DNA of 37,353 nt from a virus, in IMG/VR virus record IMGVR_UViG_3300044838_000012, positions 1 to 37,353 of that record. One strand, 5' to 3'. The position numbers and the translations under genes are program-made. Positions 1-37,353 of the stretch are shown here, one piece after another. The stretch's first letter is position 1. Each line of letters starts with the position of its first letter. The notes beneath the pieces are model-generated. The model searched no databases. It was not told the origin of the DNA and saw nothing but the letters and a program-made list of their open reading frames with translations.

Positions 1-92
1 GTGGTTCCACATACCTCGCAAGGCTGGGGAATGAGAAGCCCTTGGCGCTTAGCTTTGGCTACAGCTGCCTGGGCCCGCGACTGAACGGTCAT
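1..92 (-). CDS. Duplicate 5' part of the HNH endonuclease gene (partial at window edge)
   Basis: The ATG at 92-90 opens the same reading frame as the gene at 36899-37318 and runs off the left edge. It is partial only because the circle was cut here. It overlaps the stop of the upstream ribbon-helix-helix gene by ATGA, which fixes the start codon. Confidence 0.9.
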   Translation of the reverse strand, partial: MTVQSRAQAAVAKAKRQGLLIPQPCEVCGT

Positions 93-127
93 GCCACGGC
101 CTCGTCTTGCTCACGCAGCGCAGTCAG
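1..127. repeat. Terminal direct repeat, left copy (contig circularisation overlap)
   Basis: These 127 bases are identical to positions 37227-37353. Genes read across the joined ends: the ribbon-helix-helix gene ending at 89 overlaps by ATGA the start of the HNH gene, whose full copy lies at 36899-37318. This shows a circular assembly or circularly permuted molecule. A repeat of exactly 127 bases is typical of k-mer overlap in de Bruijn assembly rather than of a biological terminal repeat; that last point is inference. Confidence 0.95.
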
Positions 128-259
128 TGGCTCGTATGCCTCGAGCGCGCGCCGCAAGATAGCCGACTCGGACCGCTGCTCCGTGGTTGCGAGATCAGCG
201 ACCGCTTCGGCCGTCTCGTCATCGACGACTGTGACGAGGCGATTGGTGAGCTTGCCCAT
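89..259 (-). CDS. Ribbon-helix-helix (CopG/Arc-like) DNA-binding protein
   Basis: A 56-residue protein starting MGKLTNRLVTVVDD, followed by two helices with the SESAILRRAL pattern. This is the strand-helix-helix layout of CopG/Arc-type repressors, which bind operators as dimers. The ATG at 259 is preferred; a GTG at 286 would add nine residues not expected in the fold. Its stop overlaps the ATG of the HNH gene across the genome junction. It is the only clear small regulator in the genome, so it could act on the early genes or on the repeat cluster near 25.8 kb. No target site is visible next to it; that role is inference. Confidence 0.75.
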   Translation of the reverse strand: MGKLTNRLVTVVDDETAEAVADLATTEQRSESAILRRALEAYEPLTALREQDEAVA

Positions 260-293
260 GCGCCGCCCAGTATGCAGCTTTGGCACACTTGTG

Positions 294-542
294 TCAAGCC
301 GTCTTCTTCCCGACCAGCGAATGCTTCGCGTCGCTCGCCACCAGGTTCACCGGGCCGAGCGCAAGCACCGCCCGCATCCCGGCGCCGAGCGCGCCGACGA
401 TCAGGCTGATGATGAGGCTGCGGTCCAAGCCGAAGTGCGGCTGCTTGCCCAACCCCTCGAGCGAGGTGAGCAGTGCGCCGACGAAGCTGACGATGAACGC
501 GATCAGGAGCTTCTGTGCGAGTAGCTTGTTTGCTGCGTTCAC
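294..542 (-). CDS. Holin-like membrane protein
   Basis: An 82-residue protein with a GTG start preceded by a strong AGGAGGT ribosome binding site (positions 48-54 of the first 550 bases, that is 548-554). Two hydrophobic segments can be seen, about residues 11-28 and 44-62, separated by a short loop with charged residues; the C-terminus is basic. It directly follows the CHAP endolysin gene. Size, two membrane spans and position are those of a class II holin, which would form the membrane lesion that triggers lysis. The family was not matched by motif, so the call rests on topology and context. Confidence 0.75.
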   Translation of the reverse strand: MNAANKLLAQKLLIAFIVSFVGALLTSLEGLGKQPHFGLDRSLIISLIVGALGAGMRAVLALGPVNLVASDAKHSLVGKKTA

Positions 543-552
543 GATTGACCTC

Positions 553-1215
553 CTACGTCGTTGGCTTTCGCTTGCTCCGCGTCACCGTCACGCCGGTCAC
601 GCCATAGCGATGAAGCAGCCTGGGCAGCAGACCAAGGATCCGCTTCTTCGTCGCGTACTGGGTGAACAGGATCTTGCGGTGCCCGTTAACGCTGGTGGCG
701 ATGACCCAGTACGGCTTCGGGGCGGGCGGCTGCACCCCGGTCTCGGGGACATGGATGCCCGTCCGTAGGCCGCCGACCGTATGGGTGGCGCGTTGCACCT
801 TGTCGCCCCAGTTGCCGTCTATCGTGTGGACGAGTCCGGTGGCCGCGTCGAAGCGCTCGAACATACTGAGGTGGCCGGAGCCTTCGTTCCAGTCACAGCC
901 GTCCCCTGGGATGAGCTGGTTGATCGGTTTCGCCCAGCCGGCCTTGCGTGCCCAGTCTCCGAGGGCGTGAGCTCCGGGGGACCGATACGGGATGGTGTGA
1001 CCCGCTTCCGCCCAGCAGGTGAGCCAGAAGCAGGCGCACCAGGCGTAACCGTTGCCTGCAACGAAATCGTGGGTCTCGAAGAAGTCGACGCCGCCCTGGG
1101 GGTTGGAGACCTGGATGGGGCCGTGGTTGGAGCGGGCTGGTGATTCGTGCACGCCGAGGCAGTGGACGGCGTAGTCGTGGGCCTTCTGATGTCTGGGATA
1201 CGAGACGGGCATCAT
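553..1215 (-). CDS. CHAP-domain endolysin (peptidoglycan amidase/endopeptidase)
   Basis: A 220-residue protein. The N-terminal half has CHAP features: GYAWCACFW with the likely nucleophile Cys60, GHLSMF with His115, and DGNWGD around residue 133. CHAP enzymes cut amide or peptide bonds in peptidoglycan using a Cys-His pair. The C-terminal 60 residues are basic (RSKRKPTT end) and may bind the cell wall. There is no signal peptide, consistent with holin-dependent release. The ATG at 1215 has an AAGGAGA site upstream. It sits between a coiled-coil membrane protein and the holin, a usual lysis cassette. Confidence 0.85.
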   Translation of the reverse strand: MMPVSYPRHQKAHDYAVHCLGVHESPARSNHGPIQVSNPQGGVDFFETHDFVAGNGYAWCACFWLTCWAEAGHTIPYRSPGAHALGDWARKAGWAKPINQLIPGDGCDWNEGSGHLSMFERFDAATGLVHTIDGNWGDKVQRATHTVGGLRTGIHVPETGVQPPAPKPYWVIATSVNGHRKILFTQYATKKRILGLLPRLLHRYGVTGVTVTRSKRKPTT

Positions 1216-1227
1216 GGTCTCCTTGGG

Positions 1228-1725
1228 TTACTTGCTCGGGACGGTCACGGTGACAACGGCCGGTGGCGTGGGGGCACGGTGGTTGCCGTAGACAATCGCG
1301 AGCGTAATGATCGCGACGATTAAGCCTAGAACGGCGTAGACGACTGCGCTGCTCGTCCCGATCCCTTCACGGCGTCCCTGCTGTGCCGAGGCACCGACGA
1401 CGAGCGGCGCGAGTGTCGCGTCGATCTTGCCGACGGCACCTTCGAGATCCGACCGCTGAACGTAGAGGCCGCGCTCCCGTTCGATCTGAGACCGCAACTC
1501 GTTCGCCTTCTCGTCTTTGTAGATCTGAATATCACGGGCGAGCGAGAGGGCGGCGAGGTCGGCGGTCTCCTTAATCTTGAGCGCCTTCTCTTTCTCAATG
1601 TTGACCTCGGTGTAGCGGCGGTCGCGTTCGGCGTCGAGTTCCTTCTGTGCCGCTCGTAGTGCCTCGTTGTGGGCGGAGTAGGTCTCGATCGTCCAGCCTG
1701 ATTCATCGCGTGGCGTCGTGTTCAT
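1228..1725 (-). CDS. Coiled-coil protein with C-terminal membrane anchor (lysis-associated, unknown role)
   Basis: A 165-residue protein. Residues 15-95 are rich in Glu, Lys, Arg and Ala with heptad character and should form a long coiled coil. A hydrophobic segment near residues 126-147 (VVYAVLGLIVAIITLAIVY) looks like one transmembrane helix, followed by a Pro/Val-rich tail. Proteins of this layout occur beside endolysins in phages of high-GC hosts and have been proposed as second holins or spanin-like factors. Here it overlaps the upstream tail gene by four bases and is followed by the CHAP endolysin. Function is inferred from context only. Confidence 0.65.
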   Translation of the reverse strand: MNTTPRDESGWTIETYSAHNEALRAAQKELDAERDRRYTEVNIEKEKALKIKETADLAALSLARDIQIYKDEKANELRSQIERERGLYVQRSDLEGAVGKIDATLAPLVVGASAQQGRREGIGTSSAVVYAVLGLIVAIITLAIVYGNHRAPTPPAVVTVTVPSK

Positions 1726-2135
1726 GTCCCAACCGCGATGAAGCCGAAGCTGCCGTCGTCCTCTGCCCCGTCGAACGCGAACACGATGACGTCAACATGG
1801 TCGACGTCGACTCCGTCCGTGTCCTGTTCAACGAAGTAAGGGAGCGGATTGGTGGCGGGAGCGCCACCGTGGGCGGCGTTGTTGTTGGTCGCGCTGAACA
1901 CAACGGTCGGCACGGACGCGAAGACGGGATCGAACGTGATTGTGTAGAGGCCCGTCCCGGTCGATGCGACGGTCCAGTCGCCTGAGCCTGCATCCTCGAT
2001 GTCGGCGTCGTCGAAGACGCTGCCGCGGACGATGCGGTGAACGTCAAGTCCAGGGATAGGGTCGCTGCCACCGCGAAGATGGTCACGTCCATGGATCCGT
2101 AGAACCTGGCGCTGCGGCTGATCCTGGCCGCTCAC
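1722..2135 (-). CDS. Small tail/baseplate-associated protein
   Basis: A 137-residue protein with a GTG start that overlaps the stop of the large tail gene. The N-terminal HGRDHLRGGSDPIPG motif resembles the short HxxxHxxGGSDP linker seen in many phage tail-tip and fibre proteins. The C-terminal half is a beta-rich segment (TGLYTITFDPVFASVPTVVF) of the type that ends fibre or host-contact proteins. It probably sits at the tail tip. No catalytic motif is seen. Confidence 0.6.
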   Translation of the reverse strand: MSGQDQPQRQVLRIHGRDHLRGGSDPIPGLDVHRIVRGSVFDDADIEDAGSGDWTVASTGTGLYTITFDPVFASVPTVVFSATNNNAAHGGAPATNPLPYFVEQDTDGVDVDHVDVIVFAFDGAEDDGSFGFIAVGT

Positions 2136-4573
2136 AGCGTCGCGTCCCAGCGGATCGTGAACTCGAACCCGTCATCGCCGTATGAGCCGACACCGATCCA
2201 CACCTCTTGGTCCGTGACGCCGACCGTCCCGAGATCAATCGTCCCCGCAACCGCCAAATCGGCGCTCGCGAGCACGGTGTCGCGGTTCGACGGTGGCGGA
2301 GACGGGTCAGTCGTGACGATGATCGCAGCCCCAGCCGCCGGCACATCAACCTCGACGTGGAGGTTGAGATCCAACAGCGTTGAGAAACTGAACCAGGCGG
2401 TGCGGAAGTTGTGATTGGACGGGAGCGGATTACCAGGGTCAGCCGGATCGTCCGCCGTGAAGAACTGCTCGCGGAGCGGATCCCACGGGTCGCCGCCACC
2501 AGGGTCTGCCTCGGGGCCGTCGTTGGAGAAGCCGTAGTTGGTAGCCGTGAGCTCACCGCTGCCACCCTCCCCGCCGTCGAGTGGTGTGGCGCAGCCCATG
2601 TCGTCGTTGTCGGCGCAAGGTGAGAACGGGTTGTTCTCGTACCGTGACCGTGGCGTCAGGTCAAGCTGCATCACCACATCGTGGAGGTCGGGCATATCTT
2701 TCTTGTGGTTCACCTCGTCGGTCTCGGTGATCTTGTCCACGAAGAAGTCCTCATCGAAGCCGCCGCCACCCTTGTGTGTCGTGTTGAGCGTGATGACGTC
2801 GTTGAGTTCGACCTGGTTGAGGAACTCCCAGATCGCTTCCGCGTTCGGATGGTCGACGCTGCGTGACCGGATCGTGATTGAGTCGACCTGGACGACCGGG
2901 TCCTTGTAGTTCTCGACCAAAAACTCGCCGAACAGCTTGGTCTCTTCGAGCGCCGTGGTCGGCGGGACGCCGTGACTGTTTCCCCTGTAGGTCTGAAGGT
3001 TGTCAAGGGAGGGCACGGGTCTGCGGCCGTACTTGGCGATGCTCGTGTCGTCTTTCGTGAGTTGGCCGGGTGCGTCTGTGTCGCTGATGCCTTCGGGTAG
3101 CGGGTCAGCGACGTTGTAGAGCTCCTCGTCCGAGATATGGAACGGCAGATCATCGACGAACGGGACCGTGCCTGGAGCCTCTGCTGCGACGACGCCGTCT
3201 CCGACCTGCCAGAACCGGATGTCGTACTGGGGTGTCTCCGGGCGGAAGCGGGCGTAGCGGCCGTGAAAGATGACGATGCCCGACCCGAACCCTCCGCGTG
3301 GCACCATCCCCTCGAAGAAGTTGGCGATCCAGGGGAACTCTGCGTCGGCTGCGTCCTGCAACACCGGGAGGCCTTGGGTGAAGCGTTCATACACCTTGTC
3401 CTGGACGTAGACGTTGCCGCTGTAGATGCGCCGCCAGTTAGGGCCGCGTGGCCAATCGAAGTCGTCGAGGGCTTTGTGGATCCTCGTGTTGACGTGGACC
3501 ATGTTGGCGGGGCCGCCCTTGAAGTAGATGTCGCCCACCGATTCCGGTGGCGGCGTGTCGCCCTGGTCGCCGGGTGTCATGACGAGCGTGGTCAGGAACT
3601 CGAAGGGTCCTACGATCTCGAGCCTGCAGGTGGCGAGATTGCCGGACGGGTAGATCGAGTACCGCCACGCCTTGGTGAACCCCTTGAAGCGGGTATCCCA
3701 TTCGTCGGTGACGGGGTTCCAGCGCTGGATCTTCGCTTGGAGGCGGGGGAGGAGTTTCCCGTAGAAGGGGCCGCCCGGGTTGGTGGGGTCTAGGAGTCCT
3801 TTGCGATCGATGAAGGTGACTGTGGCGGTGGCGGTGGCCATTTGTTGGCTGACGTCGTCTCGGCCGCGTTCGATGGTGACGGTGGCGGCCAGCCTGTACC
3901 CGTTGGGGTCGTCGAGGCGGGTGTAGGTGGGGTCGTCGTCTAGGGCGTTGTTGTCGAACGCGACGAGGATCCCGTTCTGGGGCGTAGCGGGCGCTACGAA
4001 TGGATCATCTACGACCGAGACGTCGCCGCTTGTAGACGTCCACGCTGAAAGATCGCCCGACTCGAAATCGTCTGCGAAGAGATCGCTCGCGCCGCGCGTC
4101 GTGCCGACCTTGACGTTGTCGAAGTAGAAGGAGCCTGGCCCGGGACCTCCGTCGCTAATGGTGACACCGAGGGCGATCCCGGAAGGAGTGCCGCCGGGGA
4201 CCGCAGCCGGCACCGCCCAGACGGGGACGCCGTCGATGTAGAACTCGCTGTTGGTTCCGTCGTAGTGAAGCTCAAAGGTGTGCCAGTTGTCCGGGTCGGG
4301 AGTGGGCGCGCCCCCGTTTTCCGCTGTGGCAAAGTCCCATCCAGACCAGACATCTCCGCCGTAGAAGGTGTCAGCCAGGAAGACGCCGTCCACACTGTTC
4401 AGCGGGAAGAAGTCGATCAGTTTCGCCGCGTTGCCTGAGCCCGGCCCCCACGTCGCGAGCGCGGCGTCGTCCATGTAGACATCGACAGCGACCCAGACAT
4501 CCGACTCGGAAGGGAACGAAACGTCTGCGTATGCGTCGCCGGCCGAGGCGTCGGCCTTGAGGACCTTCCCCAT
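2132..4573 (-). CDS. Large minor tail protein / tail hub with laminin-G-like N-terminal domain
   Basis: An 813-residue protein. Residues about 1-165 look like a concanavalin/laminin-G jelly roll: repeated beta strands, NWHTFELHYDG, and SEFYIDGVPVW, a glycan-binding type of fold. Residues 200-650 hold the probable hub part, with RGRDDVSQQ, LDPTNPGGPFYGKL and long beta-rich stretches as in minor tail proteins that follow the tape measure. The C-terminal 150 residues are again beta-rich. Its ATG at 4573 overlaps the tape measure stop as TGATG. It likely closes the tail end and touches the host surface. The domain calls are by eye. Confidence 0.7.
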   Translation of the reverse strand: MGKVLKADASAGDAYADVSFPSESDVWVAVDVYMDDAALATWGPGSGNAAKLIDFFPLNSVDGVFLADTFYGGDVWSGWDFATAENGGAPTPDPDNWHTFELHYDGTNSEFYIDGVPVWAVPAAVPGGTPSGIALGVTISDGGPGPGSFYFDNVKVGTTRGASDLFADDFESGDLSAWTSTSGDVSVVDDPFVAPATPQNGILVAFDNNALDDDPTYTRLDDPNGYRLAATVTIERGRDDVSQQMATATATVTFIDRKGLLDPTNPGGPFYGKLLPRLQAKIQRWNPVTDEWDTRFKGFTKAWRYSIYPSGNLATCRLEIVGPFEFLTTLVMTPGDQGDTPPPESVGDIYFKGGPANMVHVNTRIHKALDDFDWPRGPNWRRIYSGNVYVQDKVYERFTQGLPVLQDAADAEFPWIANFFEGMVPRGGFGSGIVIFHGRYARFRPETPQYDIRFWQVGDGVVAAEAPGTVPFVDDLPFHISDEELYNVADPLPEGISDTDAPGQLTKDDTSIAKYGRRPVPSLDNLQTYRGNSHGVPPTTALEETKLFGEFLVENYKDPVVQVDSITIRSRSVDHPNAEAIWEFLNQVELNDVITLNTTHKGGGGFDEDFFVDKITETDEVNHKKDMPDLHDVVMQLDLTPRSRYENNPFSPCADNDDMGCATPLDGGEGGSGELTATNYGFSNDGPEADPGGGDPWDPLREQFFTADDPADPGNPLPSNHNFRTAWFSFSTLLDLNLHVEVDVPAAGAAIIVTTDPSPPPSNRDTVLASADLAVAGTIDLGTVGVTDQEVWIGVGSYGDDGFEFTIRWDATL

Positions 4574-6879
4574 CAGCGTCCCGGATTCCGGCCCGACGTC
4601 TGTCCGCTACCCGTCGTCCGCACCCCGCCTGTCTTGATCGCGCGAGCCAGCTTGTCGATCTTGCCGGCGATCAACTTGTCCCCCGCGGTCACCGTCCGCT
4701 CTTGAGCCCGGATCGCGCGCAGTTGCGCCTGGTCGACAGAGATCGTATGCAACTGCGCGCTGAGCATCTGCTTCGCCGTCGTCTGAGCCAGCCGCTCCCG
4801 CGCCGCGAACGCCTTGAAGAACGAGTCGCGCTGCCCTTTCCCCGCCCCGGTCAGCGCTTCGATCTCGGGGATCGCGCTGACACCCTGACCGCGGAGCTCG
4901 GCGACAAGCGCCTTCGACGCTCCCTCGCGCTGCAGCTTCCCCAGGTCACGGTTCAGCCTGCGGTACTGGGATACCTGCGCGGTCAGGTCCTCGGTGAGCC
5001 TGTGCGCGGTCGGCCCGGGCAGCCCGAGCGCGGTCTTCCGCTGTGCGTCGGTGGGGGCTAGGACTGGCCCCTGGAAGAGCTGGCCGATGCCTTGGGTGAT
5101 CGACTGGACGGTCTGCCGGTAGCGGTCCTGGATCGCCTTGATCCGTTGCGACAGGTTCGCGTCCTGCTGCTTGAGCGTTTGCAGGTGCTGGTCGAGTTGG
5201 GACTTCTCCGTCTGGAGGCTGCTGAGTCGCGCCTGCGCGACGGCCTGACGCTTCTGGGCGGCGGCCTGTTCCGCTGTCTGGATGGTCCCTTCGGCGGTTG
5301 CCTTGAGCGCGAGTGCTTGTAGGAGCGCCTGACCGTGTAGGCGTCCTTCGTCGATCAGCCGCTTGATCCGTGCGACCTCTTTCCTGGCTTCGGCGACATC
5401 GTCGTTGTTGCCTCGCGTGAGTGCGGCGCGGGCTTGGGCGAGCTGCTCGGCGAAGTTGAGTTGGAACGTCTTGAAGTATTGGGTGAGAGGCAGCTCTTTC
5501 CCGAATGGACCGCCTGGGTGCGACTTCGGAACTCCCGCGAAGATGTCTTTCGTCCTAATGCCCAACTGCGCCTGGAACTGCGCCGGGACCTGCGTAACGG
5601 GCGCGTGAGTTGTCTTGGGAAGCAGCGCGTCAATAGCAGGCTGTAGCGGGTGAAGCGGATTGAGAGGTCCGAGCGGACTAAAGAACGAACCCAGGCTGGG
5701 TAGGCCGGGCAACTTGGGGGAGCCTGGGAAATGCGACCAGATGCTCTTGAGTTTCGCGTAGGAGTCCGCTGTGAGACTGACCACCGTTGCGAGATCCTTC
5801 ATGCTGGTGATAAGCGGGGACGCCACAGCATGGATCGCCGTCATTCCCTGCGCGACGTCCTTCTCGAGTTTCCCGCTCTCGTTCATCTTCGTCAACCAGT
5901 CCGCGAGGCCGCCAGCGAGCCGATTAAACGTCGGCAGGAGCGCGACGCCAGCCGTAGTGAGAACGTTTTTGAACGCGGCGTCGAGCTTCTCAGTCTCGGT
6001 CGTGTTCGCCGCAGCCTGTCCACCAAACCGCTTCATCACCCTCCGGAATTGCTCGGTCCCAGACGTCGTGGAATCGACCAGGATCCCGTAGCGGCGAAGG
6101 GAAAAGGTGATCCCTTCCTGACCCTTCGCGGCTGCAATCAGAACAGCATTGAAGTCCTTGCCGGTCGCCTTTGAGATGACCAGTGCCTCCTGGTAGGCAC
6201 GCTGTGCGGCAGCCGCGTTCCCGGTCAGGAGCGTGGCTCGGGCGAGGCCGGCCGTCGCGTCGATCTCGCTGATCCCGAACTGCGCGGCCGCCTTCGCGGT
6301 CGCCTCGTACTGAGGCTGCAACGTCTTCAGGTCGCCACCCGTGTGCCTGATCGCCACGCCAAGCGAAGCCTGCGCCCTGCCCAGCGCTTCCGCGTCCTTG
6401 ACGCTTGCGGCTACACCGGCTGCCCCGATCGCCGCTGCGATGAATCCGCTCGATGAGAAGGCGAGCGTCCGGCTGAAGCGTGAAAGCACACCCGACCCGG
6501 AGAGGACGCCCCTGGTCAACTTGTTCACGTCGCTCTCGGCTGTCCGAGTCGCTTTCGAGAAGCCGCCCGTGGTAGCGACAGTGACACCCGTAGCCGTGTT
6601 CAGCCTCGCTTGTGCCTTGGCCGCGAGCTGCGTGTAGGCGATCTGCTCGGTAGACCCCGCAGCGACCGCCGCCCCGAGCCGCTGGTACTCGACAACCTGG
6701 GCGCGCAGCCTGCCGATGCTCGTGACTGCCGCCTTGCCTTGCAGTTCGGCGGACCGGGCGACGCTGAGGTTGACCTTGTTCACCTCCGCGCCGACGCTCG
6801 ACGCGCCGACCTTCGTCTGCTCGAACGCGCGCAGCACCGAGCGCGAGTCCCCGATGATTGGAACGCGGATCCCCGGCAT
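4573..6879 (-). CDS. Tape measure protein
   Basis: A 768-residue protein, the second-longest in the genome. It is Ala-, Gln- and Leu-rich with long helical stretches (for example residues 470-640, rich in Gln/Arg/Leu heptads) and a hydrophobic Ala/Gly-rich segment near residues 140-165. These are typical of tape measures, which set tail length and help DNA pass into the cell. By the usual 0.15 nm per residue, the tail would be about 115 nm. Starts TGATG-coupled to the upstream gene. There is no lytic enzyme motif inside. Confidence 0.85.
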   Translation of the reverse strand: MPGIRVPIIGDSRSVLRAFEQTKVGASSVGAEVNKVNLSVARSAELQGKAAVTSIGRLRAQVVEYQRLGAAVAAGSTEQIAYTQLAAKAQARLNTATGVTVATTGGFSKATRTAESDVNKLTRGVLSGSGVLSRFSRTLAFSSSGFIAAAIGAAGVAASVKDAEALGRAQASLGVAIRHTGGDLKTLQPQYEATAKAAAQFGISEIDATAGLARATLLTGNAAAAQRAYQEALVISKATGKDFNAVLIAAAKGQEGITFSLRRYGILVDSTTSGTEQFRRVMKRFGGQAAANTTETEKLDAAFKNVLTTAGVALLPTFNRLAGGLADWLTKMNESGKLEKDVAQGMTAIHAVASPLITSMKDLATVVSLTADSYAKLKSIWSHFPGSPKLPGLPSLGSFFSPLGPLNPLHPLQPAIDALLPKTTHAPVTQVPAQFQAQLGIRTKDIFAGVPKSHPGGPFGKELPLTQYFKTFQLNFAEQLAQARAALTRGNNDDVAEARKEVARIKRLIDEGRLHGQALLQALALKATAEGTIQTAEQAAAQKRQAVAQARLSSLQTEKSQLDQHLQTLKQQDANLSQRIKAIQDRYRQTVQSITQGIGQLFQGPVLAPTDAQRKTALGLPGPTAHRLTEDLTAQVSQYRRLNRDLGKLQREGASKALVAELRGQGVSAIPEIEALTGAGKGQRDSFFKAFAARERLAQTTAKQMLSAQLHTISVDQAQLRAIRAQERTVTAGDKLIAGKIDKLARAIKTGGVRTTGSGQTSGRNPGR

Positions 6880-7271
6880 CAGAATCCCGCCTCACTGATG
6901 GCACGCCCGACTGCCGCGTCTACGGCCACCTCAACCTCAGGTTCTCCTTCAACTACGGCGGCCCCCATCACGTCCAGCAACTCGCCTGCCAGGTTGTGCC
7001 GTGGCGAACCAGCAGCCGTACGCCTCGACAACGGGGCGAGATAGACAAGCGCGCGCCCTGTGACGCCGAGCTTCATCCGTGCCCAGTGGTCGGTCATGTT
7101 CGTGATCTCGCTCAAGGCGAGGCTCTCGGCGCGCTTCCTGACTGGCTCCGCCCCTTCCAGTAGTCCCTCTTTCAGGTGCTCCTGGATCGATACGTCGAGT
7201 TCGCGGAGCGCCGCGTAGAGTTCGGGGAGCCCCTCGACTTCGATCGCGCCAAACCCAACAGCGCCATCCAT
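6879..7271 (-). CDS. HK97 gp10-like neck/tail completion protein
   Basis: A 130-residue protein. The start GLPELYAALRELDVSIQ followed by a helix and EPVRKRAESLA matches the pattern of HK97 gp10-type proteins, which sit at the head-tail joint or help tail completion. It lies between the frameshifted tail assembly chaperone and the tape measure; such proteins usually lie upstream of the major tail protein, so the order is unusual. ATG at 7271 overlaps the stop of the frameshift product as TGATG, and its own stop overlaps the tape measure start in the same way. Confidence 0.65.
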   Translation of the reverse strand: MDGAVGFGAIEVEGLPELYAALRELDVSIQEHLKEGLLEGAEPVRKRAESLALSEITNMTDHWARMKLGVTGRALVYLAPLSRRTAAGSPRHNLAGELLDVMGAAVVEGEPEVEVAVDAAVGRAISEAGF

Positions 7272-7899
7272 CAGCGGTGCGCCTCGATCGTCTTCAAGAT
7301 CCCGAGGTACTGGTCGAGGCTGAGGTCGCGCATCTGTCGCGGTCCTATCGCTCCACGGGTGACATAGGCGATGTCGACTGTCCAGAGGTCTGCGGGGTCT
7401 CCGAGCCGTTCGAGCGGGCTTCCGTGTCGGATTTCAATGGCGGCGGAGACGTCGAGCCACGCTTGGAGTCCGTCTCCGTTGGTGCCGGGGGGCCGTCATC
7501 ACTCTCGCCCGCGTCCTCCTCGTCGTCGGTGTCGCCGCCGACGAACTCAATCTCGTCGTTCTCGAGGCTGGCGACAAAGTCGTGGACGCGGGTGCGGCTC
7601 CAGCCGGGATGGACGCGGGATACGGCGATGCCGATCCCTGCGAGCGACACGAGCTCGTCGAATTCGGGCATCTCCATCTCCGCGTTCTCGGGAAGTTCAC
7701 CGTGCTCTCGTGCTTCCTCGAAGCGCCTCTTGGCTTCTTCGGCTTCGTCGATCTGGGCGCGGGCGCGACGGACGTATTCCTGGACGGTGAGGCCGGTGAG
7801 TTGTTCGATCAGCGCGGCGTCGGCGAGGCGTCTGCTGGTGGGGACGGGGTAGAAGGTGCCGCGGATGCGGTATCCGGCTTCTTGTGGCTTGTCGGTCAT
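7271..7899 (-). CDS. Tail assembly chaperone, long form made by -1 frameshift
   Basis: Slipping back one base at 7486-7492 joins the first ~135 residues to a globular extension in the -1 frame. It reads GDGLQAWLDVSAAIEI and later LGDPADLWTVDIAYVTRG, and ends with DLSLDQYLGILKTIEAHR at a TGA overlapping the next ATG. The extension has no start codon of its own, is preceded by a TGA in its frame, and is far more protein-like than the frame-0 tail. Total 209 residues. This is the classic G/GT arrangement of siphovirus tail chaperones. Confidence 0.8.
7345..7899 (-). CDS. Tail assembly chaperone, short (unshifted) form
   Basis: A 184-residue product in frame 0. Residues 1-125 form the credible domain (YRIRGTFYPVPTSRRL, then helices such as VQEYVRRARAQIDEAEEAKRRFEEA), followed by an acidic stretch (DTDDEEDAGESDDG). 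The last ~45 residues are rich in Ser, Thr and Pro and look like a shadow of the overlapping -1 frame. The gene lies two genes upstream of the tape measure, the usual place for the G-type chaperone. It overlaps its upstream neighbour by ATGA. Confidence 0.75.
   Translation of the reverse strand: MTDKPQEAGYRIRGTFYPVPTSRRLADAALIEQLTGLTVQEYVRRARAQIDEAEEAKRRFEEAREHGELPENAEMEMPEFDELVSLAGIGIAVSRVHPGWSRTRVHDFVASLENDEIEFVGGDTDDEEDAGESDDGPPAPTETDSKRGSTSPPPLKSDTEARSNGSETPQTSGQSTSPMSPVER
7486..7492 (-). other. Programmed -1 ribosomal frameshift site C CCC CCG
   Basis: On the coding strand frame 0 reads GGC CCC CCG. The heptamer C CCC CCG fits X XXY YYZ, so both tRNAs can re-pair after a -1 slip (CCC CCC). 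It lies exactly where the -1 frame becomes open and protein-like. No downstream pseudoknot was worked out. Confidence 0.75.
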
Positions 7900-8105
7900 G
7901 GCTTGTGCTCCTGGTCGGGGTTGCGGAGTGTGGTGGGGTTGGTGTGGGTGGTTTCGGCTAGTGAGATGGGCGTGTCGGTGAGTCGTCGGATGCTGTTGCG
8001 GGCTAGTGCGCGTTCTTCTGCGCGGGGGTCGAGTTGGGCGGGAAATGTGGTGCCTGGTTTGTGTCCTCGGTATTCGGTTCGGCTTGTGACTTCGTAGGTG
8101 GGCAC
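7896..8105 (-). CDS. Small hypothetical protein upstream of tail chaperone
   Basis: A 69-residue protein starting MPTYEVTSRTEYRG. The first part looks like a small beta-rich domain; the C-terminus is polar (NPTTLRNPDQEHKP). Its stop overlaps the chaperone start by ATGA, so it is in the tail operon. No family recognised. Its place between a fibre-like gene and the chaperone suggests a minor structural or assembly role. Confidence 0.6.
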   Translation of the reverse strand: MPTYEVTSRTEYRGHKPGTTFPAQLDPRAEERALARNSIRRLTDTPISLAETTHTNPTTLRNPDQEHKP

Positions 8106-8124
8106 AGAGGCTCGATTCGATGCC

Positions 8125-9390
8125 CTACGAGACGAGGGTCAGGCCCTGCCACTGGTCATTGGCGTAGACGTACTCTTTGGCCTGTGACGGCGGGAGGTTC
8201 ACATCGCCGCCGCCCTGAATCAGTCCCGCACCCGCTTCGGGTGCCGCCGCAGCGCCGTATTCAGTAACCGCATTGGCCTCATCTATGAGGATCAAGGCCC
8301 CACTGCCATCTGGCGCAACCGGGTTGACTACGGTCACGATCTGACCCGGCGTCTCCGCTGCAATCCCGGAGAGGACGGCAGTCGGAGTGTCTGTGCTCGG
8401 CACCCAGAAGATGTCCCCGTCCGGCGTAAGGTTGCCGGGCGTCGTGTCCCAAGCTGGTTCCGTGTCGCCGGTCTTGCTCTGGCGCGCAACGACATAGCCG
8501 AGCTGCCAGACCTTCCCAACGAAGGTCGCTGGTACGGCGTAGACCTCGTTCCCCTGACCCGATGGGCTGGTCGGGTCAAAGTCCCACGCGACGCGGTTCC
8601 CGGCCGACCAGGGAATCGCCTTCCCAATGTTCTGCCAGCCGAGATCGTTGTCCGTGACGACGTCTCCGATGTTCGGGACGCTCGACCAGTCGGGAGGCGT
8701 TGATCCGGTCGTGCCGCCGGGGAACGGGTCGGGGAAGGCCGGATTGGTAGGCGTCCAGACGAAACCGTTGGCGGTGATCGTCGCGCTCACGTTGAAGTCA
8801 TCGACGGTGTAGGCCGTATCGGGCGTCCAGGGGCCGAGGTAGGCGTTAGGGCCGTCCCAGACGATGTCACCGTCATCGGTAAATCCCGTTTCGCCAGAAT
8901 CGCTGAAGTCCGGCTCGCTTTCGCCGGTCAAACCGGCCAGCGGTGCGGCAGCCCGGAAGACGGTCGAGTCGTCTGCGGTCGGCACGACAAACGCTCCTGC
9001 GGATGTCCACCCGGTCTGGCCGTCTGTGCTCGCGTCTGGCCCCTGCGCGTCGTAGTCGTGGTTGGCCTGCCACGGCTGAGGCGTCGGGTCTAACAGAACT
9101 ACGTCGGCACCAGCGGGGGCAATGCCACCGAGGATGAAGCCGTTTTGTGTGAGCGCGTAGGGCATCGAACCGCCGCTCGGCGGCTCACCAGCCCACTCAC
9201 CCTCCGCCACCGTCAACACATCACCCTCATCCGTCGGATCAGGCAACGCACCAGCCCCCGCTACCGACGTCACTGCCCCGTCCGGCGCCATCTTCTTGAA
9301 CACCCCGTCCGTGTCGACGAAGAAGATGTCCGTCTCATGCTGCGGCAACGCCAGCTTCGGCGTCCTACGCAACCGCAGAAAACTCCCCAC
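8125..9390 (-). CDS. Repeat-containing structural protein (putative fibre or decoration)
   Basis: A 421-residue protein with a GTG start that overlaps the upstream glycosyltransferase by 26 bases. The N-terminal DIFFVDTDGVFKKMAPDG is typical of tail or head fibre beginnings. Three related repeats of 70-80 residues start near Trp107, Trp188 and Trp261, each with W-x-A/P, a Gly/Ser-Pro-x-W or -F segment and a DGDIxW or DNDLGW ending. Such Trp- and Gly-rich repeats occur in carbohydrate-binding and decoration proteins of phages. Its close neighbour is a glycosyltransferase, so it could be the modified substrate; that is inference. Confidence 0.6.
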   Translation of the reverse strand: MGSFLRLRRTPKLALPQHETDIFFVDTDGVFKKMAPDGAVTSVAGAGALPDPTDEGDVLTVAEGEWAGEPPSGGSMPYALTQNGFILGGIAPAGADVVLLDPTPQPWQANHDYDAQGPDASTDGQTGWTSAGAFVVPTADDSTVFRAAAPLAGLTGESEPDFSDSGETGFTDDGDIVWDGPNAYLGPWTPDTAYTVDDFNVSATITANGFVWTPTNPAFPDPFPGGTTGSTPPDWSSVPNIGDVVTDNDLGWQNIGKAIPWSAGNRVAWDFDPTSPSGQGNEVYAVPATFVGKVWQLGYVVARQSKTGDTEPAWDTTPGNLTPDGDIFWVPSTDTPTAVLSGIAAETPGQIVTVVNPVAPDGSGALILIDEANAVTEYGAAAAPEAGAGLIQGGGDVNLPPSQAKEYVYANDQWQGLTLVS

Positions 9391-10120
9391 ACCCCACCTC
9401 CCTCATCTCGTCGAGCGCAGCCACCGGATACACCCCGGACAACGCCTCGAACGGATCCTCAACCTCCGGGCCACGCCGGAACCCAGTCAACATCGAGTAG
9501 CTGTTCAACTGCTCGCCGCTCGATTTCCAGTCCACGATCTGCAACGGATGCACGTCGAGATCGACGGTGCGAGGGAACTGGCCGCGACTCGCATACTTCA
9601 AGCCCTCGAGAGCGCTGGTGTCCACGGCGCGGTAGCGGTCCTCAGCGGCCGGCCGATACCCAGCCGCCGCGAGCAGACGGCGGGACAGAATCCTGACCCC
9701 GCAGCCGCCCTTGTAACCGACCCGCAATCGCGACAACCGAGTCCGCGTCTCATCGACAACTGCGAGCTGCCGGAACACGCCAACCTCATCGTCGCGCGGT
9801 AGCCGGGACAGGATCACCGGGTCGATCCAGTCGTCGCTGCCACAAGGGATCACGAAGTCGGCAGGCTCAGAGTTGAACTCCGGGTCGCACGCCTTCTGGA
9901 ACCCGTCGTTGAACTTCCGGCCCAGAAACGCATTGTCTCGTCGCACGGTCGCGAAGCCGAGATCAGCCGCGACGTCCAAGCTGGCGTCGTCGCCGACCAC
10001 CACAGCCGTCGCCTCCACGCCGTACTCAGCCGCAGCGAGACAGGTACGCGCGAGCTGGCGCAGACAGACGCGCGTCAACGCGAGACGGCCGTGCACCGGG
10101 ACGAGGAACCAAACCCTCAC
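9365..10120 (-). CDS. GT-A type glycosyltransferase (family 2-like) in the tail gene cluster
   Basis: A 251-residue protein. It starts VRVWFLVPVHGR at a GTG overlapping the previous stop by GTGA; a longer start at 10159 would overlap more and adds no domain. The nucleotide-sugar fold is seen in AVVVGDDAS (Asp44-Asp45) and in CGSDDWIDP (residues 94-100), the acidic pair expected to bind metal and the sugar nucleotide. It lacks membrane segments and should be cytoplasmic. It lies between a tail terminator-like gene and a repeat-rich structural protein, which suggests glycosylation of virion proteins. Glycosyltransferases modifying capsids and tails are known from actinobacteriophages. Confidence 0.75.
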   Translation of the reverse strand: MRVWFLVPVHGRLALTRVCLRQLARTCLAAAEYGVEATAVVVGDDASLDVAADLGFATVRRDNAFLGRKFNDGFQKACDPEFNSEPADFVIPCGSDDWIDPVILSRLPRDDEVGVFRQLAVVDETRTRLSRLRVGYKGGCGVRILSRRLLAAAGYRPAAEDRYRAVDTSALEGLKYASRGQFPRTVDLDVHPLQIVDWKSSGEQLNSYSMLTGFRRGPEVEDPFEALSGVYPVAALDEMREVGCGEFSAVA

Positions 10121-10560
10121 GAGAATCCGTCCTCGCTCGTGAGCGTCCCGACCTTCCACTCCTGGCCGACATACTGGACGACTTTCCCCGAGGGATCGGT
10201 ATAGAGGCGGAAGCCGGTCGGCCCGCTGATCATGATGTTGTCGATCAGGCCGTCGAGCTTCGTGTCGGCGAGAAGCGCGGCCCGCACAGAACCATCGCCG
10301 GTCGGCGCGCGCGAGGCGAGAAGGAAATCCTGGACGCTCTCACCGTCCGCCGTCGCGGTCCGCATCCGGATCGTCCACCAATGCGTCCGCGACTCGGGTC
10401 CGAACGCGAGGTCCTCCTCCGCCGGGTCAGCCGGGTAGATGTCGATCTGGGCCTGACCGGGCGCGAACACCATCCTGGACGCGACCTCGACGTCCTCCGT
10501 GGCAGCGAGGTCAATGAGGGCTTCTGCGAGGGCGTCTGCGATCTGGGCCGGAGTAGTCAA
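10117..10560 (-). CDS. Tail terminator-like head-tail joining protein
   Basis: A 147-residue protein when started at the TTG at 10560, which overlaps the previous stop as TTGA; a start at 10614 would give 165 residues. The pattern ESRTHWWTIRMRTAT, DGSVRAALLADTKLDGL, FRLYTDPSGKVVQYVGQEW is that of small tail terminator or joining proteins of siphoviruses. Its position after the connector and before the tail genes agrees. No enzyme motif. Confidence 0.6.
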   Translation of the reverse strand: MTTPAQIADALAEALIDLAATEDVEVASRMVFAPGQAQIDIYPADPAEEDLAFGPESRTHWWTIRMRTATADGESVQDFLLASRAPTGDGSVRAALLADTKLDGLIDNIMISGPTGFRLYTDPSGKVVQYVGQEWKVGTLTSEDGFS

Positions 10561-10931
10561 ATCAGGCCCCAACTGCGTTTTAGCGGCGCCAAGGTATTGC
10601 TGTGCCGCTCCCACGAGTTCCTAGGCGTCAAGAACGGCGTCTCGCCGCCCAAGCCGATCACACCGACCGGCAACCCCTCGATCACCCACAGGTCGGCAGC
10701 CCTGGACAGATTCACGGTCGCGGCCAGTGCGAGGTAGTCCTCGTTGGCGGGGCTAGCGTCCAAGAGCGCCACTCCCTCAGGGCCGATCTCCGTGTCGATC
10801 TCGAGCGCCGCCGCATCCAAGACGCGCTGAAGGTCAGCCTCGCGCGTGGTCGCGTTGACCTTTAACTGTTGGGCGAGCGTCTCGACGTTTGCGTATGCCA
10901 TGGCGTCATACGCTGGGCGCCCCCGAGCCAT
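10557..10931 (-). CDS. Head-tail connector (gp6-like) protein
   Basis: A 124-residue, mainly helical protein: YANVETLAQQLKV, READLQRVLDAAALEIDTEIG, YLALAATVNLSRAADLWVIEG. This matches DNA-packaging adaptor proteins that sit under the portal. A second ATG at 10901 (MAYANVETLAQQ) is the better fit to the family and may be the true start. An inverted repeat (CTGGGCG at about 10912-10918 and CGCCCAG at about 10940-10946) surrounds the upstream start and could form a hairpin in the mRNA. Confidence 0.7.
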   Translation of the reverse strand: MARGRPAYDAMAYANVETLAQQLKVNATTREADLQRVLDAAALEIDTEIGPEGVALLDASPANEDYLALAATVNLSRAADLWVIEGLPVGVIGLGGETPFLTPRNSWERHSNTLAPLKRSWGLI

Positions 10932-10959
10932 GACCAGGGACGCCCAGCATCAGTCCTCT

Positions 10960-11385
10960 CTACGTGGTGTTCAGGCTCGGTGCCCCAGTCAGCCGGAACG
11001 TCACCGGGTTCGGGCTCAGTTCGCCTGCGGCTCCCTGGAGGAACTTGTAGGCGTACAGCTTCACGTTCGCCACGAAGACGGGATTGTCGCTCGCTCCCGC
11101 GTCGCCCTTCGGCCCGATCCGGATCTCGAACTCGTCGTTCGATTCCGACAACGGCCAGAGGGTCTCGTGGACGCCTCCGCTGTCGAACCCCTGGTAGAAT
11201 TCGACGGTGATCGTGCCGGACTTGAGGCCCGGCTCGAACTCGTGCCAGCCATCACCTCCGAACGTGTCGGCTGCGAGCTCGTCGGCGGACGTGTCGACAT
11301 CGACCGACCGTGCGCTCCTGGTCAGCGTCGTGCCGTCGACCATGACCGACACGTCGCGGAGAACGAGCTTCTCTGGCGTACTCAT
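10960..11385 (-). CDS. Putative major tail (tube) protein
   Basis: A 141-residue protein with a clear AGGGGGAG site before ATG 11385. The sequence KLVLRDVSVMVDGTTLTRSARSV, TFGGDGWHEFEPGLKSGTITVEF and PVTFRLTGAPS has the beta pattern and wording of siphovirus tail tube proteins. It directly follows the capsid gene and precedes the connector gene, which is earlier than usual for a tube protein. A head decoration role is the main alternative. Confidence 0.55.
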   Translation of the reverse strand: MSTPEKLVLRDVSVMVDGTTLTRSARSVDVDTSADELAADTFGGDGWHEFEPGLKSGTITVEFYQGFDSGGVHETLWPLSESNDEFEIRIGPKGDAGASDNPVFVANVKLYAYKFLQGAAGELSPNPVTFRLTGAPSLNTT

Positions 11386-11400
11386 GCTCGCTCCCCCTTT

Positions 11401-12663
11401 CTAGGTTGCCGGGCCGATGTCGGCGAACCGCTCGTCGTCGAAGCTGATCGCCTTGAACGCGCCGATCACGCCGACCTCGAGGCCGCCGATCGACGGCTCC
11501 ACCGCGCGGAGTTGGACGGGCGCGCCTGCGGTCTCGCCGACGAGGAGCGCCTTGCTGTCCCCGACGATCGCGGTGCCCGTGTCGAAGCCGATGCTCGTGA
11601 CGACATTCAGGCCTGCGAGGCGTCCGGAGAGGCCGGGCAGGTCGAGGTTTCCGGCGTCGATCAGCTTGGTACCGGCGACCGAGGTGAGCGCCGCGGCCAG
11701 CATGAACATGTCGACCGACAGGTAGAGGGTGTCCGGCTTGGCGCGGGTCTCCTCGAACACCTGCGAGAAGCCTCCGAGCACGGCAGTGATCCAGTCCTCG
11801 AACGTGTCCGACGAGGTGCCGGCGAGCGAACCCGACATGACCGTCGCTGCGGCCTTCGCGAGGACGTGGCAGGCTGCCGCCTCGGTCTGGCGGGCGTACG
11901 CCTCACCCATCAGCCGGAAGAACAAGTCGAGCGCCGACGGCGTCGACCAGTTGATCGCCTGCCAGGACAGGTTTCCGGCGCCGAGATACGTGTCCGCGGC
12001 GTCGTCCTCCATCGAGATCCCCATCTTCTGGGAATTGTTCTCGGTCTTCTCGGTGTCCTGGATCCTGACGATCGGCCGCGTGGTGATCTTGGGCCAGGTC
12101 AGCTTGCCGCTGGTGAGGTCGACCCTGTTGCCCGAGACGACGACAGGCCGCGAGGCGTCGATCACGTCCATGATCTGCTGGATGTGGACGGGCGGCAGCA
12201 GGCCGCCGACGTCCGAGGTCAGCGTGTGCGCCGGGGCGCGGGCCAGACGCTCGGTGGCCGCCTGGACTGCCTGCGGTCCCTGCTCGGACTGGACCTTCGA
12301 CCGGATGTCCTCGACGTCGCTGACGAGGCGGTCTCTGGCGTAGGCGGAGAAGGTGCGGTACACGATCTCGTCGCCGTCGCGTTCGACGCCGGGCGCGTTG
12401 CCGACCATGTGGCCGCGCAGGAGCTTCGAGGTCTCCTCGGACTTCTTCTCGCGGTCGAGGTCCTCACCGATCACGGCGAGTTCGGCGTCGATCGCTGCGG
12501 AGCGCTCGCGGAATCCCTTGAGCGTCTCCTCTTCGGAGTCGGTGATGGTGCTGTCGCCGCGGCTGTTGGTGTCGGCGATGAGGTTCTCGCGCATCTCGTC
12601 GAGCTTGACGCGCTCCTCCATCAGCCGTTCGGCGCGGACTCTGGTGTTCGTGAGAGGTGGCAT
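11401..12663 (-). CDS. Major capsid protein, HK97 fold
   Basis: A 420-residue protein with a strong TTGGAGGG site before ATG 12663. Residues 1-80 are charged and coiled-coil (RAERLMEERVKLDEM, LDREKKSEE), like the HK97 delta domain removed by the protease during maturation. The rest has HK97-fold marks: LTSDVGGLLPPVHI near residue 150, ADTYLGAGNLSWQAINWSTP, a long helix, and VGVIGAFKAISFDDERFADI at the end. It follows portal and protease genes in normal order. Confidence 0.85.
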   Translation of the reverse strand: MPPLTNTRVRAERLMEERVKLDEMRENLIADTNSRGDSTITDSEEETLKGFRERSAAIDAELAVIGEDLDREKKSEETSKLLRGHMVGNAPGVERDGDEIVYRTFSAYARDRLVSDVEDIRSKVQSEQGPQAVQAATERLARAPAHTLTSDVGGLLPPVHIQQIMDVIDASRPVVVSGNRVDLTSGKLTWPKITTRPIVRIQDTEKTENNSQKMGISMEDDAADTYLGAGNLSWQAINWSTPSALDLFFRLMGEAYARQTEAAACHVLAKAAATVMSGSLAGTSSDTFEDWITAVLGGFSQVFEETRAKPDTLYLSVDMFMLAAALTSVAGTKLIDAGNLDLPGLSGRLAGLNVVTSIGFDTGTAIVGDSKALLVGETAGAPVQLRAVEPSIGGLEVGVIGAFKAISFDDERFADIGPAT

Positions 12664-12809
12664 GTGCCCTCCAAAAGACGTGGATTGGTCTTCTGGCGGG
12701 TGCGGCCCTCAGATCCGGCTGGGGTGCGCCTCGGTGTGCGGGCGGGTGACAGCTGCGGAACGGCCGGGTGCGCCTTGCCGTGGAGGTTAGCTAATCGAAC
12801 GGCTGTTGT
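12664..12809 (-). promoter_or_regulatory. 146 bp leader ahead of the capsid gene
   Basis: This is the longest gap in the structural block, where genes otherwise overlap. It ends in a strong ribosome binding site for the capsid. A TAGACA sequence with TAACCT 17 bases downstream is a weak promoter candidate. High capsid output would justify a promoter or processing site here, but the motif match is poor. Confidence 0.35.
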
Positions 12810-13007
12810 CTAGCTTGAAACCCGATCTTGACGGGCCGCAACTTGCTTCCTTAGGGGACAAAACAGGCCCGTCTTCTCGTCCTGGACGAATCCCGGCTGG
12901 TCGGGCTCCTTCTCCGTAAGCGCCCAGGCATTACCCTGCTCAGGCGTTGGAACCTCGTTGGCGTACGGAGTATCCCCGACCCAGCCCTTCACTGTCCGAT
13001 CAGCCAC
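12810..13007 (-). CDS. Small hypothetical protein between protease and capsid
   Basis: A 65-residue protein starting at a GTG (MADRTVKGWVGDTPYANEV), five bases past the protease stop. It is polar with several Gln, Glu and Pro residues and ends KQVAARQDRVSS. Upstream extension to 13118 is only a shadow of the protease gene. Place and size would suit a minor head protein or scaffold piece, but no family is recognised. Confidence 0.6.
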   Translation of the reverse strand: MADRTVKGWVGDTPYANEVPTPEQGNAWALTEKEPDQPGFVQDEKTGLFCPLRKQVAARQDRVSS

Positions 13008-13008
13008 G

Positions 13009-13983
13009 TCACGCGCCTGCGGCTTTGGCCGTCTGGTTCGTGAACCGTGCCAACATCCGCTTCGCCATAGCGACCGCCTCCTGAGCGCCAGGGAACGTCG
13101 CCTGCGCGCCGCGGCCACTCACGATCGCCTCCAAGGCGTTCACGTTGACGTCGCTCGAGCCGGGATCGCGGACCGGGAAGTGGCATTGGTCCTTCGTCTT
13201 CGCCTGCCCGACGGGGTTGTTGTCGACTAGGCAGGACGCGCAGTAGCTATCTGCGTCCGGCCACCGTGACGCCGAACCGTCCCAGGGCACGTCCACGACC
13301 GCGCGCATCAGTAACTCAGCAGCGTCCGGTGGCAGCAACTGGTCCGGTACCTCTAGCCCTGCGGCGCGCAACTTCCGAATCGTGTTCTCCGGCAACGGCT
13401 GCGAGAGATCCTCCTCCGTCATCGTGATCGGCTCCTCCCTCATCGCGAGAACACGCGCCCCGTCGTACGCGCCCTGACGCAGCAACGCGACCTTGTCCAG
13501 GTGGGCCTTGGCGCGGCGCACCATCCCCTCGCTAGGACGGCCGACGCTGCGGAGCGGCTCGAACTCCATCGACACGGCACCCAGCACATCTTCGCGGACG
13601 AGGTCGAGCGCCTTGTCACCGAGCGCACCGTCGAACACCCGGAAGGTGCCGTAGAAGCCGTCCGGCTCCGAGCGAAGGTGGGTCGCGCGGCCGATCCACG
13701 ACTCGAACCCCTTGTTCAGCTTGAACCCTTCGTGTTCGACGTCCATCACGACGCGGTTGGGAGCACGCACCTGATGGTCGAATACGCCGTCCAAAAATGC
13801 CTCCCTGTAGACAACCTCGGGCGCCCAGGGCGGGTCGCCGACCTCGACGAACTCGTTGTAGGGGACGATCCTGACGTCGAGGGTGCGGCCATCACCGACC
13901 GACAGTTCGGCGGGGAACGCACGCACAAGCCGGGTGCGCGTGGTCGGCTCGGCTGCTGTTTCTTCTACGGCTGTGTTGGTCAT
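13009..13983 (-). CDS. HK97-family prohead protease with C-terminal extension
   Basis: A 324-residue protein. Residues 20-190 are an S78-type prohead protease: RIVPYNEFVEVGD, VVMDVEHEGF with His84, and VLGAVSMEFEP with Ser138, the expected catalytic pair. It cleaves the capsid delta domain during maturation. Residues 215-320 add a helical region with a Cys cluster (CASC about 248-251, Cys at 268) and VNVNALEAIVSGRGAQ, resembling the DUF6582-type extension of some phage proteases, which could serve as scaffold. ATG at 13983 overlaps the portal stop by ATGA. Confidence 0.8.
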   Translation of the reverse strand: MTNTAVEETAAEPTTRTRLVRAFPAELSVGDGRTLDVRIVPYNEFVEVGDPPWAPEVVYREAFLDGVFDHQVRAPNRVVMDVEHEGFKLNKGFESWIGRATHLRSEPDGFYGTFRVFDGALGDKALDLVREDVLGAVSMEFEPLRSVGRPSEGMVRRAKAHLDKVALLRQGAYDGARVLAMREEPITMTEEDLSQPLPENTIRKLRAAGLEVPDQLLPPDAAELLMRAVVDVPWDGSASRWPDADSYCASCLVDNNPVGQAKTKDQCHFPVRDPGSSDVNVNALEAIVSGRGAQATFPGAQEAVAMAKRMLARFTNQTAKAAGA

Positions 13984-15152
13984 ATCGCCTCCACGATCGG
14001 ACGGAGTGGCTCCGCGTTGTCAAGGTTGGCGGGAGAAGCGTTGTCTGCCGGGGATTCCTCCAGGTTCGTCTGGTCGGTCAACGGCTGCGTGAGGTGTGAC
14101 GGGTCGAAGTAGACGGTCGAGCCGCGCGGCAGCATCCTTGCGCTCAACGCGCGCGCGAACCGAGCGCACGTCGCGTGCAGCTCGGTGCGCCACCAGAACT
14201 CTCCCAGCATGGCCGGGTTCTGGTAGGTCAGGCCGCCTGCGAGGACGAGGTTCAGCAGGAACACCGGAACGCCGCAGGAGCTAGCGAGGATGCGCGCGTT
14301 GAATTCCTGGCCTTCGATCATCTGGAGGTCCTTGGCGGTGAAGCCGAGATTGGTGCCTGCGAGCTCGAGGTCTGGCGGCATGATGATCGGCTCGCCGGGT
14401 AGCCGCTCCGAGGCTCCGTCACGGAACTGGGCCTGTAGCGCTTTCGCCTGGTCCTTGTCGATCTTCCTCAGCGCCTTGAGGACGGCGGGCGGTAGGTTGG
14501 TCGTCTGGTTCTTCGCCGCGATCGTCGCGGCGGTGGAGGCGTCCATGATCTGAGCGTAGGAGCGCAGAGCGCTGGTGCCGCGCAAAGCGCCGGGGCGCGG
14601 GTTGCGGCTGATCTGGACTACCCGGTGAGGGTCTAGGTCGGTGCCGGCGATGTCGTAGGCGCGGCGTCCGGTGTCCTCGCTGAAGGTGACGCCCATGTCG
14701 CGTGCTGGGAGAACTGTCCAGGCGAGGGGGAGCCCGGTTGCGTAGTCGCTGGTCATGTAGAGGAAGATGTCACCGTTGCGGTAGTAGTCGTCTACGGCGG
14801 CGTGGAGGGCGTCGGCGAGCCCATTGGGGTACCAGGCGGGGTCGGGGTTGGCGAGCCAGGCGGGCTCGAAGCTGCTGGGGCTGCCAGGGTTGAACTTCAA
14901 GGGCATCGACGCGACCTGTTGCGCGTTGAGTTGGATGCAGCGGTCGGCGACCCAGATGAAGTCGATGAGCCTGGGGGTGAACGCGCTGGAGGTGAGTGTC
15001 TTCCAGAAGGCGCCGATTTGCTGGTCGAAGGTGAGTTCGTTGAGGAGCGAGACTTCGCGCTTCAGCGTGGGCTCGGGGCGAGCATCGCGATCTACGACCT
15101 TGACGGTCTGCCGCTCGCGATAGAGCTCGAGTTCGACGCTTCGCTCATTCAT
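13980..15152 (-). CDS. Portal protein, HK97-like
   Basis: A 390-residue protein. The ATG at 15152 (MNERSVELELYRERQ) overlaps the PIG-L stop by eight bases; a longer start at 15215 is possible. Recognisable portal features: WVADRCIQLNAQQVASMPLKF, YYRNGDIFLYM, the RVVQISRNPRPGALRGTSAL segment, and a helical region with GQEFNARILASSCGVP. The portal dodecamer is the DNA entry channel and docks the terminase. It precedes the protease and capsid genes. Confidence 0.85.
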   Translation of the reverse strand: MNERSVELELYRERQTVKVVDRDARPEPTLKREVSLLNELTFDQQIGAFWKTLTSSAFTPRLIDFIWVADRCIQLNAQQVASMPLKFNPGSPSSFEPAWLANPDPAWYPNGLADALHAAVDDYYRNGDIFLYMTSDYATGLPLAWTVLPARDMGVTFSEDTGRRAYDIAGTDLDPHRVVQISRNPRPGALRGTSALRSYAQIMDASTAATIAAKNQTTNLPPAVLKALRKIDKDQAKALQAQFRDGASERLPGEPIIMPPDLELAGTNLGFTAKDLQMIEGQEFNARILASSCGVPVFLLNLVLAGGLTYQNPAMLGEFWWRTELHATCARFARALSARMLPRGSTVYFDPSHLTQPLTDQTNLEESPADNASPANLDNAEPLRPIVEAI

Positions 15153-15696
15153 GGACGCCAGTTCTACTCTGCGCAAAAGCCCCATCGGAGTCAGCGTCTT
15201 CCCATTGGACAACATACTCGTCCAACGGCCGGACGAAATGCTCCCGCGTCCCAGGATGCTCCTGCTGCGAGCGGTAGCAGGCGAGCGCCCGACGCTTTAT
15301 GGCAGGCCACGATGGCTCGCAGTCTACCCGCGATCCGCGCGTAGTTCTAGCCGTTTTGGTGTAGGTCGTGTAGAAGGTGACCTTGCCGGGCCAGAGCCGG
15401 GCTGCGAGCTCGCCGACCATGTTGTGGTCGGTGTTGCCGTCCAATTCGGGGAGCGGCGCCCAGACGTGTTCGGGGTTGAGTCGTGCGAGGGCTGGTTCGA
15501 GGTCGGTGTCGATCAGGCTGATCCAGGGGCAACCGACGATCACCATTGCGGCTGTGAACTCGGCGAGGCGCACTTCGCGTCCGCCGTGGCGAGTGGCGCC
15601 GGGGAGGCAAAGAATGACGGTTGGGTGTTCTCGGAGGAGCGTTGCACATGCAAATAAGGTCTCATCATCCGCGTGGGGGGCGAGCAGGATCTTCAC
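15145..15696 (-). CDS. PIG-L/LmbE-family deacetylase
   Basis: A 183-residue protein beginning VKILLAPHADDETLF, the PHxDDE zinc-binding motif of GlcNAc-type de-N-acetylases (His8, Asp10, Asp11). A second metal site is suggested by DHNMVGE around His91. The family removes acetyl groups from N-acetylglucosamine-linked substrates. GTG start overlaps the 52-residue gene upstream by GTGA. It closes a cluster of glycosyltransferases, so its substrate is probably a sugar laid down by them. Free-standing phage PIG-L proteins are known, but their substrates are mostly not. Confidence 0.85.
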   Translation of the reverse strand: MKILLAPHADDETLFACATLLREHPTVILCLPGATRHGGREVRLAEFTAAMVIVGCPWISLIDTDLEPALARLNPEHVWAPLPELDGNTDHNMVGELAARLWPGKVTFYTTYTKTARTTRGSRVDCEPSWPAIKRRALACYRSQQEHPGTREHFVRPLDEYVVQWEDADSDGAFAQSRTGVHE

Positions 15697-15851
15697 GAGA
15701 TATCCTCTGGGCGCACTTCCCAGATCGTGGTCCCAACTCCTCTCTCATCAGCAAGCTGCCGGAATTGCAGAGGAATGTGGACCGGAGCGGTCAGTCGCGG
15801 CGGATGAGATTCCCGCGACTTCAGCCCTACCAGACCGGAACCCGATCTCAT
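15693..15851 (-). CDS. Small hypothetical protein, 52 residues
   Basis: ATG at 15851 gives MRSGSGLVGLKSRESHPPRL, with a credible C-terminal half ending TTIWEVRPEDIS; the stop overlaps the PIG-L start by GTGA. The C-terminal part (VHIPLQFRQLADERG) looks like a folded beta-helix unit. No family recognised. The overlap indicates co-translation with the deacetylase. Confidence 0.6.
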   Translation of the reverse strand: MRSGSGLVGLKSRESHPPRLTAPVHIPLQFRQLADERGVGTTIWEVRPEDIS

Positions 15852-15957
15852 CCATGGGTTCCGGGGTTGGCCCGATCAGGGAGCAGGCCGCCGAAGCGTC
15901 TGCACTCAAGCCCGGACTCCGGCCCTAGCTCAGAAAACCCTAGCGTCAGGCTCTCCC

Positions 15958-16581
15958 TCACGGCAGGAACTCCGCCGGCAGGTCACGCGGGTAAGCCTTG
16001 TCGCTGGTGAAGTGGACGTACATGCTGTCGGCGCCCTCGAGGTGGCCGTGGTGGACGCGAAGGCTGGAGGCGGCGATCGCGTCTGCGATTCCGGTCTCGT
16101 CGAATCCGTGGTGCTCGGGGTCCTCGAAGATGGCACGCCAGCCTTCCTGCGCGCGGAAGATGTGGGCGGAGACGGATGCGCGGTAGAGCGTGAATGGGCC
16201 ACACATCTGCGGGTACGGATCGTTGGAATACACGTCGATCCCGTTGAGGAGGTCGTCGCTGATGTAGTCCCAGAGGCGGCCGTAGACGCAGTCGAGGTCG
16301 GTGTGACCCCAAAAATCGAAGCCCTCGATCTCGTCGGCGTACATTTCTCCGAACGCGGGCCGGTAGTCGCACAGCTTGCGCCCGGAGAGCGGTGGACAGG
16401 TGACGCCGAGCGCCTCGATGCGATCACGGATTCGTCGCTCATCGACATCGAGCAGGAAGTCCCAGCCGTGGTCGGCGCTTCTGACGTGAGCGGTGTTGGC
16501 GCACCAGTCACCGATCCAGTCGGGTAGTGGGCCGGCCCAGGGGACGATCATCAGCTTCCTGAGTGGCGCGGCAGACGTCAC
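15958..16581 (-). CDS. DUF6625-like glycosyltransferase-type protein
   Basis: A 207-residue protein from a GTG at 16581 that overlaps the previous stop. It contains LPDWIGDWCANT, KLCDYRPAFGEMYADEIEG, then FDFWGHTDLDCVYGRL with a DLD motif at residues 95-97. This wording fits the DUF6625 group, which looks like GT-A sugar transferases with a DxD metal site. It sits between a split glycosyltransferase gene and a deacetylase gene. Sugar donor and acceptor are unknown. Confidence 0.75.
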   Translation of the reverse strand: MTSAAPLRKLMIVPWAGPLPDWIGDWCANTAHVRSADHGWDFLLDVDERRIRDRIEALGVTCPPLSGRKLCDYRPAFGEMYADEIEGFDFWGHTDLDCVYGRLWDYISDDLLNGIDVYSNDPYPQMCGPFTLYRASVSAHIFRAQEGWRAIFEDPEHHGFDETGIADAIAASSLRVHHGHLEGADSMYVHFTSDKAYPRDLPAEFLP

Positions 16582-16790
16582 TGCTTCACCGCGATCTTTG
16601 GGATCGAGCAAAGGCCGCGATAATCGCCGTCTCCCATGTCGTCCCTGGCGATGGTCACGTACTCGTCCGTCTCGGCCACGACAAACCCGACCGATGTAAT
16701 GACCACCGGCCGCGGGAAGTCGTCCTTGTCGACCTGGCCGTTCTGGAGGGACGAGTCAATCCAGCGCACTGTCCGAAGTAGAGCCATCAC
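16578..16790 (-). CDS. Small hypothetical protein, 70 residues
   Basis: MALLRTVRWIDSSLQNG, followed by VVITSVGFVVAETDEYVTIARD and ending GLCSIPKIAVKQ. This matches, from memory, a common small phage family with a VRWxDS start, an SVGxxVxE core and an IPK ending; its function is unknown. ATG overlaps the stop of the glycosyltransferase gene by ATGA and its stop overlaps the DUF6625-like gene. Confidence 0.7.
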   Translation of the reverse strand: MMALLRTVRWIDSSLQNGQVDKDDFPRPVVITSVGFVVAETDEYVTIARDDMGDGDYRGLCSIPKIAVKQ

Positions 16791-17153
16791 GGCATCCACC
16801 TGTCCTCCGCGAACAAGCCAAACCGGCTCGACGAAAACAAATGCGCGACCCGCACCTCGGGGCCGGGCCGCTCCCCGTTGTAGTAGCGGATCACGGTCCC
16901 GTCCCGCCAACCGTTAAGGACACCGAACGGTGCGATGTCGAAATCGTCGGGCCTGTCAGGGACGACATCGCTCAGCAGGTGTGGGCCGCACTTGCCCCAG
17001 CGCGATTCGCCACCGTTGAGGATCGTCTCGGCTCGAGCGGCCAGGGCGATGAGCGTGTCGGCTCCCTTACGAGCAATCACGACGGCGCTGTTGTAGGGGT
17101 GGCCCGCGTCGAAGCCCGGCTCATGCTCGTACGACACGCAGACGTCTCGCGTG
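16787..17153 (-). pseudogene. 3' part of a glycosyltransferase gene split by the IS1595-type element
   Basis: This fragment encodes the C-terminal half: DVCVSYEHEPGFDAGHPYN, then AVVIARKGADTLIALAARAE and a final VAHLFSSSRFGLFAEDRWMP. It lacks its own start; the ATG in the transposon end at 17179 is probably not natural. Joined to 19785-20106 after removal of 17154-19784 and one 8 bp duplication, it gives one open frame of 226 codons plus stop reading WDLLTRDVCVSYEHE across the joint. So the intact gene was a DXD-type sugar transferase (Gly_transf_sug-like). Confidence 0.85.
17146..17153. repeat. Target-site duplication, left copy (CTCGCGTG)
   Basis: Matches 19785-19792. Eight bases is the duplication length known for the IS1595 family. 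The direct match extends by one base on each side (10 bp in all), so the exact border may shift by a base. Confidence 0.85.
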
Positions 17154-17177
17154 AAGGGGTATCCACTTAGGTGGCCC
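17154..17177 (+). repeat. Left terminal inverted repeat of element A
   Basis: AAGGGGTATCCACTTAGGTG followed by GCCC. Matches the inverted right end at 19761-19784 in 23 of 24 bases, and closely matches the ends of the cassette at 21.7-22.4 kb and the remnant at 28.68 kb. Confidence 0.9.
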
Positions 17178-17179
17178 AT

Positions 17180-18151
17180 TTAGTGAGTACCGGGCATCAT
17201 CATCTGCGGCGTGAGCAGGTTCTTGTACGGCTGCGGGTCGGTAGCGACCGCGCCCTCCATGAGCCGGTAGAACAGCAGGCCGCGCGAGCGGCTACTGCGG
17301 CGGTTGAAGCGAAACACGAACTCGTCGCAGTAGTAGTCCAACTGCTCCCGGCTCATGCCGCCCTGGTGCGTCCCGAGCAGCCACCGCTTCAAGAGGGATG
17401 CGACCCGGTGGGCGTGCGGCATGGCGACGTGCGCGACCTCTGTCTCGTCGGCGGACATGACCGAGACGCGGTGCCCGTACCCGTACCGGCTGATGTCGCG
17501 GTAGCCGACGTGGCCGTCCGTGTGGATGATCGAGCCGCGCTGCACGTTCGCGGTGATGAAGTCCTCCAAGCTGTTCGTCGTCGTGTCGGGGATACGGGCG
17601 AGCCGGACGCGCCCTGCGGCCCGCTCGTGCGCCTCGACGGCGACCACGACGATTGCCTTCCCGAACGGCGACCGGCCCTTCACCTTCGCGGTCTTGACGC
17701 CGCCGATGAACGTCTCATCGACCTCGACCACGATGCCGGGTCCGCCGATCATGTCGCGGCCCTGCCTGACCATCGCGCGGCGCAGCTTGTGCAGCCACGC
17801 CCACGCCGTCTGGTAGGAGCCGAAACCGAGCGACCGCTTCAACCCGAGCGCCGACACGCCGTTCTTCTGGCTGACGACGTGCCACATGACGTGGAACCAC
17901 ATCGTCAGCGGGAACCGTGTCTTGTCGAAGATCGTCCCGGACGTGACGCTCGTCCGCTTCCGGCAGGTTTTGCAACGCATCTTGCCGTCTGCCATGCGCC
18001 ACGGCTCCGCTACGACGCCGCAGAAGGGGCACACGAAGCCGTTGGGCCAGCGGATCTGCTCGACGTAGGCGAGGCAGGCTTCTTCGGTGTCGAATCGCTT
18101 GATGAACTCCGCGAACGTGCACGGATAGTCGGCAGTCGCAGCGGGACTCAC
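17180..18151 (-). CDS. IS1595-family (ISXO2-like) DDE transposase
   Basis: A 323-residue protein from a GTG at 18151 (VSPAATADYPCTF), which overlaps the stop of the methyltransferase C-terminal frame by GTGA; the longer start at 18196 is less likely. N-terminal zinc ribbon: VCPFCG and CKTCRKRT. Catalytic core: VVEVDETFIGG, SIIHTDGHVGY, then HVAMPHAHRVASLLKRWLLG, FVFRFNRR. This is the ISXO2/IS1595 DDE arrangement. The stop lies about 26 bases from the transposon end, so the gene is full length. It should move both element A and the transposase-free cassette nearby. Confidence 0.92.
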   Translation of the reverse strand: MSPAATADYPCTFAEFIKRFDTEEACLAYVEQIRWPNGFVCPFCGVVAEPWRMADGKMRCKTCRKRTSVTSGTIFDKTRFPLTMWFHVMWHVVSQKNGVSALGLKRSLGFGSYQTAWAWLHKLRRAMVRQGRDMIGGPGIVVEVDETFIGGVKTAKVKGRSPFGKAIVVVAVEAHERAAGRVRLARIPDTTTNSLEDFITANVQRGSIIHTDGHVGYRDISRYGYGHRVSVMSADETEVAHVAMPHAHRVASLLKRWLLGTHQGGMSREQLDYYCDEFVFRFNRRSSRSRGLLFYRLMEGAVATDPQPYKNLLTPQMMMPGTH

Positions 18152-19462
18152 GATGACTCCCCGCCAGCAGCAGCAGCCAACCGGCCACCGATCCACTCCG
18201 AGACGTTCGCGGTAACGGCGTCCCCGACCGCCGAATAGCGGCGTGAGTCGGGGGTGTCGCCGATGTCTGTCCAGCCGTCAGGCAGGCCCTGTAGGCGCTC
18301 ACATTCCACCGGAGTGAGGCGGCGGACGCCGACCTCCGGGCCTGCGACGCCGGAGTCCCTACGGCCACCACCGCGACCGGAGCGGAGCGCGGGATGTAAA
18401 CCGTCCTCCTGCGTCTCGGTCTGCGCTCCGTCCTCGCGGCCCCGGCTCGTGAACGTGACACAGTTCCCGTCCGAGTTGGAGCCGGGTCGCGGATGCGAGC
18501 GCACCGTGCCGCTCACCGCGAGGTTTCCTGACGGCTCGGCAGAGAGGGCAGGCGTGTGGTGGTGGTGGTGGACGGGATCTTGGGTTGCGTGGAAGGAAAC
18601 AAGGCGCCCCGCCTGGGCGTCGTTGTCGTCCGGCCCGCCGTTACCCATTCCCGTCAACGCGGACAAGTGCCTCCCCCCGGTCGAAGGGGTTTCCGTCGTT
18701 CCCGCGACCCTTGCCAACGCTTCCTCCAAGTGGGGAGGCAACGTCCTGCCGCATTTCTCCGCGCGGCGCAAGATGCCGGAAGCAGCCCTGGCCGACAGCG
18801 AGTATTTCGCCGGCACACGTTGCGGCGGCTCGAGGATCTCCGACAGCGAGGGCTCCGACGATGAACACTCGCCGTCGGCGCTGCGGCACTCCGAAGAACC
18901 GTGAGTCGAGAATCCGCCATGCCACGCCGTACCCGAGGTCGGCCAGCGTTCCAAGCACGACTCCGAAGTCCCGACCGCCGTTCGAACTGAGCAGTCCGGG
19001 TACGTTCTCGACGAGTACCCAGCCGGGTCGAAGAGTGTCGATGATTCGGGCGAACTCGAAGAAGAGTCCGCTGCGGTTGCCTTCGAGTCCGGCTCGTTTC
19101 CCGGCGACGCTGAGGTCTTGGCAAGGAAAGCCACCGCAGAGTAGCCCTGCCCCGGCTTCCCACCGCCCGCCGTCAACTGATGCGCCACCTCCGTCAGTAG
19201 CAGCTCGCCCCGCTGGTTCTCCGAGAGTGCCGCGATGTATGTCGCTTCCGGGTCGTAGCTCCATCCCCGGCCTTTCTGCGCCTTCAGTGTGTTCGCGACC
19301 AACGGCTCGCACGTCGTCGTAGACGGGCACTCCGGGCCAGCGGGCTCGGAGCACGTTCCGTCTGTACGGGTCGGATTCGCAGAAGAAGACGTGCTCGTGT
19401 CCGGCTCTGGCGAGTCCGAGGTCGAGTCCGCCGATCCCTGAGAAGAGCGATCCGACATTCAC
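18148..19462 (-). CDS. C5 cytosine DNA methyltransferase, split over two frames at a G6 run
   Basis: Frame A (19462-18641, GTG start) holds SLFSGIGGLDLGLARAG (AdoMet site), GGFPCQDLSVAGKRAG with the catalytic Cys, the ENV motif in VLVENVPGL and QRRRRVFIVG, then stops in the target-recognition region. Frame B, one base on, carries GVRRLTPVECERLQGLPDGW and GDAVTANVSEWIG, the two C-terminal motifs, and stops at 18148. Losing one G in the run at 18673-18678 would join them into a 437-residue enzyme. It may be a programmed or slippage frameshift, a damaged gene or a sequence error. The product would methylate cytosine, protecting DNA from restriction. Confidence 0.8.
18673..18678 (-). other. G6 homopolymer at the frame break of the cytosine methyltransferase
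   Basis: Coding strand reads GAC CGG GGG GAG in frame A and ACC GGG GGG AGG in frame B. A G5 tract restores one frame (NPFDRG joined to RHLSALTGMG). Six identical bases are prone to polymerase or ribosome slippage. Confidence 0.6.
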
Positions 19463-19677
19463 ACAGACGCCGTCTTGGCGAGAGCGTTCTTGATCTCCGC
19501 GCGGCGTCCCTTACCGTGCTTCGTGAGCGTGAGGATATCGTGCGTCTCGTTGTAGCGAGCGATGACCTGCCCGTTTTCCGTCGGCAAGTCCTCGTCGAGG
19601 ACGACGAGAACCTGCGGCGTGAGAGTCTTGCGTGTGATGCGAAGCCTGGTTGCCTTGCAAGTAGTCTGATCCTGCAT
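19459..19677 (-). CDS. Small transposon-borne protein of unknown function
   Basis: A 72-residue protein with a GGAAGG ribosome binding site before ATG 19677. It is polar: MQDQTTCKATRLRITRKTL, VLVVLDEDLPTENGQVIAR, LTKHGKGRRAEIKNALAK. The mix of beta strands and a basic end could suit a small nucleic-acid-binding or regulatory protein, but no family is recognised. It is the first gene of the operon inside the element and overlaps the methyltransferase start, so it may regulate or assist that enzyme. Confidence 0.6.
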   Translation of the reverse strand: MQDQTTCKATRLRITRKTLTPQVLVVLDEDLPTENGQVIARYNETHDILTLTKHGKGRRAEIKNALAKTASV

Positions 19678-19699
19678 CAGGGTTCCTTCCTGGTGTCAC

Positions 19700-19734
19700 G
19701 CCGGGGGCGGTTCACGCCGCGCCCCGGCTCTTTT
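19700..19734 (+). terminator. Strong GC hairpin followed by TCTTTT, oriented on the plus strand
   Basis: Arms GCCGGGGGCGG (19700-19710) and CCGCGCCCCGGC (19717-19728) pair almost fully around a six-base loop, then TCTTTT follows. On the plus strand this has the form of a Rho-independent terminator, although all genes lie on the minus strand. It lies in the leader of the transposon operon, so it may block antisense reading or fold in the operon mRNA. Confidence 0.55.
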
Positions 19735-19760
19735 GCGTCTGCCCTCAGCATAGCACAATC

Positions 19761-19784
19761 GGGCCACGTAAGTGGATACCCCTT
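19761..19784 (-). repeat. Right terminal inverted repeat of element A
   Basis: Inverse complement of the left end with a single change (ACTTACGTGG instead of ACTTAGGTGG). The inward sequence continues GATTG, which is also found inside the left end of the small cassette at 21.7 kb. Confidence 0.9.
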
Positions 19785-20106
19785 CTCGCGTGAGCAGATC
19801 CCAGCAGGGCTTCAGGCTGATCGTGTCGAGGTCGAGGTAGAGGCCGCCGTGTTCGTGGAGAATGTTCCAAGCGGCAAGGTCTTTCACGTTTGCGAGGCCA
19901 ATCGGGTGCTTCAGGTAACCGCGACAGTCGAGTAACTCACGCACGTCAACGCTGCCGTCGAGCGCCGCCCATTCCTCGCCGTCAGGTTCTTGAGTGCACC
20001 AGACGGTGATCGGCGCTTCATGCACGCGAGCGGTCGTGACTGCTCGCGCGTGTTGCCAGAGGAAGTCGCCGCCGAGGTAGATGAAGTGGACACGGCGGTC
20101 AGTCAC
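19785..20106 (-). pseudogene. 5' part of a glycosyltransferase gene split by the IS1595-type element
   Basis: GTG at 20106 gives MTDRRVHFIYLGGDFLWQHA, later VKDLAAWNILHEHGGLYLDLD with the DXD motif at residues 92-94. This is the donor-binding half of a Gly_transf_sug-like sugar transferase. The reading frame runs into the transposon end and terminates there with foreign residues at 19696. The other half is at 16787-17153. Without the acceptor half it is unlikely to be active. First eight bases at 19785-19792 are the right copy of the target duplication. Confidence 0.85.
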
Positions 20107-20146
20107 AGATACGCCTGTAAGCCATCAGGAGCGACGCTAACGCCAT
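20099..20146 (-). CDS. Possible 15-residue coupling micro-ORF
   Basis: MALASLLMAYRRICD starts in a TGATG overlap with the stop of the two-domain glycosyltransferase and ends overlapping the start of the next one. Its exact fit between two genes suggests it keeps ribosomes moving across the gap. It may not make a functional peptide. Confidence 0.35.
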   Translation of the reverse strand: MALASLLMAYRRICD

Positions 20147-21582
20147 CACAGTGTCACGGCCGGGTGACGCCGCCGCTCCCGCTGGTTCATCACCGACACG
20201 CCCCCGTCGTTCGTCACAGCCAACGACTCGTGGACGCGGTACATGCGCGCGCCGAGCCCGTCCAGCTTCCGCGATAACGCAGCCCCGACCCCTGACCCGG
20301 TCGGAGGCAGCTTGCGCGGCCGCTCCAACCTGAAGCCGAGCAGGGTGAGCGCGTCGCGGCGACAGAGGTAGAGACCGTCCACGTGGAACGTCTCGTCGGC
20401 ATCCTCACCCGCGACAGGTGTCTTTCCGGTCCAGTTGGCGAGACCCTCGAGCGACCTGAGCCGCCATAGCGTCAGCGCCGCCGGATCGTCCAACCTGTAC
20501 CAGGCCGTGATCGCCTTCGGAATCGCGTGCCTGACCAGGCGCACGTCATCGGGGAGGAACAGATACCAGTCCGCCGAGGACCGCCGCGCCCGTCGGAGCT
20601 CGGCATCGACGACACGCCAGTATTCCTCGCGTCCGAGACGTCGGTCGAAGGTGTGCCATTCCCAGCCTGCCCGGCGAACCATCCGCTGCGGCAAGGCGTA
20701 GTCGCTGACCCCATCCGGGTCCTCGAACACGCACACATGCAGATCGACCCAGCGCGCCTCACGAGCCAGGTCGTCGAGAAGTTGGCGGAGCAGATCGGGA
20801 CGCCCACAGGTCGAGACCGACACATGGATGAGCGGCAGACGCGGAGGTGGCTGCAGCCAGTCGAAGCGGCGGATCTCCCGTTCGCTGTTTGCGCGCGTGT
20901 CGAGACGTGTCCCGTCGGCGTTGCGGTTCGAGTCGTAGATCCGACGACCGCGGCCGACGGGAGGACAGATGTCTTTGAGCCACCCCTCCCGGTGCGCAAG
21001 CGCGACCATCGGCACACCCAGCGCTCGCGCGTGGGTGGCGAACTGGACGTCGGCCATGTTCGGGTAGCGGAACACGTCACGCCAGATCGGGACATGGCCA
21101 GCGTGGAAGCCCATCGCCCCGGTGCCAAGCACGTTGATGTCGGGATCGTCCTGCTCGAGCGTGCCGAGACAGCGGACGCGCTTTCCGCTGGCGCAAACGT
21201 GGAAGCCGTTCCAGCCGAGCGTCACGCCGCCGTGGAACCCGACCGCATGGTCAGACCTCCAGGTGTCGAGCCCCTCCCGGATCCGGTCGACGTAGTCGCG
21301 CGGGTAGAGAATGTCGTCGTCCACGGTGACAACGATGCCGTCCCAGTTGTCGACGCCCGCGAACTTCTCGGCGTCGCCGCCGTTCTGGTCGCCCTTCATC
21401 AGCACTTCGACGTTCTCGTGCTTCGCGAGTCCGCGTGGTGGGCGTTCGTACTCGTTGAGGCAGAGGACTAGCCGGTCGCATTGAGGGGCGAGCGACGCGA
21501 CGGCTGCCTGCATGGATTGGGCGCGTTCGGGGATCGAAGCGAGACCAACCAGCACTTCATCGCTACTTGGCGACGTGGTCAA
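20146..21582 (-). CDS. Two-domain glycosyltransferase (tandem GT-A folds)
   Basis: A 478-residue protein from a TTG at 21582 that overlaps the stop of the small gene upstream as TTGA; a GTG at 21555 is an alternative. Domain 1 (residues about 10-240): VLVGLASIPERAQSM, DNWDGIVVTVDDDILYPRDY with an acidic DDD metal site, and VLGTGAMGFHAGHV. Domain 2 (about 250-460): LIHVSVSTCGRPDLLRQLL, WYLFLPDDVRLV with a DD pair, and DGLYLCRRDALTLLG. Two transferase domains in one chain suggest successive sugar additions. It heads the glycan island. The longer frame up to 21789 is not supported. Confidence 0.8.
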   Translation of the reverse strand: MTTSPSSDEVLVGLASIPERAQSMQAAVASLAPQCDRLVLCLNEYERPPRGLAKHENVEVLMKGDQNGGDAEKFAGVDNWDGIVVTVDDDILYPRDYVDRIREGLDTWRSDHAVGFHGGVTLGWNGFHVCASGKRVRCLGTLEQDDPDINVLGTGAMGFHAGHVPIWRDVFRYPNMADVQFATHARALGVPMVALAHREGWLKDICPPVGRGRRIYDSNRNADGTRLDTRANSEREIRRFDWLQPPPRLPLIHVSVSTCGRPDLLRQLLDDLAREARWVDLHVCVFEDPDGVSDYALPQRMVRRAGWEWHTFDRRLGREEYWRVVDAELRRARRSSADWYLFLPDDVRLVRHAIPKAITAWYRLDDPAALTLWRLRSLEGLANWTGKTPVAGEDADETFHVDGLYLCRRDALTLLGFRLERPRKLPPTGSGVGAALSRKLDGLGARMYRVHESLAVTNDGGVSVMNQRERRRHPAVTL

Positions 21583-21700
21583 CGTTGCCGCTCGCGATTG
21601 AGCTCTTCGCAGGCAGCGTGGACTGCGCGCCATTCTCCGCCGGGTGTGCGGATGTCGAGTCGCATGTCGATTGCACCTTCGAGCCGTACGGGTTTGCGTC

Positions 21701-21708
21701 CTTCGCTG
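21701..21708. repeat. Target-site duplication of the small cassette (CTTCGCTG)
   Basis: The same eight bases occur at 22381-22388, directly after the right end of the cassette. The direct match extends three bases further (11 bp in all), so the exact border is uncertain by up to three bases. Confidence 0.8.
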
Positions 21709-22380
21709 ACTGGGTATCCACTTAGGTGGCCCGATTGAGTCACGTCGCCACCTTCGACGCGCTGCGGGCCATGTTGAGTAGAGCCTCACGGAACGCGAGG
21801 GGCGTAGCCTGCGCTTCCTTCGTTCGCACGCGCTTGGACTCGTCCGGGACGTACTCGCCGGTCGCTAGGTGCTTGAAGCCGGACACCTTCGCGGTGACGC
21901 GCGGCTCCGTCCAGCGCAACGATGCCGGCTCGGGGCCGACGTAGTAAAGCCACGTCCGCTTGCGTGCCCGGTGTCCGTAGGCAGCCTGCGACACCTCCGT
22001 CGAATACCCAGGATCGAATAGCGAGCTTGTCCAGCCACCCGGTGACGGGCGTGGGAGGCTGTAGCGTGTCCACGCGAGCGATAGAGCCGGATGCTCTAGC
22101 ACTCCTCCATACGTCCTGACAGCGTGCAACGCTGCCTCGAAGCAGCCGCCGTCCTCGCCAGGTTCAAGACCGCAGGACGCCTTGACGAGCGGCCAGAGCA
22201 CCGACCAGCGAGCACACGGCGGGTGCGCGACCACGGGCCACGGGCCCGCATACAGCCGCGCGTCACGCTCCTCGTCCCACGGGTCAACGTCGGGCAGGCC
22301 GAAGTACGCGCCGCCCTTCTCGACGTACAACGCGGCGACGGTGATTTCAGCGGCTAGGGCCATCTAAGTGGATACCCCTT
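21709..22380 (-). mobile_element. Transposase-free cassette with IS1595-type ends (element B)
   Basis: A 672 bp unit. The right end reads AAGGGGTATCCACTTAGATG inward; the left end reads ACTGGGTATCCACTTAGGTG inward and continues GCCCGATTG as in element A's right end. It is flanked by 8 bp duplications and contains one ORF that fills nearly the whole unit. There is no transposase, so it must be moved in trans, most simply by the enzyme of element A 3.5 kb away. Confidence 0.88.
21740..22363 (-). CDS. Cargo protein with HPPC motif (possible DNA-modification-related phage protein)
   Basis: A 207-residue protein. Its ATG lies inside the terminal inverted repeat of the cassette (ACTTAGATGGCC). It contains VYVEKGGAYFGLPDV-type wording (LYVEKGGAYFGLPDVDPWDE), VAHPPCARWSVLW, GEDGGCFEAALHAVRTYGG, VLEHPALSLAW and SQAAYGHRARKRTWLYYVG. 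I recall this as a phage family of unknown function; the HPPC segment and the surrounding pattern recall the PC or PPY loop of DNA methyltransferases, but a classical AdoMet motif is not clear. It may modify DNA or support a modifying enzyme; that is inference. Confidence 0.6.
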   Translation of the reverse strand: MALAAEITVAALYVEKGGAYFGLPDVDPWDEERDARLYAGPWPVVAHPPCARWSVLWPLVKASCGLEPGEDGGCFEAALHAVRTYGGVLEHPALSLAWTRYSLPRPSPGGWTSSLFDPGYSTEVSQAAYGHRARKRTWLYYVGPEPASLRWTEPRVTAKVSGFKHLATGEYVPDESKRVRTKEAQATPLAFREALLNMARSASKVAT

Positions 22381-22440
22381 CTTCGCTGACTCGCCATTCG
22401 ATTCCATTGAATGATCCGCAATCACCCGGTTTGAAGTGTG

Positions 22441-22878
22441 TCATCGTTCCCACCAGATGACATTTGCTTGTCGACCGAAGATGACGACCGCCGATGGAAA
22501 CGGCGCTGGGTTAGCACCGCCTCCAAACTTGAGACGTCCTCGCAGGAAGCGTATTTCCGCGTAGCGGCAGTGGTTCCACCACCATCTGGTATCAACGCGG
22601 GCTGGCACGAGACTGACGACTGTTGCTCCGTTGTCTGCTGACTGATGTGCCTTCGCTACCCAGTTAGGGATGGCGTTTCCGTAGGGCGGGTTCATCCAAC
22701 ACGAACCCGTCCATGACTGCTGGAGACCGTCGTCGGCTTCGGTGTAGTACGCCTCGCATTTAGCGTTGTCTGGAACAGCACAGACGTCAAGCGTGAACGC
22801 GAACTCTTCGTTGAGTTGGTCGAAGAGGTCTTGCGGTGTCGCCCAGAGATCGGTCGCGCTCGAGTAGTGAATGTCCAT
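22441..22878 (-). CDS. Phage-type DNA N6-adenine methyltransferase
   Basis: A 145-residue protein matching the short phage Dam family: WATPQDLFDQLNEEFAFTLDVCA, then SCWMNPPYG with the NPPY catalytic motif at residues 63-66, and ending with PFPSAVVIFGR. These enzymes methylate adenine in DNA and help phages avoid host restriction. ATG at 22878. It lies after the terminase and a small ParB-like gene, and its stop overlaps the interrupted 61-residue gene. Confidence 0.9.
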   Translation of the reverse strand: MDIHYSSATDLWATPQDLFDQLNEEFAFTLDVCAVPDNAKCEAYYTEADDGLQQSWTGSCWMNPPYGNAIPNWVAKAHQSADNGATVVSLVPARVDTRWWWNHCRYAEIRFLRGRLKFGGGANPAPFPSAVVIFGRQANVIWWER

Positions 22879-22888
22879 GACTCCGCGT

Positions 22889-23146
22889 CTACTGACGACG
22901 TCGCCGGGAAATGTCGTCAGTGACGACAGTTCTGTTTGGTAGGCGTTGTGCTTCGCCTCGTAGCGAGACGAGTATTTGCCCTGCTCGACGCTCTGCGCGG
23001 AGCTTCACTTCTGCGGCTGTGTTTACCGCGTCGAACCCGAGTCGAGCTCTGCGTGCCCAGGTCTGGGCTGCGGCTGCGCGGTCGGGTTGAGCGACCGTTG
23101 CACGTAGTTGCGCGAGTCCGGCGTTGTAGACAGCCAGATCGCTCAC
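22889..23146 (-). CDS. Small helical protein resembling the N-terminus of ParB-like phage proteins
   Basis: An 85-residue protein from a GTG at 23146 overlapping the micro-ORF stop. The sequence LAVYNAGLAQLRATVAQPD, ARRARLGFDAVNTAAEVKLR and AERRAGQILVSL is the helical lead seen in ParB/Spo0J-like or DNA-binding phage proteins, where a helix-turn-helix usually follows. Here the protein ends soon after (DISRRRRQ), so it may be a shortened version. Role unknown. Confidence 0.55.
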   Translation of the reverse strand: MSDLAVYNAGLAQLRATVAQPDRAAAAQTWARRARLGFDAVNTAAEVKLRAERRAGQILVSLRGEAQRLPNRTVVTDDISRRRRQ

Positions 23147-23187
23147 GAGCCGTCCAGCAGCTTGTGCAGGTAGTAGTAGCTGTCCAT
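23143..23187 (-). CDS. Possible 14-residue coupling micro-ORF after terminase
   Basis: MDSYYYLHKLLDGS begins in a TGATG overlap with the terminase stop and ends in a GTGA overlap with the next gene. It spans a 40-base gap that would otherwise break translation. Coding status is uncertain. Confidence 0.35.
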   Translation of the reverse strand: MDSYYYLHKLLDGS

Positions 23188-24662
23188 CACCAGATCAGCA
23201 TCTCGCCCGCCGGCTCCTCAGCAATCCGCCGCGCAACCCACCACGCCGCCCGCGCCGCCAAAGCCGCCGACACATCATCATCCGACAACTCCACCAACCG
23301 AGGCATCCCCTGCCCATCCACCTTCGCCGTCAACCTCGCCACCTGGCCGCCAAGCCACTCGTCATGGTCATGCGCAAGCTCCTGATCCGCGATCGCCTTG
23401 AACAACGCGGCAGTCGACTCCACATCAGTCGCCCGATCCGCCGGCCACGCCACCACTGGCAACCCGAGCTCCTCCAGGCCGCGCAACAACGCCAGCCGGA
23501 TATGCGGCTGATGCACCAACTCCACCAGCCTCCACTGCTCCGCCGCGCGCAGCACAGCAGCCTCGAGCTCGCCGTCCGACGGCTTCTCGGCCTGCCAACC
23601 GAAGAACACCTCGCCCGCGAGCGTGCAACCCACAAGTGCCGCCTGGCGCCGGTACGACCCCCACAAGCACAACACCACCTCCGCCCCATCAGCAGGCGCC
23701 GCCGCGAACGGGCACGCATCCCACGCACCGAACGGCAACCACGGCCCCGAACCCGCCACCGGCTGGCCTAAATGCCAGGCCCGGAACAGATGCTCCGACA
23801 TGATCCCCATTTTCAACGGCAACGAGTCCGCTGACAAGAACCCCGCCTCAATCGCCGGATTCGCCTTCGCCCACTGCGCCGGATCATTGACCGCACAGCC
23901 ATCCTCGGCCGCGTACTCGATGAACGACGCACCCAGCGGCAACTCGTCCTCACGCGACATCCGCCGGATCTCCTCGAGCATGTTCTCGTGGGCCGACGTC
24001 CCTGGCGTTCCGAACCCCACCACATGCTGATCCGGCCGCTTCCCGATCCTCGCCAGCATGGTTGAAACGAGTTCCGCCGGCACATCACCGACCTCGTCGA
24101 CCAACGTCAACGACCCGTTCAGCCCCTGCACCGCCGACAGCTTCGCCGGATGCGGCCTCATCGTCGACCCCGTCGGCCGATACTCCAACACCGAATCGCG
24201 CGCGTAGAACGCGAACAACTCGTGTAACTGCGGCGAACACTCCACCATCCGCGTCGCGATCGTCACCAGCCGCTCCGCCTGCTCCTCCTTCGTCGCCAAC
24301 ACATCCACCTCGACGTAGTCCGCGCCGCTACACATCGTCGCCAACCCCAGAGCCGCCATGAACGTCGTCTTGCCGTTACCGGCCGGGATAGAGATGAACG
24401 TCGCGATCGACTCACAGATCGTCTTCAACTGGGCACGCTGAAACGGCGGGACGCGCATCAGCTCGCCGGCACCCTGGCCGACCGGCAGCGTTAGCACCGA
24501 CTCCATCCAGCGCACCAAGCGTCTCCACTCCTCGCCGCTCGTCCAGCCGTGCCAGCGCGGCATCTCCAGCAACCTGAGCGGCGGCTTGACGCCAGCCTTC
24601 TGAAGGACGCCATGCGCTGGCCGAGCAGGGTGCTTCACGGATCCCACCGCACCCTTCTCCAT
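23187..24662 (-). CDS. terL: Terminase large subunit
   Basis: A 491-residue protein; ATG 24662 overlaps a micro-ORF stop as TGATG (a GTG one codon upstream is also possible). ATPase domain: SIPAGNGKTTF Walker A around residues 92-101, LTLVDEVGDV Walker B around 186-195, and VGFGTPGTS coupling motif. It drives DNA packaging at the portal. The nuclease half is degenerate: where related enzymes have FDGS and a later DP, this one reads LWGSYRR and VHQPH, so two expected acidic residues are missing; DDDVSAA remains near the end. An HNH gene lies directly upstream. No small subunit is recognised. Confidence 0.88.
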   Translation of the reverse strand: MEKGAVGSVKHPARPAHGVLQKAGVKPPLRLLEMPRWHGWTSGEEWRRLVRWMESVLTLPVGQGAGELMRVPPFQRAQLKTICESIATFISIPAGNGKTTFMAALGLATMCSGADYVEVDVLATKEEQAERLVTIATRMVECSPQLHELFAFYARDSVLEYRPTGSTMRPHPAKLSAVQGLNGSLTLVDEVGDVPAELVSTMLARIGKRPDQHVVGFGTPGTSAHENMLEEIRRMSREDELPLGASFIEYAAEDGCAVNDPAQWAKANPAIEAGFLSADSLPLKMGIMSEHLFRAWHLGQPVAGSGPWLPFGAWDACPFAAAPADGAEVVLCLWGSYRRQAALVGCTLAGEVFFGWQAEKPSDGELEAAVLRAAEQWRLVELVHQPHIRLALLRGLEELGLPVVAWPADRATDVESTAALFKAIADQELAHDHDEWLGGQVARLTAKVDGQGMPRLVELSDDDVSAALAARAAWWVARRIAEEPAGEMLIW

Positions 24663-24694
24663 CACAGCAGATCCTCATAGAACAGACGCCTCAC
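24662..24694 (-). CDS. Possible 10-residue coupling micro-ORF before terminase
   Basis: GTG at 24694 overlaps the HNH stop and the frame reads MRRLFYEDLL, ending as TGATG over the terminase start. The same codons would instead be the C-terminus of the HNH protein if the ribosome slipped -1 on the G6 run at 24705-24710. Confidence 0.35.
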   Translation of the reverse strand: MRRLFYEDLL

Positions 24695-25026
24695 GGCCGG
24701 ATCGCCCCCCAAACCGCCGCCCTACGACTTGGACTTGAACTTCCCAGTGCGGGTAGTTGTTGCCTCCGTAGACTAAAAACGTTGTCTGGAAAGGCACCAA
24801 CAGGGCGGTCGGCTTTGCTGGTGTTGCAGTGTCGGCAGGCTGCGACGAGGTTGGACGGGTCGTAGGGCCGCCCGCCTTGGCTGAGCGGGGTGACGTGGTC
24901 GACGGTTGTGGCCCGGGTTGTGCAGCCGGGGAGCTCGAGTCGACAGCGGTAGCCATCGCGTTGAAGGACGGCCTTGCGGGTTCGTTTCCAGAGGCTGGTC
25001 TGGTAGATGCGGGGCGGTCGACGCAT
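24691..25026 (-). CDS. HNH endonuclease next to terminase
   Basis: A 111-residue protein from ATG 25026 (MRRPPRIYQTSLWKRTRKA). HNH core: RCRLELPGC, TTVDHVTPLSQGG, DPSNLVAACRHCNTSK. HNH proteins encoded beside the terminase take part in DNA cutting during packaging in HK97-like phages. Here the terminase nuclease looks degenerate, which makes the HNH partner more important. A start at 25074 is less likely. A G6 run at 24705-24710 near the end would give a longer C-terminus after a -1 slip. Confidence 0.85.
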   Translation of the reverse strand: MRRPPRIYQTSLWKRTRKAVLQRDGYRCRLELPGCTTRATTVDHVTPLSQGGRPYDPSNLVAACRHCNTSKADRPVGAFPDNVFSLRRQQLPALGSSSPSRRAAVWGAIRP

Positions 25027-25036
25027 AGCGGTCAGC

Positions 25037-25132
25037 TTAGGCTTCCCTGTTCGCGATCGGTGCTCTTGCTGCATTCGCCGCAGAGATCATCGCTTCCTTC
25101 CGTGACGTGGTAGTAGCGGCAGACTCGCTCAC
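25037..25132 (-). CDS. Very small ORF (31 residues), low confidence
   Basis: GTG at 25132 overlaps the stop of the gene upstream (GTGA). It reads VSESAATTTSRKEAM and shares the SAAT-type start of several other small genes here. In another frame the same DNA, ending at 25032, reads CRYYHVTEGSDDLCGECSKS, a zinc-ribbon-like stretch without a start codon. One of the two is probably coding; which one is unclear. Confidence 0.3.
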   Translation of the reverse strand: MSESAATTTSRKEAMISAANAARAPIANREA

Positions 25133-25353
25133 GCTTCCTCGATTCCGGCAGGCGGCGCGTTGCACGCAGCCTCAAGCGCGGCGAAGTAGTCCGTGGCGTG
25201 GTCGACGCTGACACGGCCGTGCCACTGATCGTCGTCAAGGTACGCCCACTGCTTGCAGCCGGGACACTCGAACAACCAACGATCGAGAAACTCGACGCTT
25301 GGGCCTCCGACCTTCCGAAAGCGCCCAAGCGGTGTTTCGACTATGCGAGACAT
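25129..25353 (-). CDS. Small hypothetical protein with CxxC pair
   Basis: A 74-residue protein: MSRIVETPLGRFRKVGGPSV, then WLFECPGCKQWAYLDDDQWH with a CPGC pair at residues 30-33, and VSVDHATDYFAALEAACN. It may bind zinc or a nucleic acid, but only one Cys pair is present. The upstream extension in the same frame is a shadow. No named family. Confidence 0.6.
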   Translation of the reverse strand: MSRIVETPLGRFRKVGGPSVEFLDRWLFECPGCKQWAYLDDDQWHGRVSVDHATDYFAALEAACNAPPAGIEEA

Positions 25354-25369
25354 CAAAGCGGCAGTGCGC

Positions 25370-25717
25370 TCAGAACGCACGGCGCACCTTCCAAACCAAG
25401 CGACGCCACGGATAGACGCTCTGGCGCCGCAAGAGCCACAACGCGAACCTGACTCGCAGGGGCGGCTTGTCGGGGCTCGGTTTCCGCTCGAAGCCCTCGT
25501 AGAAGCCGCGCTCCGCGTGGAGCATCTTCTCGGCTGCGAGCACGAGCCTGTACGCCTCGTCGAACCCGCATTGCCGCCAGACCTCCAGAAGCGCACGGAG
25601 TTGATCGAGGTTCGTCTCGTGGCGGTTCTTCACCGCGGACTCCCGATCTCGGTCAGGCGGTCGATGATCCGAATACCGAGCTCGGCGGCGCTGCTCCTCG
25701 GCGACGATGATCTTCAT
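25370..25717 (-). CDS. Hypothetical basic helical protein
   Basis: A 115-residue protein; ATG 25717 overlaps the stop of the preceding ORF by ATGA. A GTG at 25633 would give an 87-residue form that covers the more credible part (LDQLRALLEVWRQCGFDEAY, LVLAAEKMLHAERGFYEGFE). The C-terminus is strongly basic and Trp-rich (RFALWLLRRQSVYPWRRLVW). No family recognised. Confidence 0.5.
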   Translation of the reverse strand: MKIIVAEEQRRRARYSDHRPPDRDRESAVKNRHETNLDQLRALLEVWRQCGFDEAYRLVLAAEKMLHAERGFYEGFERKPSPDKPPLRVRFALWLLRRQSVYPWRRLVWKVRRAF

Positions 25718-25905
25718 GCGTGCCCCGCTTTCGTGTCCCAGTTTTCGCTTTTAAGGGGTTGGGTCAGACATGCTTGCCTGTCCTTGTCCCCTATATATAG
25801 GTGGGACAAGCAGGCAAGGCAGTCCGAGCGTGTCTGTGGGACAGGGTGCTTGTCCCGATATTGCACGTTGTCCGTGGTTGTCCGGGACAAGGTTGGGATG
25901 GTCAT
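25714..25905 (-). CDS. Doubtful 63-residue ORF over a repeat-rich region
   Basis: ATG 25905 overlaps the methyltransferase stop by ATGA and the stop overlaps the next start, which supports translation. However the sequence (TDNVQYRDKHPVPQTRSDC and later LYIGDKDRQACLTQPLK) has no domain pattern and lies over a cluster of inverted TTGTCC repeats with lower GC. It may be a non-coding control region that happens to be open. Confidence 0.3.
   Translation of the reverse strand: MTIPTLSRTTTDNVQYRDKHPVPQTRSDCLACLSHLYIGDKDRQACLTQPLKSENWDTKAGHA
25778..25890. promoter_or_regulatory. Cluster of TTGTCC/GGACAA inverted repeats (operator or origin candidate)
   Basis: Six copies of TTGTCC lie within 107 bases: plus strand at 25784, 25850, 25868 and 25878, and as GGACAA at 25804 and 25885. 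Two pairs form palindromes: TTGTCCGGGACAA (25878-25890) and a wider one around the AT-rich core CTATATATAG (25791-25800). A third, GGGACA and TGTCCC, spans 25838-25856. It sits between the replication-type genes and the packaging genes. It may be an operator, an iteron-type origin or a promoter control site. Confidence 0.55.
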
Positions 25906-27449
25906 GCGAGGAGGCTCTGTTGTTGCAGTCTGCGTGCCGCAAGCTGCGCGTATTCGGGGTTGAGTTCAATGCCGATTGAACGGCGGCCTAGGCGTCGGGC
26001 GACGAGGGCCGTGGTGCCGCTGCCCATGAACGGGTCGAGAACGACACCGTTCTGCGGGCAGCCTGCTTTGAGGATTCGTTCGACGAGCGCTTCGGGCCAG
26101 GTGGCGAAGTGGGCTTCGGGGTAGCCTTGGGTCGGGATCGTCCAGACCGAGCGCGGGTTCTTCCTGCCATCGATCTGCACGTTCGGAACTTCGCGCTCCC
26201 CCTTAACATCCGTCCGTCCATCCCGCGCGTCAGCGCCACGCTTCCGTCCGAAAGCGTCAATCGCTCGAATTTGCGCCTTCGTCTTCGGCTGCATCCACCC
26301 AGATGCCGTCTCCGTCCCCTCGTACTTCGGCACCGTCTGGTCACCCCAGCGCGCCCACTCCGCCGGTTCGGCGATCGCCTCTGTGTCGAAGTGGTAGCGC
26401 GCTGACTTGGAGAGCAGGAAGACGTACGAGTGGGCGGTCGTGCAACGGTCCGTCGCCGACTCGGGCATCGCGTTCGGCTTTCCCCATACGATGCACTGCC
26501 GCAGATAGAACCCCGGCTCCCACATCGATTCTGGGTCCTTGCCGTCCAGATCAACCGCCGCACCAGCGTGGAGCGCCTTGATCGCCTCCTGATGGTCCGC
26601 CGCCGCGTCTCCTGATCGTGGGCACGCAAGTGCGACTCTCGCCTGCTGCTGCTTTGCCACAAGGTGGGGATAGAGCTCGCGGAGTAGATCGCGCGCCTGA
26701 TCGCCCGTCACCTGCCACTGGTACAGCGTCTGCTTGCGCTGTTGCTTCCCTGTCCCTGCCTCGTGAGCGCTAATTGAACCGAGTCCGTAGATCGACTTGC
26801 ATTTCTCGACGATCGCGCGACTTGTGTTCGAGACGCCGACCATTGCGCCGTAGGTGTCAGTTCTGCGCTCGTAGTTCACGGTCGTGCCGTCGCGCCGAGT
26901 GAACTTCGACCCTGTGGGTCTTCCTGCCTTGCGACGGTGGATGTGGATACACCCTTCGGCATCCACCATCGCGGCGAGCCACACGCGATCAATTTCCTTC
27001 TTGATGCGGCCGATGTACCAAGGACCGCGTAGCGCCTTCGCGAGCAGCCACGGTGTTCCAATGAGGTCCTTCGGCTTACAGCCGTCAACTAGCCGAGACC
27101 GCCCCTCAATAGCGGCGCGGGCTCTGCCGATCTGGCGGGAGGCCATCTGCCCTGTTTCGCCCTGCGGGCCGTTACGCGACCCGACATAGGAGTCACCGCA
27201 CTCGATCCAGAGCGTCCCCGCTGGCTTCAGCAGCCGCCGCACCTCACGGAACACGCCGACAAGCTCGGCGCACCAATCCTCCGGCGACGCCTCCAACCCA
27301 ATCTGACCCTCCACGCCGTAATCGCGTAGCCCGTAGAACGGCGGCGACGTCGCGCAGCAGTCCACCGACTCGTCCGGCAGCTCGGCCAGCACGTCACGCA
27401 CGTCGCCCACGTAGAGCTGGAAGTCGACGTCATCAACAAACGGTTCCAT
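25902..27449 (-). CDS. DNA N4/N6 methyltransferase with internal LAGLIDADG domain
   Basis: A 515-residue protein. Methyltransferase parts: CCATSPPFYGLRDYG (TSPPF motif at 34-38) at the N-terminus, and VVLDPFMGSGTTALVARRLG (AdoMet motif at 472-480) at the end. Between residues about 143 and 312 is an inserted domain: DRVWLAAMVDAEGCIHIHRR, VGVSNTSRAIVEKCKSIYG, LLRELYPHLVAKQQQARVAL, a LAGLIDADG endonuclease pattern. There are no intein end motifs, so it is likely a built-in domain. ATG 27449 overlaps the helicase stop as TGATG. It may both methylate DNA and help recognise target sites. Confidence 0.85.
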   Translation of the reverse strand: MEPFVDDVDFQLYVGDVRDVLAELPDESVDCCATSPPFYGLRDYGVEGQIGLEASPEDWCAELVGVFREVRRLLKPAGTLWIECGDSYVGSRNGPQGETGQMASRQIGRARAAIEGRSRLVDGCKPKDLIGTPWLLAKALRGPWYIGRIKKEIDRVWLAAMVDAEGCIHIHRRKAGRPTGSKFTRRDGTTVNYERRTDTYGAMVGVSNTSRAIVEKCKSIYGLGSISAHEAGTGKQQRKQTLYQWQVTGDQARDLLRELYPHLVAKQQQARVALACPRSGDAAADHQEAIKALHAGAAVDLDGKDPESMWEPGFYLRQCIVWGKPNAMPESATDRCTTAHSYVFLLSKSARYHFDTEAIAEPAEWARWGDQTVPKYEGTETASGWMQPKTKAQIRAIDAFGRKRGADARDGRTDVKGEREVPNVQIDGRKNPRSVWTIPTQGYPEAHFATWPEALVERILKAGCPQNGVVLDPFMGSGTTALVARRLGRRSIGIELNPEYAQLAARRLQQQSLLA

Positions 27450-28684
27450 CAGAACGGAAGGCTCTCAGCCTCGGGCGGCACCGTCTCGGTCTCCACCCAC
27501 TCCTTCAGCCCCCACAGCACCGCGTTCGATTTCGCGCCCAGCGCCTTCGCTTGCACGCCGGTTAGCGACACGAACATGTGCGGCGCCCCTTCCAACGCCT
27601 TCTTGACGTCGACGCGGCGCCGCTCGAGATCCTTGGCGAGCTCGGTGCCGGTCTGCCAGCCTTGTCCCTTGCGGCCACGCTTGTTCGCCCGGTTTGTGGC
27701 GAGGTGCTCGTACAGGTCGGGTTCGAGGATGGTGGCGTCTCCTTCTTCTGCGAGCGCGACGAAGCTCATGGTGTTCCAGACGCGGCCCAGCACGATCGGG
27801 TTGGGGCGGCGTTTCCGCGCCCAGCGCAACTTCGGGTAGGCGAGGCGGGCCTGATCGTCGGAGTGCGTAGCGGTGAGGGTGAGCAGCGTGTCGAGGTGGC
27901 CGCCCCAGGCGCCCGAGATGCGGGCAAGCTCGTCTTCGGTGCGGTCGATCCGTTCCCGGAAGTGATGGAGGAAGAAGAAGGCTCGGTTGGTGCCGAGGCC
28001 GAGCGGTCTGAGGCAGGCGACGAAGTCTCGCGTGTCGGAGGGGGACCCAACGCCGGCGGGGCCGAGGCTCGAGAGCGGGTCGCCGATCACGAGGTCGACC
28101 TGGTGCTGGTCGAGTTCGGTGGCGGCGCGTCGGCTGGCGTCTCTGTCGGCGAAGCTGAACGATCCCCAGAGCCAGGTCTGGATGTGGAGGCTGCCACCGA
28201 GGTCCCGGATGTCATGGGGGAAGGCGGTGAGTTTGTCTTGGAGCTTGACCCTGAACATCTCCTGCGGGCCTTCGTTTTCTATCAGGGCGACGTTGAGAGG
28301 CCGGGGGACGTGCCAGGGCGTGGGTCCTTGGTCGTTTTCGATCGGTGGGTAGGGGAGTCCGGCTGCGAGGTGGCAGGCGAGGTCGAGGATCCAGGTGGTT
28401 TTGCCTGCGCCTGGTCTGCCTGCGAGTAGTGAGAGTCCTCCTGCGGCGAGGATCGCGGCATCGTCGTTGCCCCAGAGTGGTGTGGGCGGGTCGGTCTTCT
28501 GGTTGACGAAGTCGTAGGCGTCGAGGAAGACGGGGCCGTCGTCGATGCTGCCGTTGGTTGTGGCGAGTTCGCTGTCGACCTCGGCGTCGATCAGGGATTG
28601 GTAGGCGAGGGCGTCGGGGTCGTAGCCGACTGCGGCGAAGGTTTCGGCGAGCTCGGCAGCTGTGACGAGTGGTTCAGTCGTCAA
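27449..28684 (-). CDS. RepA/DnaB-like hexameric ATPase (AAA_25), putative replicative helicase
   Basis: A 411-residue protein from a TTG at 28684 overlapping the stop upstream as TTGA. LLAGRPGAGKTTWILDLACH holds Walker A (89-97); VDLVIGDPLSSLGP holds Walker B (196-204); FFFLHHFRE lies further on. The C-terminal part (GWQTGTELAKDLERRRVDVK) looks like a winged helix. RepA-like ATPases of this class unwind DNA at phage and plasmid origins. It lies immediately downstream of a truncated IS1595-type end, which supplied the bases around its start. Confidence 0.75.
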   Translation of the reverse strand: MTTEPLVTAAELAETFAAVGYDPDALAYQSLIDAEVDSELATTNGSIDDGPVFLDAYDFVNQKTDPPTPLWGNDDAAILAAGGLSLLAGRPGAGKTTWILDLACHLAAGLPYPPIENDQGPTPWHVPRPLNVALIENEGPQEMFRVKLQDKLTAFPHDIRDLGGSLHIQTWLWGSFSFADRDASRRAATELDQHQVDLVIGDPLSSLGPAGVGSPSDTRDFVACLRPLGLGTNRAFFFLHHFRERIDRTEDELARISGAWGGHLDTLLTLTATHSDDQARLAYPKLRWARKRRPNPIVLGRVWNTMSFVALAEEGDATILEPDLYEHLATNRANKRGRKGQGWQTGTELAKDLERRRVDVKKALEGAPHMFVSLTGVQAKALGAKSNAVLWGLKEWVETETVPPEAESLPF

Positions 28685-28983
28685 GGGGTATCCACCTTAG
28701 TTGACCCATTCAGCGAGTCCCCGGCAACGTCATCTGCGGCGTGAGCAGGTTCTTGTAGGGGTGCGGATCGGTGGCGACCGCGCCTTCCATGAGCCGGTAG
28801 AACAGCAGGCCGCGCCTTCTCGTGACCGAGCAGCGCTAGCACGGCCTCGGCCAGCATCCAGTCAGTCGTGTCTCGGTCGATGGTTTCGTAGACGTGCCAC
28901 GCGCAGCGTTCGAGGTCATCCCATGTGCCAGTGATCGCTGCCGGATACGTCCTCGCGGCAGCCGATTCGTCTAGCGATCCCAC
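28681..28983 (-). pseudogene. Small gene truncated by element C
   Basis: GTG 28983 has a strong GGAAGGAGG site. Residues 1-56 are credible: SLDESAAARTYPAAITGTWD, LERCAWHVYETIDRDTTDWM, LAEAVLALLGHEK. The remaining 44 residues are read from the transposon remnant in a foreign frame (ending STKVDTP), so the natural C-terminus has been lost. The new stop overlaps the helicase TTG start and may keep coupling. Confidence 0.7.
28683..28815 (-). mobile_element. Truncated IS1595-type end with 3' stub of a transposase gene (element C)
   Basis: Begins AAGGGGTATCCACCTTAG, one end of the same family, and continues with the last ~33 codons of a transposase related to that of element A (RGLLFYRLMEGAVATDPHPY and onward, stop included). 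It then breaks abruptly into host gene sequence at 28816. The second end and the duplication are missing, so an internal deletion took most of the element. It differs from element A at many positions, so it is an older or separate insertion. Confidence 0.85.
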
Positions 28984-29066
28984 GGGAACGCCGCCTCCTT
29001 CCGATCGGCCTCAGGCGAAGCGACCACGCCTGACCCTTCGCAGCGAGGGCAAGCGGCATCAGACAC
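28971..29066 (-). CDS. Tiny CxxC protein (31 residues)
   Basis: GTG 29066 gives VSDAACPRCEGSGVVASPEA and ends KEAAFPWDR. The CPRCEGSG pattern is that of a zinc knuckle as in DnaJ-type proteins. It overlaps both neighbours and carries, in its last codons, the ribosome binding site of the next gene. Confidence 0.5.
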   Translation of the reverse strand: MSDAACPRCEGSGVVASPEADRKEAAFPWDR

Positions 29067-29283
29067 GGAACAACGCCTCCTGTGCGAGCTTGCCCTGCCA
29101 CCACTCCGGCGCGGCAGCGATCTGCTCCAAGGCCGACCGATAGCGCTTCGCCTCGATAGCGGTCTGCTTGTACGCGCAGGCGTCGTGGTGGTACGGCCAG
29201 CCGCGCCCACAGATGTTGCAGGGTGCCTTCCTGTTCTCGGGCACCTCCCGATCCTGCGCGGCATTGTCCGTGCGCCCGCTCAT
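29059..29283 (-). CDS. Small zinc-binding-type protein
   Basis: A 74-residue protein from ATG 29283 (MSGRTDNAAQDREV). APCNICGRGWPYHHDACAYK provides C-x2-C and H-x4-C ligands for a zinc site; a helix follows (AKRYRSALEQIAAAPEWWQG). The ATG overlaps the stop of the frameshifted upstream gene by ATGA, which shows it is a separate gene although the same frame is open to 29541. Confidence 0.6.
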   Translation of the reverse strand: MSGRTDNAAQDREVPENRKAPCNICGRGWPYHHDACAYKQTAIEAKRYRSALEQIAAAPEWWQGKLAQEALFRV

Positions 29284-29541
29284 TCGACGCCGTCTCTGAC
29301 CCAGTCGGCGATCTGCTCGCTCGTGGGGTTCCATGTGCCAGGTGATCCCGTGAGGGCACGTCATCCCCACGTCGATGTACTCGGTCGGAACCAGCGCCGC
29401 GAGGTGCGAGACGTAATAGTCGGGCACCGGCACGCCTGCATCGGCGCACGCCTTGGCGTACATCTCGTGAAGCACCGCCAGACACTCGTCCGCGCAAAGC
29501 GGCGGCGGAGTTGCGGCAGCTTGATCGTGTGGCTCATCCAA
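29280..29541 (-). CDS. Small hypothetical protein, apparent one-base frame break
   Basis: ATG 29541 gives DECLAVLHEMYAKACADAG, VPDYYVSHLAALVP and GMTCPHGITWHMEP. In the next frame (+1) the sequence goes on TSEQIADWVRDGVE and stops in an ATGA overlap with the next gene. Reading CCC instead of CCCC near 29330 gives HMEPTSEQIADWVRDGVE, an 86-residue protein. So either a natural +1 shift, an indel or a sequence error is present. No family known. Confidence 0.5.
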
Positions 29542-29836
29542 CGCTGTACCTCGTCCCGCAGTTACCCATCCGCCGCAGATGATGGGCAGCCATCCGCTTA
29601 TTCAGCCTGTGCAACGGCACGGCCTCACCACGGCAGAGCGCCACGAAGGCGTCCACATCCACCGCTGCCGCTCCGGCCGCTTTCAGCCTGCGCAGCTCTT
29701 GCTGCTCGCGCACGGTCAGCGGGTAGTGCTGGCGAGTGAAGTACGCCGGAAGCTTCCCCTGCGCCTCGAGCGACTCGCTGCGCGCTCGAGCCTCTCGTTC
29801 TAGGTCGTCGAATAGCTCGTTGATCTGCTGGCCCAT
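29534..29836 (-). CDS. Hypothetical helical protein, 100 residues
   Basis: ATG 29836 has a GAGAGG site. The sequence is helical and charged (INELFDDLEREARARSESLE, VREQQELRRLKAAGAAAVD) with a basic end (RLNKRMAAHHLRRMGN). It follows an 84-base gap, one of the few in this block; that gap has a TTGACG hexamer but no convincing -10. Might be nucleic-acid binding. No family recognised. Confidence 0.6.
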   Translation of the reverse strand: MGQQINELFDDLEREARARSESLEAQGKLPAYFTRQHYPLTVREQQELRRLKAAGAAAVDVDAFVALCRGEAVPLHRLNKRMAAHHLRRMGNCGTRYSVG

Positions 29837-29920
29837 CCGTGCCTCTCGTCAGGGGTGTGTAGCGTGACGTGTGTCGGAGGGTTCGTCAAGGCGGCTCGTC
29901 AGAGCGCTGGGCGTGGCGTC

Positions 29921-30094
29921 TCACTTCTCCTCCTCAGTGATCGACTCGACTGACGCGTGCACCACGAAGTAGCCGTAGTCGGTCAGAGCGCCCTGTACGT
30001 CACGCTTCATCCGTTCGAGCGTCCAGTCTCGGTCTGTCGGGATCTCGATGGTGGCGATGACGAGCAGCCGACGCCGCCGGTACGTCGCGCTCAT
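29921..30094 (-). CDS. Small hypothetical protein, 57 residues
   Basis: ATG 30094 (MSATYRRRRLLVIATIEIP) overlaps the previous stop by ATGA. It alternates beta strands and one amphipathic helix (TLERMKRDVQGALTDYGYFV), like a small ferredoxin-like fold. It ends SITEEEK. The upstream extension to 30160 is a shadow. Confidence 0.6.
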   Translation of the reverse strand: MSATYRRRRLLVIATIEIPTDRDWTLERMKRDVQGALTDYGYFVVHASVESITEEEK

Positions 30095-30480
30095 TCGGTG
30101 GCCTCGCTCGGCGTACCGTCCGCAGCAGCGCGAGCGGCGCGGTGGAGGCGTTCGTCCCATGAGAGGAGGGCGCCGACTACGGCGGAGTCTCCCCCCGTGT
30201 CATCAATACGCTGCGCCCTGTCGAAGTCGTCGTACATCAGTTCCAGCGAGTCGCGTAGTTGCTGGTTCTCCGCCACAAGCGCGTCCACTGCTTCCTGCCA
30301 ACGCATTGACCCGCCGAGCTTCTGCGCGTCTTCGATTAGAGACTCAGCGGCCACGTTACTCGGCATGGTTAGGGTGTCTCGGAATTGTGGGTCGTGCAAG
30401 CTGGATCGTCGCCACTCCCAATAGAGCCAACCGCCGATAGCGAGCACGGCGACGGCGATGATTATGAGGTCGAAGGTCAC
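30091..30480 (-). CDS. Membrane-anchored coiled-coil protein
   Basis: A 129-residue protein from a GTG at 30480 (overlap GTGA). One N-terminal membrane helix is clear: FDLIIIAVAVLAIGGWLYW. The rest is charged and helical (WQEAVDALVAENQQLRDSLE). Topology suggests a cytoplasmic domain tethered at the inner membrane. It might act in lysis timing or exclusion, but no family is known. Confidence 0.6.
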   Translation of the reverse strand: MTFDLIIIAVAVLAIGGWLYWEWRRSSLHDPQFRDTLTMPSNVAAESLIEDAQKLGGSMRWQEAVDALVAENQQLRDSLELMYDDFDRAQRIDDTGGDSAVVGALLSWDERLHRAARAAADGTPSEATE

Positions 30481-30767
30481 GGGCGACCTCTGTTCGCGGC
30501 AGTTGGGTCGGGGTCGCCCTGCTTGTGGTCGTCGCAGTCGAAGGCGGTCGCCACGATGCGCCCGTTGTTGACCCAGCAGCCGCAGGCGAGCTTGAAGCGA
30601 CCCGGCGCGGCAGCAGGACCCCGTCCAGTCCCCTCGCAGGGCACGCCATCCCTCGTGCCGCGCGCACGCAGGAGCGGGCTCTCGGCTTTGCGGCTGTGCA
30701 GCGCAAGTCGTCCATCGAGGTTGAGTAGATGCTCCGTGCGGCAGACCGGGCAGAGGGCGCGGCTCAT
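30477..30767 (-). CDS. Small zinc-ribbon protein
   Basis: A 96-residue protein from ATG 30767 (MSRALCPVCRTEHLLNLDGR). CPVC plus later Cys residues (CEGTG, CGCW) and His residues fit a zinc ribbon found in many small phage proteins. It overlaps both neighbours by ATGA and GTGA. The longer frame to 30830 is a shadow of the resolvase gene. Confidence 0.6.
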   Translation of the reverse strand: MSRALCPVCRTEHLLNLDGRLALHSRKAESPLLRARGTRDGVPCEGTGRGPAAAPGRFKLACGCWVNNGRIVATAFDCDDHKQGDPDPTAANRGRP

Positions 30768-31063
30768 GCGGGCCAGTTCTGAGCCGGAACCCAGGTCGGC
30801 TTGCCCCGCGCCGGCCACCAAACCAGCCAAGCGTCCGCACCTGCGCGTTCCGCGACCCGTCTGAGGTCAGCGCGCTTGGCGGGCGGGAAATGCTCGTAGC
30901 GGCCGCGCGCCGTACTCTTTACTTCGATCAGCATTGGCGTTCGTCTGTCCTTGAGCGCTACGAGGTCGGCGCAGCCGAGGCTGCCCGCTGCGCGGATGAC
31001 GACCCAGTCGTCGCTCTCGAGCTCGCGGCGTAGTTGGCGTTCCCGTTGGATGCCGCGCGTCAC
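30764..31063 (-). CDS. Holliday-junction resolvase-like PD-(D/E)XK nuclease
   Basis: A 99-residue protein: RQLRRELESDDWVVIRAAGS, LGCADLVALKDRRTPMLIEV, then KSTARGRYEHF. The Glu (ELE), Asp (ADLV), and EVK triad has the layout of archaeal-type Hjc and VRR-type nucleases, which resolve branched DNA. Such an enzyme would debranch replication intermediates before packaging. GTG start at 31063. Confidence 0.75.
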   Translation of the reverse strand: MTRGIQRERQLRRELESDDWVVIRAAGSLGCADLVALKDRRTPMLIEVKSTARGRYEHFPPAKRADLRRVAERAGADAWLVWWPARGKPTWVPAQNWPA

Positions 31064-31081
31064 TGGCGATCCCTTACGGCA

Positions 31082-31318
31082 TCAGACACGGGACCGCTCC
31101 TTGAAATATCTCAGCTTCCGTTCGCACGTCGGGCAGCGTTCAGCCGTTAGGACGCCCTCAGTAGCAAGCGTGCCCTCCGCGAACTCGGACGGCTTGACCT
31201 GCGAGGCCATATAGCCACCGCAGAGCGCGCTCGTGTAGCCGTCGCGGAAGAAGTGGAGCTTACGAGCAGCGAGCGGCCTAGCGCCCGTAGTAGCGGCAGA
31301 TGGATCAGGCTGCGGCAC
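31082..31318 (-). CDS. Small protein with C-terminal CxxC
   Basis: A 78-residue protein starting MPQPDPSAATTGARPLAARK, one of several small genes with an SAAT-type start. It has single Cys34 and a CPTCERK pair near the end with a basic tail. May bind zinc. Overlaps the gene upstream by 14 bases. Confidence 0.55.
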   Translation of the reverse strand: MPQPDPSAATTGARPLAARKLHFFRDGYTSALCGGYMASQVKPSEFAEGTLATEGVLTAERCPTCERKLRYFKERSRV

Positions 31319-31481
31319 GTTCGGCCTCCTCGTCTAGACAACGGCGCTGGTCTGCTTCGGCCTCTGCGCGTGTCTTGCGAAGCGGCCCACCAGACTTGGC
31401 CCGGTAGCCCTTCACCCCGCCCAGCGAGAAGCGGCCAACAGCCACGGCGGCATCCGAACCAAGAACGCGAGCTGCGGTCAC
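31305..31481 (-). CDS. Small basic protein
   Basis: GTG 31481 gives VTAARVLGSDAAVAVGRFSL, then GGVKGYRAKSGGPLRKTRAE and EADQRRCLDEEAERAAA. The YRAKSGGPLRKTRAEAEADQ part resembles small phage proteins with a basic core and helical end. A longer start at 31517 exists. Function unknown. Confidence 0.5.
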   Translation of the reverse strand: MTAARVLGSDAAVAVGRFSLGGVKGYRAKSGGPLRKTRAEAEADQRRCLDEEAERAAA

Positions 31482-31503
31482 AGAACTACCACTCCGTTCT
31501 TGG

Positions 31504-32079
31504 TCAAGATGACGCATCGGTCACCTGCTCGCTCACCTGCGCCAGCGCCGCCTGTGCCAGTTCTCGCGCCCACGGATCGAACGCCTTGTTCGGTCGAGCC
31601 TCCGCGATCTGCCGCAGCGCGTCATACATCACTTCCGCGGCCACCATTAAGCCGTCGTGGTCACGCATCGCGCAGTCGGCCTCGATTCTGTATGCGTCCC
31701 GCTCGGCAACGACATGCTCTCCGGCGGTGAGTTCGCAGCCGGGATAGGCGCAACCGTCAATGTCGATGTTCGGCCGGAATCGGTGCGTGAGCGCGGCAGA
31801 GCGTGCTTCCTCAGCAGCCATGAGCCTCCTAAACTCCGCGAAGACATGCTCGGGCGGACGTTCACGGCCAAGATGCTCGGGGTAGATGAACCAATCCGGC
31901 GCGTCAGGTTCGTAGACCACGACCATCCGGCGTCCTTCAACCTCGACAATCTCGCCATCGCCCACGACGTCAGCGAAGTGGATCGACCGCCCCGCCGGGT
32001 CGAGCGCGCTCGTGGTATGCCGGTTAGCGGGCCATTCGTGTCCCCTCGCGGCAGAAGACGGATCAGGCGTCGTCGGCAC
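31504..32079 (-). CDS. Hypothetical protein, 191 residues
   Basis: Starts MPTTPDPSSAARGHEWPANR (another SAA-type start). The middle has a beta-rich part (GEIVEVEGRRMVVVYEPDAP), then DGCAYPGCELTAGEHVVAER with a C-x4-C pair, followed by helices (AAEVMYDALRQIAEARPNKA). It ends overlapping the next gene region. No family recognised; accessory early protein by position. Confidence 0.6.
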   Translation of the reverse strand: MPTTPDPSSAARGHEWPANRHTTSALDPAGRSIHFADVVGDGEIVEVEGRRMVVVYEPDAPDWFIYPEHLGRERPPEHVFAEFRRLMAAEEARSAALTHRFRPNIDIDGCAYPGCELTAGEHVVAERDAYRIEADCAMRDHDGLMVAAEVMYDALRQIAEARPNKAFDPWARELAQAALAQVSEQVTDASS

Positions 32080-32521
32080 CGTCGTCCTCGGGCAACGCGG
32101 TCATGGAGTAGATGATCTCGATCGCCTGCTTTAGATCCGTCGTCTCCCACAGCAGCCGACTCACGCGGTTGTGCTTGTACACCTGCTCGGTGGCTGGCTC
32201 CTCGTTGTAGATCACGTTCGCAGCGATGAGCGCCTTCTCGAACCGCTCCCACGCCATCACGTAAAGCGACCGAGCGGTGTCCTGGTCGAGGTTGATAGAA
32301 CCCTCGTCACCGCTGACTCCGAGCCTGACGAACGGCGCCACGATCTCGACGGCGATCAAACGCTCAGCCTCGGCGTACTCAGTTGGATCCGGCGGACGCC
32401 AGCCCTCCTCGACCATGATCTGCGCGGCGCTCACCGCGTCGTCGTCATCGAGCAGTGAGCGCAGGGCAAGTTCCAGCTCCTCACGGCTACCCGTTGCGGC
32501 AGACGGGGTGCGGTCAGCCAT
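32063..32521 (-). CDS. Hypothetical acidic protein, 152 residues
   Basis: MADRTPSAATGSREELELAL begins with the shared SAAT pattern. The rest is acidic and helical (LLDDDDAVSAAQIMVEEGWR, ARSLYVMAWERFEKALIAAN) and ends in DDGADDA. It overlaps both neighbours. Acidic, DNA-mimic-like composition is notable but no function can be assigned. Confidence 0.6.
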   Translation of the reverse strand: MADRTPSAATGSREELELALRSLLDDDDAVSAAQIMVEEGWRPPDPTEYAEAERLIAVEIVAPFVRLGVSGDEGSINLDQDTARSLYVMAWERFEKALIAANVIYNEEPATEQVYKHNRVSRLLWETTDLKQAIEIIYSMTALPEDDGADDA

Positions 32522-32723
32522 TCAGGGCCTCTTTCGCCTTCGCGCACAGGAACGACACCGCGAGGAAGCCGTCGCTCTCGTGCCACTCGGACTCATCGAA
32601 GTCAGCGATCTCGGTTAGCGCGGTACGCAGTCGGTCGATCTCGACCTGCGCTCCCTGCACCCAGGCCAGCGCGTCCTCGGGCGTAGGCGTGTACGCGGCA
32701 ACATGCTCGCCACGACTACTCAC
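32514..32723 (-). CDS. Small hypothetical protein, 69 residues
   Basis: GTG 32723 gives SSRGEHVAAYTPTPEDALAW, a helix (VQGAQVEIDRLRTALTEIAD) and FLCAKAKEALNG at the end. Acidic middle. Its stop overlaps the next gene by eight bases. No known family. Confidence 0.55.
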   Translation of the reverse strand: MSSRGEHVAAYTPTPEDALAWVQGAQVEIDRLRTALTEIADFDESEWHESDGFLAVSFLCAKAKEALNG

Positions 32724-32751
32724 ACCGCACCATCACATCGCGACAGCAGCC

Positions 32752-33412
32752 CTACTCGCAGCACGTCCAAGGCTCCCAACCGCGAGCCAGCCAAAGGTTG
32801 TGCGCGGCCACGGACTGCTGATAGGCCGTCGAGTAGCCGGCCTTCGCATACGCCGCGCGTTCCCCGGAGCCCATCTGGAACAGGCCGAGGTACTGGCCGT
32901 TCTGCGCGCTGATGGTGAACCCGGACTCGCGTCGGGCGATGTGGAGCGCCTCGGCGCATTGGCTCGGGCCGAAGACAGCGCAGATGATCGCCTGCACGCT
33001 CCCCGTCGTGGGTGCCTTCCGTGCTGCTAGGCGTCGCGCCCGGATCCTGCGCGCGTTCCAGAGCCGACCGATCCAGTGCAGGAACGGAGCCGAGGTCGTC
33101 CTGAGCTCGGCGCGCTCCGATCGTGTCCTCGCCGCACCGGCCCTGTCTTGCCAGTACCAGGTGCGCGTGCGCGCCCAAGTGATGCCGTGCCTGAGCGAAC
33201 GGACCTCTGCTGCGGTGCTGTTCTGGTGGGTTTGCAGGATGCGGTGTTCGATCTGGTGAGGTGGCGCGAGTGCGATCAGGATGGCTGTGATCCATGCGAA
33301 CAGGATTGCTCCTTGTCGTTGGGGTCGTTGCCTCGCCGTTTCGGCGGCGTTCTGGATCGTGGACGGGGCATCCCGGCACGATCCGTCCTTTCATGCAGCC
33401 CAAGCAGATCAT
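32752..33412 (-). CDS. Membrane-linked lytic transglycosylase-like protein, frame break near its start
   Basis: The C-terminal frame (open 33390-32752) has a membrane segment GAILFAWITAILIALAPPH, a linker with RTRTWYWQDRAGAARTRSER, and a lysozyme/SLT domain: VQAIICAVFGPSQCAEALHI, ARRESGF with the likely catalytic Glu, GQYLGLFQMGSGERA. It lacks a usual start until the GTG at 32997. In frame 0 the ATG at 33412, coupled to the previous gene by ATGA, gives MICLGCMKGRIVPGCPVHDP. Dropping one base in a C4 run near 33325 joins both into 219 residues. Such enzymes open peptidoglycan. Confidence 0.65.
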
Positions 33413-33555
33413 TGGGTATTGAGTTCGTGTCGCAGTAGCGGCGCGACCGCCCAACACCCGGCCCCGGCCAACACCAGCACCCAGTTGTGGCCCCAGAGGC
33501 CGAACAGGGCGCAGAGGGCGCCTTCGATGCGGAGGATGAGGAGGAGGGCGGTCAT
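33409..33555 (-). CDS. Tiny membrane protein, 48 residues
   Basis: MTALLLILRIEGALCALFGL, then WGHNWVLVLAGAGCWAVAPL, ending LLRHELNTQ. Two hydrophobic segments predict a hairpin in the membrane. ATGA overlaps on both sides. It lies next to another tiny membrane protein and the transglycosylase, which hints at a second cell-envelope module. Confidence 0.6.
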   Translation of the reverse strand: MTALLLILRIEGALCALFGLWGHNWVLVLAGAGCWAVAPLLRHELNTQ

Positions 33556-33707
33556 GCGAGCGACCATCCGATAAAAGCGGCAGCGGCTAACTGGGTAAGC
33601 ATGATCGCGACCCTGTTGCCCGTCGAATCGATCCCGACCGGCGGCAAATATGTGCGGGCCAAGATCGAGACAAGTAGGGCGATGATGATGCGATCGCTCG
33701 TGTTCAC
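33552..33707 (-). CDS. Tiny membrane protein, 51 residues
   Basis: GTG 33707 gives NTSDRIIIALLVSILARTYL and later VAIMLTQLAAAAFIGWSLA: two hydrophobic segments around a PPVG turn. GTGA and ATGA overlaps place it firmly in the operon. Holin-like in form, but small; function unknown. Confidence 0.6.
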   Translation of the reverse strand: MNTSDRIIIALLVSILARTYLPPVGIDSTGNRVAIMLTQLAAAAFIGWSLA

Positions 33708-34798
33708 GCCGTCGCCGTGGTCTCCAGCCGCTCCAGCCGGTCGATGAGGTTGCTGGCCTCGTCCTTGCTGAGTTCGTCACGCAGCGAGGACCAGTGGAGT
33801 TCGCCGTTTTCATCCTGATGGCCCGTCACCCAGGCTAGTTCGTCATCATCTGCAAGATCACGTAGCTTGCCGACAGCCGCATACAGATGCTCGGTATGCA
33901 GGCGCCCCGCTTCCCGCAACGTCCCCACCAGCACGTTCAGCTTCTTCTTCTGGTCGGCCGTGATCTTGGGCGGGCGGTTGGTTGGATCGGGCGGCTCTCC
34001 CGCGACGAAGATGTCCTGGAACGTCTCACCAGGCAGTTCGCTCACCTGGCTCTTAGGCGTCACGGGAGGCGCGGTCTTCACGCCACCCAGCGCCCATTCC
34101 GCCAGCGCCTCTCCGGTCTTGGTGTTTAGCTGAGCCTCAAGCGGCACCAGCGCCTTCAACTGCTCAGGCAACTTGATTGGTCGCGGCACGCCTGGTTTGT
34201 CCGCCATGAGCAGGAACGACGCCGTCAGCTCAAACGGCAGGTTCTTCTCAGCGATCGGAAGCCACCCGTCCAAGCCAGTCAGCGCCGCCTTCGGCACGAT
34301 CTCGAGCCGACCGTCACGACGCACCGCTTCAACCTTCGGCTCGGCCCTGAAACAGAGAATGACGTGCGCCTTCATCTGCAGCAACCGCGCCACCATCCGC
34401 TTGTGCTCGCGTTTCGGTTCGATCCAGGAACTCATGTTCTTCTTCTGGTCGTTGCCCATGAGCTCGTCGTGCCAGTCGAGGCATCCTCCGTCTCCGTACC
34501 ACTCATGGGAGGCGCTGTCGACTACTACTACCGGATAGCCAGCCGCCTCGGCAGCAGTGATCGCTTCGATGTATGCCTGTGGTCGGAACGGCGCCTTGAC
34601 CTCTGCATGATCGAACTCGAACTGGTCCGCGTAGATTTTGGCGCGGCCGTTCTCGGTATCGATGACTGCGAACCGTTTGCCGGCGATGCCCTTGGCGAGC
34701 TCGAGCGCCGAGAATGTTTTGCCGGATCCGGTCCCTCCGGCGAGGCCGAGGAGGAGCGGGATGCTCTCGCGAACTGCGGGTCTAAAGGTGATAGTCAT
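33704..34798 (-). CDS. RecA-like phage ATPase (AAA_24/Sak4-type), recombination
   Basis: A 364-residue protein from ATG 34798 (MTITFRPAVRESIPLLLGLA). Walker A GGTGSGKTF at 21-29 and Walker B PVVVVDSAS near 89-97; then WIEPKREHKRMVARLLQMKA and HVILCFRAEPKVE. This is the single-domain RecA-type ATPase of phages (Sak4-like or AAA_24). With the exonuclease immediately upstream it should form a strand-annealing or recombination pair. A C-terminal helical region (KITADQKKKLNVLVGTLREA) follows. ATGA overlap with the exonuclease. Confidence 0.75.
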   Translation of the reverse strand: MTITFRPAVRESIPLLLGLAGGTGSGKTFSALELAKGIAGKRFAVIDTENGRAKIYADQFEFDHAEVKAPFRPQAYIEAITAAEAAGYPVVVVDSASHEWYGDGGCLDWHDELMGNDQKKNMSSWIEPKREHKRMVARLLQMKAHVILCFRAEPKVEAVRRDGRLEIVPKAALTGLDGWLPIAEKNLPFELTASFLLMADKPGVPRPIKLPEQLKALVPLEAQLNTKTGEALAEWALGGVKTAPPVTPKSQVSELPGETFQDIFVAGEPPDPTNRPPKITADQKKKLNVLVGTLREAGRLHTEHLYAAVGKLRDLADDDELAWVTGHQDENGELHWSSLRDELSKDEASNLIDRLERLETTATA

Positions 34799-35664
34799 GT
34801 GGCCTCTTGCGCACCGACACGCTCGAGCCAACGCATCTCTTCCCACGTCGGAACCTCAATCGACGCAACCTCCTCCGAATACCCCGGCCAAAAATCCCGC
34901 TCAAGACACAGCGCCCACAACGAAATCGCCTTCTCAACCTTGTCCTCCGCCAACGCCAACGCTGACGGAGCAAGATCCACAACCGACAGTTCGTAAGGCT
35001 GATAGGTCTCCTGCACGACGTACCGGAACGCCGGCCGCACGCCAGCGATCGTCTCGACGCCGCGAATGTAGAACGCGACCTGCACGTCGCACCCCATCCC
35101 GTACATCGTCTTCGTCCACTTGGCCGGATCGGCGCTCGCGCCCGTCGTCTTGTAGTCGTCGATTGCGGAGTAGTCGTCGCGGAGCCAGTCGAGCCGTGCG
35201 CGGCAGATGACGCCGAGCTTGTCTTCCCAGACCAGCGTCCGCTCCGGCTTCCCCTCTGTGAACGGGACGGGGCGCACCTGCCGCATCTCGAGGTGGTCGT
35301 TGGTTGCTGCCACCATCGCGACGACGTCATCGCGCTGCTTCGGCAGGAGCGGAATCTTCCCGGCCACACGGGCGGCGCCGCGAGATTCTTTCGCGGCGGC
35401 CGTGCGCCAGTCGGCAGCGTCGATGACCTCGATCGAGTCGATGCCTTCGAGGAAGAGGGCGTGCGCGGCAGAGCCGATGTCGTACTTGTCGCTCTCTTCG
35501 CGGACGATGTCCGGGTTGAGTTTGGGGTGGGCGAAGCGTGCGTGTGCCGGCGATTTGCCGATCAGGATGTTGGCGATGCTGGCGCTGAGCGTGGGGACGT
35601 CGGTGATGTCGTCGGCGTGGTAGTCGGCCACCTGGATGTCGTAAATGCCTTCCGCGAAGGTCAC
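34795..35664 (-). CDS. PD-(D/E)XK exonuclease (RecE/DUF3799-like)
   Basis: A 289-residue protein from a GTG at 35664 (overlap GTGA). Motifs: DIGSAAHALFLEG (His), VICRARLDWLRDDYSAIDDY then KTT (Asp and Lys of the core), and CDVQVAFYIRGVE (Gln of the QxxxY type). This is the exodeoxyribonuclease VIII/lambda-Exo-like arrangement that resects DNA ends for recombination. The RecA-like ATPase follows directly. MTFAEGIYDIQVADYHAD at the start is usual for the family. Confidence 0.8.
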   Translation of the reverse strand: MTFAEGIYDIQVADYHADDITDVPTLSASIANILIGKSPAHARFAHPKLNPDIVREESDKYDIGSAAHALFLEGIDSIEVIDAADWRTAAAKESRGAARVAGKIPLLPKQRDDVVAMVAATNDHLEMRQVRPVPFTEGKPERTLVWEDKLGVICRARLDWLRDDYSAIDDYKTTGASADPAKWTKTMYGMGCDVQVAFYIRGVETIAGVRPAFRYVVQETYQPYELSVVDLAPSALALAEDKVEKAISLWALCLERDFWPGYSEEVASIEVPTWEEMRWLERVGAQEAT

Positions 35665-36116
35665 TGGTTCGCCGGTCCGCTGTGTGTCGACTTGCGGTGT
35701 GTCACGCGGCGGATGCTGGTGCTCTCAGTATCGCGGCGGTGCATCGGTTCTGCGAGCAGGTCGAGACGTCCGATCCGTCCGAGCAGCGTCCGCTCCGGTA
35801 GTTGGATGTCGTCGGACGCCTGCGTTTGTGGCCCCGTCTGCTTCTGCTGTGCACGGGTGCCTTGAAGGTCACGCCAGATCGTGGCCGGCGTCGAGATCGA
35901 GACGATACGGGCGCCGAGCTCGTCGGCGCGTGCTGCCGCCTGCTCGATGAACGGCGCACCGACCTTCTCCATAACCCTTGCGTAGCCCTGGGTCGAGAAG
36001 ACGAGTTGCGAGAAGCGCTCGACATGGATCGTGCCGTCCTCGAGCTGAAAGGTCGTGATGCAGCCGTCGGCTGCGCGTGTCTCGCCACCCCATTTGGGAT
36101 CCCTCTCCTTCTTCAT
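35661..36116 (-). CDS. Hypothetical protein, 151 residues
   Basis: ATG 36116 (MKKERDPKWGGETRAADGCI) overlaps the previous stop by ATGA. N-terminal beta-rich domain (TTFQLEDGTIHVERFSQLVF), a helix (RVMEKVGAPFIEQAAARADE), and a polar C-terminal tail (TSIRRVTHRKSTHSGPANQ). No family is recognised. Its place before the exonuclease suggests an early role. Confidence 0.6.
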   Translation of the reverse strand: MKKERDPKWGGETRAADGCITTFQLEDGTIHVERFSQLVFSTQGYARVMEKVGAPFIEQAAARADELGARIVSISTPATIWRDLQGTRAQQKQTGPQTQASDDIQLPERTLLGRIGRLDLLAEPMHRRDTESTSIRRVTHRKSTHSGPANQ

Positions 36117-36307
36117 TGCGCCTTCTCCCACGCCCGGTAGGCGCGCAGGAAAGCGGCCCGCAACTCGGGGTCGCGGATCAGGTCTGCGGAGGTGCTCGGT
36201 CGGTTCTCCCCGCCCCGGCGGTGGGGGGTCTTCGGCGACCCGTCCCTGTGCTTAGGGGAGGCAACAGCCGGGATTGAGGAGACCGACCGAGTCTTGTCAG
36301 GCGTCAT
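36113..36307 (-). CDS. Small hypothetical protein, 64 residues
   Basis: ATG 36307 lies in an ATGA overlap with the stop of the shifted frame upstream. MTPDKTRSVSSIPAVASPKH, a polar basic middle, then a helix (ADLIRDPELRAAFLRAYRAW). Although open to 36550 in the same frame, the overlap and composition show that it is a separate gene. Confidence 0.5.
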   Translation of the reverse strand: MTPDKTRSVSSIPAVASPKHRDGSPKTPHRRGGENRPSTSADLIRDPELRAAFLRAYRAWEKAQ

Positions 36308-36550
36308 GCGCCCAGCGCCTTCACGATCGGCCCGTCGAGGAACACGCGGAGGGCGTAGCTGCTGGTGAGGGCGGCGCCGAGGATGGCGCGCGAGAACGCA
36401 ACCGCAGCCGTCGTAGAGTGTGCTGGGGAAGACTCCCGCCTCCATATTCAGCTTGCTCCGCTTGATCCGACGCCGCCAGCCACGGCCCAGCTTGTTGTCG
36501 AGGAACGCCGCTCCTCGTCTCGCGCGCTGCAGCGGCCCTTCAGCGCTCAC
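36304..36550 (-). CDS. Small hypothetical protein with apparent one-base frame break
   Basis: GTG 36550 (GTGA overlap) gives RARRGAAFLDNKLGRGWRRR and EAGVFPSTLYDGCGCVLA, which I recall as a small actinophage-type family (GAAxLDExxPGW ... CVLG). The frame then turns basic and Pro-rich. In the +1 frame the DNA reads AILGAALTSSYALRVFLDGP and IVKALGA, stopping in an ATGA overlap with the next gene. Removing one base in CGCGCGCC near 36385 joins the two into 81 residues. Confidence 0.5.
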
Positions 36551-36702
36551 GCCGCAGTCTCCACGCGCTTCAACCTTCGCGCACGCTTGCTACAAGCGTT
36601 GACGTTCGCGCAGTAGTACGCGCGGGTGAAGCGGCTGTAGACGCGCTGATCGGGGTCGGCGGGTAGCCGCTTGCCGCAACGGGCGCAGGACTTGGCGGTC
36701 AT
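36547..36702 (-). CDS. Small zinc-ribbon protein, 51 residues
   Basis: ATG 36702 overlaps the upstream stop by ATGA: MTAKSCARCGKRLPADPDQR, VYSRFTRAYYCANVNACSKR, ending RLKRVETAA. Cys pairs C-x2-C and C-x5-C fit a small zinc ribbon with a basic end. The stop overlaps the next GTG. Confidence 0.7.
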   Translation of the reverse strand: MTAKSCARCGKRLPADPDQRVYSRFTRAYYCANVNACSKRARRLKRVETAA

Positions 36703-36902
36703 GCCACGCCTTCCTTTGGCTCCTCGACATCAGCGGGCAATGCAGTCCAGTCATATCCGCACAACTCGCAGAAATGGTGAAGGTGCTCTCCGTCAGAGTG
36801 GTTGTTGGTGAAGGCGGACCAAGCCTTGCAGAGGAAAGCGCTGCGGTGATAGCGCGTCCTCACGTCATTCGAGCGGCATTTGGGGCAGGTCCGAACGATC
36901 AT
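36699..36902 (-). CDS. Small zinc-ribbon protein, 67 residues
   Basis: MIVRTCPKCRSNDVRTRYHR, a His-rich middle (GEHLHHF), then CELCGYDWTALPADVEEP. C-x2-C pairs at both ends make a classic zinc ribbon, often found in nucleic-acid-binding proteins. ATGA overlaps on both sides. Confidence 0.75.
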   Translation of the reverse strand: MIVRTCPKCRSNDVRTRYHRSAFLCKAWSAFTNNHSDGEHLHHFCELCGYDWTALPADVEEPKEGVA

Positions 36903-37318
36903 GCTGCCGCACCGTTCTTCTTGGCCTCAACGTAGGCGCGCTTCAGGAGTGCGGGACCATCCTCGGGGCCACGTCCGACATGCCAACCGAGTGCGTAGCG
37001 CATCTCAGCCACAAGAGTGCGGCCATGCCGCTCGGCAAGCAGTTTCAGATCGTCATAAAGGTCAAGAGTGCCAAGAGTGATCTTCAGCTTGACGTTCTGG
37101 TCTAGTTTCGGTCCCAACCTAAAGCCACGTCGGATGCTCCGGTGGTGCTGCATGTGATGTAGCTGGCAGAGCCAACGGACATCGAGCGGCTTGCTGTAGT
37201 TGTCGTGGTGCGCGTGGATCTTCTCAGTGGTTCCACATACCTCGCAAGGCTGGGGAATGAGAAGCCCTTGGCGCTTAGCTTTGGCTACAGCTGCCTGGGC
37301 CCGCGACTGAACGGTCAT
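36899..37318 (-). CDS. HNH endonuclease fused to a ribbon-helix-helix-like tail
   Basis: A 139-residue protein. Residues 20-65: PQPCEVCGTTEKIHAHHDNY, SKPLDVRWLCQLHHMQHH, the T7-like HNH fold with zinc Cys pairs and catalytic His. Residues 75-120: NVKLKITLGTLDLYDDLKLL, AERHGRTLVAEMRYALGW, a strand and two helices resembling CopG/Arc DNA-binding domains. ATG 37318 overlaps the stop of the real ribbon-helix-helix gene across the genome junction. It could be a mobile or packaging-type nuclease guided by the tail domain. Confidence 0.8.
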   Translation of the reverse strand: MTVQSRAQAAVAKAKRQGLLIPQPCEVCGTTEKIHAHHDNYSKPLDVRWLCQLHHMQHHRSIRRGFRLGPKLDQNVKLKITLGTLDLYDDLKLLAERHGRTLVAEMRYALGWHVGRGPEDGPALLKRAYVEAKKNGAAA

Positions 37319-37353
37319 GCCACGGCCTCGTCTTGCTCACGCAGCGCAGTCAG
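37227..37353. repeat. Terminal direct repeat, right copy
   Basis: Exact second copy of positions 1-127. It holds the first 92 bases of the HNH gene and the last codons of the ribbon-helix-helix gene. Merging the two copies gives a circle of 37,226 bp. Confidence 0.95.

Follow-up and report, generated by a model that had tools for sequence, protein, structure and literature searches.

The 37,353-bp stretch of phage DNA analyzed here, an IMG/VR record referred to below as the window, carries the tailed-phage genes for a large terminase, portal, major head protein, DnaB-like helicase and exonuclease VIII, and also two insertions, elements A and B, only one of which codes for a transposase. This raises the question of whether the two belong to a single family of mobile units that supplies phages with DNA-modifying enzymes. 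A preliminary description of the sequence had proposed such a modular system; the observation behind it is confirmed and its interpretation is largely supported, none of the three outcomes that it had named as refuting having occurred. We hold that A and B probably belong to one phage-borne transposon family, in which B-type cassettes are moved in trans and methyltransferase cargo is kept for the benefit of the phage.

The end motif GGGTATCCACTTANNTGGCC occurs four times in the window (17157+, 19762-, 21712+ and 22358-), against an expectation of zero and none in 100 shuffles even at 3 mismatches, which, together with the perfect 8-bp duplications, rules out chance inverted repeats. As previously claimed, A and B share inverted ends, and each has its own duplication (CTCGCGTG and CTTCGCTG, respectively; Table 1). 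The terminal inverted repeats of A, 24 bp long and 96% complementary, are of the type AAGGGGTATCCACTTA, which recurs in B. The claim that the two have the same ends holds for the motif, present in all four, but not for the tips, as the left tip of B reads ACTGGG and the other three AAGGGG. Joining the flanks of A creates a continuous 226-aa frame with a glycosyltransferase DXD region, of which no intact homolog was found among sequenced phages, and joining those of B creates a 61-aa frame that begins at the end of a Dam-type methyltransferase gene; hence, both elements are insertions into phage genes. A single collapsed composite of A and B is ruled out by the differing outer flanks, CTCGCGTG versus CTTCGCTG; A and B each have a separate duplication and interrupt a separate gene. 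The tip AAG is common to both ends of A, the right end of B and the relic at 28683-28815, and ATG occupies the tip in most relatives from other phages, a pattern that would fit B having been moved by the lineage of A. The tip of the relic, a decayed A-type end, also provides the predicted TTG start of the DnaB-like helicase gene (27449-28684).

Table 1. Coordinates of the elements and associated features in the window and in other phage contigs (L numbers)
Feature	Position	Strand	Size	Basis or remark
Element A, IS1595-family with passenger genes	17154..19784	-	2631 bp	Paired inverted ends, 8-bp duplication, Pfam
Target duplication of A, left, CTCGCGTG	17146..17153			Matches right copy
Target duplication of A, right, CTCGCGTG	19785..19792			Matches left copy
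Inverted repeat of A, left, AAGGGGTATCCACTTAGGTGGCCC	17154..17177	+		End-motif match
Inverted repeat of A, right	19761..19784	-		Inward: promoter-like -10, then GC-rich hairpin
Transposase of A, DDE_Tnp_IS1595 with N-terminal Zn ribbon	17180..18151	-		PF12762 9e-30, PF12760 1e-16
C5 cytosine methyltransferase of A, two frames	18148..19462	-		PF00145 3e-48
ORF of A, no assigned function	19459..19677	-	72 aa	GTGA overlap (4 nt) with methyltransferase start
Glycosyltransferase gene with DXD motif, interrupted by A (16787-17153 + 19793-20106)	16787..20106	-		Empty-site ORF
Decayed left end, third A-type copy	28683..28815	+		89% identical over 132 bp
Element B, transposase-less one-gene cassette	21709..22380	-	672 bp	Paired ends and 8-bp duplication
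Target duplication of B, left, CTTCGCTG	21701..21708			Matches right copy
Target duplication of B, right, CTTCGCTG	22381..22388			Matches left copy
Cargo of B, phrog_12600, putative diverged, truncated C5-methyltransferase fold	21740..22363	-	207 aa	PHROG match, AlphaFold2 and Foldseek
ORF split by B (22389-22444 + 21579-21708)	21579..22444	-	61 aa	Joined flanks; downstream of Dam-type methyltransferase
L008	12991-13610		620 bp	Matching duplication
L009	2545-3050		506 bp	Matching duplication
L010, miniature without transposase or cargo	10820-11022		203 bp	Matching duplication
L011	1408-2777		1370 bp	Matching duplication
L012, transposase-bearing	1318-3867		2550 bp	Matching duplication
L013	1622-3089		1468 bp	Matching duplication
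L020	7229-8274		1046 bp	Matching duplication
L021, transposase-bearing	6975-8984		2010 bp	Matching duplication
L029, transposase-bearing	2625-5254		2630 bp	Matching duplication
L036	4584-5617		1034 bp	9-bp duplication
L031/L037			786-bp unit	Without matching duplications

Element A shows each IS1595 feature that we looked for, namely the DDE_Tnp_IS1595 domain with its zinc ribbon, terminal inverted repeats and an 8-bp target duplication, the last being the rule in this family (PMC8101967). From its right end it codes for the 72-aa ORF, the C5 methyltransferase and the transposase, whose GTG start overlaps the methyltransferase stop by 4 nt (GTGA). Pfam thus bears out the transposase and the cytosine methyltransferase earlier ascribed to A, but the latter spans two frames, with the catalytic part at 18641-19462 and the C-terminal part in the other frame, ending at 18148. 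The gene looks frameshifted, being either broken or affected by a base-call error in the six-G run at 18674-18679, and its activity should not be assumed.

Element B was described earlier as carrying only a protein with an HPPC motif, and this is correct: it has a single 207-aa gene, the ATG of which lies within the right inverted repeat, and no transposase. The protein matches phrog_12600 (7e-56), whose function is given as unknown in PHROGs; it has no Pfam match, and thus none to PF00145, and a profile search of PDB chains recovered nothing. An AlphaFold2 model built from 40 relatives (pLDDT 91.5) was compared with the PDB using Foldseek, and all 50 matches listed are structures of the C5-methyltransferase family, including DIM2, DNMT3, DNMT1, DNMT2, HhaI and HaeIII (best E 1.7e-3 and probability up to 0.99, with weak to modest TM-scores of about 0.2-0.46). 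Among viral proteins the best match is unnamed (7e-6) and is followed, at E 2e-4 to 1e-3, by proteins annotated as SAM-dependent or cytosine methyltransferases, among others. HPPC is invariant across the 40 relatives and may be the counterpart of the PPC catalytic motif in C5 enzymes. We would describe the protein as a short, diverged version of the C5-methyltransferase fold, with putative enzyme activity. We also considered whether this gene is normally accompanied by such ends and ruled it out (0/80 relatives); phrog_12600 is a common phage gene and all 80 of the relatives examined are without them, indicating that the cargo of B was captured. Relatives of phrog_12600 are found in phages such as L160 (Rhodobacter phage Ebor) and even in microviruses with genomes of only 4.8-6.6 kb, and the C5-methyltransferase-like fold of this widespread small phage gene seems unrecorded in Pfam and PHROGs.

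The database search for the ends that the preliminary description had called for took the form of end-motif pattern scans of 2.9 million viral contigs and 84,980 bacterial and archaeal genomes. The viral contigs yielded, in other phages, 10 further elements whose target repeats are intact, the matching duplications being of 8 bp except for the 9 bp of L036, and one without such repeats (L031/L037); in the last two viral scans no new contig with a recognized paired element was listed (L186-L189, few new contigs, examined in part). The cellular genomes yielded a single real element, L017, a 121-bp miniature in an Actinomycetes MAG, and no such ends otherwise. L022, L027, L030 and L032, which share a GACGGGTATCCACTTGCCTGCCC-like stretch, were dismissed as chance matches or matches to conserved genes, as were other singletons without a partner or duplication. 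The ends are not confined to elements with a full transposase, since 8 of the 12 cargo-bearing elements lack one and the remaining four are A, L012, L021 and L029. A search of viral contigs for relatives of the transposase returned only L012, L021, L029 and a fragment; the three full-length proteins are 76-77% identical to that of A, and the best plasmid and Actinobacterial matches are 44-54% identical. The L029 element has 63% GC in a phage of 44% GC and is 98% identical to the L012 element over 726 nt, implying that elements have crossed between unlike phages. Passenger pieces common to L012 or L029 and to L013 (92-95% over about 100-140 nt) or L011 (75-77% over 135 nt) link the transposase-bearing and cassette forms. 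Most cassette-carrying contigs, which may be incomplete, show no intact cognate transposase; this implies that the cassettes move in trans with the help of the host or of another phage in a co-infection. The preliminary description spoke of compact cargo units moving within a phage genome; the pattern seen here is one of units distributed over many phages, and movement within one phage is hypothetical.

The transposase-less cargo units are closely trimmed: across all eight, the distance from the tip is about 17-37 nt for the first start codon and 13-34 nt for the last stop codon, placing these codons at the 24-bp repeats or immediately inward of them. In B, L013 and L031 the repeat itself supplies the start codon (TTAGATGGCC or TTAGGTGACC); in L020 and L036 it supplies the stop TAA. 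The latter two have an identical 34-bp 5' end and an identical 25-bp 3' end around unrelated methyltransferases, the clearest sign of interchangeable cargo. The cargo is codirectional with phage transcription in 8/8 of these units, B included (sign test P 0.008), and with the flanking phage genes in 11 of the 12 cargo-bearing elements (P 0.006), L012 being the exception, as would be expected if read-through expression were selected. The transposase-bearing elements have a conserved leader inside the right end (window 19670-19784 (-), L012, L021 and L029), in which a promoter-like TGGTACAAT (L012 and L021; similar in A and L029) is followed by a GC-rich hairpin and then a ribosome-binding site. 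Five pairs of the hairpin are kept by two-sided changes among the four sequences (covariation term +0.31), a signal of conservation that is only suggestive.

The cargo is likewise not random in function, as five of the eight transposase-less units, B and L013 included, carry a methyltransferase or methyltransferase-fold gene. Among the seven such units in other phages, four code for DNA methyltransferases of different types: an N6_N4_Mtase in L020 (3e-29, preceded by a 73-aa ORF) and in L031/L037 (3e-28), a C5 DNA_methylase in L036 (6e-38) and, by motifs only, the 196-aa protein of L013, which contains the motifs DPPY and FPGSG, matches D12-methyltransferase weakly (E 0.17) and is judged from its motifs, short of proof, to be a methyltransferase. 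The cargo of L008, L009 and L011 consists of proteins without known function, that of L009 having no match among phages. Enrichment was computed from Pfam-defined PF01555/PF00145 genes only, with background and elements treated alike. The 13 carrier contigs (697 kb) have eight such genes outside the elements and five inside, that is, 5/13 in 2.6% of the DNA (P about 1e-5) when the window and L037 are included; without the window and L037, a near-duplicate, the figure is 3/10 in 2.2% of the DNA, a density about 19-fold higher (P about 0.001). The sample is small, and the question had been set by the preliminary description before the data were seen.

These figures bear directly on the reading that we are dealing with an ordinary selfish IS, whose cassettes are derivatives of internal deletion or capture and whose methyltransferases reflect rich accessory regions of phages, with no phage function. 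The existence of cargo-free miniatures (L010, 203 bp; L017, 121 bp), the proteins without known function in some cassettes and the frameshift in the methyltransferase of A would all suit it. However, it sits poorly with a methyltransferase density inside the elements about 19 times that outside them on the same contigs, with the uniform codirectionality of the eight cassettes and with ORFs trimmed to the ends, and we consider it unlikely. Dam methylation controls transposition of some IS elements, and the methyltransferases might similarly serve the transposon by methylating its ends or the transposase promoter. The translational coupling of methyltransferase and transposase in A (the GTGA overlap) is in keeping with this, but no recognizable methyltransferase is found in the other three transposase-bearing elements (L012, L021 and L029), and the unrelated C5 and N4/N6 types in the cassettes would not all target the same end sequence, making this account highly improbable. 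The ends might be short recombination sites (integron-like or adapters for homologous recombination) by which phages exchange genes, rather than products of transposition, as the identical ends around unrelated genes in L020 and L036 and the divergence of the near-identical L031/L037 phages within 2 bp of an end could suggest; yet we give this scarcely any credence, for the perfect 8-bp duplications, paired inverted ends, a dozen independent sites and the IS1595 transposase in four elements are the signature of a DDE enzyme. The duplications contradict recombination as the sole account, though it could act additionally.

We return to the phage-borne transposon family, for which we infer cassette movement, expression and an anti-restriction role. 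A would be an element of IS1595 type that carries passengers and could in principle mobilize itself, and B a mobile insertion cassette with the same ends and no transposase, moved in trans by an A-like transposase. The DDE transposase would pair any two such ends and insert the intervening DNA at CTNCGNAG-like sites. Cassettes landing sense to a phage operon would be transcribed by read-through, with the stop codons and, in some cases, the cargo start codon in the ends acting as translational adapters, and selection would retain those that help the phage, most plausibly methyltransferases shielding its DNA from restriction. The shared ends, the 8-bp duplications, the interrupted phage genes, the same anatomy in many phages, the methyltransferase enrichment, the cargo orientation, the codon spacing, the ends common to L020 and L036 and the capture of phrog_12600 speak for this family; the lack of an intact cognate transposase in most cassette carriers, the frameshift in A, the 3/8 cargo units without known function, the small sample, the absence of matching duplications in L031/L037 and the antisense placement of L012 relative to its neighbors speak against it. 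More tentatively, and with somewhat less than even confidence, we posit a cassette system dedicated to phages, in which one largely phage-confined lineage of IS1595-type transposases moves interchangeable units of one or two genes, mainly methyltransferases directed against restriction, with the ends as translation start and stop adapters.

Both classes invoked here are established (PMC3129680, PMC5704250, PMC8101967). IS1595 elements that carry passenger genes are known as tIS, for example tISCpe8 and MTnSag1 (Siguier et al. 2009, as cited in PMC3129680 and PMC5704250), and mobile insertion cassettes as MICs, for example the Bacillus cereus IS231-MIC231 (De Palmenaer et al. 2004, as cited in PMC3129680). 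Like tIS, A combines a DDE_Tnp_IS1595 transposase bearing an N-terminal zinc ribbon with 8-bp duplications, inverted ends and passengers beside the transposase; unlike them, it sits in a tailed-phage contig, as its relatives do, the nearest plasmid or bacterial transposases found are 44-55% identical, and passenger ORFs overlap its transposase by 4 nt. Plasmid IS1595-like elements such as ISCsp2, with transposases about 45-50% identical to that of A, are too distant to be the same element. Like MICs, which are thought to be moved in trans, B-type units have IS-like ends, duplications and passenger genes but no transposase, and B itself has A-type ends, its own CTTCGCTG duplication and a passenger gene; unlike MICs, they belong with another transposase family, are phage-borne, carry a methyltransferase or its fold in 5/8 cases and in several instances have ends that include the cargo's start or stop codon. 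An integron gene cassette was rejected, as these lack target duplications and 8-bp duplications are present here. Cargo units without a transposase are a known class, but no methyltransferase-enriched phage cassette set was found in the literature searched; bacterial IS1595 elements with methyltransferase passengers may already be recorded. The parts belong to known classes, and the phage-borne methyltransferase cassette set appears new. Phages are considered to carry transposases rarely, and virulent phages very rarely (PMC8136500), and the exchange of genes among phages is usually attributed to recombination. If our proposal is true, phages would have a direct route to change their DNA-modification repertoire, by single methyltransferase genes dropped into operons in the right direction, and a ready means of swapping enzymes that may protect DNA from bacterial defenses. 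It predicts that cassette enzymes match local restriction systems, and more such units should be sought by their ends rather than by transposase.

Several carrier phages show further features. L031 and L037, at first read as a unit at two sites in unrelated phages, prove on longer sequence to come from two near-identical phages (99% over >10 kb) that diverge at the tip, similarity being lost within 2 bp of it (L031 2247 / L037 1089), which would fit a deletion or rearrangement next to the end and driven by it; they were not counted as independent transposition. In the window, an N6/N4 DNA methyltransferase gene at 25902-27449 (-) has its PF01555 match split into positions 1-60 and 71-220 by an in-frame insertion matching the HNH endonuclease phrog_5046, which is homing-endonuclease or intein-like. 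L021 has a resident C5 methyltransferase (9902-10606 (-)) 52% identical to that of A, a C-terminal stretch of which lies in another frame through two compensating shifts or sequence errors. In L010, the 203-bp miniature lies inside the transposase gene (10407-11427) of a different IS1595-type element, about 33% identical, and the empty site restores a frame of 299 aa.

What the first reader, a model, noticed from the sequence alone, without database searches (positions are those of the whole stretch)
21701..22388. Minimal single-gene mobile cassette of 672 bp
A 624-base ORF fills nearly all the space between two inverted ends, and its ATG lies inside the right-hand inverted repeat. Removing the unit and one duplicate rebuilds a perfect 61-codon gene with normal overlaps to both neighbours. 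It is a non-autonomous transposon that carries a gene rather than filler, smaller than usual IS elements.
Basis: seen in the sequence. Interest (0 to 1): 0.8.

Follow-up and report, generated by a model that had tools for sequence, protein, structure and literature searches.

The report
Phage single-gene transposon cassette (672 bp)
A phage genome carries a 672-base hitch-hiking transposon made of almost nothing but one gene, probably a DNA-methylating enzyme, and it shares its ends with a full transposon 2 kb away and with about ten similar elements in other phages, so phage genes can be moved about as small transposable packets.

Summary
Window 21709-22380 is a 672-bp element with 24-nt inverted ends (21 of 24 identical). 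It is flanked by the 8-bp duplication CTTCGCTG, and 93% of it is one 207-codon ORF whose ATG lies in the right end. Joining the flanks restores a 61-codon ORF with ATGA and TTGA overlaps to its neighbours.

The same ends bound a 2,631-bp element (17154-19784; duplication CTCGCGTG) encoding an intact IS1595-family transposase (NF033547, 8e-56) and a cytosine-methyltransferase gene. The 672-bp unit is best read as a mobile insertion cassette (MIC) of the IS1595 family.

It belongs to a family: twelve elements with perfect 8- or 9-bp duplications in 11 viral records, four with transposase, the others 203-1,468 bp without, inserted in a palindromic target (GTCTYCGRAGAC). Pfam DNA-methyltransferase genes are about 18-fold enriched inside the elements. 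This unit's cargo has no Pfam match, but its confident model matches C5-cytosine methyltransferases.

Not shown: movement, mobilisation in trans, enzyme activity, or a relative with the empty 61-codon gene (no relative of that locus was found). New variant of a known kind.

The parts
21701..21708 (.). left copy of the 8-bp target duplication CTTCGCTG
21709..21732 (+). left terminal inverted repeat ACTGGGTATCCACTTAGGTGGCCC
21740..22363 (-). cargo gene, 207 aa, phrog_12600 (7e-56); model matches C5-cytosine methyltransferases; PPC and EHP motifs invariant; ATG inside the right repeat
22357..22380 (-). right terminal inverted repeat AAGGGGTATCCACTTAGATGGCCC
22381..22388 (.). right copy of the target duplication CTTCGCTG
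22381..22444 (-). 5' part of the interrupted 61-codon gene (its start overlaps the Dam-like gene, ATGA)
21579..21708 (-). 3' part of the interrupted 61-codon gene (its stop overlaps the next gene's TTG start)
17146..17153 (.). left 8-bp duplication CTCGCGTG of the large element
17154..19784 (.). 2,631-bp transposase-bearing element E01 with the same ends (AAGGGGTATCCACTTA.GTGGCCC on both sides)
17180..18196 (-). IS1595-family transposase, 338 aa, open; likely trans-acting source for the 672-bp unit
   Evidence: Pfam PF12762 9e-30 and PF12760 1e-16; NF033547 8e-56; alignment A3
18148..19462 (-). C5-cytosine methyltransferase passenger gene of E01; N part 18641-19462 and C part (18148-) in different frames
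19459..19677 (-). 72-aa passenger ORF of E01, function unknown
19785..19792 (.). right 8-bp duplication CTCGCGTG of the large element
16787..17153 (-). 3' part of a glycosyltransferase-like gene interrupted by E01 (joined flanks give a 226-aa ORF)
19793..20106 (-). 5' part of the same glycosyltransferase-like gene
28683..28823 (+). solo left end plus transposase C-terminal remnant (86% identical over 36 aa): decayed third copy

Best explanation
The 672-bp unit is a mobile insertion cassette of the IS1595 family: two transposase-recognised ends around a single passenger gene, with no transposase of its own. It inserted into a palindrome-like target inside a 61-codon phage gene, making an 8-bp duplication, almost certainly by a DDE transposase of the kind encoded by the 2.6-kb element in the same genome (or in a co-resident phage). 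The ends and duplications are shown. The transposase acting in trans is inferred from the near-identical ends. The passenger is most likely a compact C5-cytosine-methyltransferase-like protein (fold predicted, activity not shown), and the family preferentially carries DNA-methyltransferase genes. The likely benefit to the phage is protection of its DNA from host restriction (inferred). The repeat supplies the start codon, so the gene fills the cassette and can be read from the surrounding phage operon, which runs in the same direction (inferred).
For: Ends and 8-bp duplication. Same ends, same kind of duplication and an intact IS1595 transposase 2 kb away. Twelve elements with perfect duplications in 11 viral records; symmetrised target consensus GTCTYCGRAGAC. 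Bacterial IS1595 elements with related ends (e.g. ACGGGGTATCCCCTTAGCTC, 1,053 bp) and 8-bp duplications. Joined flanks rebuild ORFs: the 61-codon gene here, a 226-aa glycosyltransferase-like gene at E01, and a 299-aa IS1595-type transposase with PF12762 spanning the junction at E09. None of the 80 cargo homologues kept from other phages lies between such ends, so elsewhere it is an ordinary phage gene. Cargo model pLDDT 91, pTM 0.87; the 50 listed rows of both PDB searches are C5-type DNA methyltransferases (one, 3g7u, named only as putative DNA modification methyltransferase), VIA Z 7.4-9.0. Pfam methyltransferases: 4 in 17.5 kb of elements versus 9 in 708 kb outside, Poisson P about 9e-5.
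Against: No excised, reinserted or empty form of this copy was seen; no relative of the 61-codon gene was found. Profile comparison of the cargo with two C5-methyltransferases is not significant and no Pfam family matches; its motif I is degenerate, and a Z of 7-9 is middling. The left end differs from the right at 3 of 24 positions.
Confidence: 0.87

Rival explanations
1. Inactive relic: a former mobile cassette whose left end (ACTGGG) is now too damaged to be moved, so it is a fixed gene in this phage.
For: Left and right ends differ at 3 of 24 positions; no second copy of this cassette was found.
Against: The positions that differ are variable in elements with perfect duplications (ATAGGG, ATTGGG, AACGGG); the inner 21 nt are 20/21 identical; the cargo ORF and the transposase ORF are intact.
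Confidence: 0.25
2. Self-mobile ultra-small element in the manner of mycobacteriophage MPMEs: the single ORF is itself the recombinase.
For: Size and one-ORF layout resemble MPMEs (439 bp, inverted repeats; PMC3029335).
Against: The ORF's family (phrog_12600) occurs in many phages without these ends, models as a C5-methyltransferase fold, the ORF differs from cassette to cassette, and the ends belong to an IS1595 transposase element; MPMEs add 6 bp between left repeat and target, here there is an 8-bp duplication.
Confidence: 0.02
3. Inverted repeat and duplication are chance, and the 61-codon ORF is not a gene.
For: No homologue of the 61-codon product was found.
Against: Four copies of the 20-nt core in the window versus 0.01 expected; the same ends with perfect duplications in 11 viral records.
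Confidence: 0.01
4. Origin by internal deletion of a transposase-bearing element that already carried this gene, rather than by capture of a phage gene between two solo ends (a variant of the best explanation, not exclusive of it).
For: Other cassettes share passenger genes with transposase-bearing members: E03 with E12, E07 with E06/E12, E05 with E06/E12.
Against: No transposase-bearing element with this cargo was found; E02's left end resembles the right-type end of E01 (GGCCCGATT), as expected if ends were reshuffled.
Confidence: 0.45

Closest known systems
Mobile insertion cassettes (MIC231 and relatives)
   Same: IS-type ends around a passenger gene, no transposase, dependence on a related IS in trans (PMC1196294, PMC3129680)
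   Different: MIC231 uses IS231 ends in Bacillus cereus; here IS1595 ends, in phages, with cargo filling 93% of 672 bp and a start codon supplied by the repeat
IS1595 family, including members with passenger genes ('transporter IS'; Siguier et al. 2009, as cited in PMC3129680)
   Same: DDE_Tnp_IS1595 and zinc-ribbon domains, GGG-type ends, 8-bp duplications
   Different: Phage transposases form a group 75-77% identical to the window's, at most 54% to the bacterial ones compared; cargo rich in DNA methyltransferases; many transposase-less members
Mycobacteriophage mobile elements MPME1/MPME2
   Same: Ultra-small elements with inverted repeats inserted in phage genes (PMC3029335)
   Different: MPMEs are about 440 bp, are two related types, and add an unexplained 6 bp at one end; here the ORFs differ between cassettes and there is a target duplication
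MITEs
   Same: Short, transposase-less, same ends as an IS (E09, 203 bp, is one)
   Different: MITEs carry no gene; this unit is 93% coding

Membership tests
Mobile insertion cassette (MIC) | IS-like terminal inverted repeats flanked by a target duplication | tested here: met
   24-nt ends, CTTCGCTG duplication
Mobile insertion cassette (MIC) | passenger gene in place of a transposase | tested here: met
   only long ORF is phrog_12600; no transposase match
Mobile insertion cassette (MIC) | cognate IS with matching ends exists | tested here: met
   E01 in the same genome, ends differ by 1-3 nt
Mobile insertion cassette (MIC) | moved in trans by that transposase | not testable with these tools
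   needs an assay or reads
IS1595 family (for E01, and by its ends the cassette) | DDE_Tnp_IS1595 domain and N-terminal zinc ribbon | tested here: met
   PF12762 9e-30, PF12760 1e-16; NF033547 189 bits, cut-off 75
IS1595 family (for E01, and by its ends the cassette) | 8-bp target duplication | tested here: met
   11 of 12 elements exactly 8 bp, one 9 bp
IS1595 family (for E01, and by its ends the cassette) | conserved catalytic acids | tested here: inconclusive
   first two aspartates (EVDET, HTD) aligned; the usual third-acid position seems to read A/S in HRVASLLKRW, as in most of the bacterial elements aligned
MPME | 6-bp addition at one end instead of a target duplication | tested here: not met
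   8-bp duplication on both sides
C5-cytosine DNA methyltransferase (cargo) | fold | tested here: met
   listed rows of both searches are C5-type methyltransferases; middling Z 7.4-9.0
C5-cytosine DNA methyltransferase (cargo) | catalytic PC motif and ENV-like motif | tested here: inconclusive
   P48 P49 C50 and E90 H91 P92 invariant in 26 homologues; correspondence to motifs IV and VI judged by eye only
C5-cytosine DNA methyltransferase (cargo) | AdoMet-binding motif I (FxGxG) and sequence-profile match | tested here: not met
   degenerate 'AALYVEKGGAYFG'; no Pfam match, hhalign not significant. Hence 'C5-methyltransferase-like', not a member by sequence

The most novel reading that the evidence does not exclude
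A phage-borne IS1595 lineage works as a dedicated exchange system for anti-restriction genes: a few transposase-bearing members mobilise many minimal one-gene cassettes, mainly DNA methyltransferases, between co-infecting phages, with ends that supply translation signals so that a captured gene is expressed from the recipient phage operon.
Probability: 0.3. Interest if true: 0.8.

Novelty: new variant of a known kind. Interest (0 to 1): 0.6.

Why it matters
Phage genomes are mosaics of single genes, yet how one small gene is moved precisely is often left to illegitimate recombination. Here single phage genes sit between transposon ends with target duplications in a number of phages, and DNA methyltransferases are over-represented. 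That gives a concrete, testable route for the spread of accessory, possibly anti-restriction, genes among phages.

Tried and rejected
Searches for an empty site in relatives: 61-aa product in IMG/VR (37 pattern hits, none confirmed) and phage records (one insignificant hit); downstream ORF product, no hits; TerL relatives L125/L126 (66%) lack the neighbourhood. An 11-bp duplication with a shortened left end (CTTCGCTGACT) was considered and dropped: A-N-N-GGG ends are general in the family and AC commonly follows the duplication as part of the target palindrome. Relatives cannot be drawn for a virus record. PHROGs/Pfam gave nothing for most other passengers. hhalign of cargo against two C5-methyltransferases was not significant. 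A model of the E07 196-aa protein was too poor to search (pLDDT 55). L111/L112 (E13) has ends but no matching duplication and different left flanks in two contigs; it is not counted among the twelve. The 226-aa rebuilt glycosyltransferase-like product has no phage relative, and its Pfam match stops at the junction.

Full report
OBSERVATION. The repeats, ORF, duplication and rebuilt 61-codon gene are all present as described. The 20-nt end core is found four times in the 37-kb window, 0.01 expected. The window is a tailed phage: terminase, portal and head genes are recognised.

PARTNER ELEMENT. The other two cores bound 17154-19784, flanked by CTCGCGTG on both sides. It holds an open 338-aa IS1595 transposase (PF12762, PF12760, NF033547), a C5-methyltransferase gene whose N and C parts are in different frames and a 72-aa ORF. 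Joining its flanks gives a 226-aa ORF with a weak Gly_transf_sug match (1.3e-4) that ends at the junction. A fifth end at 28683 is followed by a transposase remnant, so a third copy has decayed.

FAMILY. Pattern searches of IMG/VR with the ends and with the transposase, followed by pairing of ends, gave twelve elements in 11 viral records with perfect duplications (11 of 8 bp, one of 9 bp): E01 2631 and E02 672 (window), E03 620 (L119), E04 506 (L121), E05 1370 (L120), E06 2550 (L088), E07 1468 (L115), E08 1046 (L123), E09 203 (L122), E10 1034 (L124), E11 2010 (L113), E12 2630 (L114). E01, E06, E11 and E12 hold the transposase; other records show only remnants or none, though they may be fragments. 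The targets share a palindrome, GTCTYCGRAGAC when symmetrised. E09 is a MITE whose first 31 bp equal the right end of E01; it interrupts another IS1595-type transposase gene, and joining the flanks restores 299 codons with PF12762 running across the junction. This is the clearest empty-site demonstration for the family.

BACTERIA. The 18-letter end pattern gave nine hits in 84,980 bacterial and archaeal species, where I estimate about 7.5 by chance; three of the nine (L103, L105, L106) are short paired MITE-like units. Related bacterial IS1595 elements on plasmids have similar ends and 8-bp duplications, 990-1,518 bp, and the Sinomonas one holds an immunity-8 family gene inside. The other phage transposases are 75-77% identical to the window's; the bacterial ones compared and those in 296 genomes of one phylum reach at most 54%. 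So this looks like a phage lineage of an IS1595 subgroup, within the sampling done.

CARGO. The 207-aa protein is phrog_12600; 98 relatives were confirmed in IMG/VR, the 80 kept are 43-63% identical, and none of those 80 lies between such ends, so elsewhere it is an ordinary phage gene. Many homologues start at about residue 8 of the cassette protein, so the repeat supplies a new start codon just upstream of the natural start, and the stop lies 7 bases from the left repeat. The model (pLDDT 91) matches C5-type cytosine methyltransferases, with invariant PPC and EHP, but motif I is degenerate and no profile match is significant.

METHYLTRANSFERASES. Pfam methyltransferases lie in E01, E08, E10 and E13 (E13 has ends but no duplication): 4 in 17.5 kb of elements against 9 in 708 kb outside, P about 9e-5. 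E02 by fold and E07 by motifs (DPPY, FPGSG) may add two more. Passenger genes are shared between cassettes and transposase-bearing members, and some occur as ordinary genes in other phages, which fits modular exchange.

MECHANISM. Shown: ends, duplications, target preference, interrupted ORF, transposase in the same genome. Inferred: movement by that transposase in trans, expression from the phage operon, methylation, and restriction evasion as the benefit. The mode of origin (internal deletion or capture) is open.

KNOWN KINDS. This is a mobile insertion cassette of the IS1595 family. MICs and passenger-carrying IS1595 elements are described (PMC3129680, PMC1196294; IS1595 features in PMC8101967), and MPMEs are a phage analogue in size only (PMC3029335). 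I found no paper in the held library describing a phage family of IS1595 cassettes with methyltransferase cargo, which is weak evidence of novelty since most subscription papers are absent.

Noticed in passing
window 18148-19462: The C5-methyltransferase gene of the large element has its N-terminal and C-terminal parts in different reading frames, so it is either frameshifted or a sequencing error.
   Followed up: partly
window 25902-27449: N4/N6 methyltransferase ORF in which the PF01555 match is split (27177-27365 and 25935-26513) with an HNH-like insert (phrog_5046) between, looking like an invading endonuclease domain.
   Followed up: no
window 28683-28823: Solo transposon end with a transposase C-terminal remnant, directly beside the start of a primase/helicase-like gene.
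   Followed up: partly
L111 1091-3623 and L112 3350-5882: Same cassette array (one mismatch in 2,533 bp) with identical right flanks but different left flanks starting exactly at the repeat, in two metagenome contigs; rearrangement or assembly chimera.
   Followed up: partly
L122 3441-3643: A 203-bp MITE of this family sits inside another IS1595-type transposase gene in a 92-kb viral contig.
   Followed up: yes
L147 2011-3528: Sinomonas plasmid pSA01 IS1595 element carries an immunity-8 family gene as passenger, with perfect ends and 8-bp duplication.
   Followed up: partly
alignment A3, window transposase residues 263-272: The transposase subgroup has A/S where IS1595 relatives usually have the third catalytic acid (HRVASLLKRW), in phage and most bacterial members aligned; which residue takes that role is unclear.
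   Followed up: no
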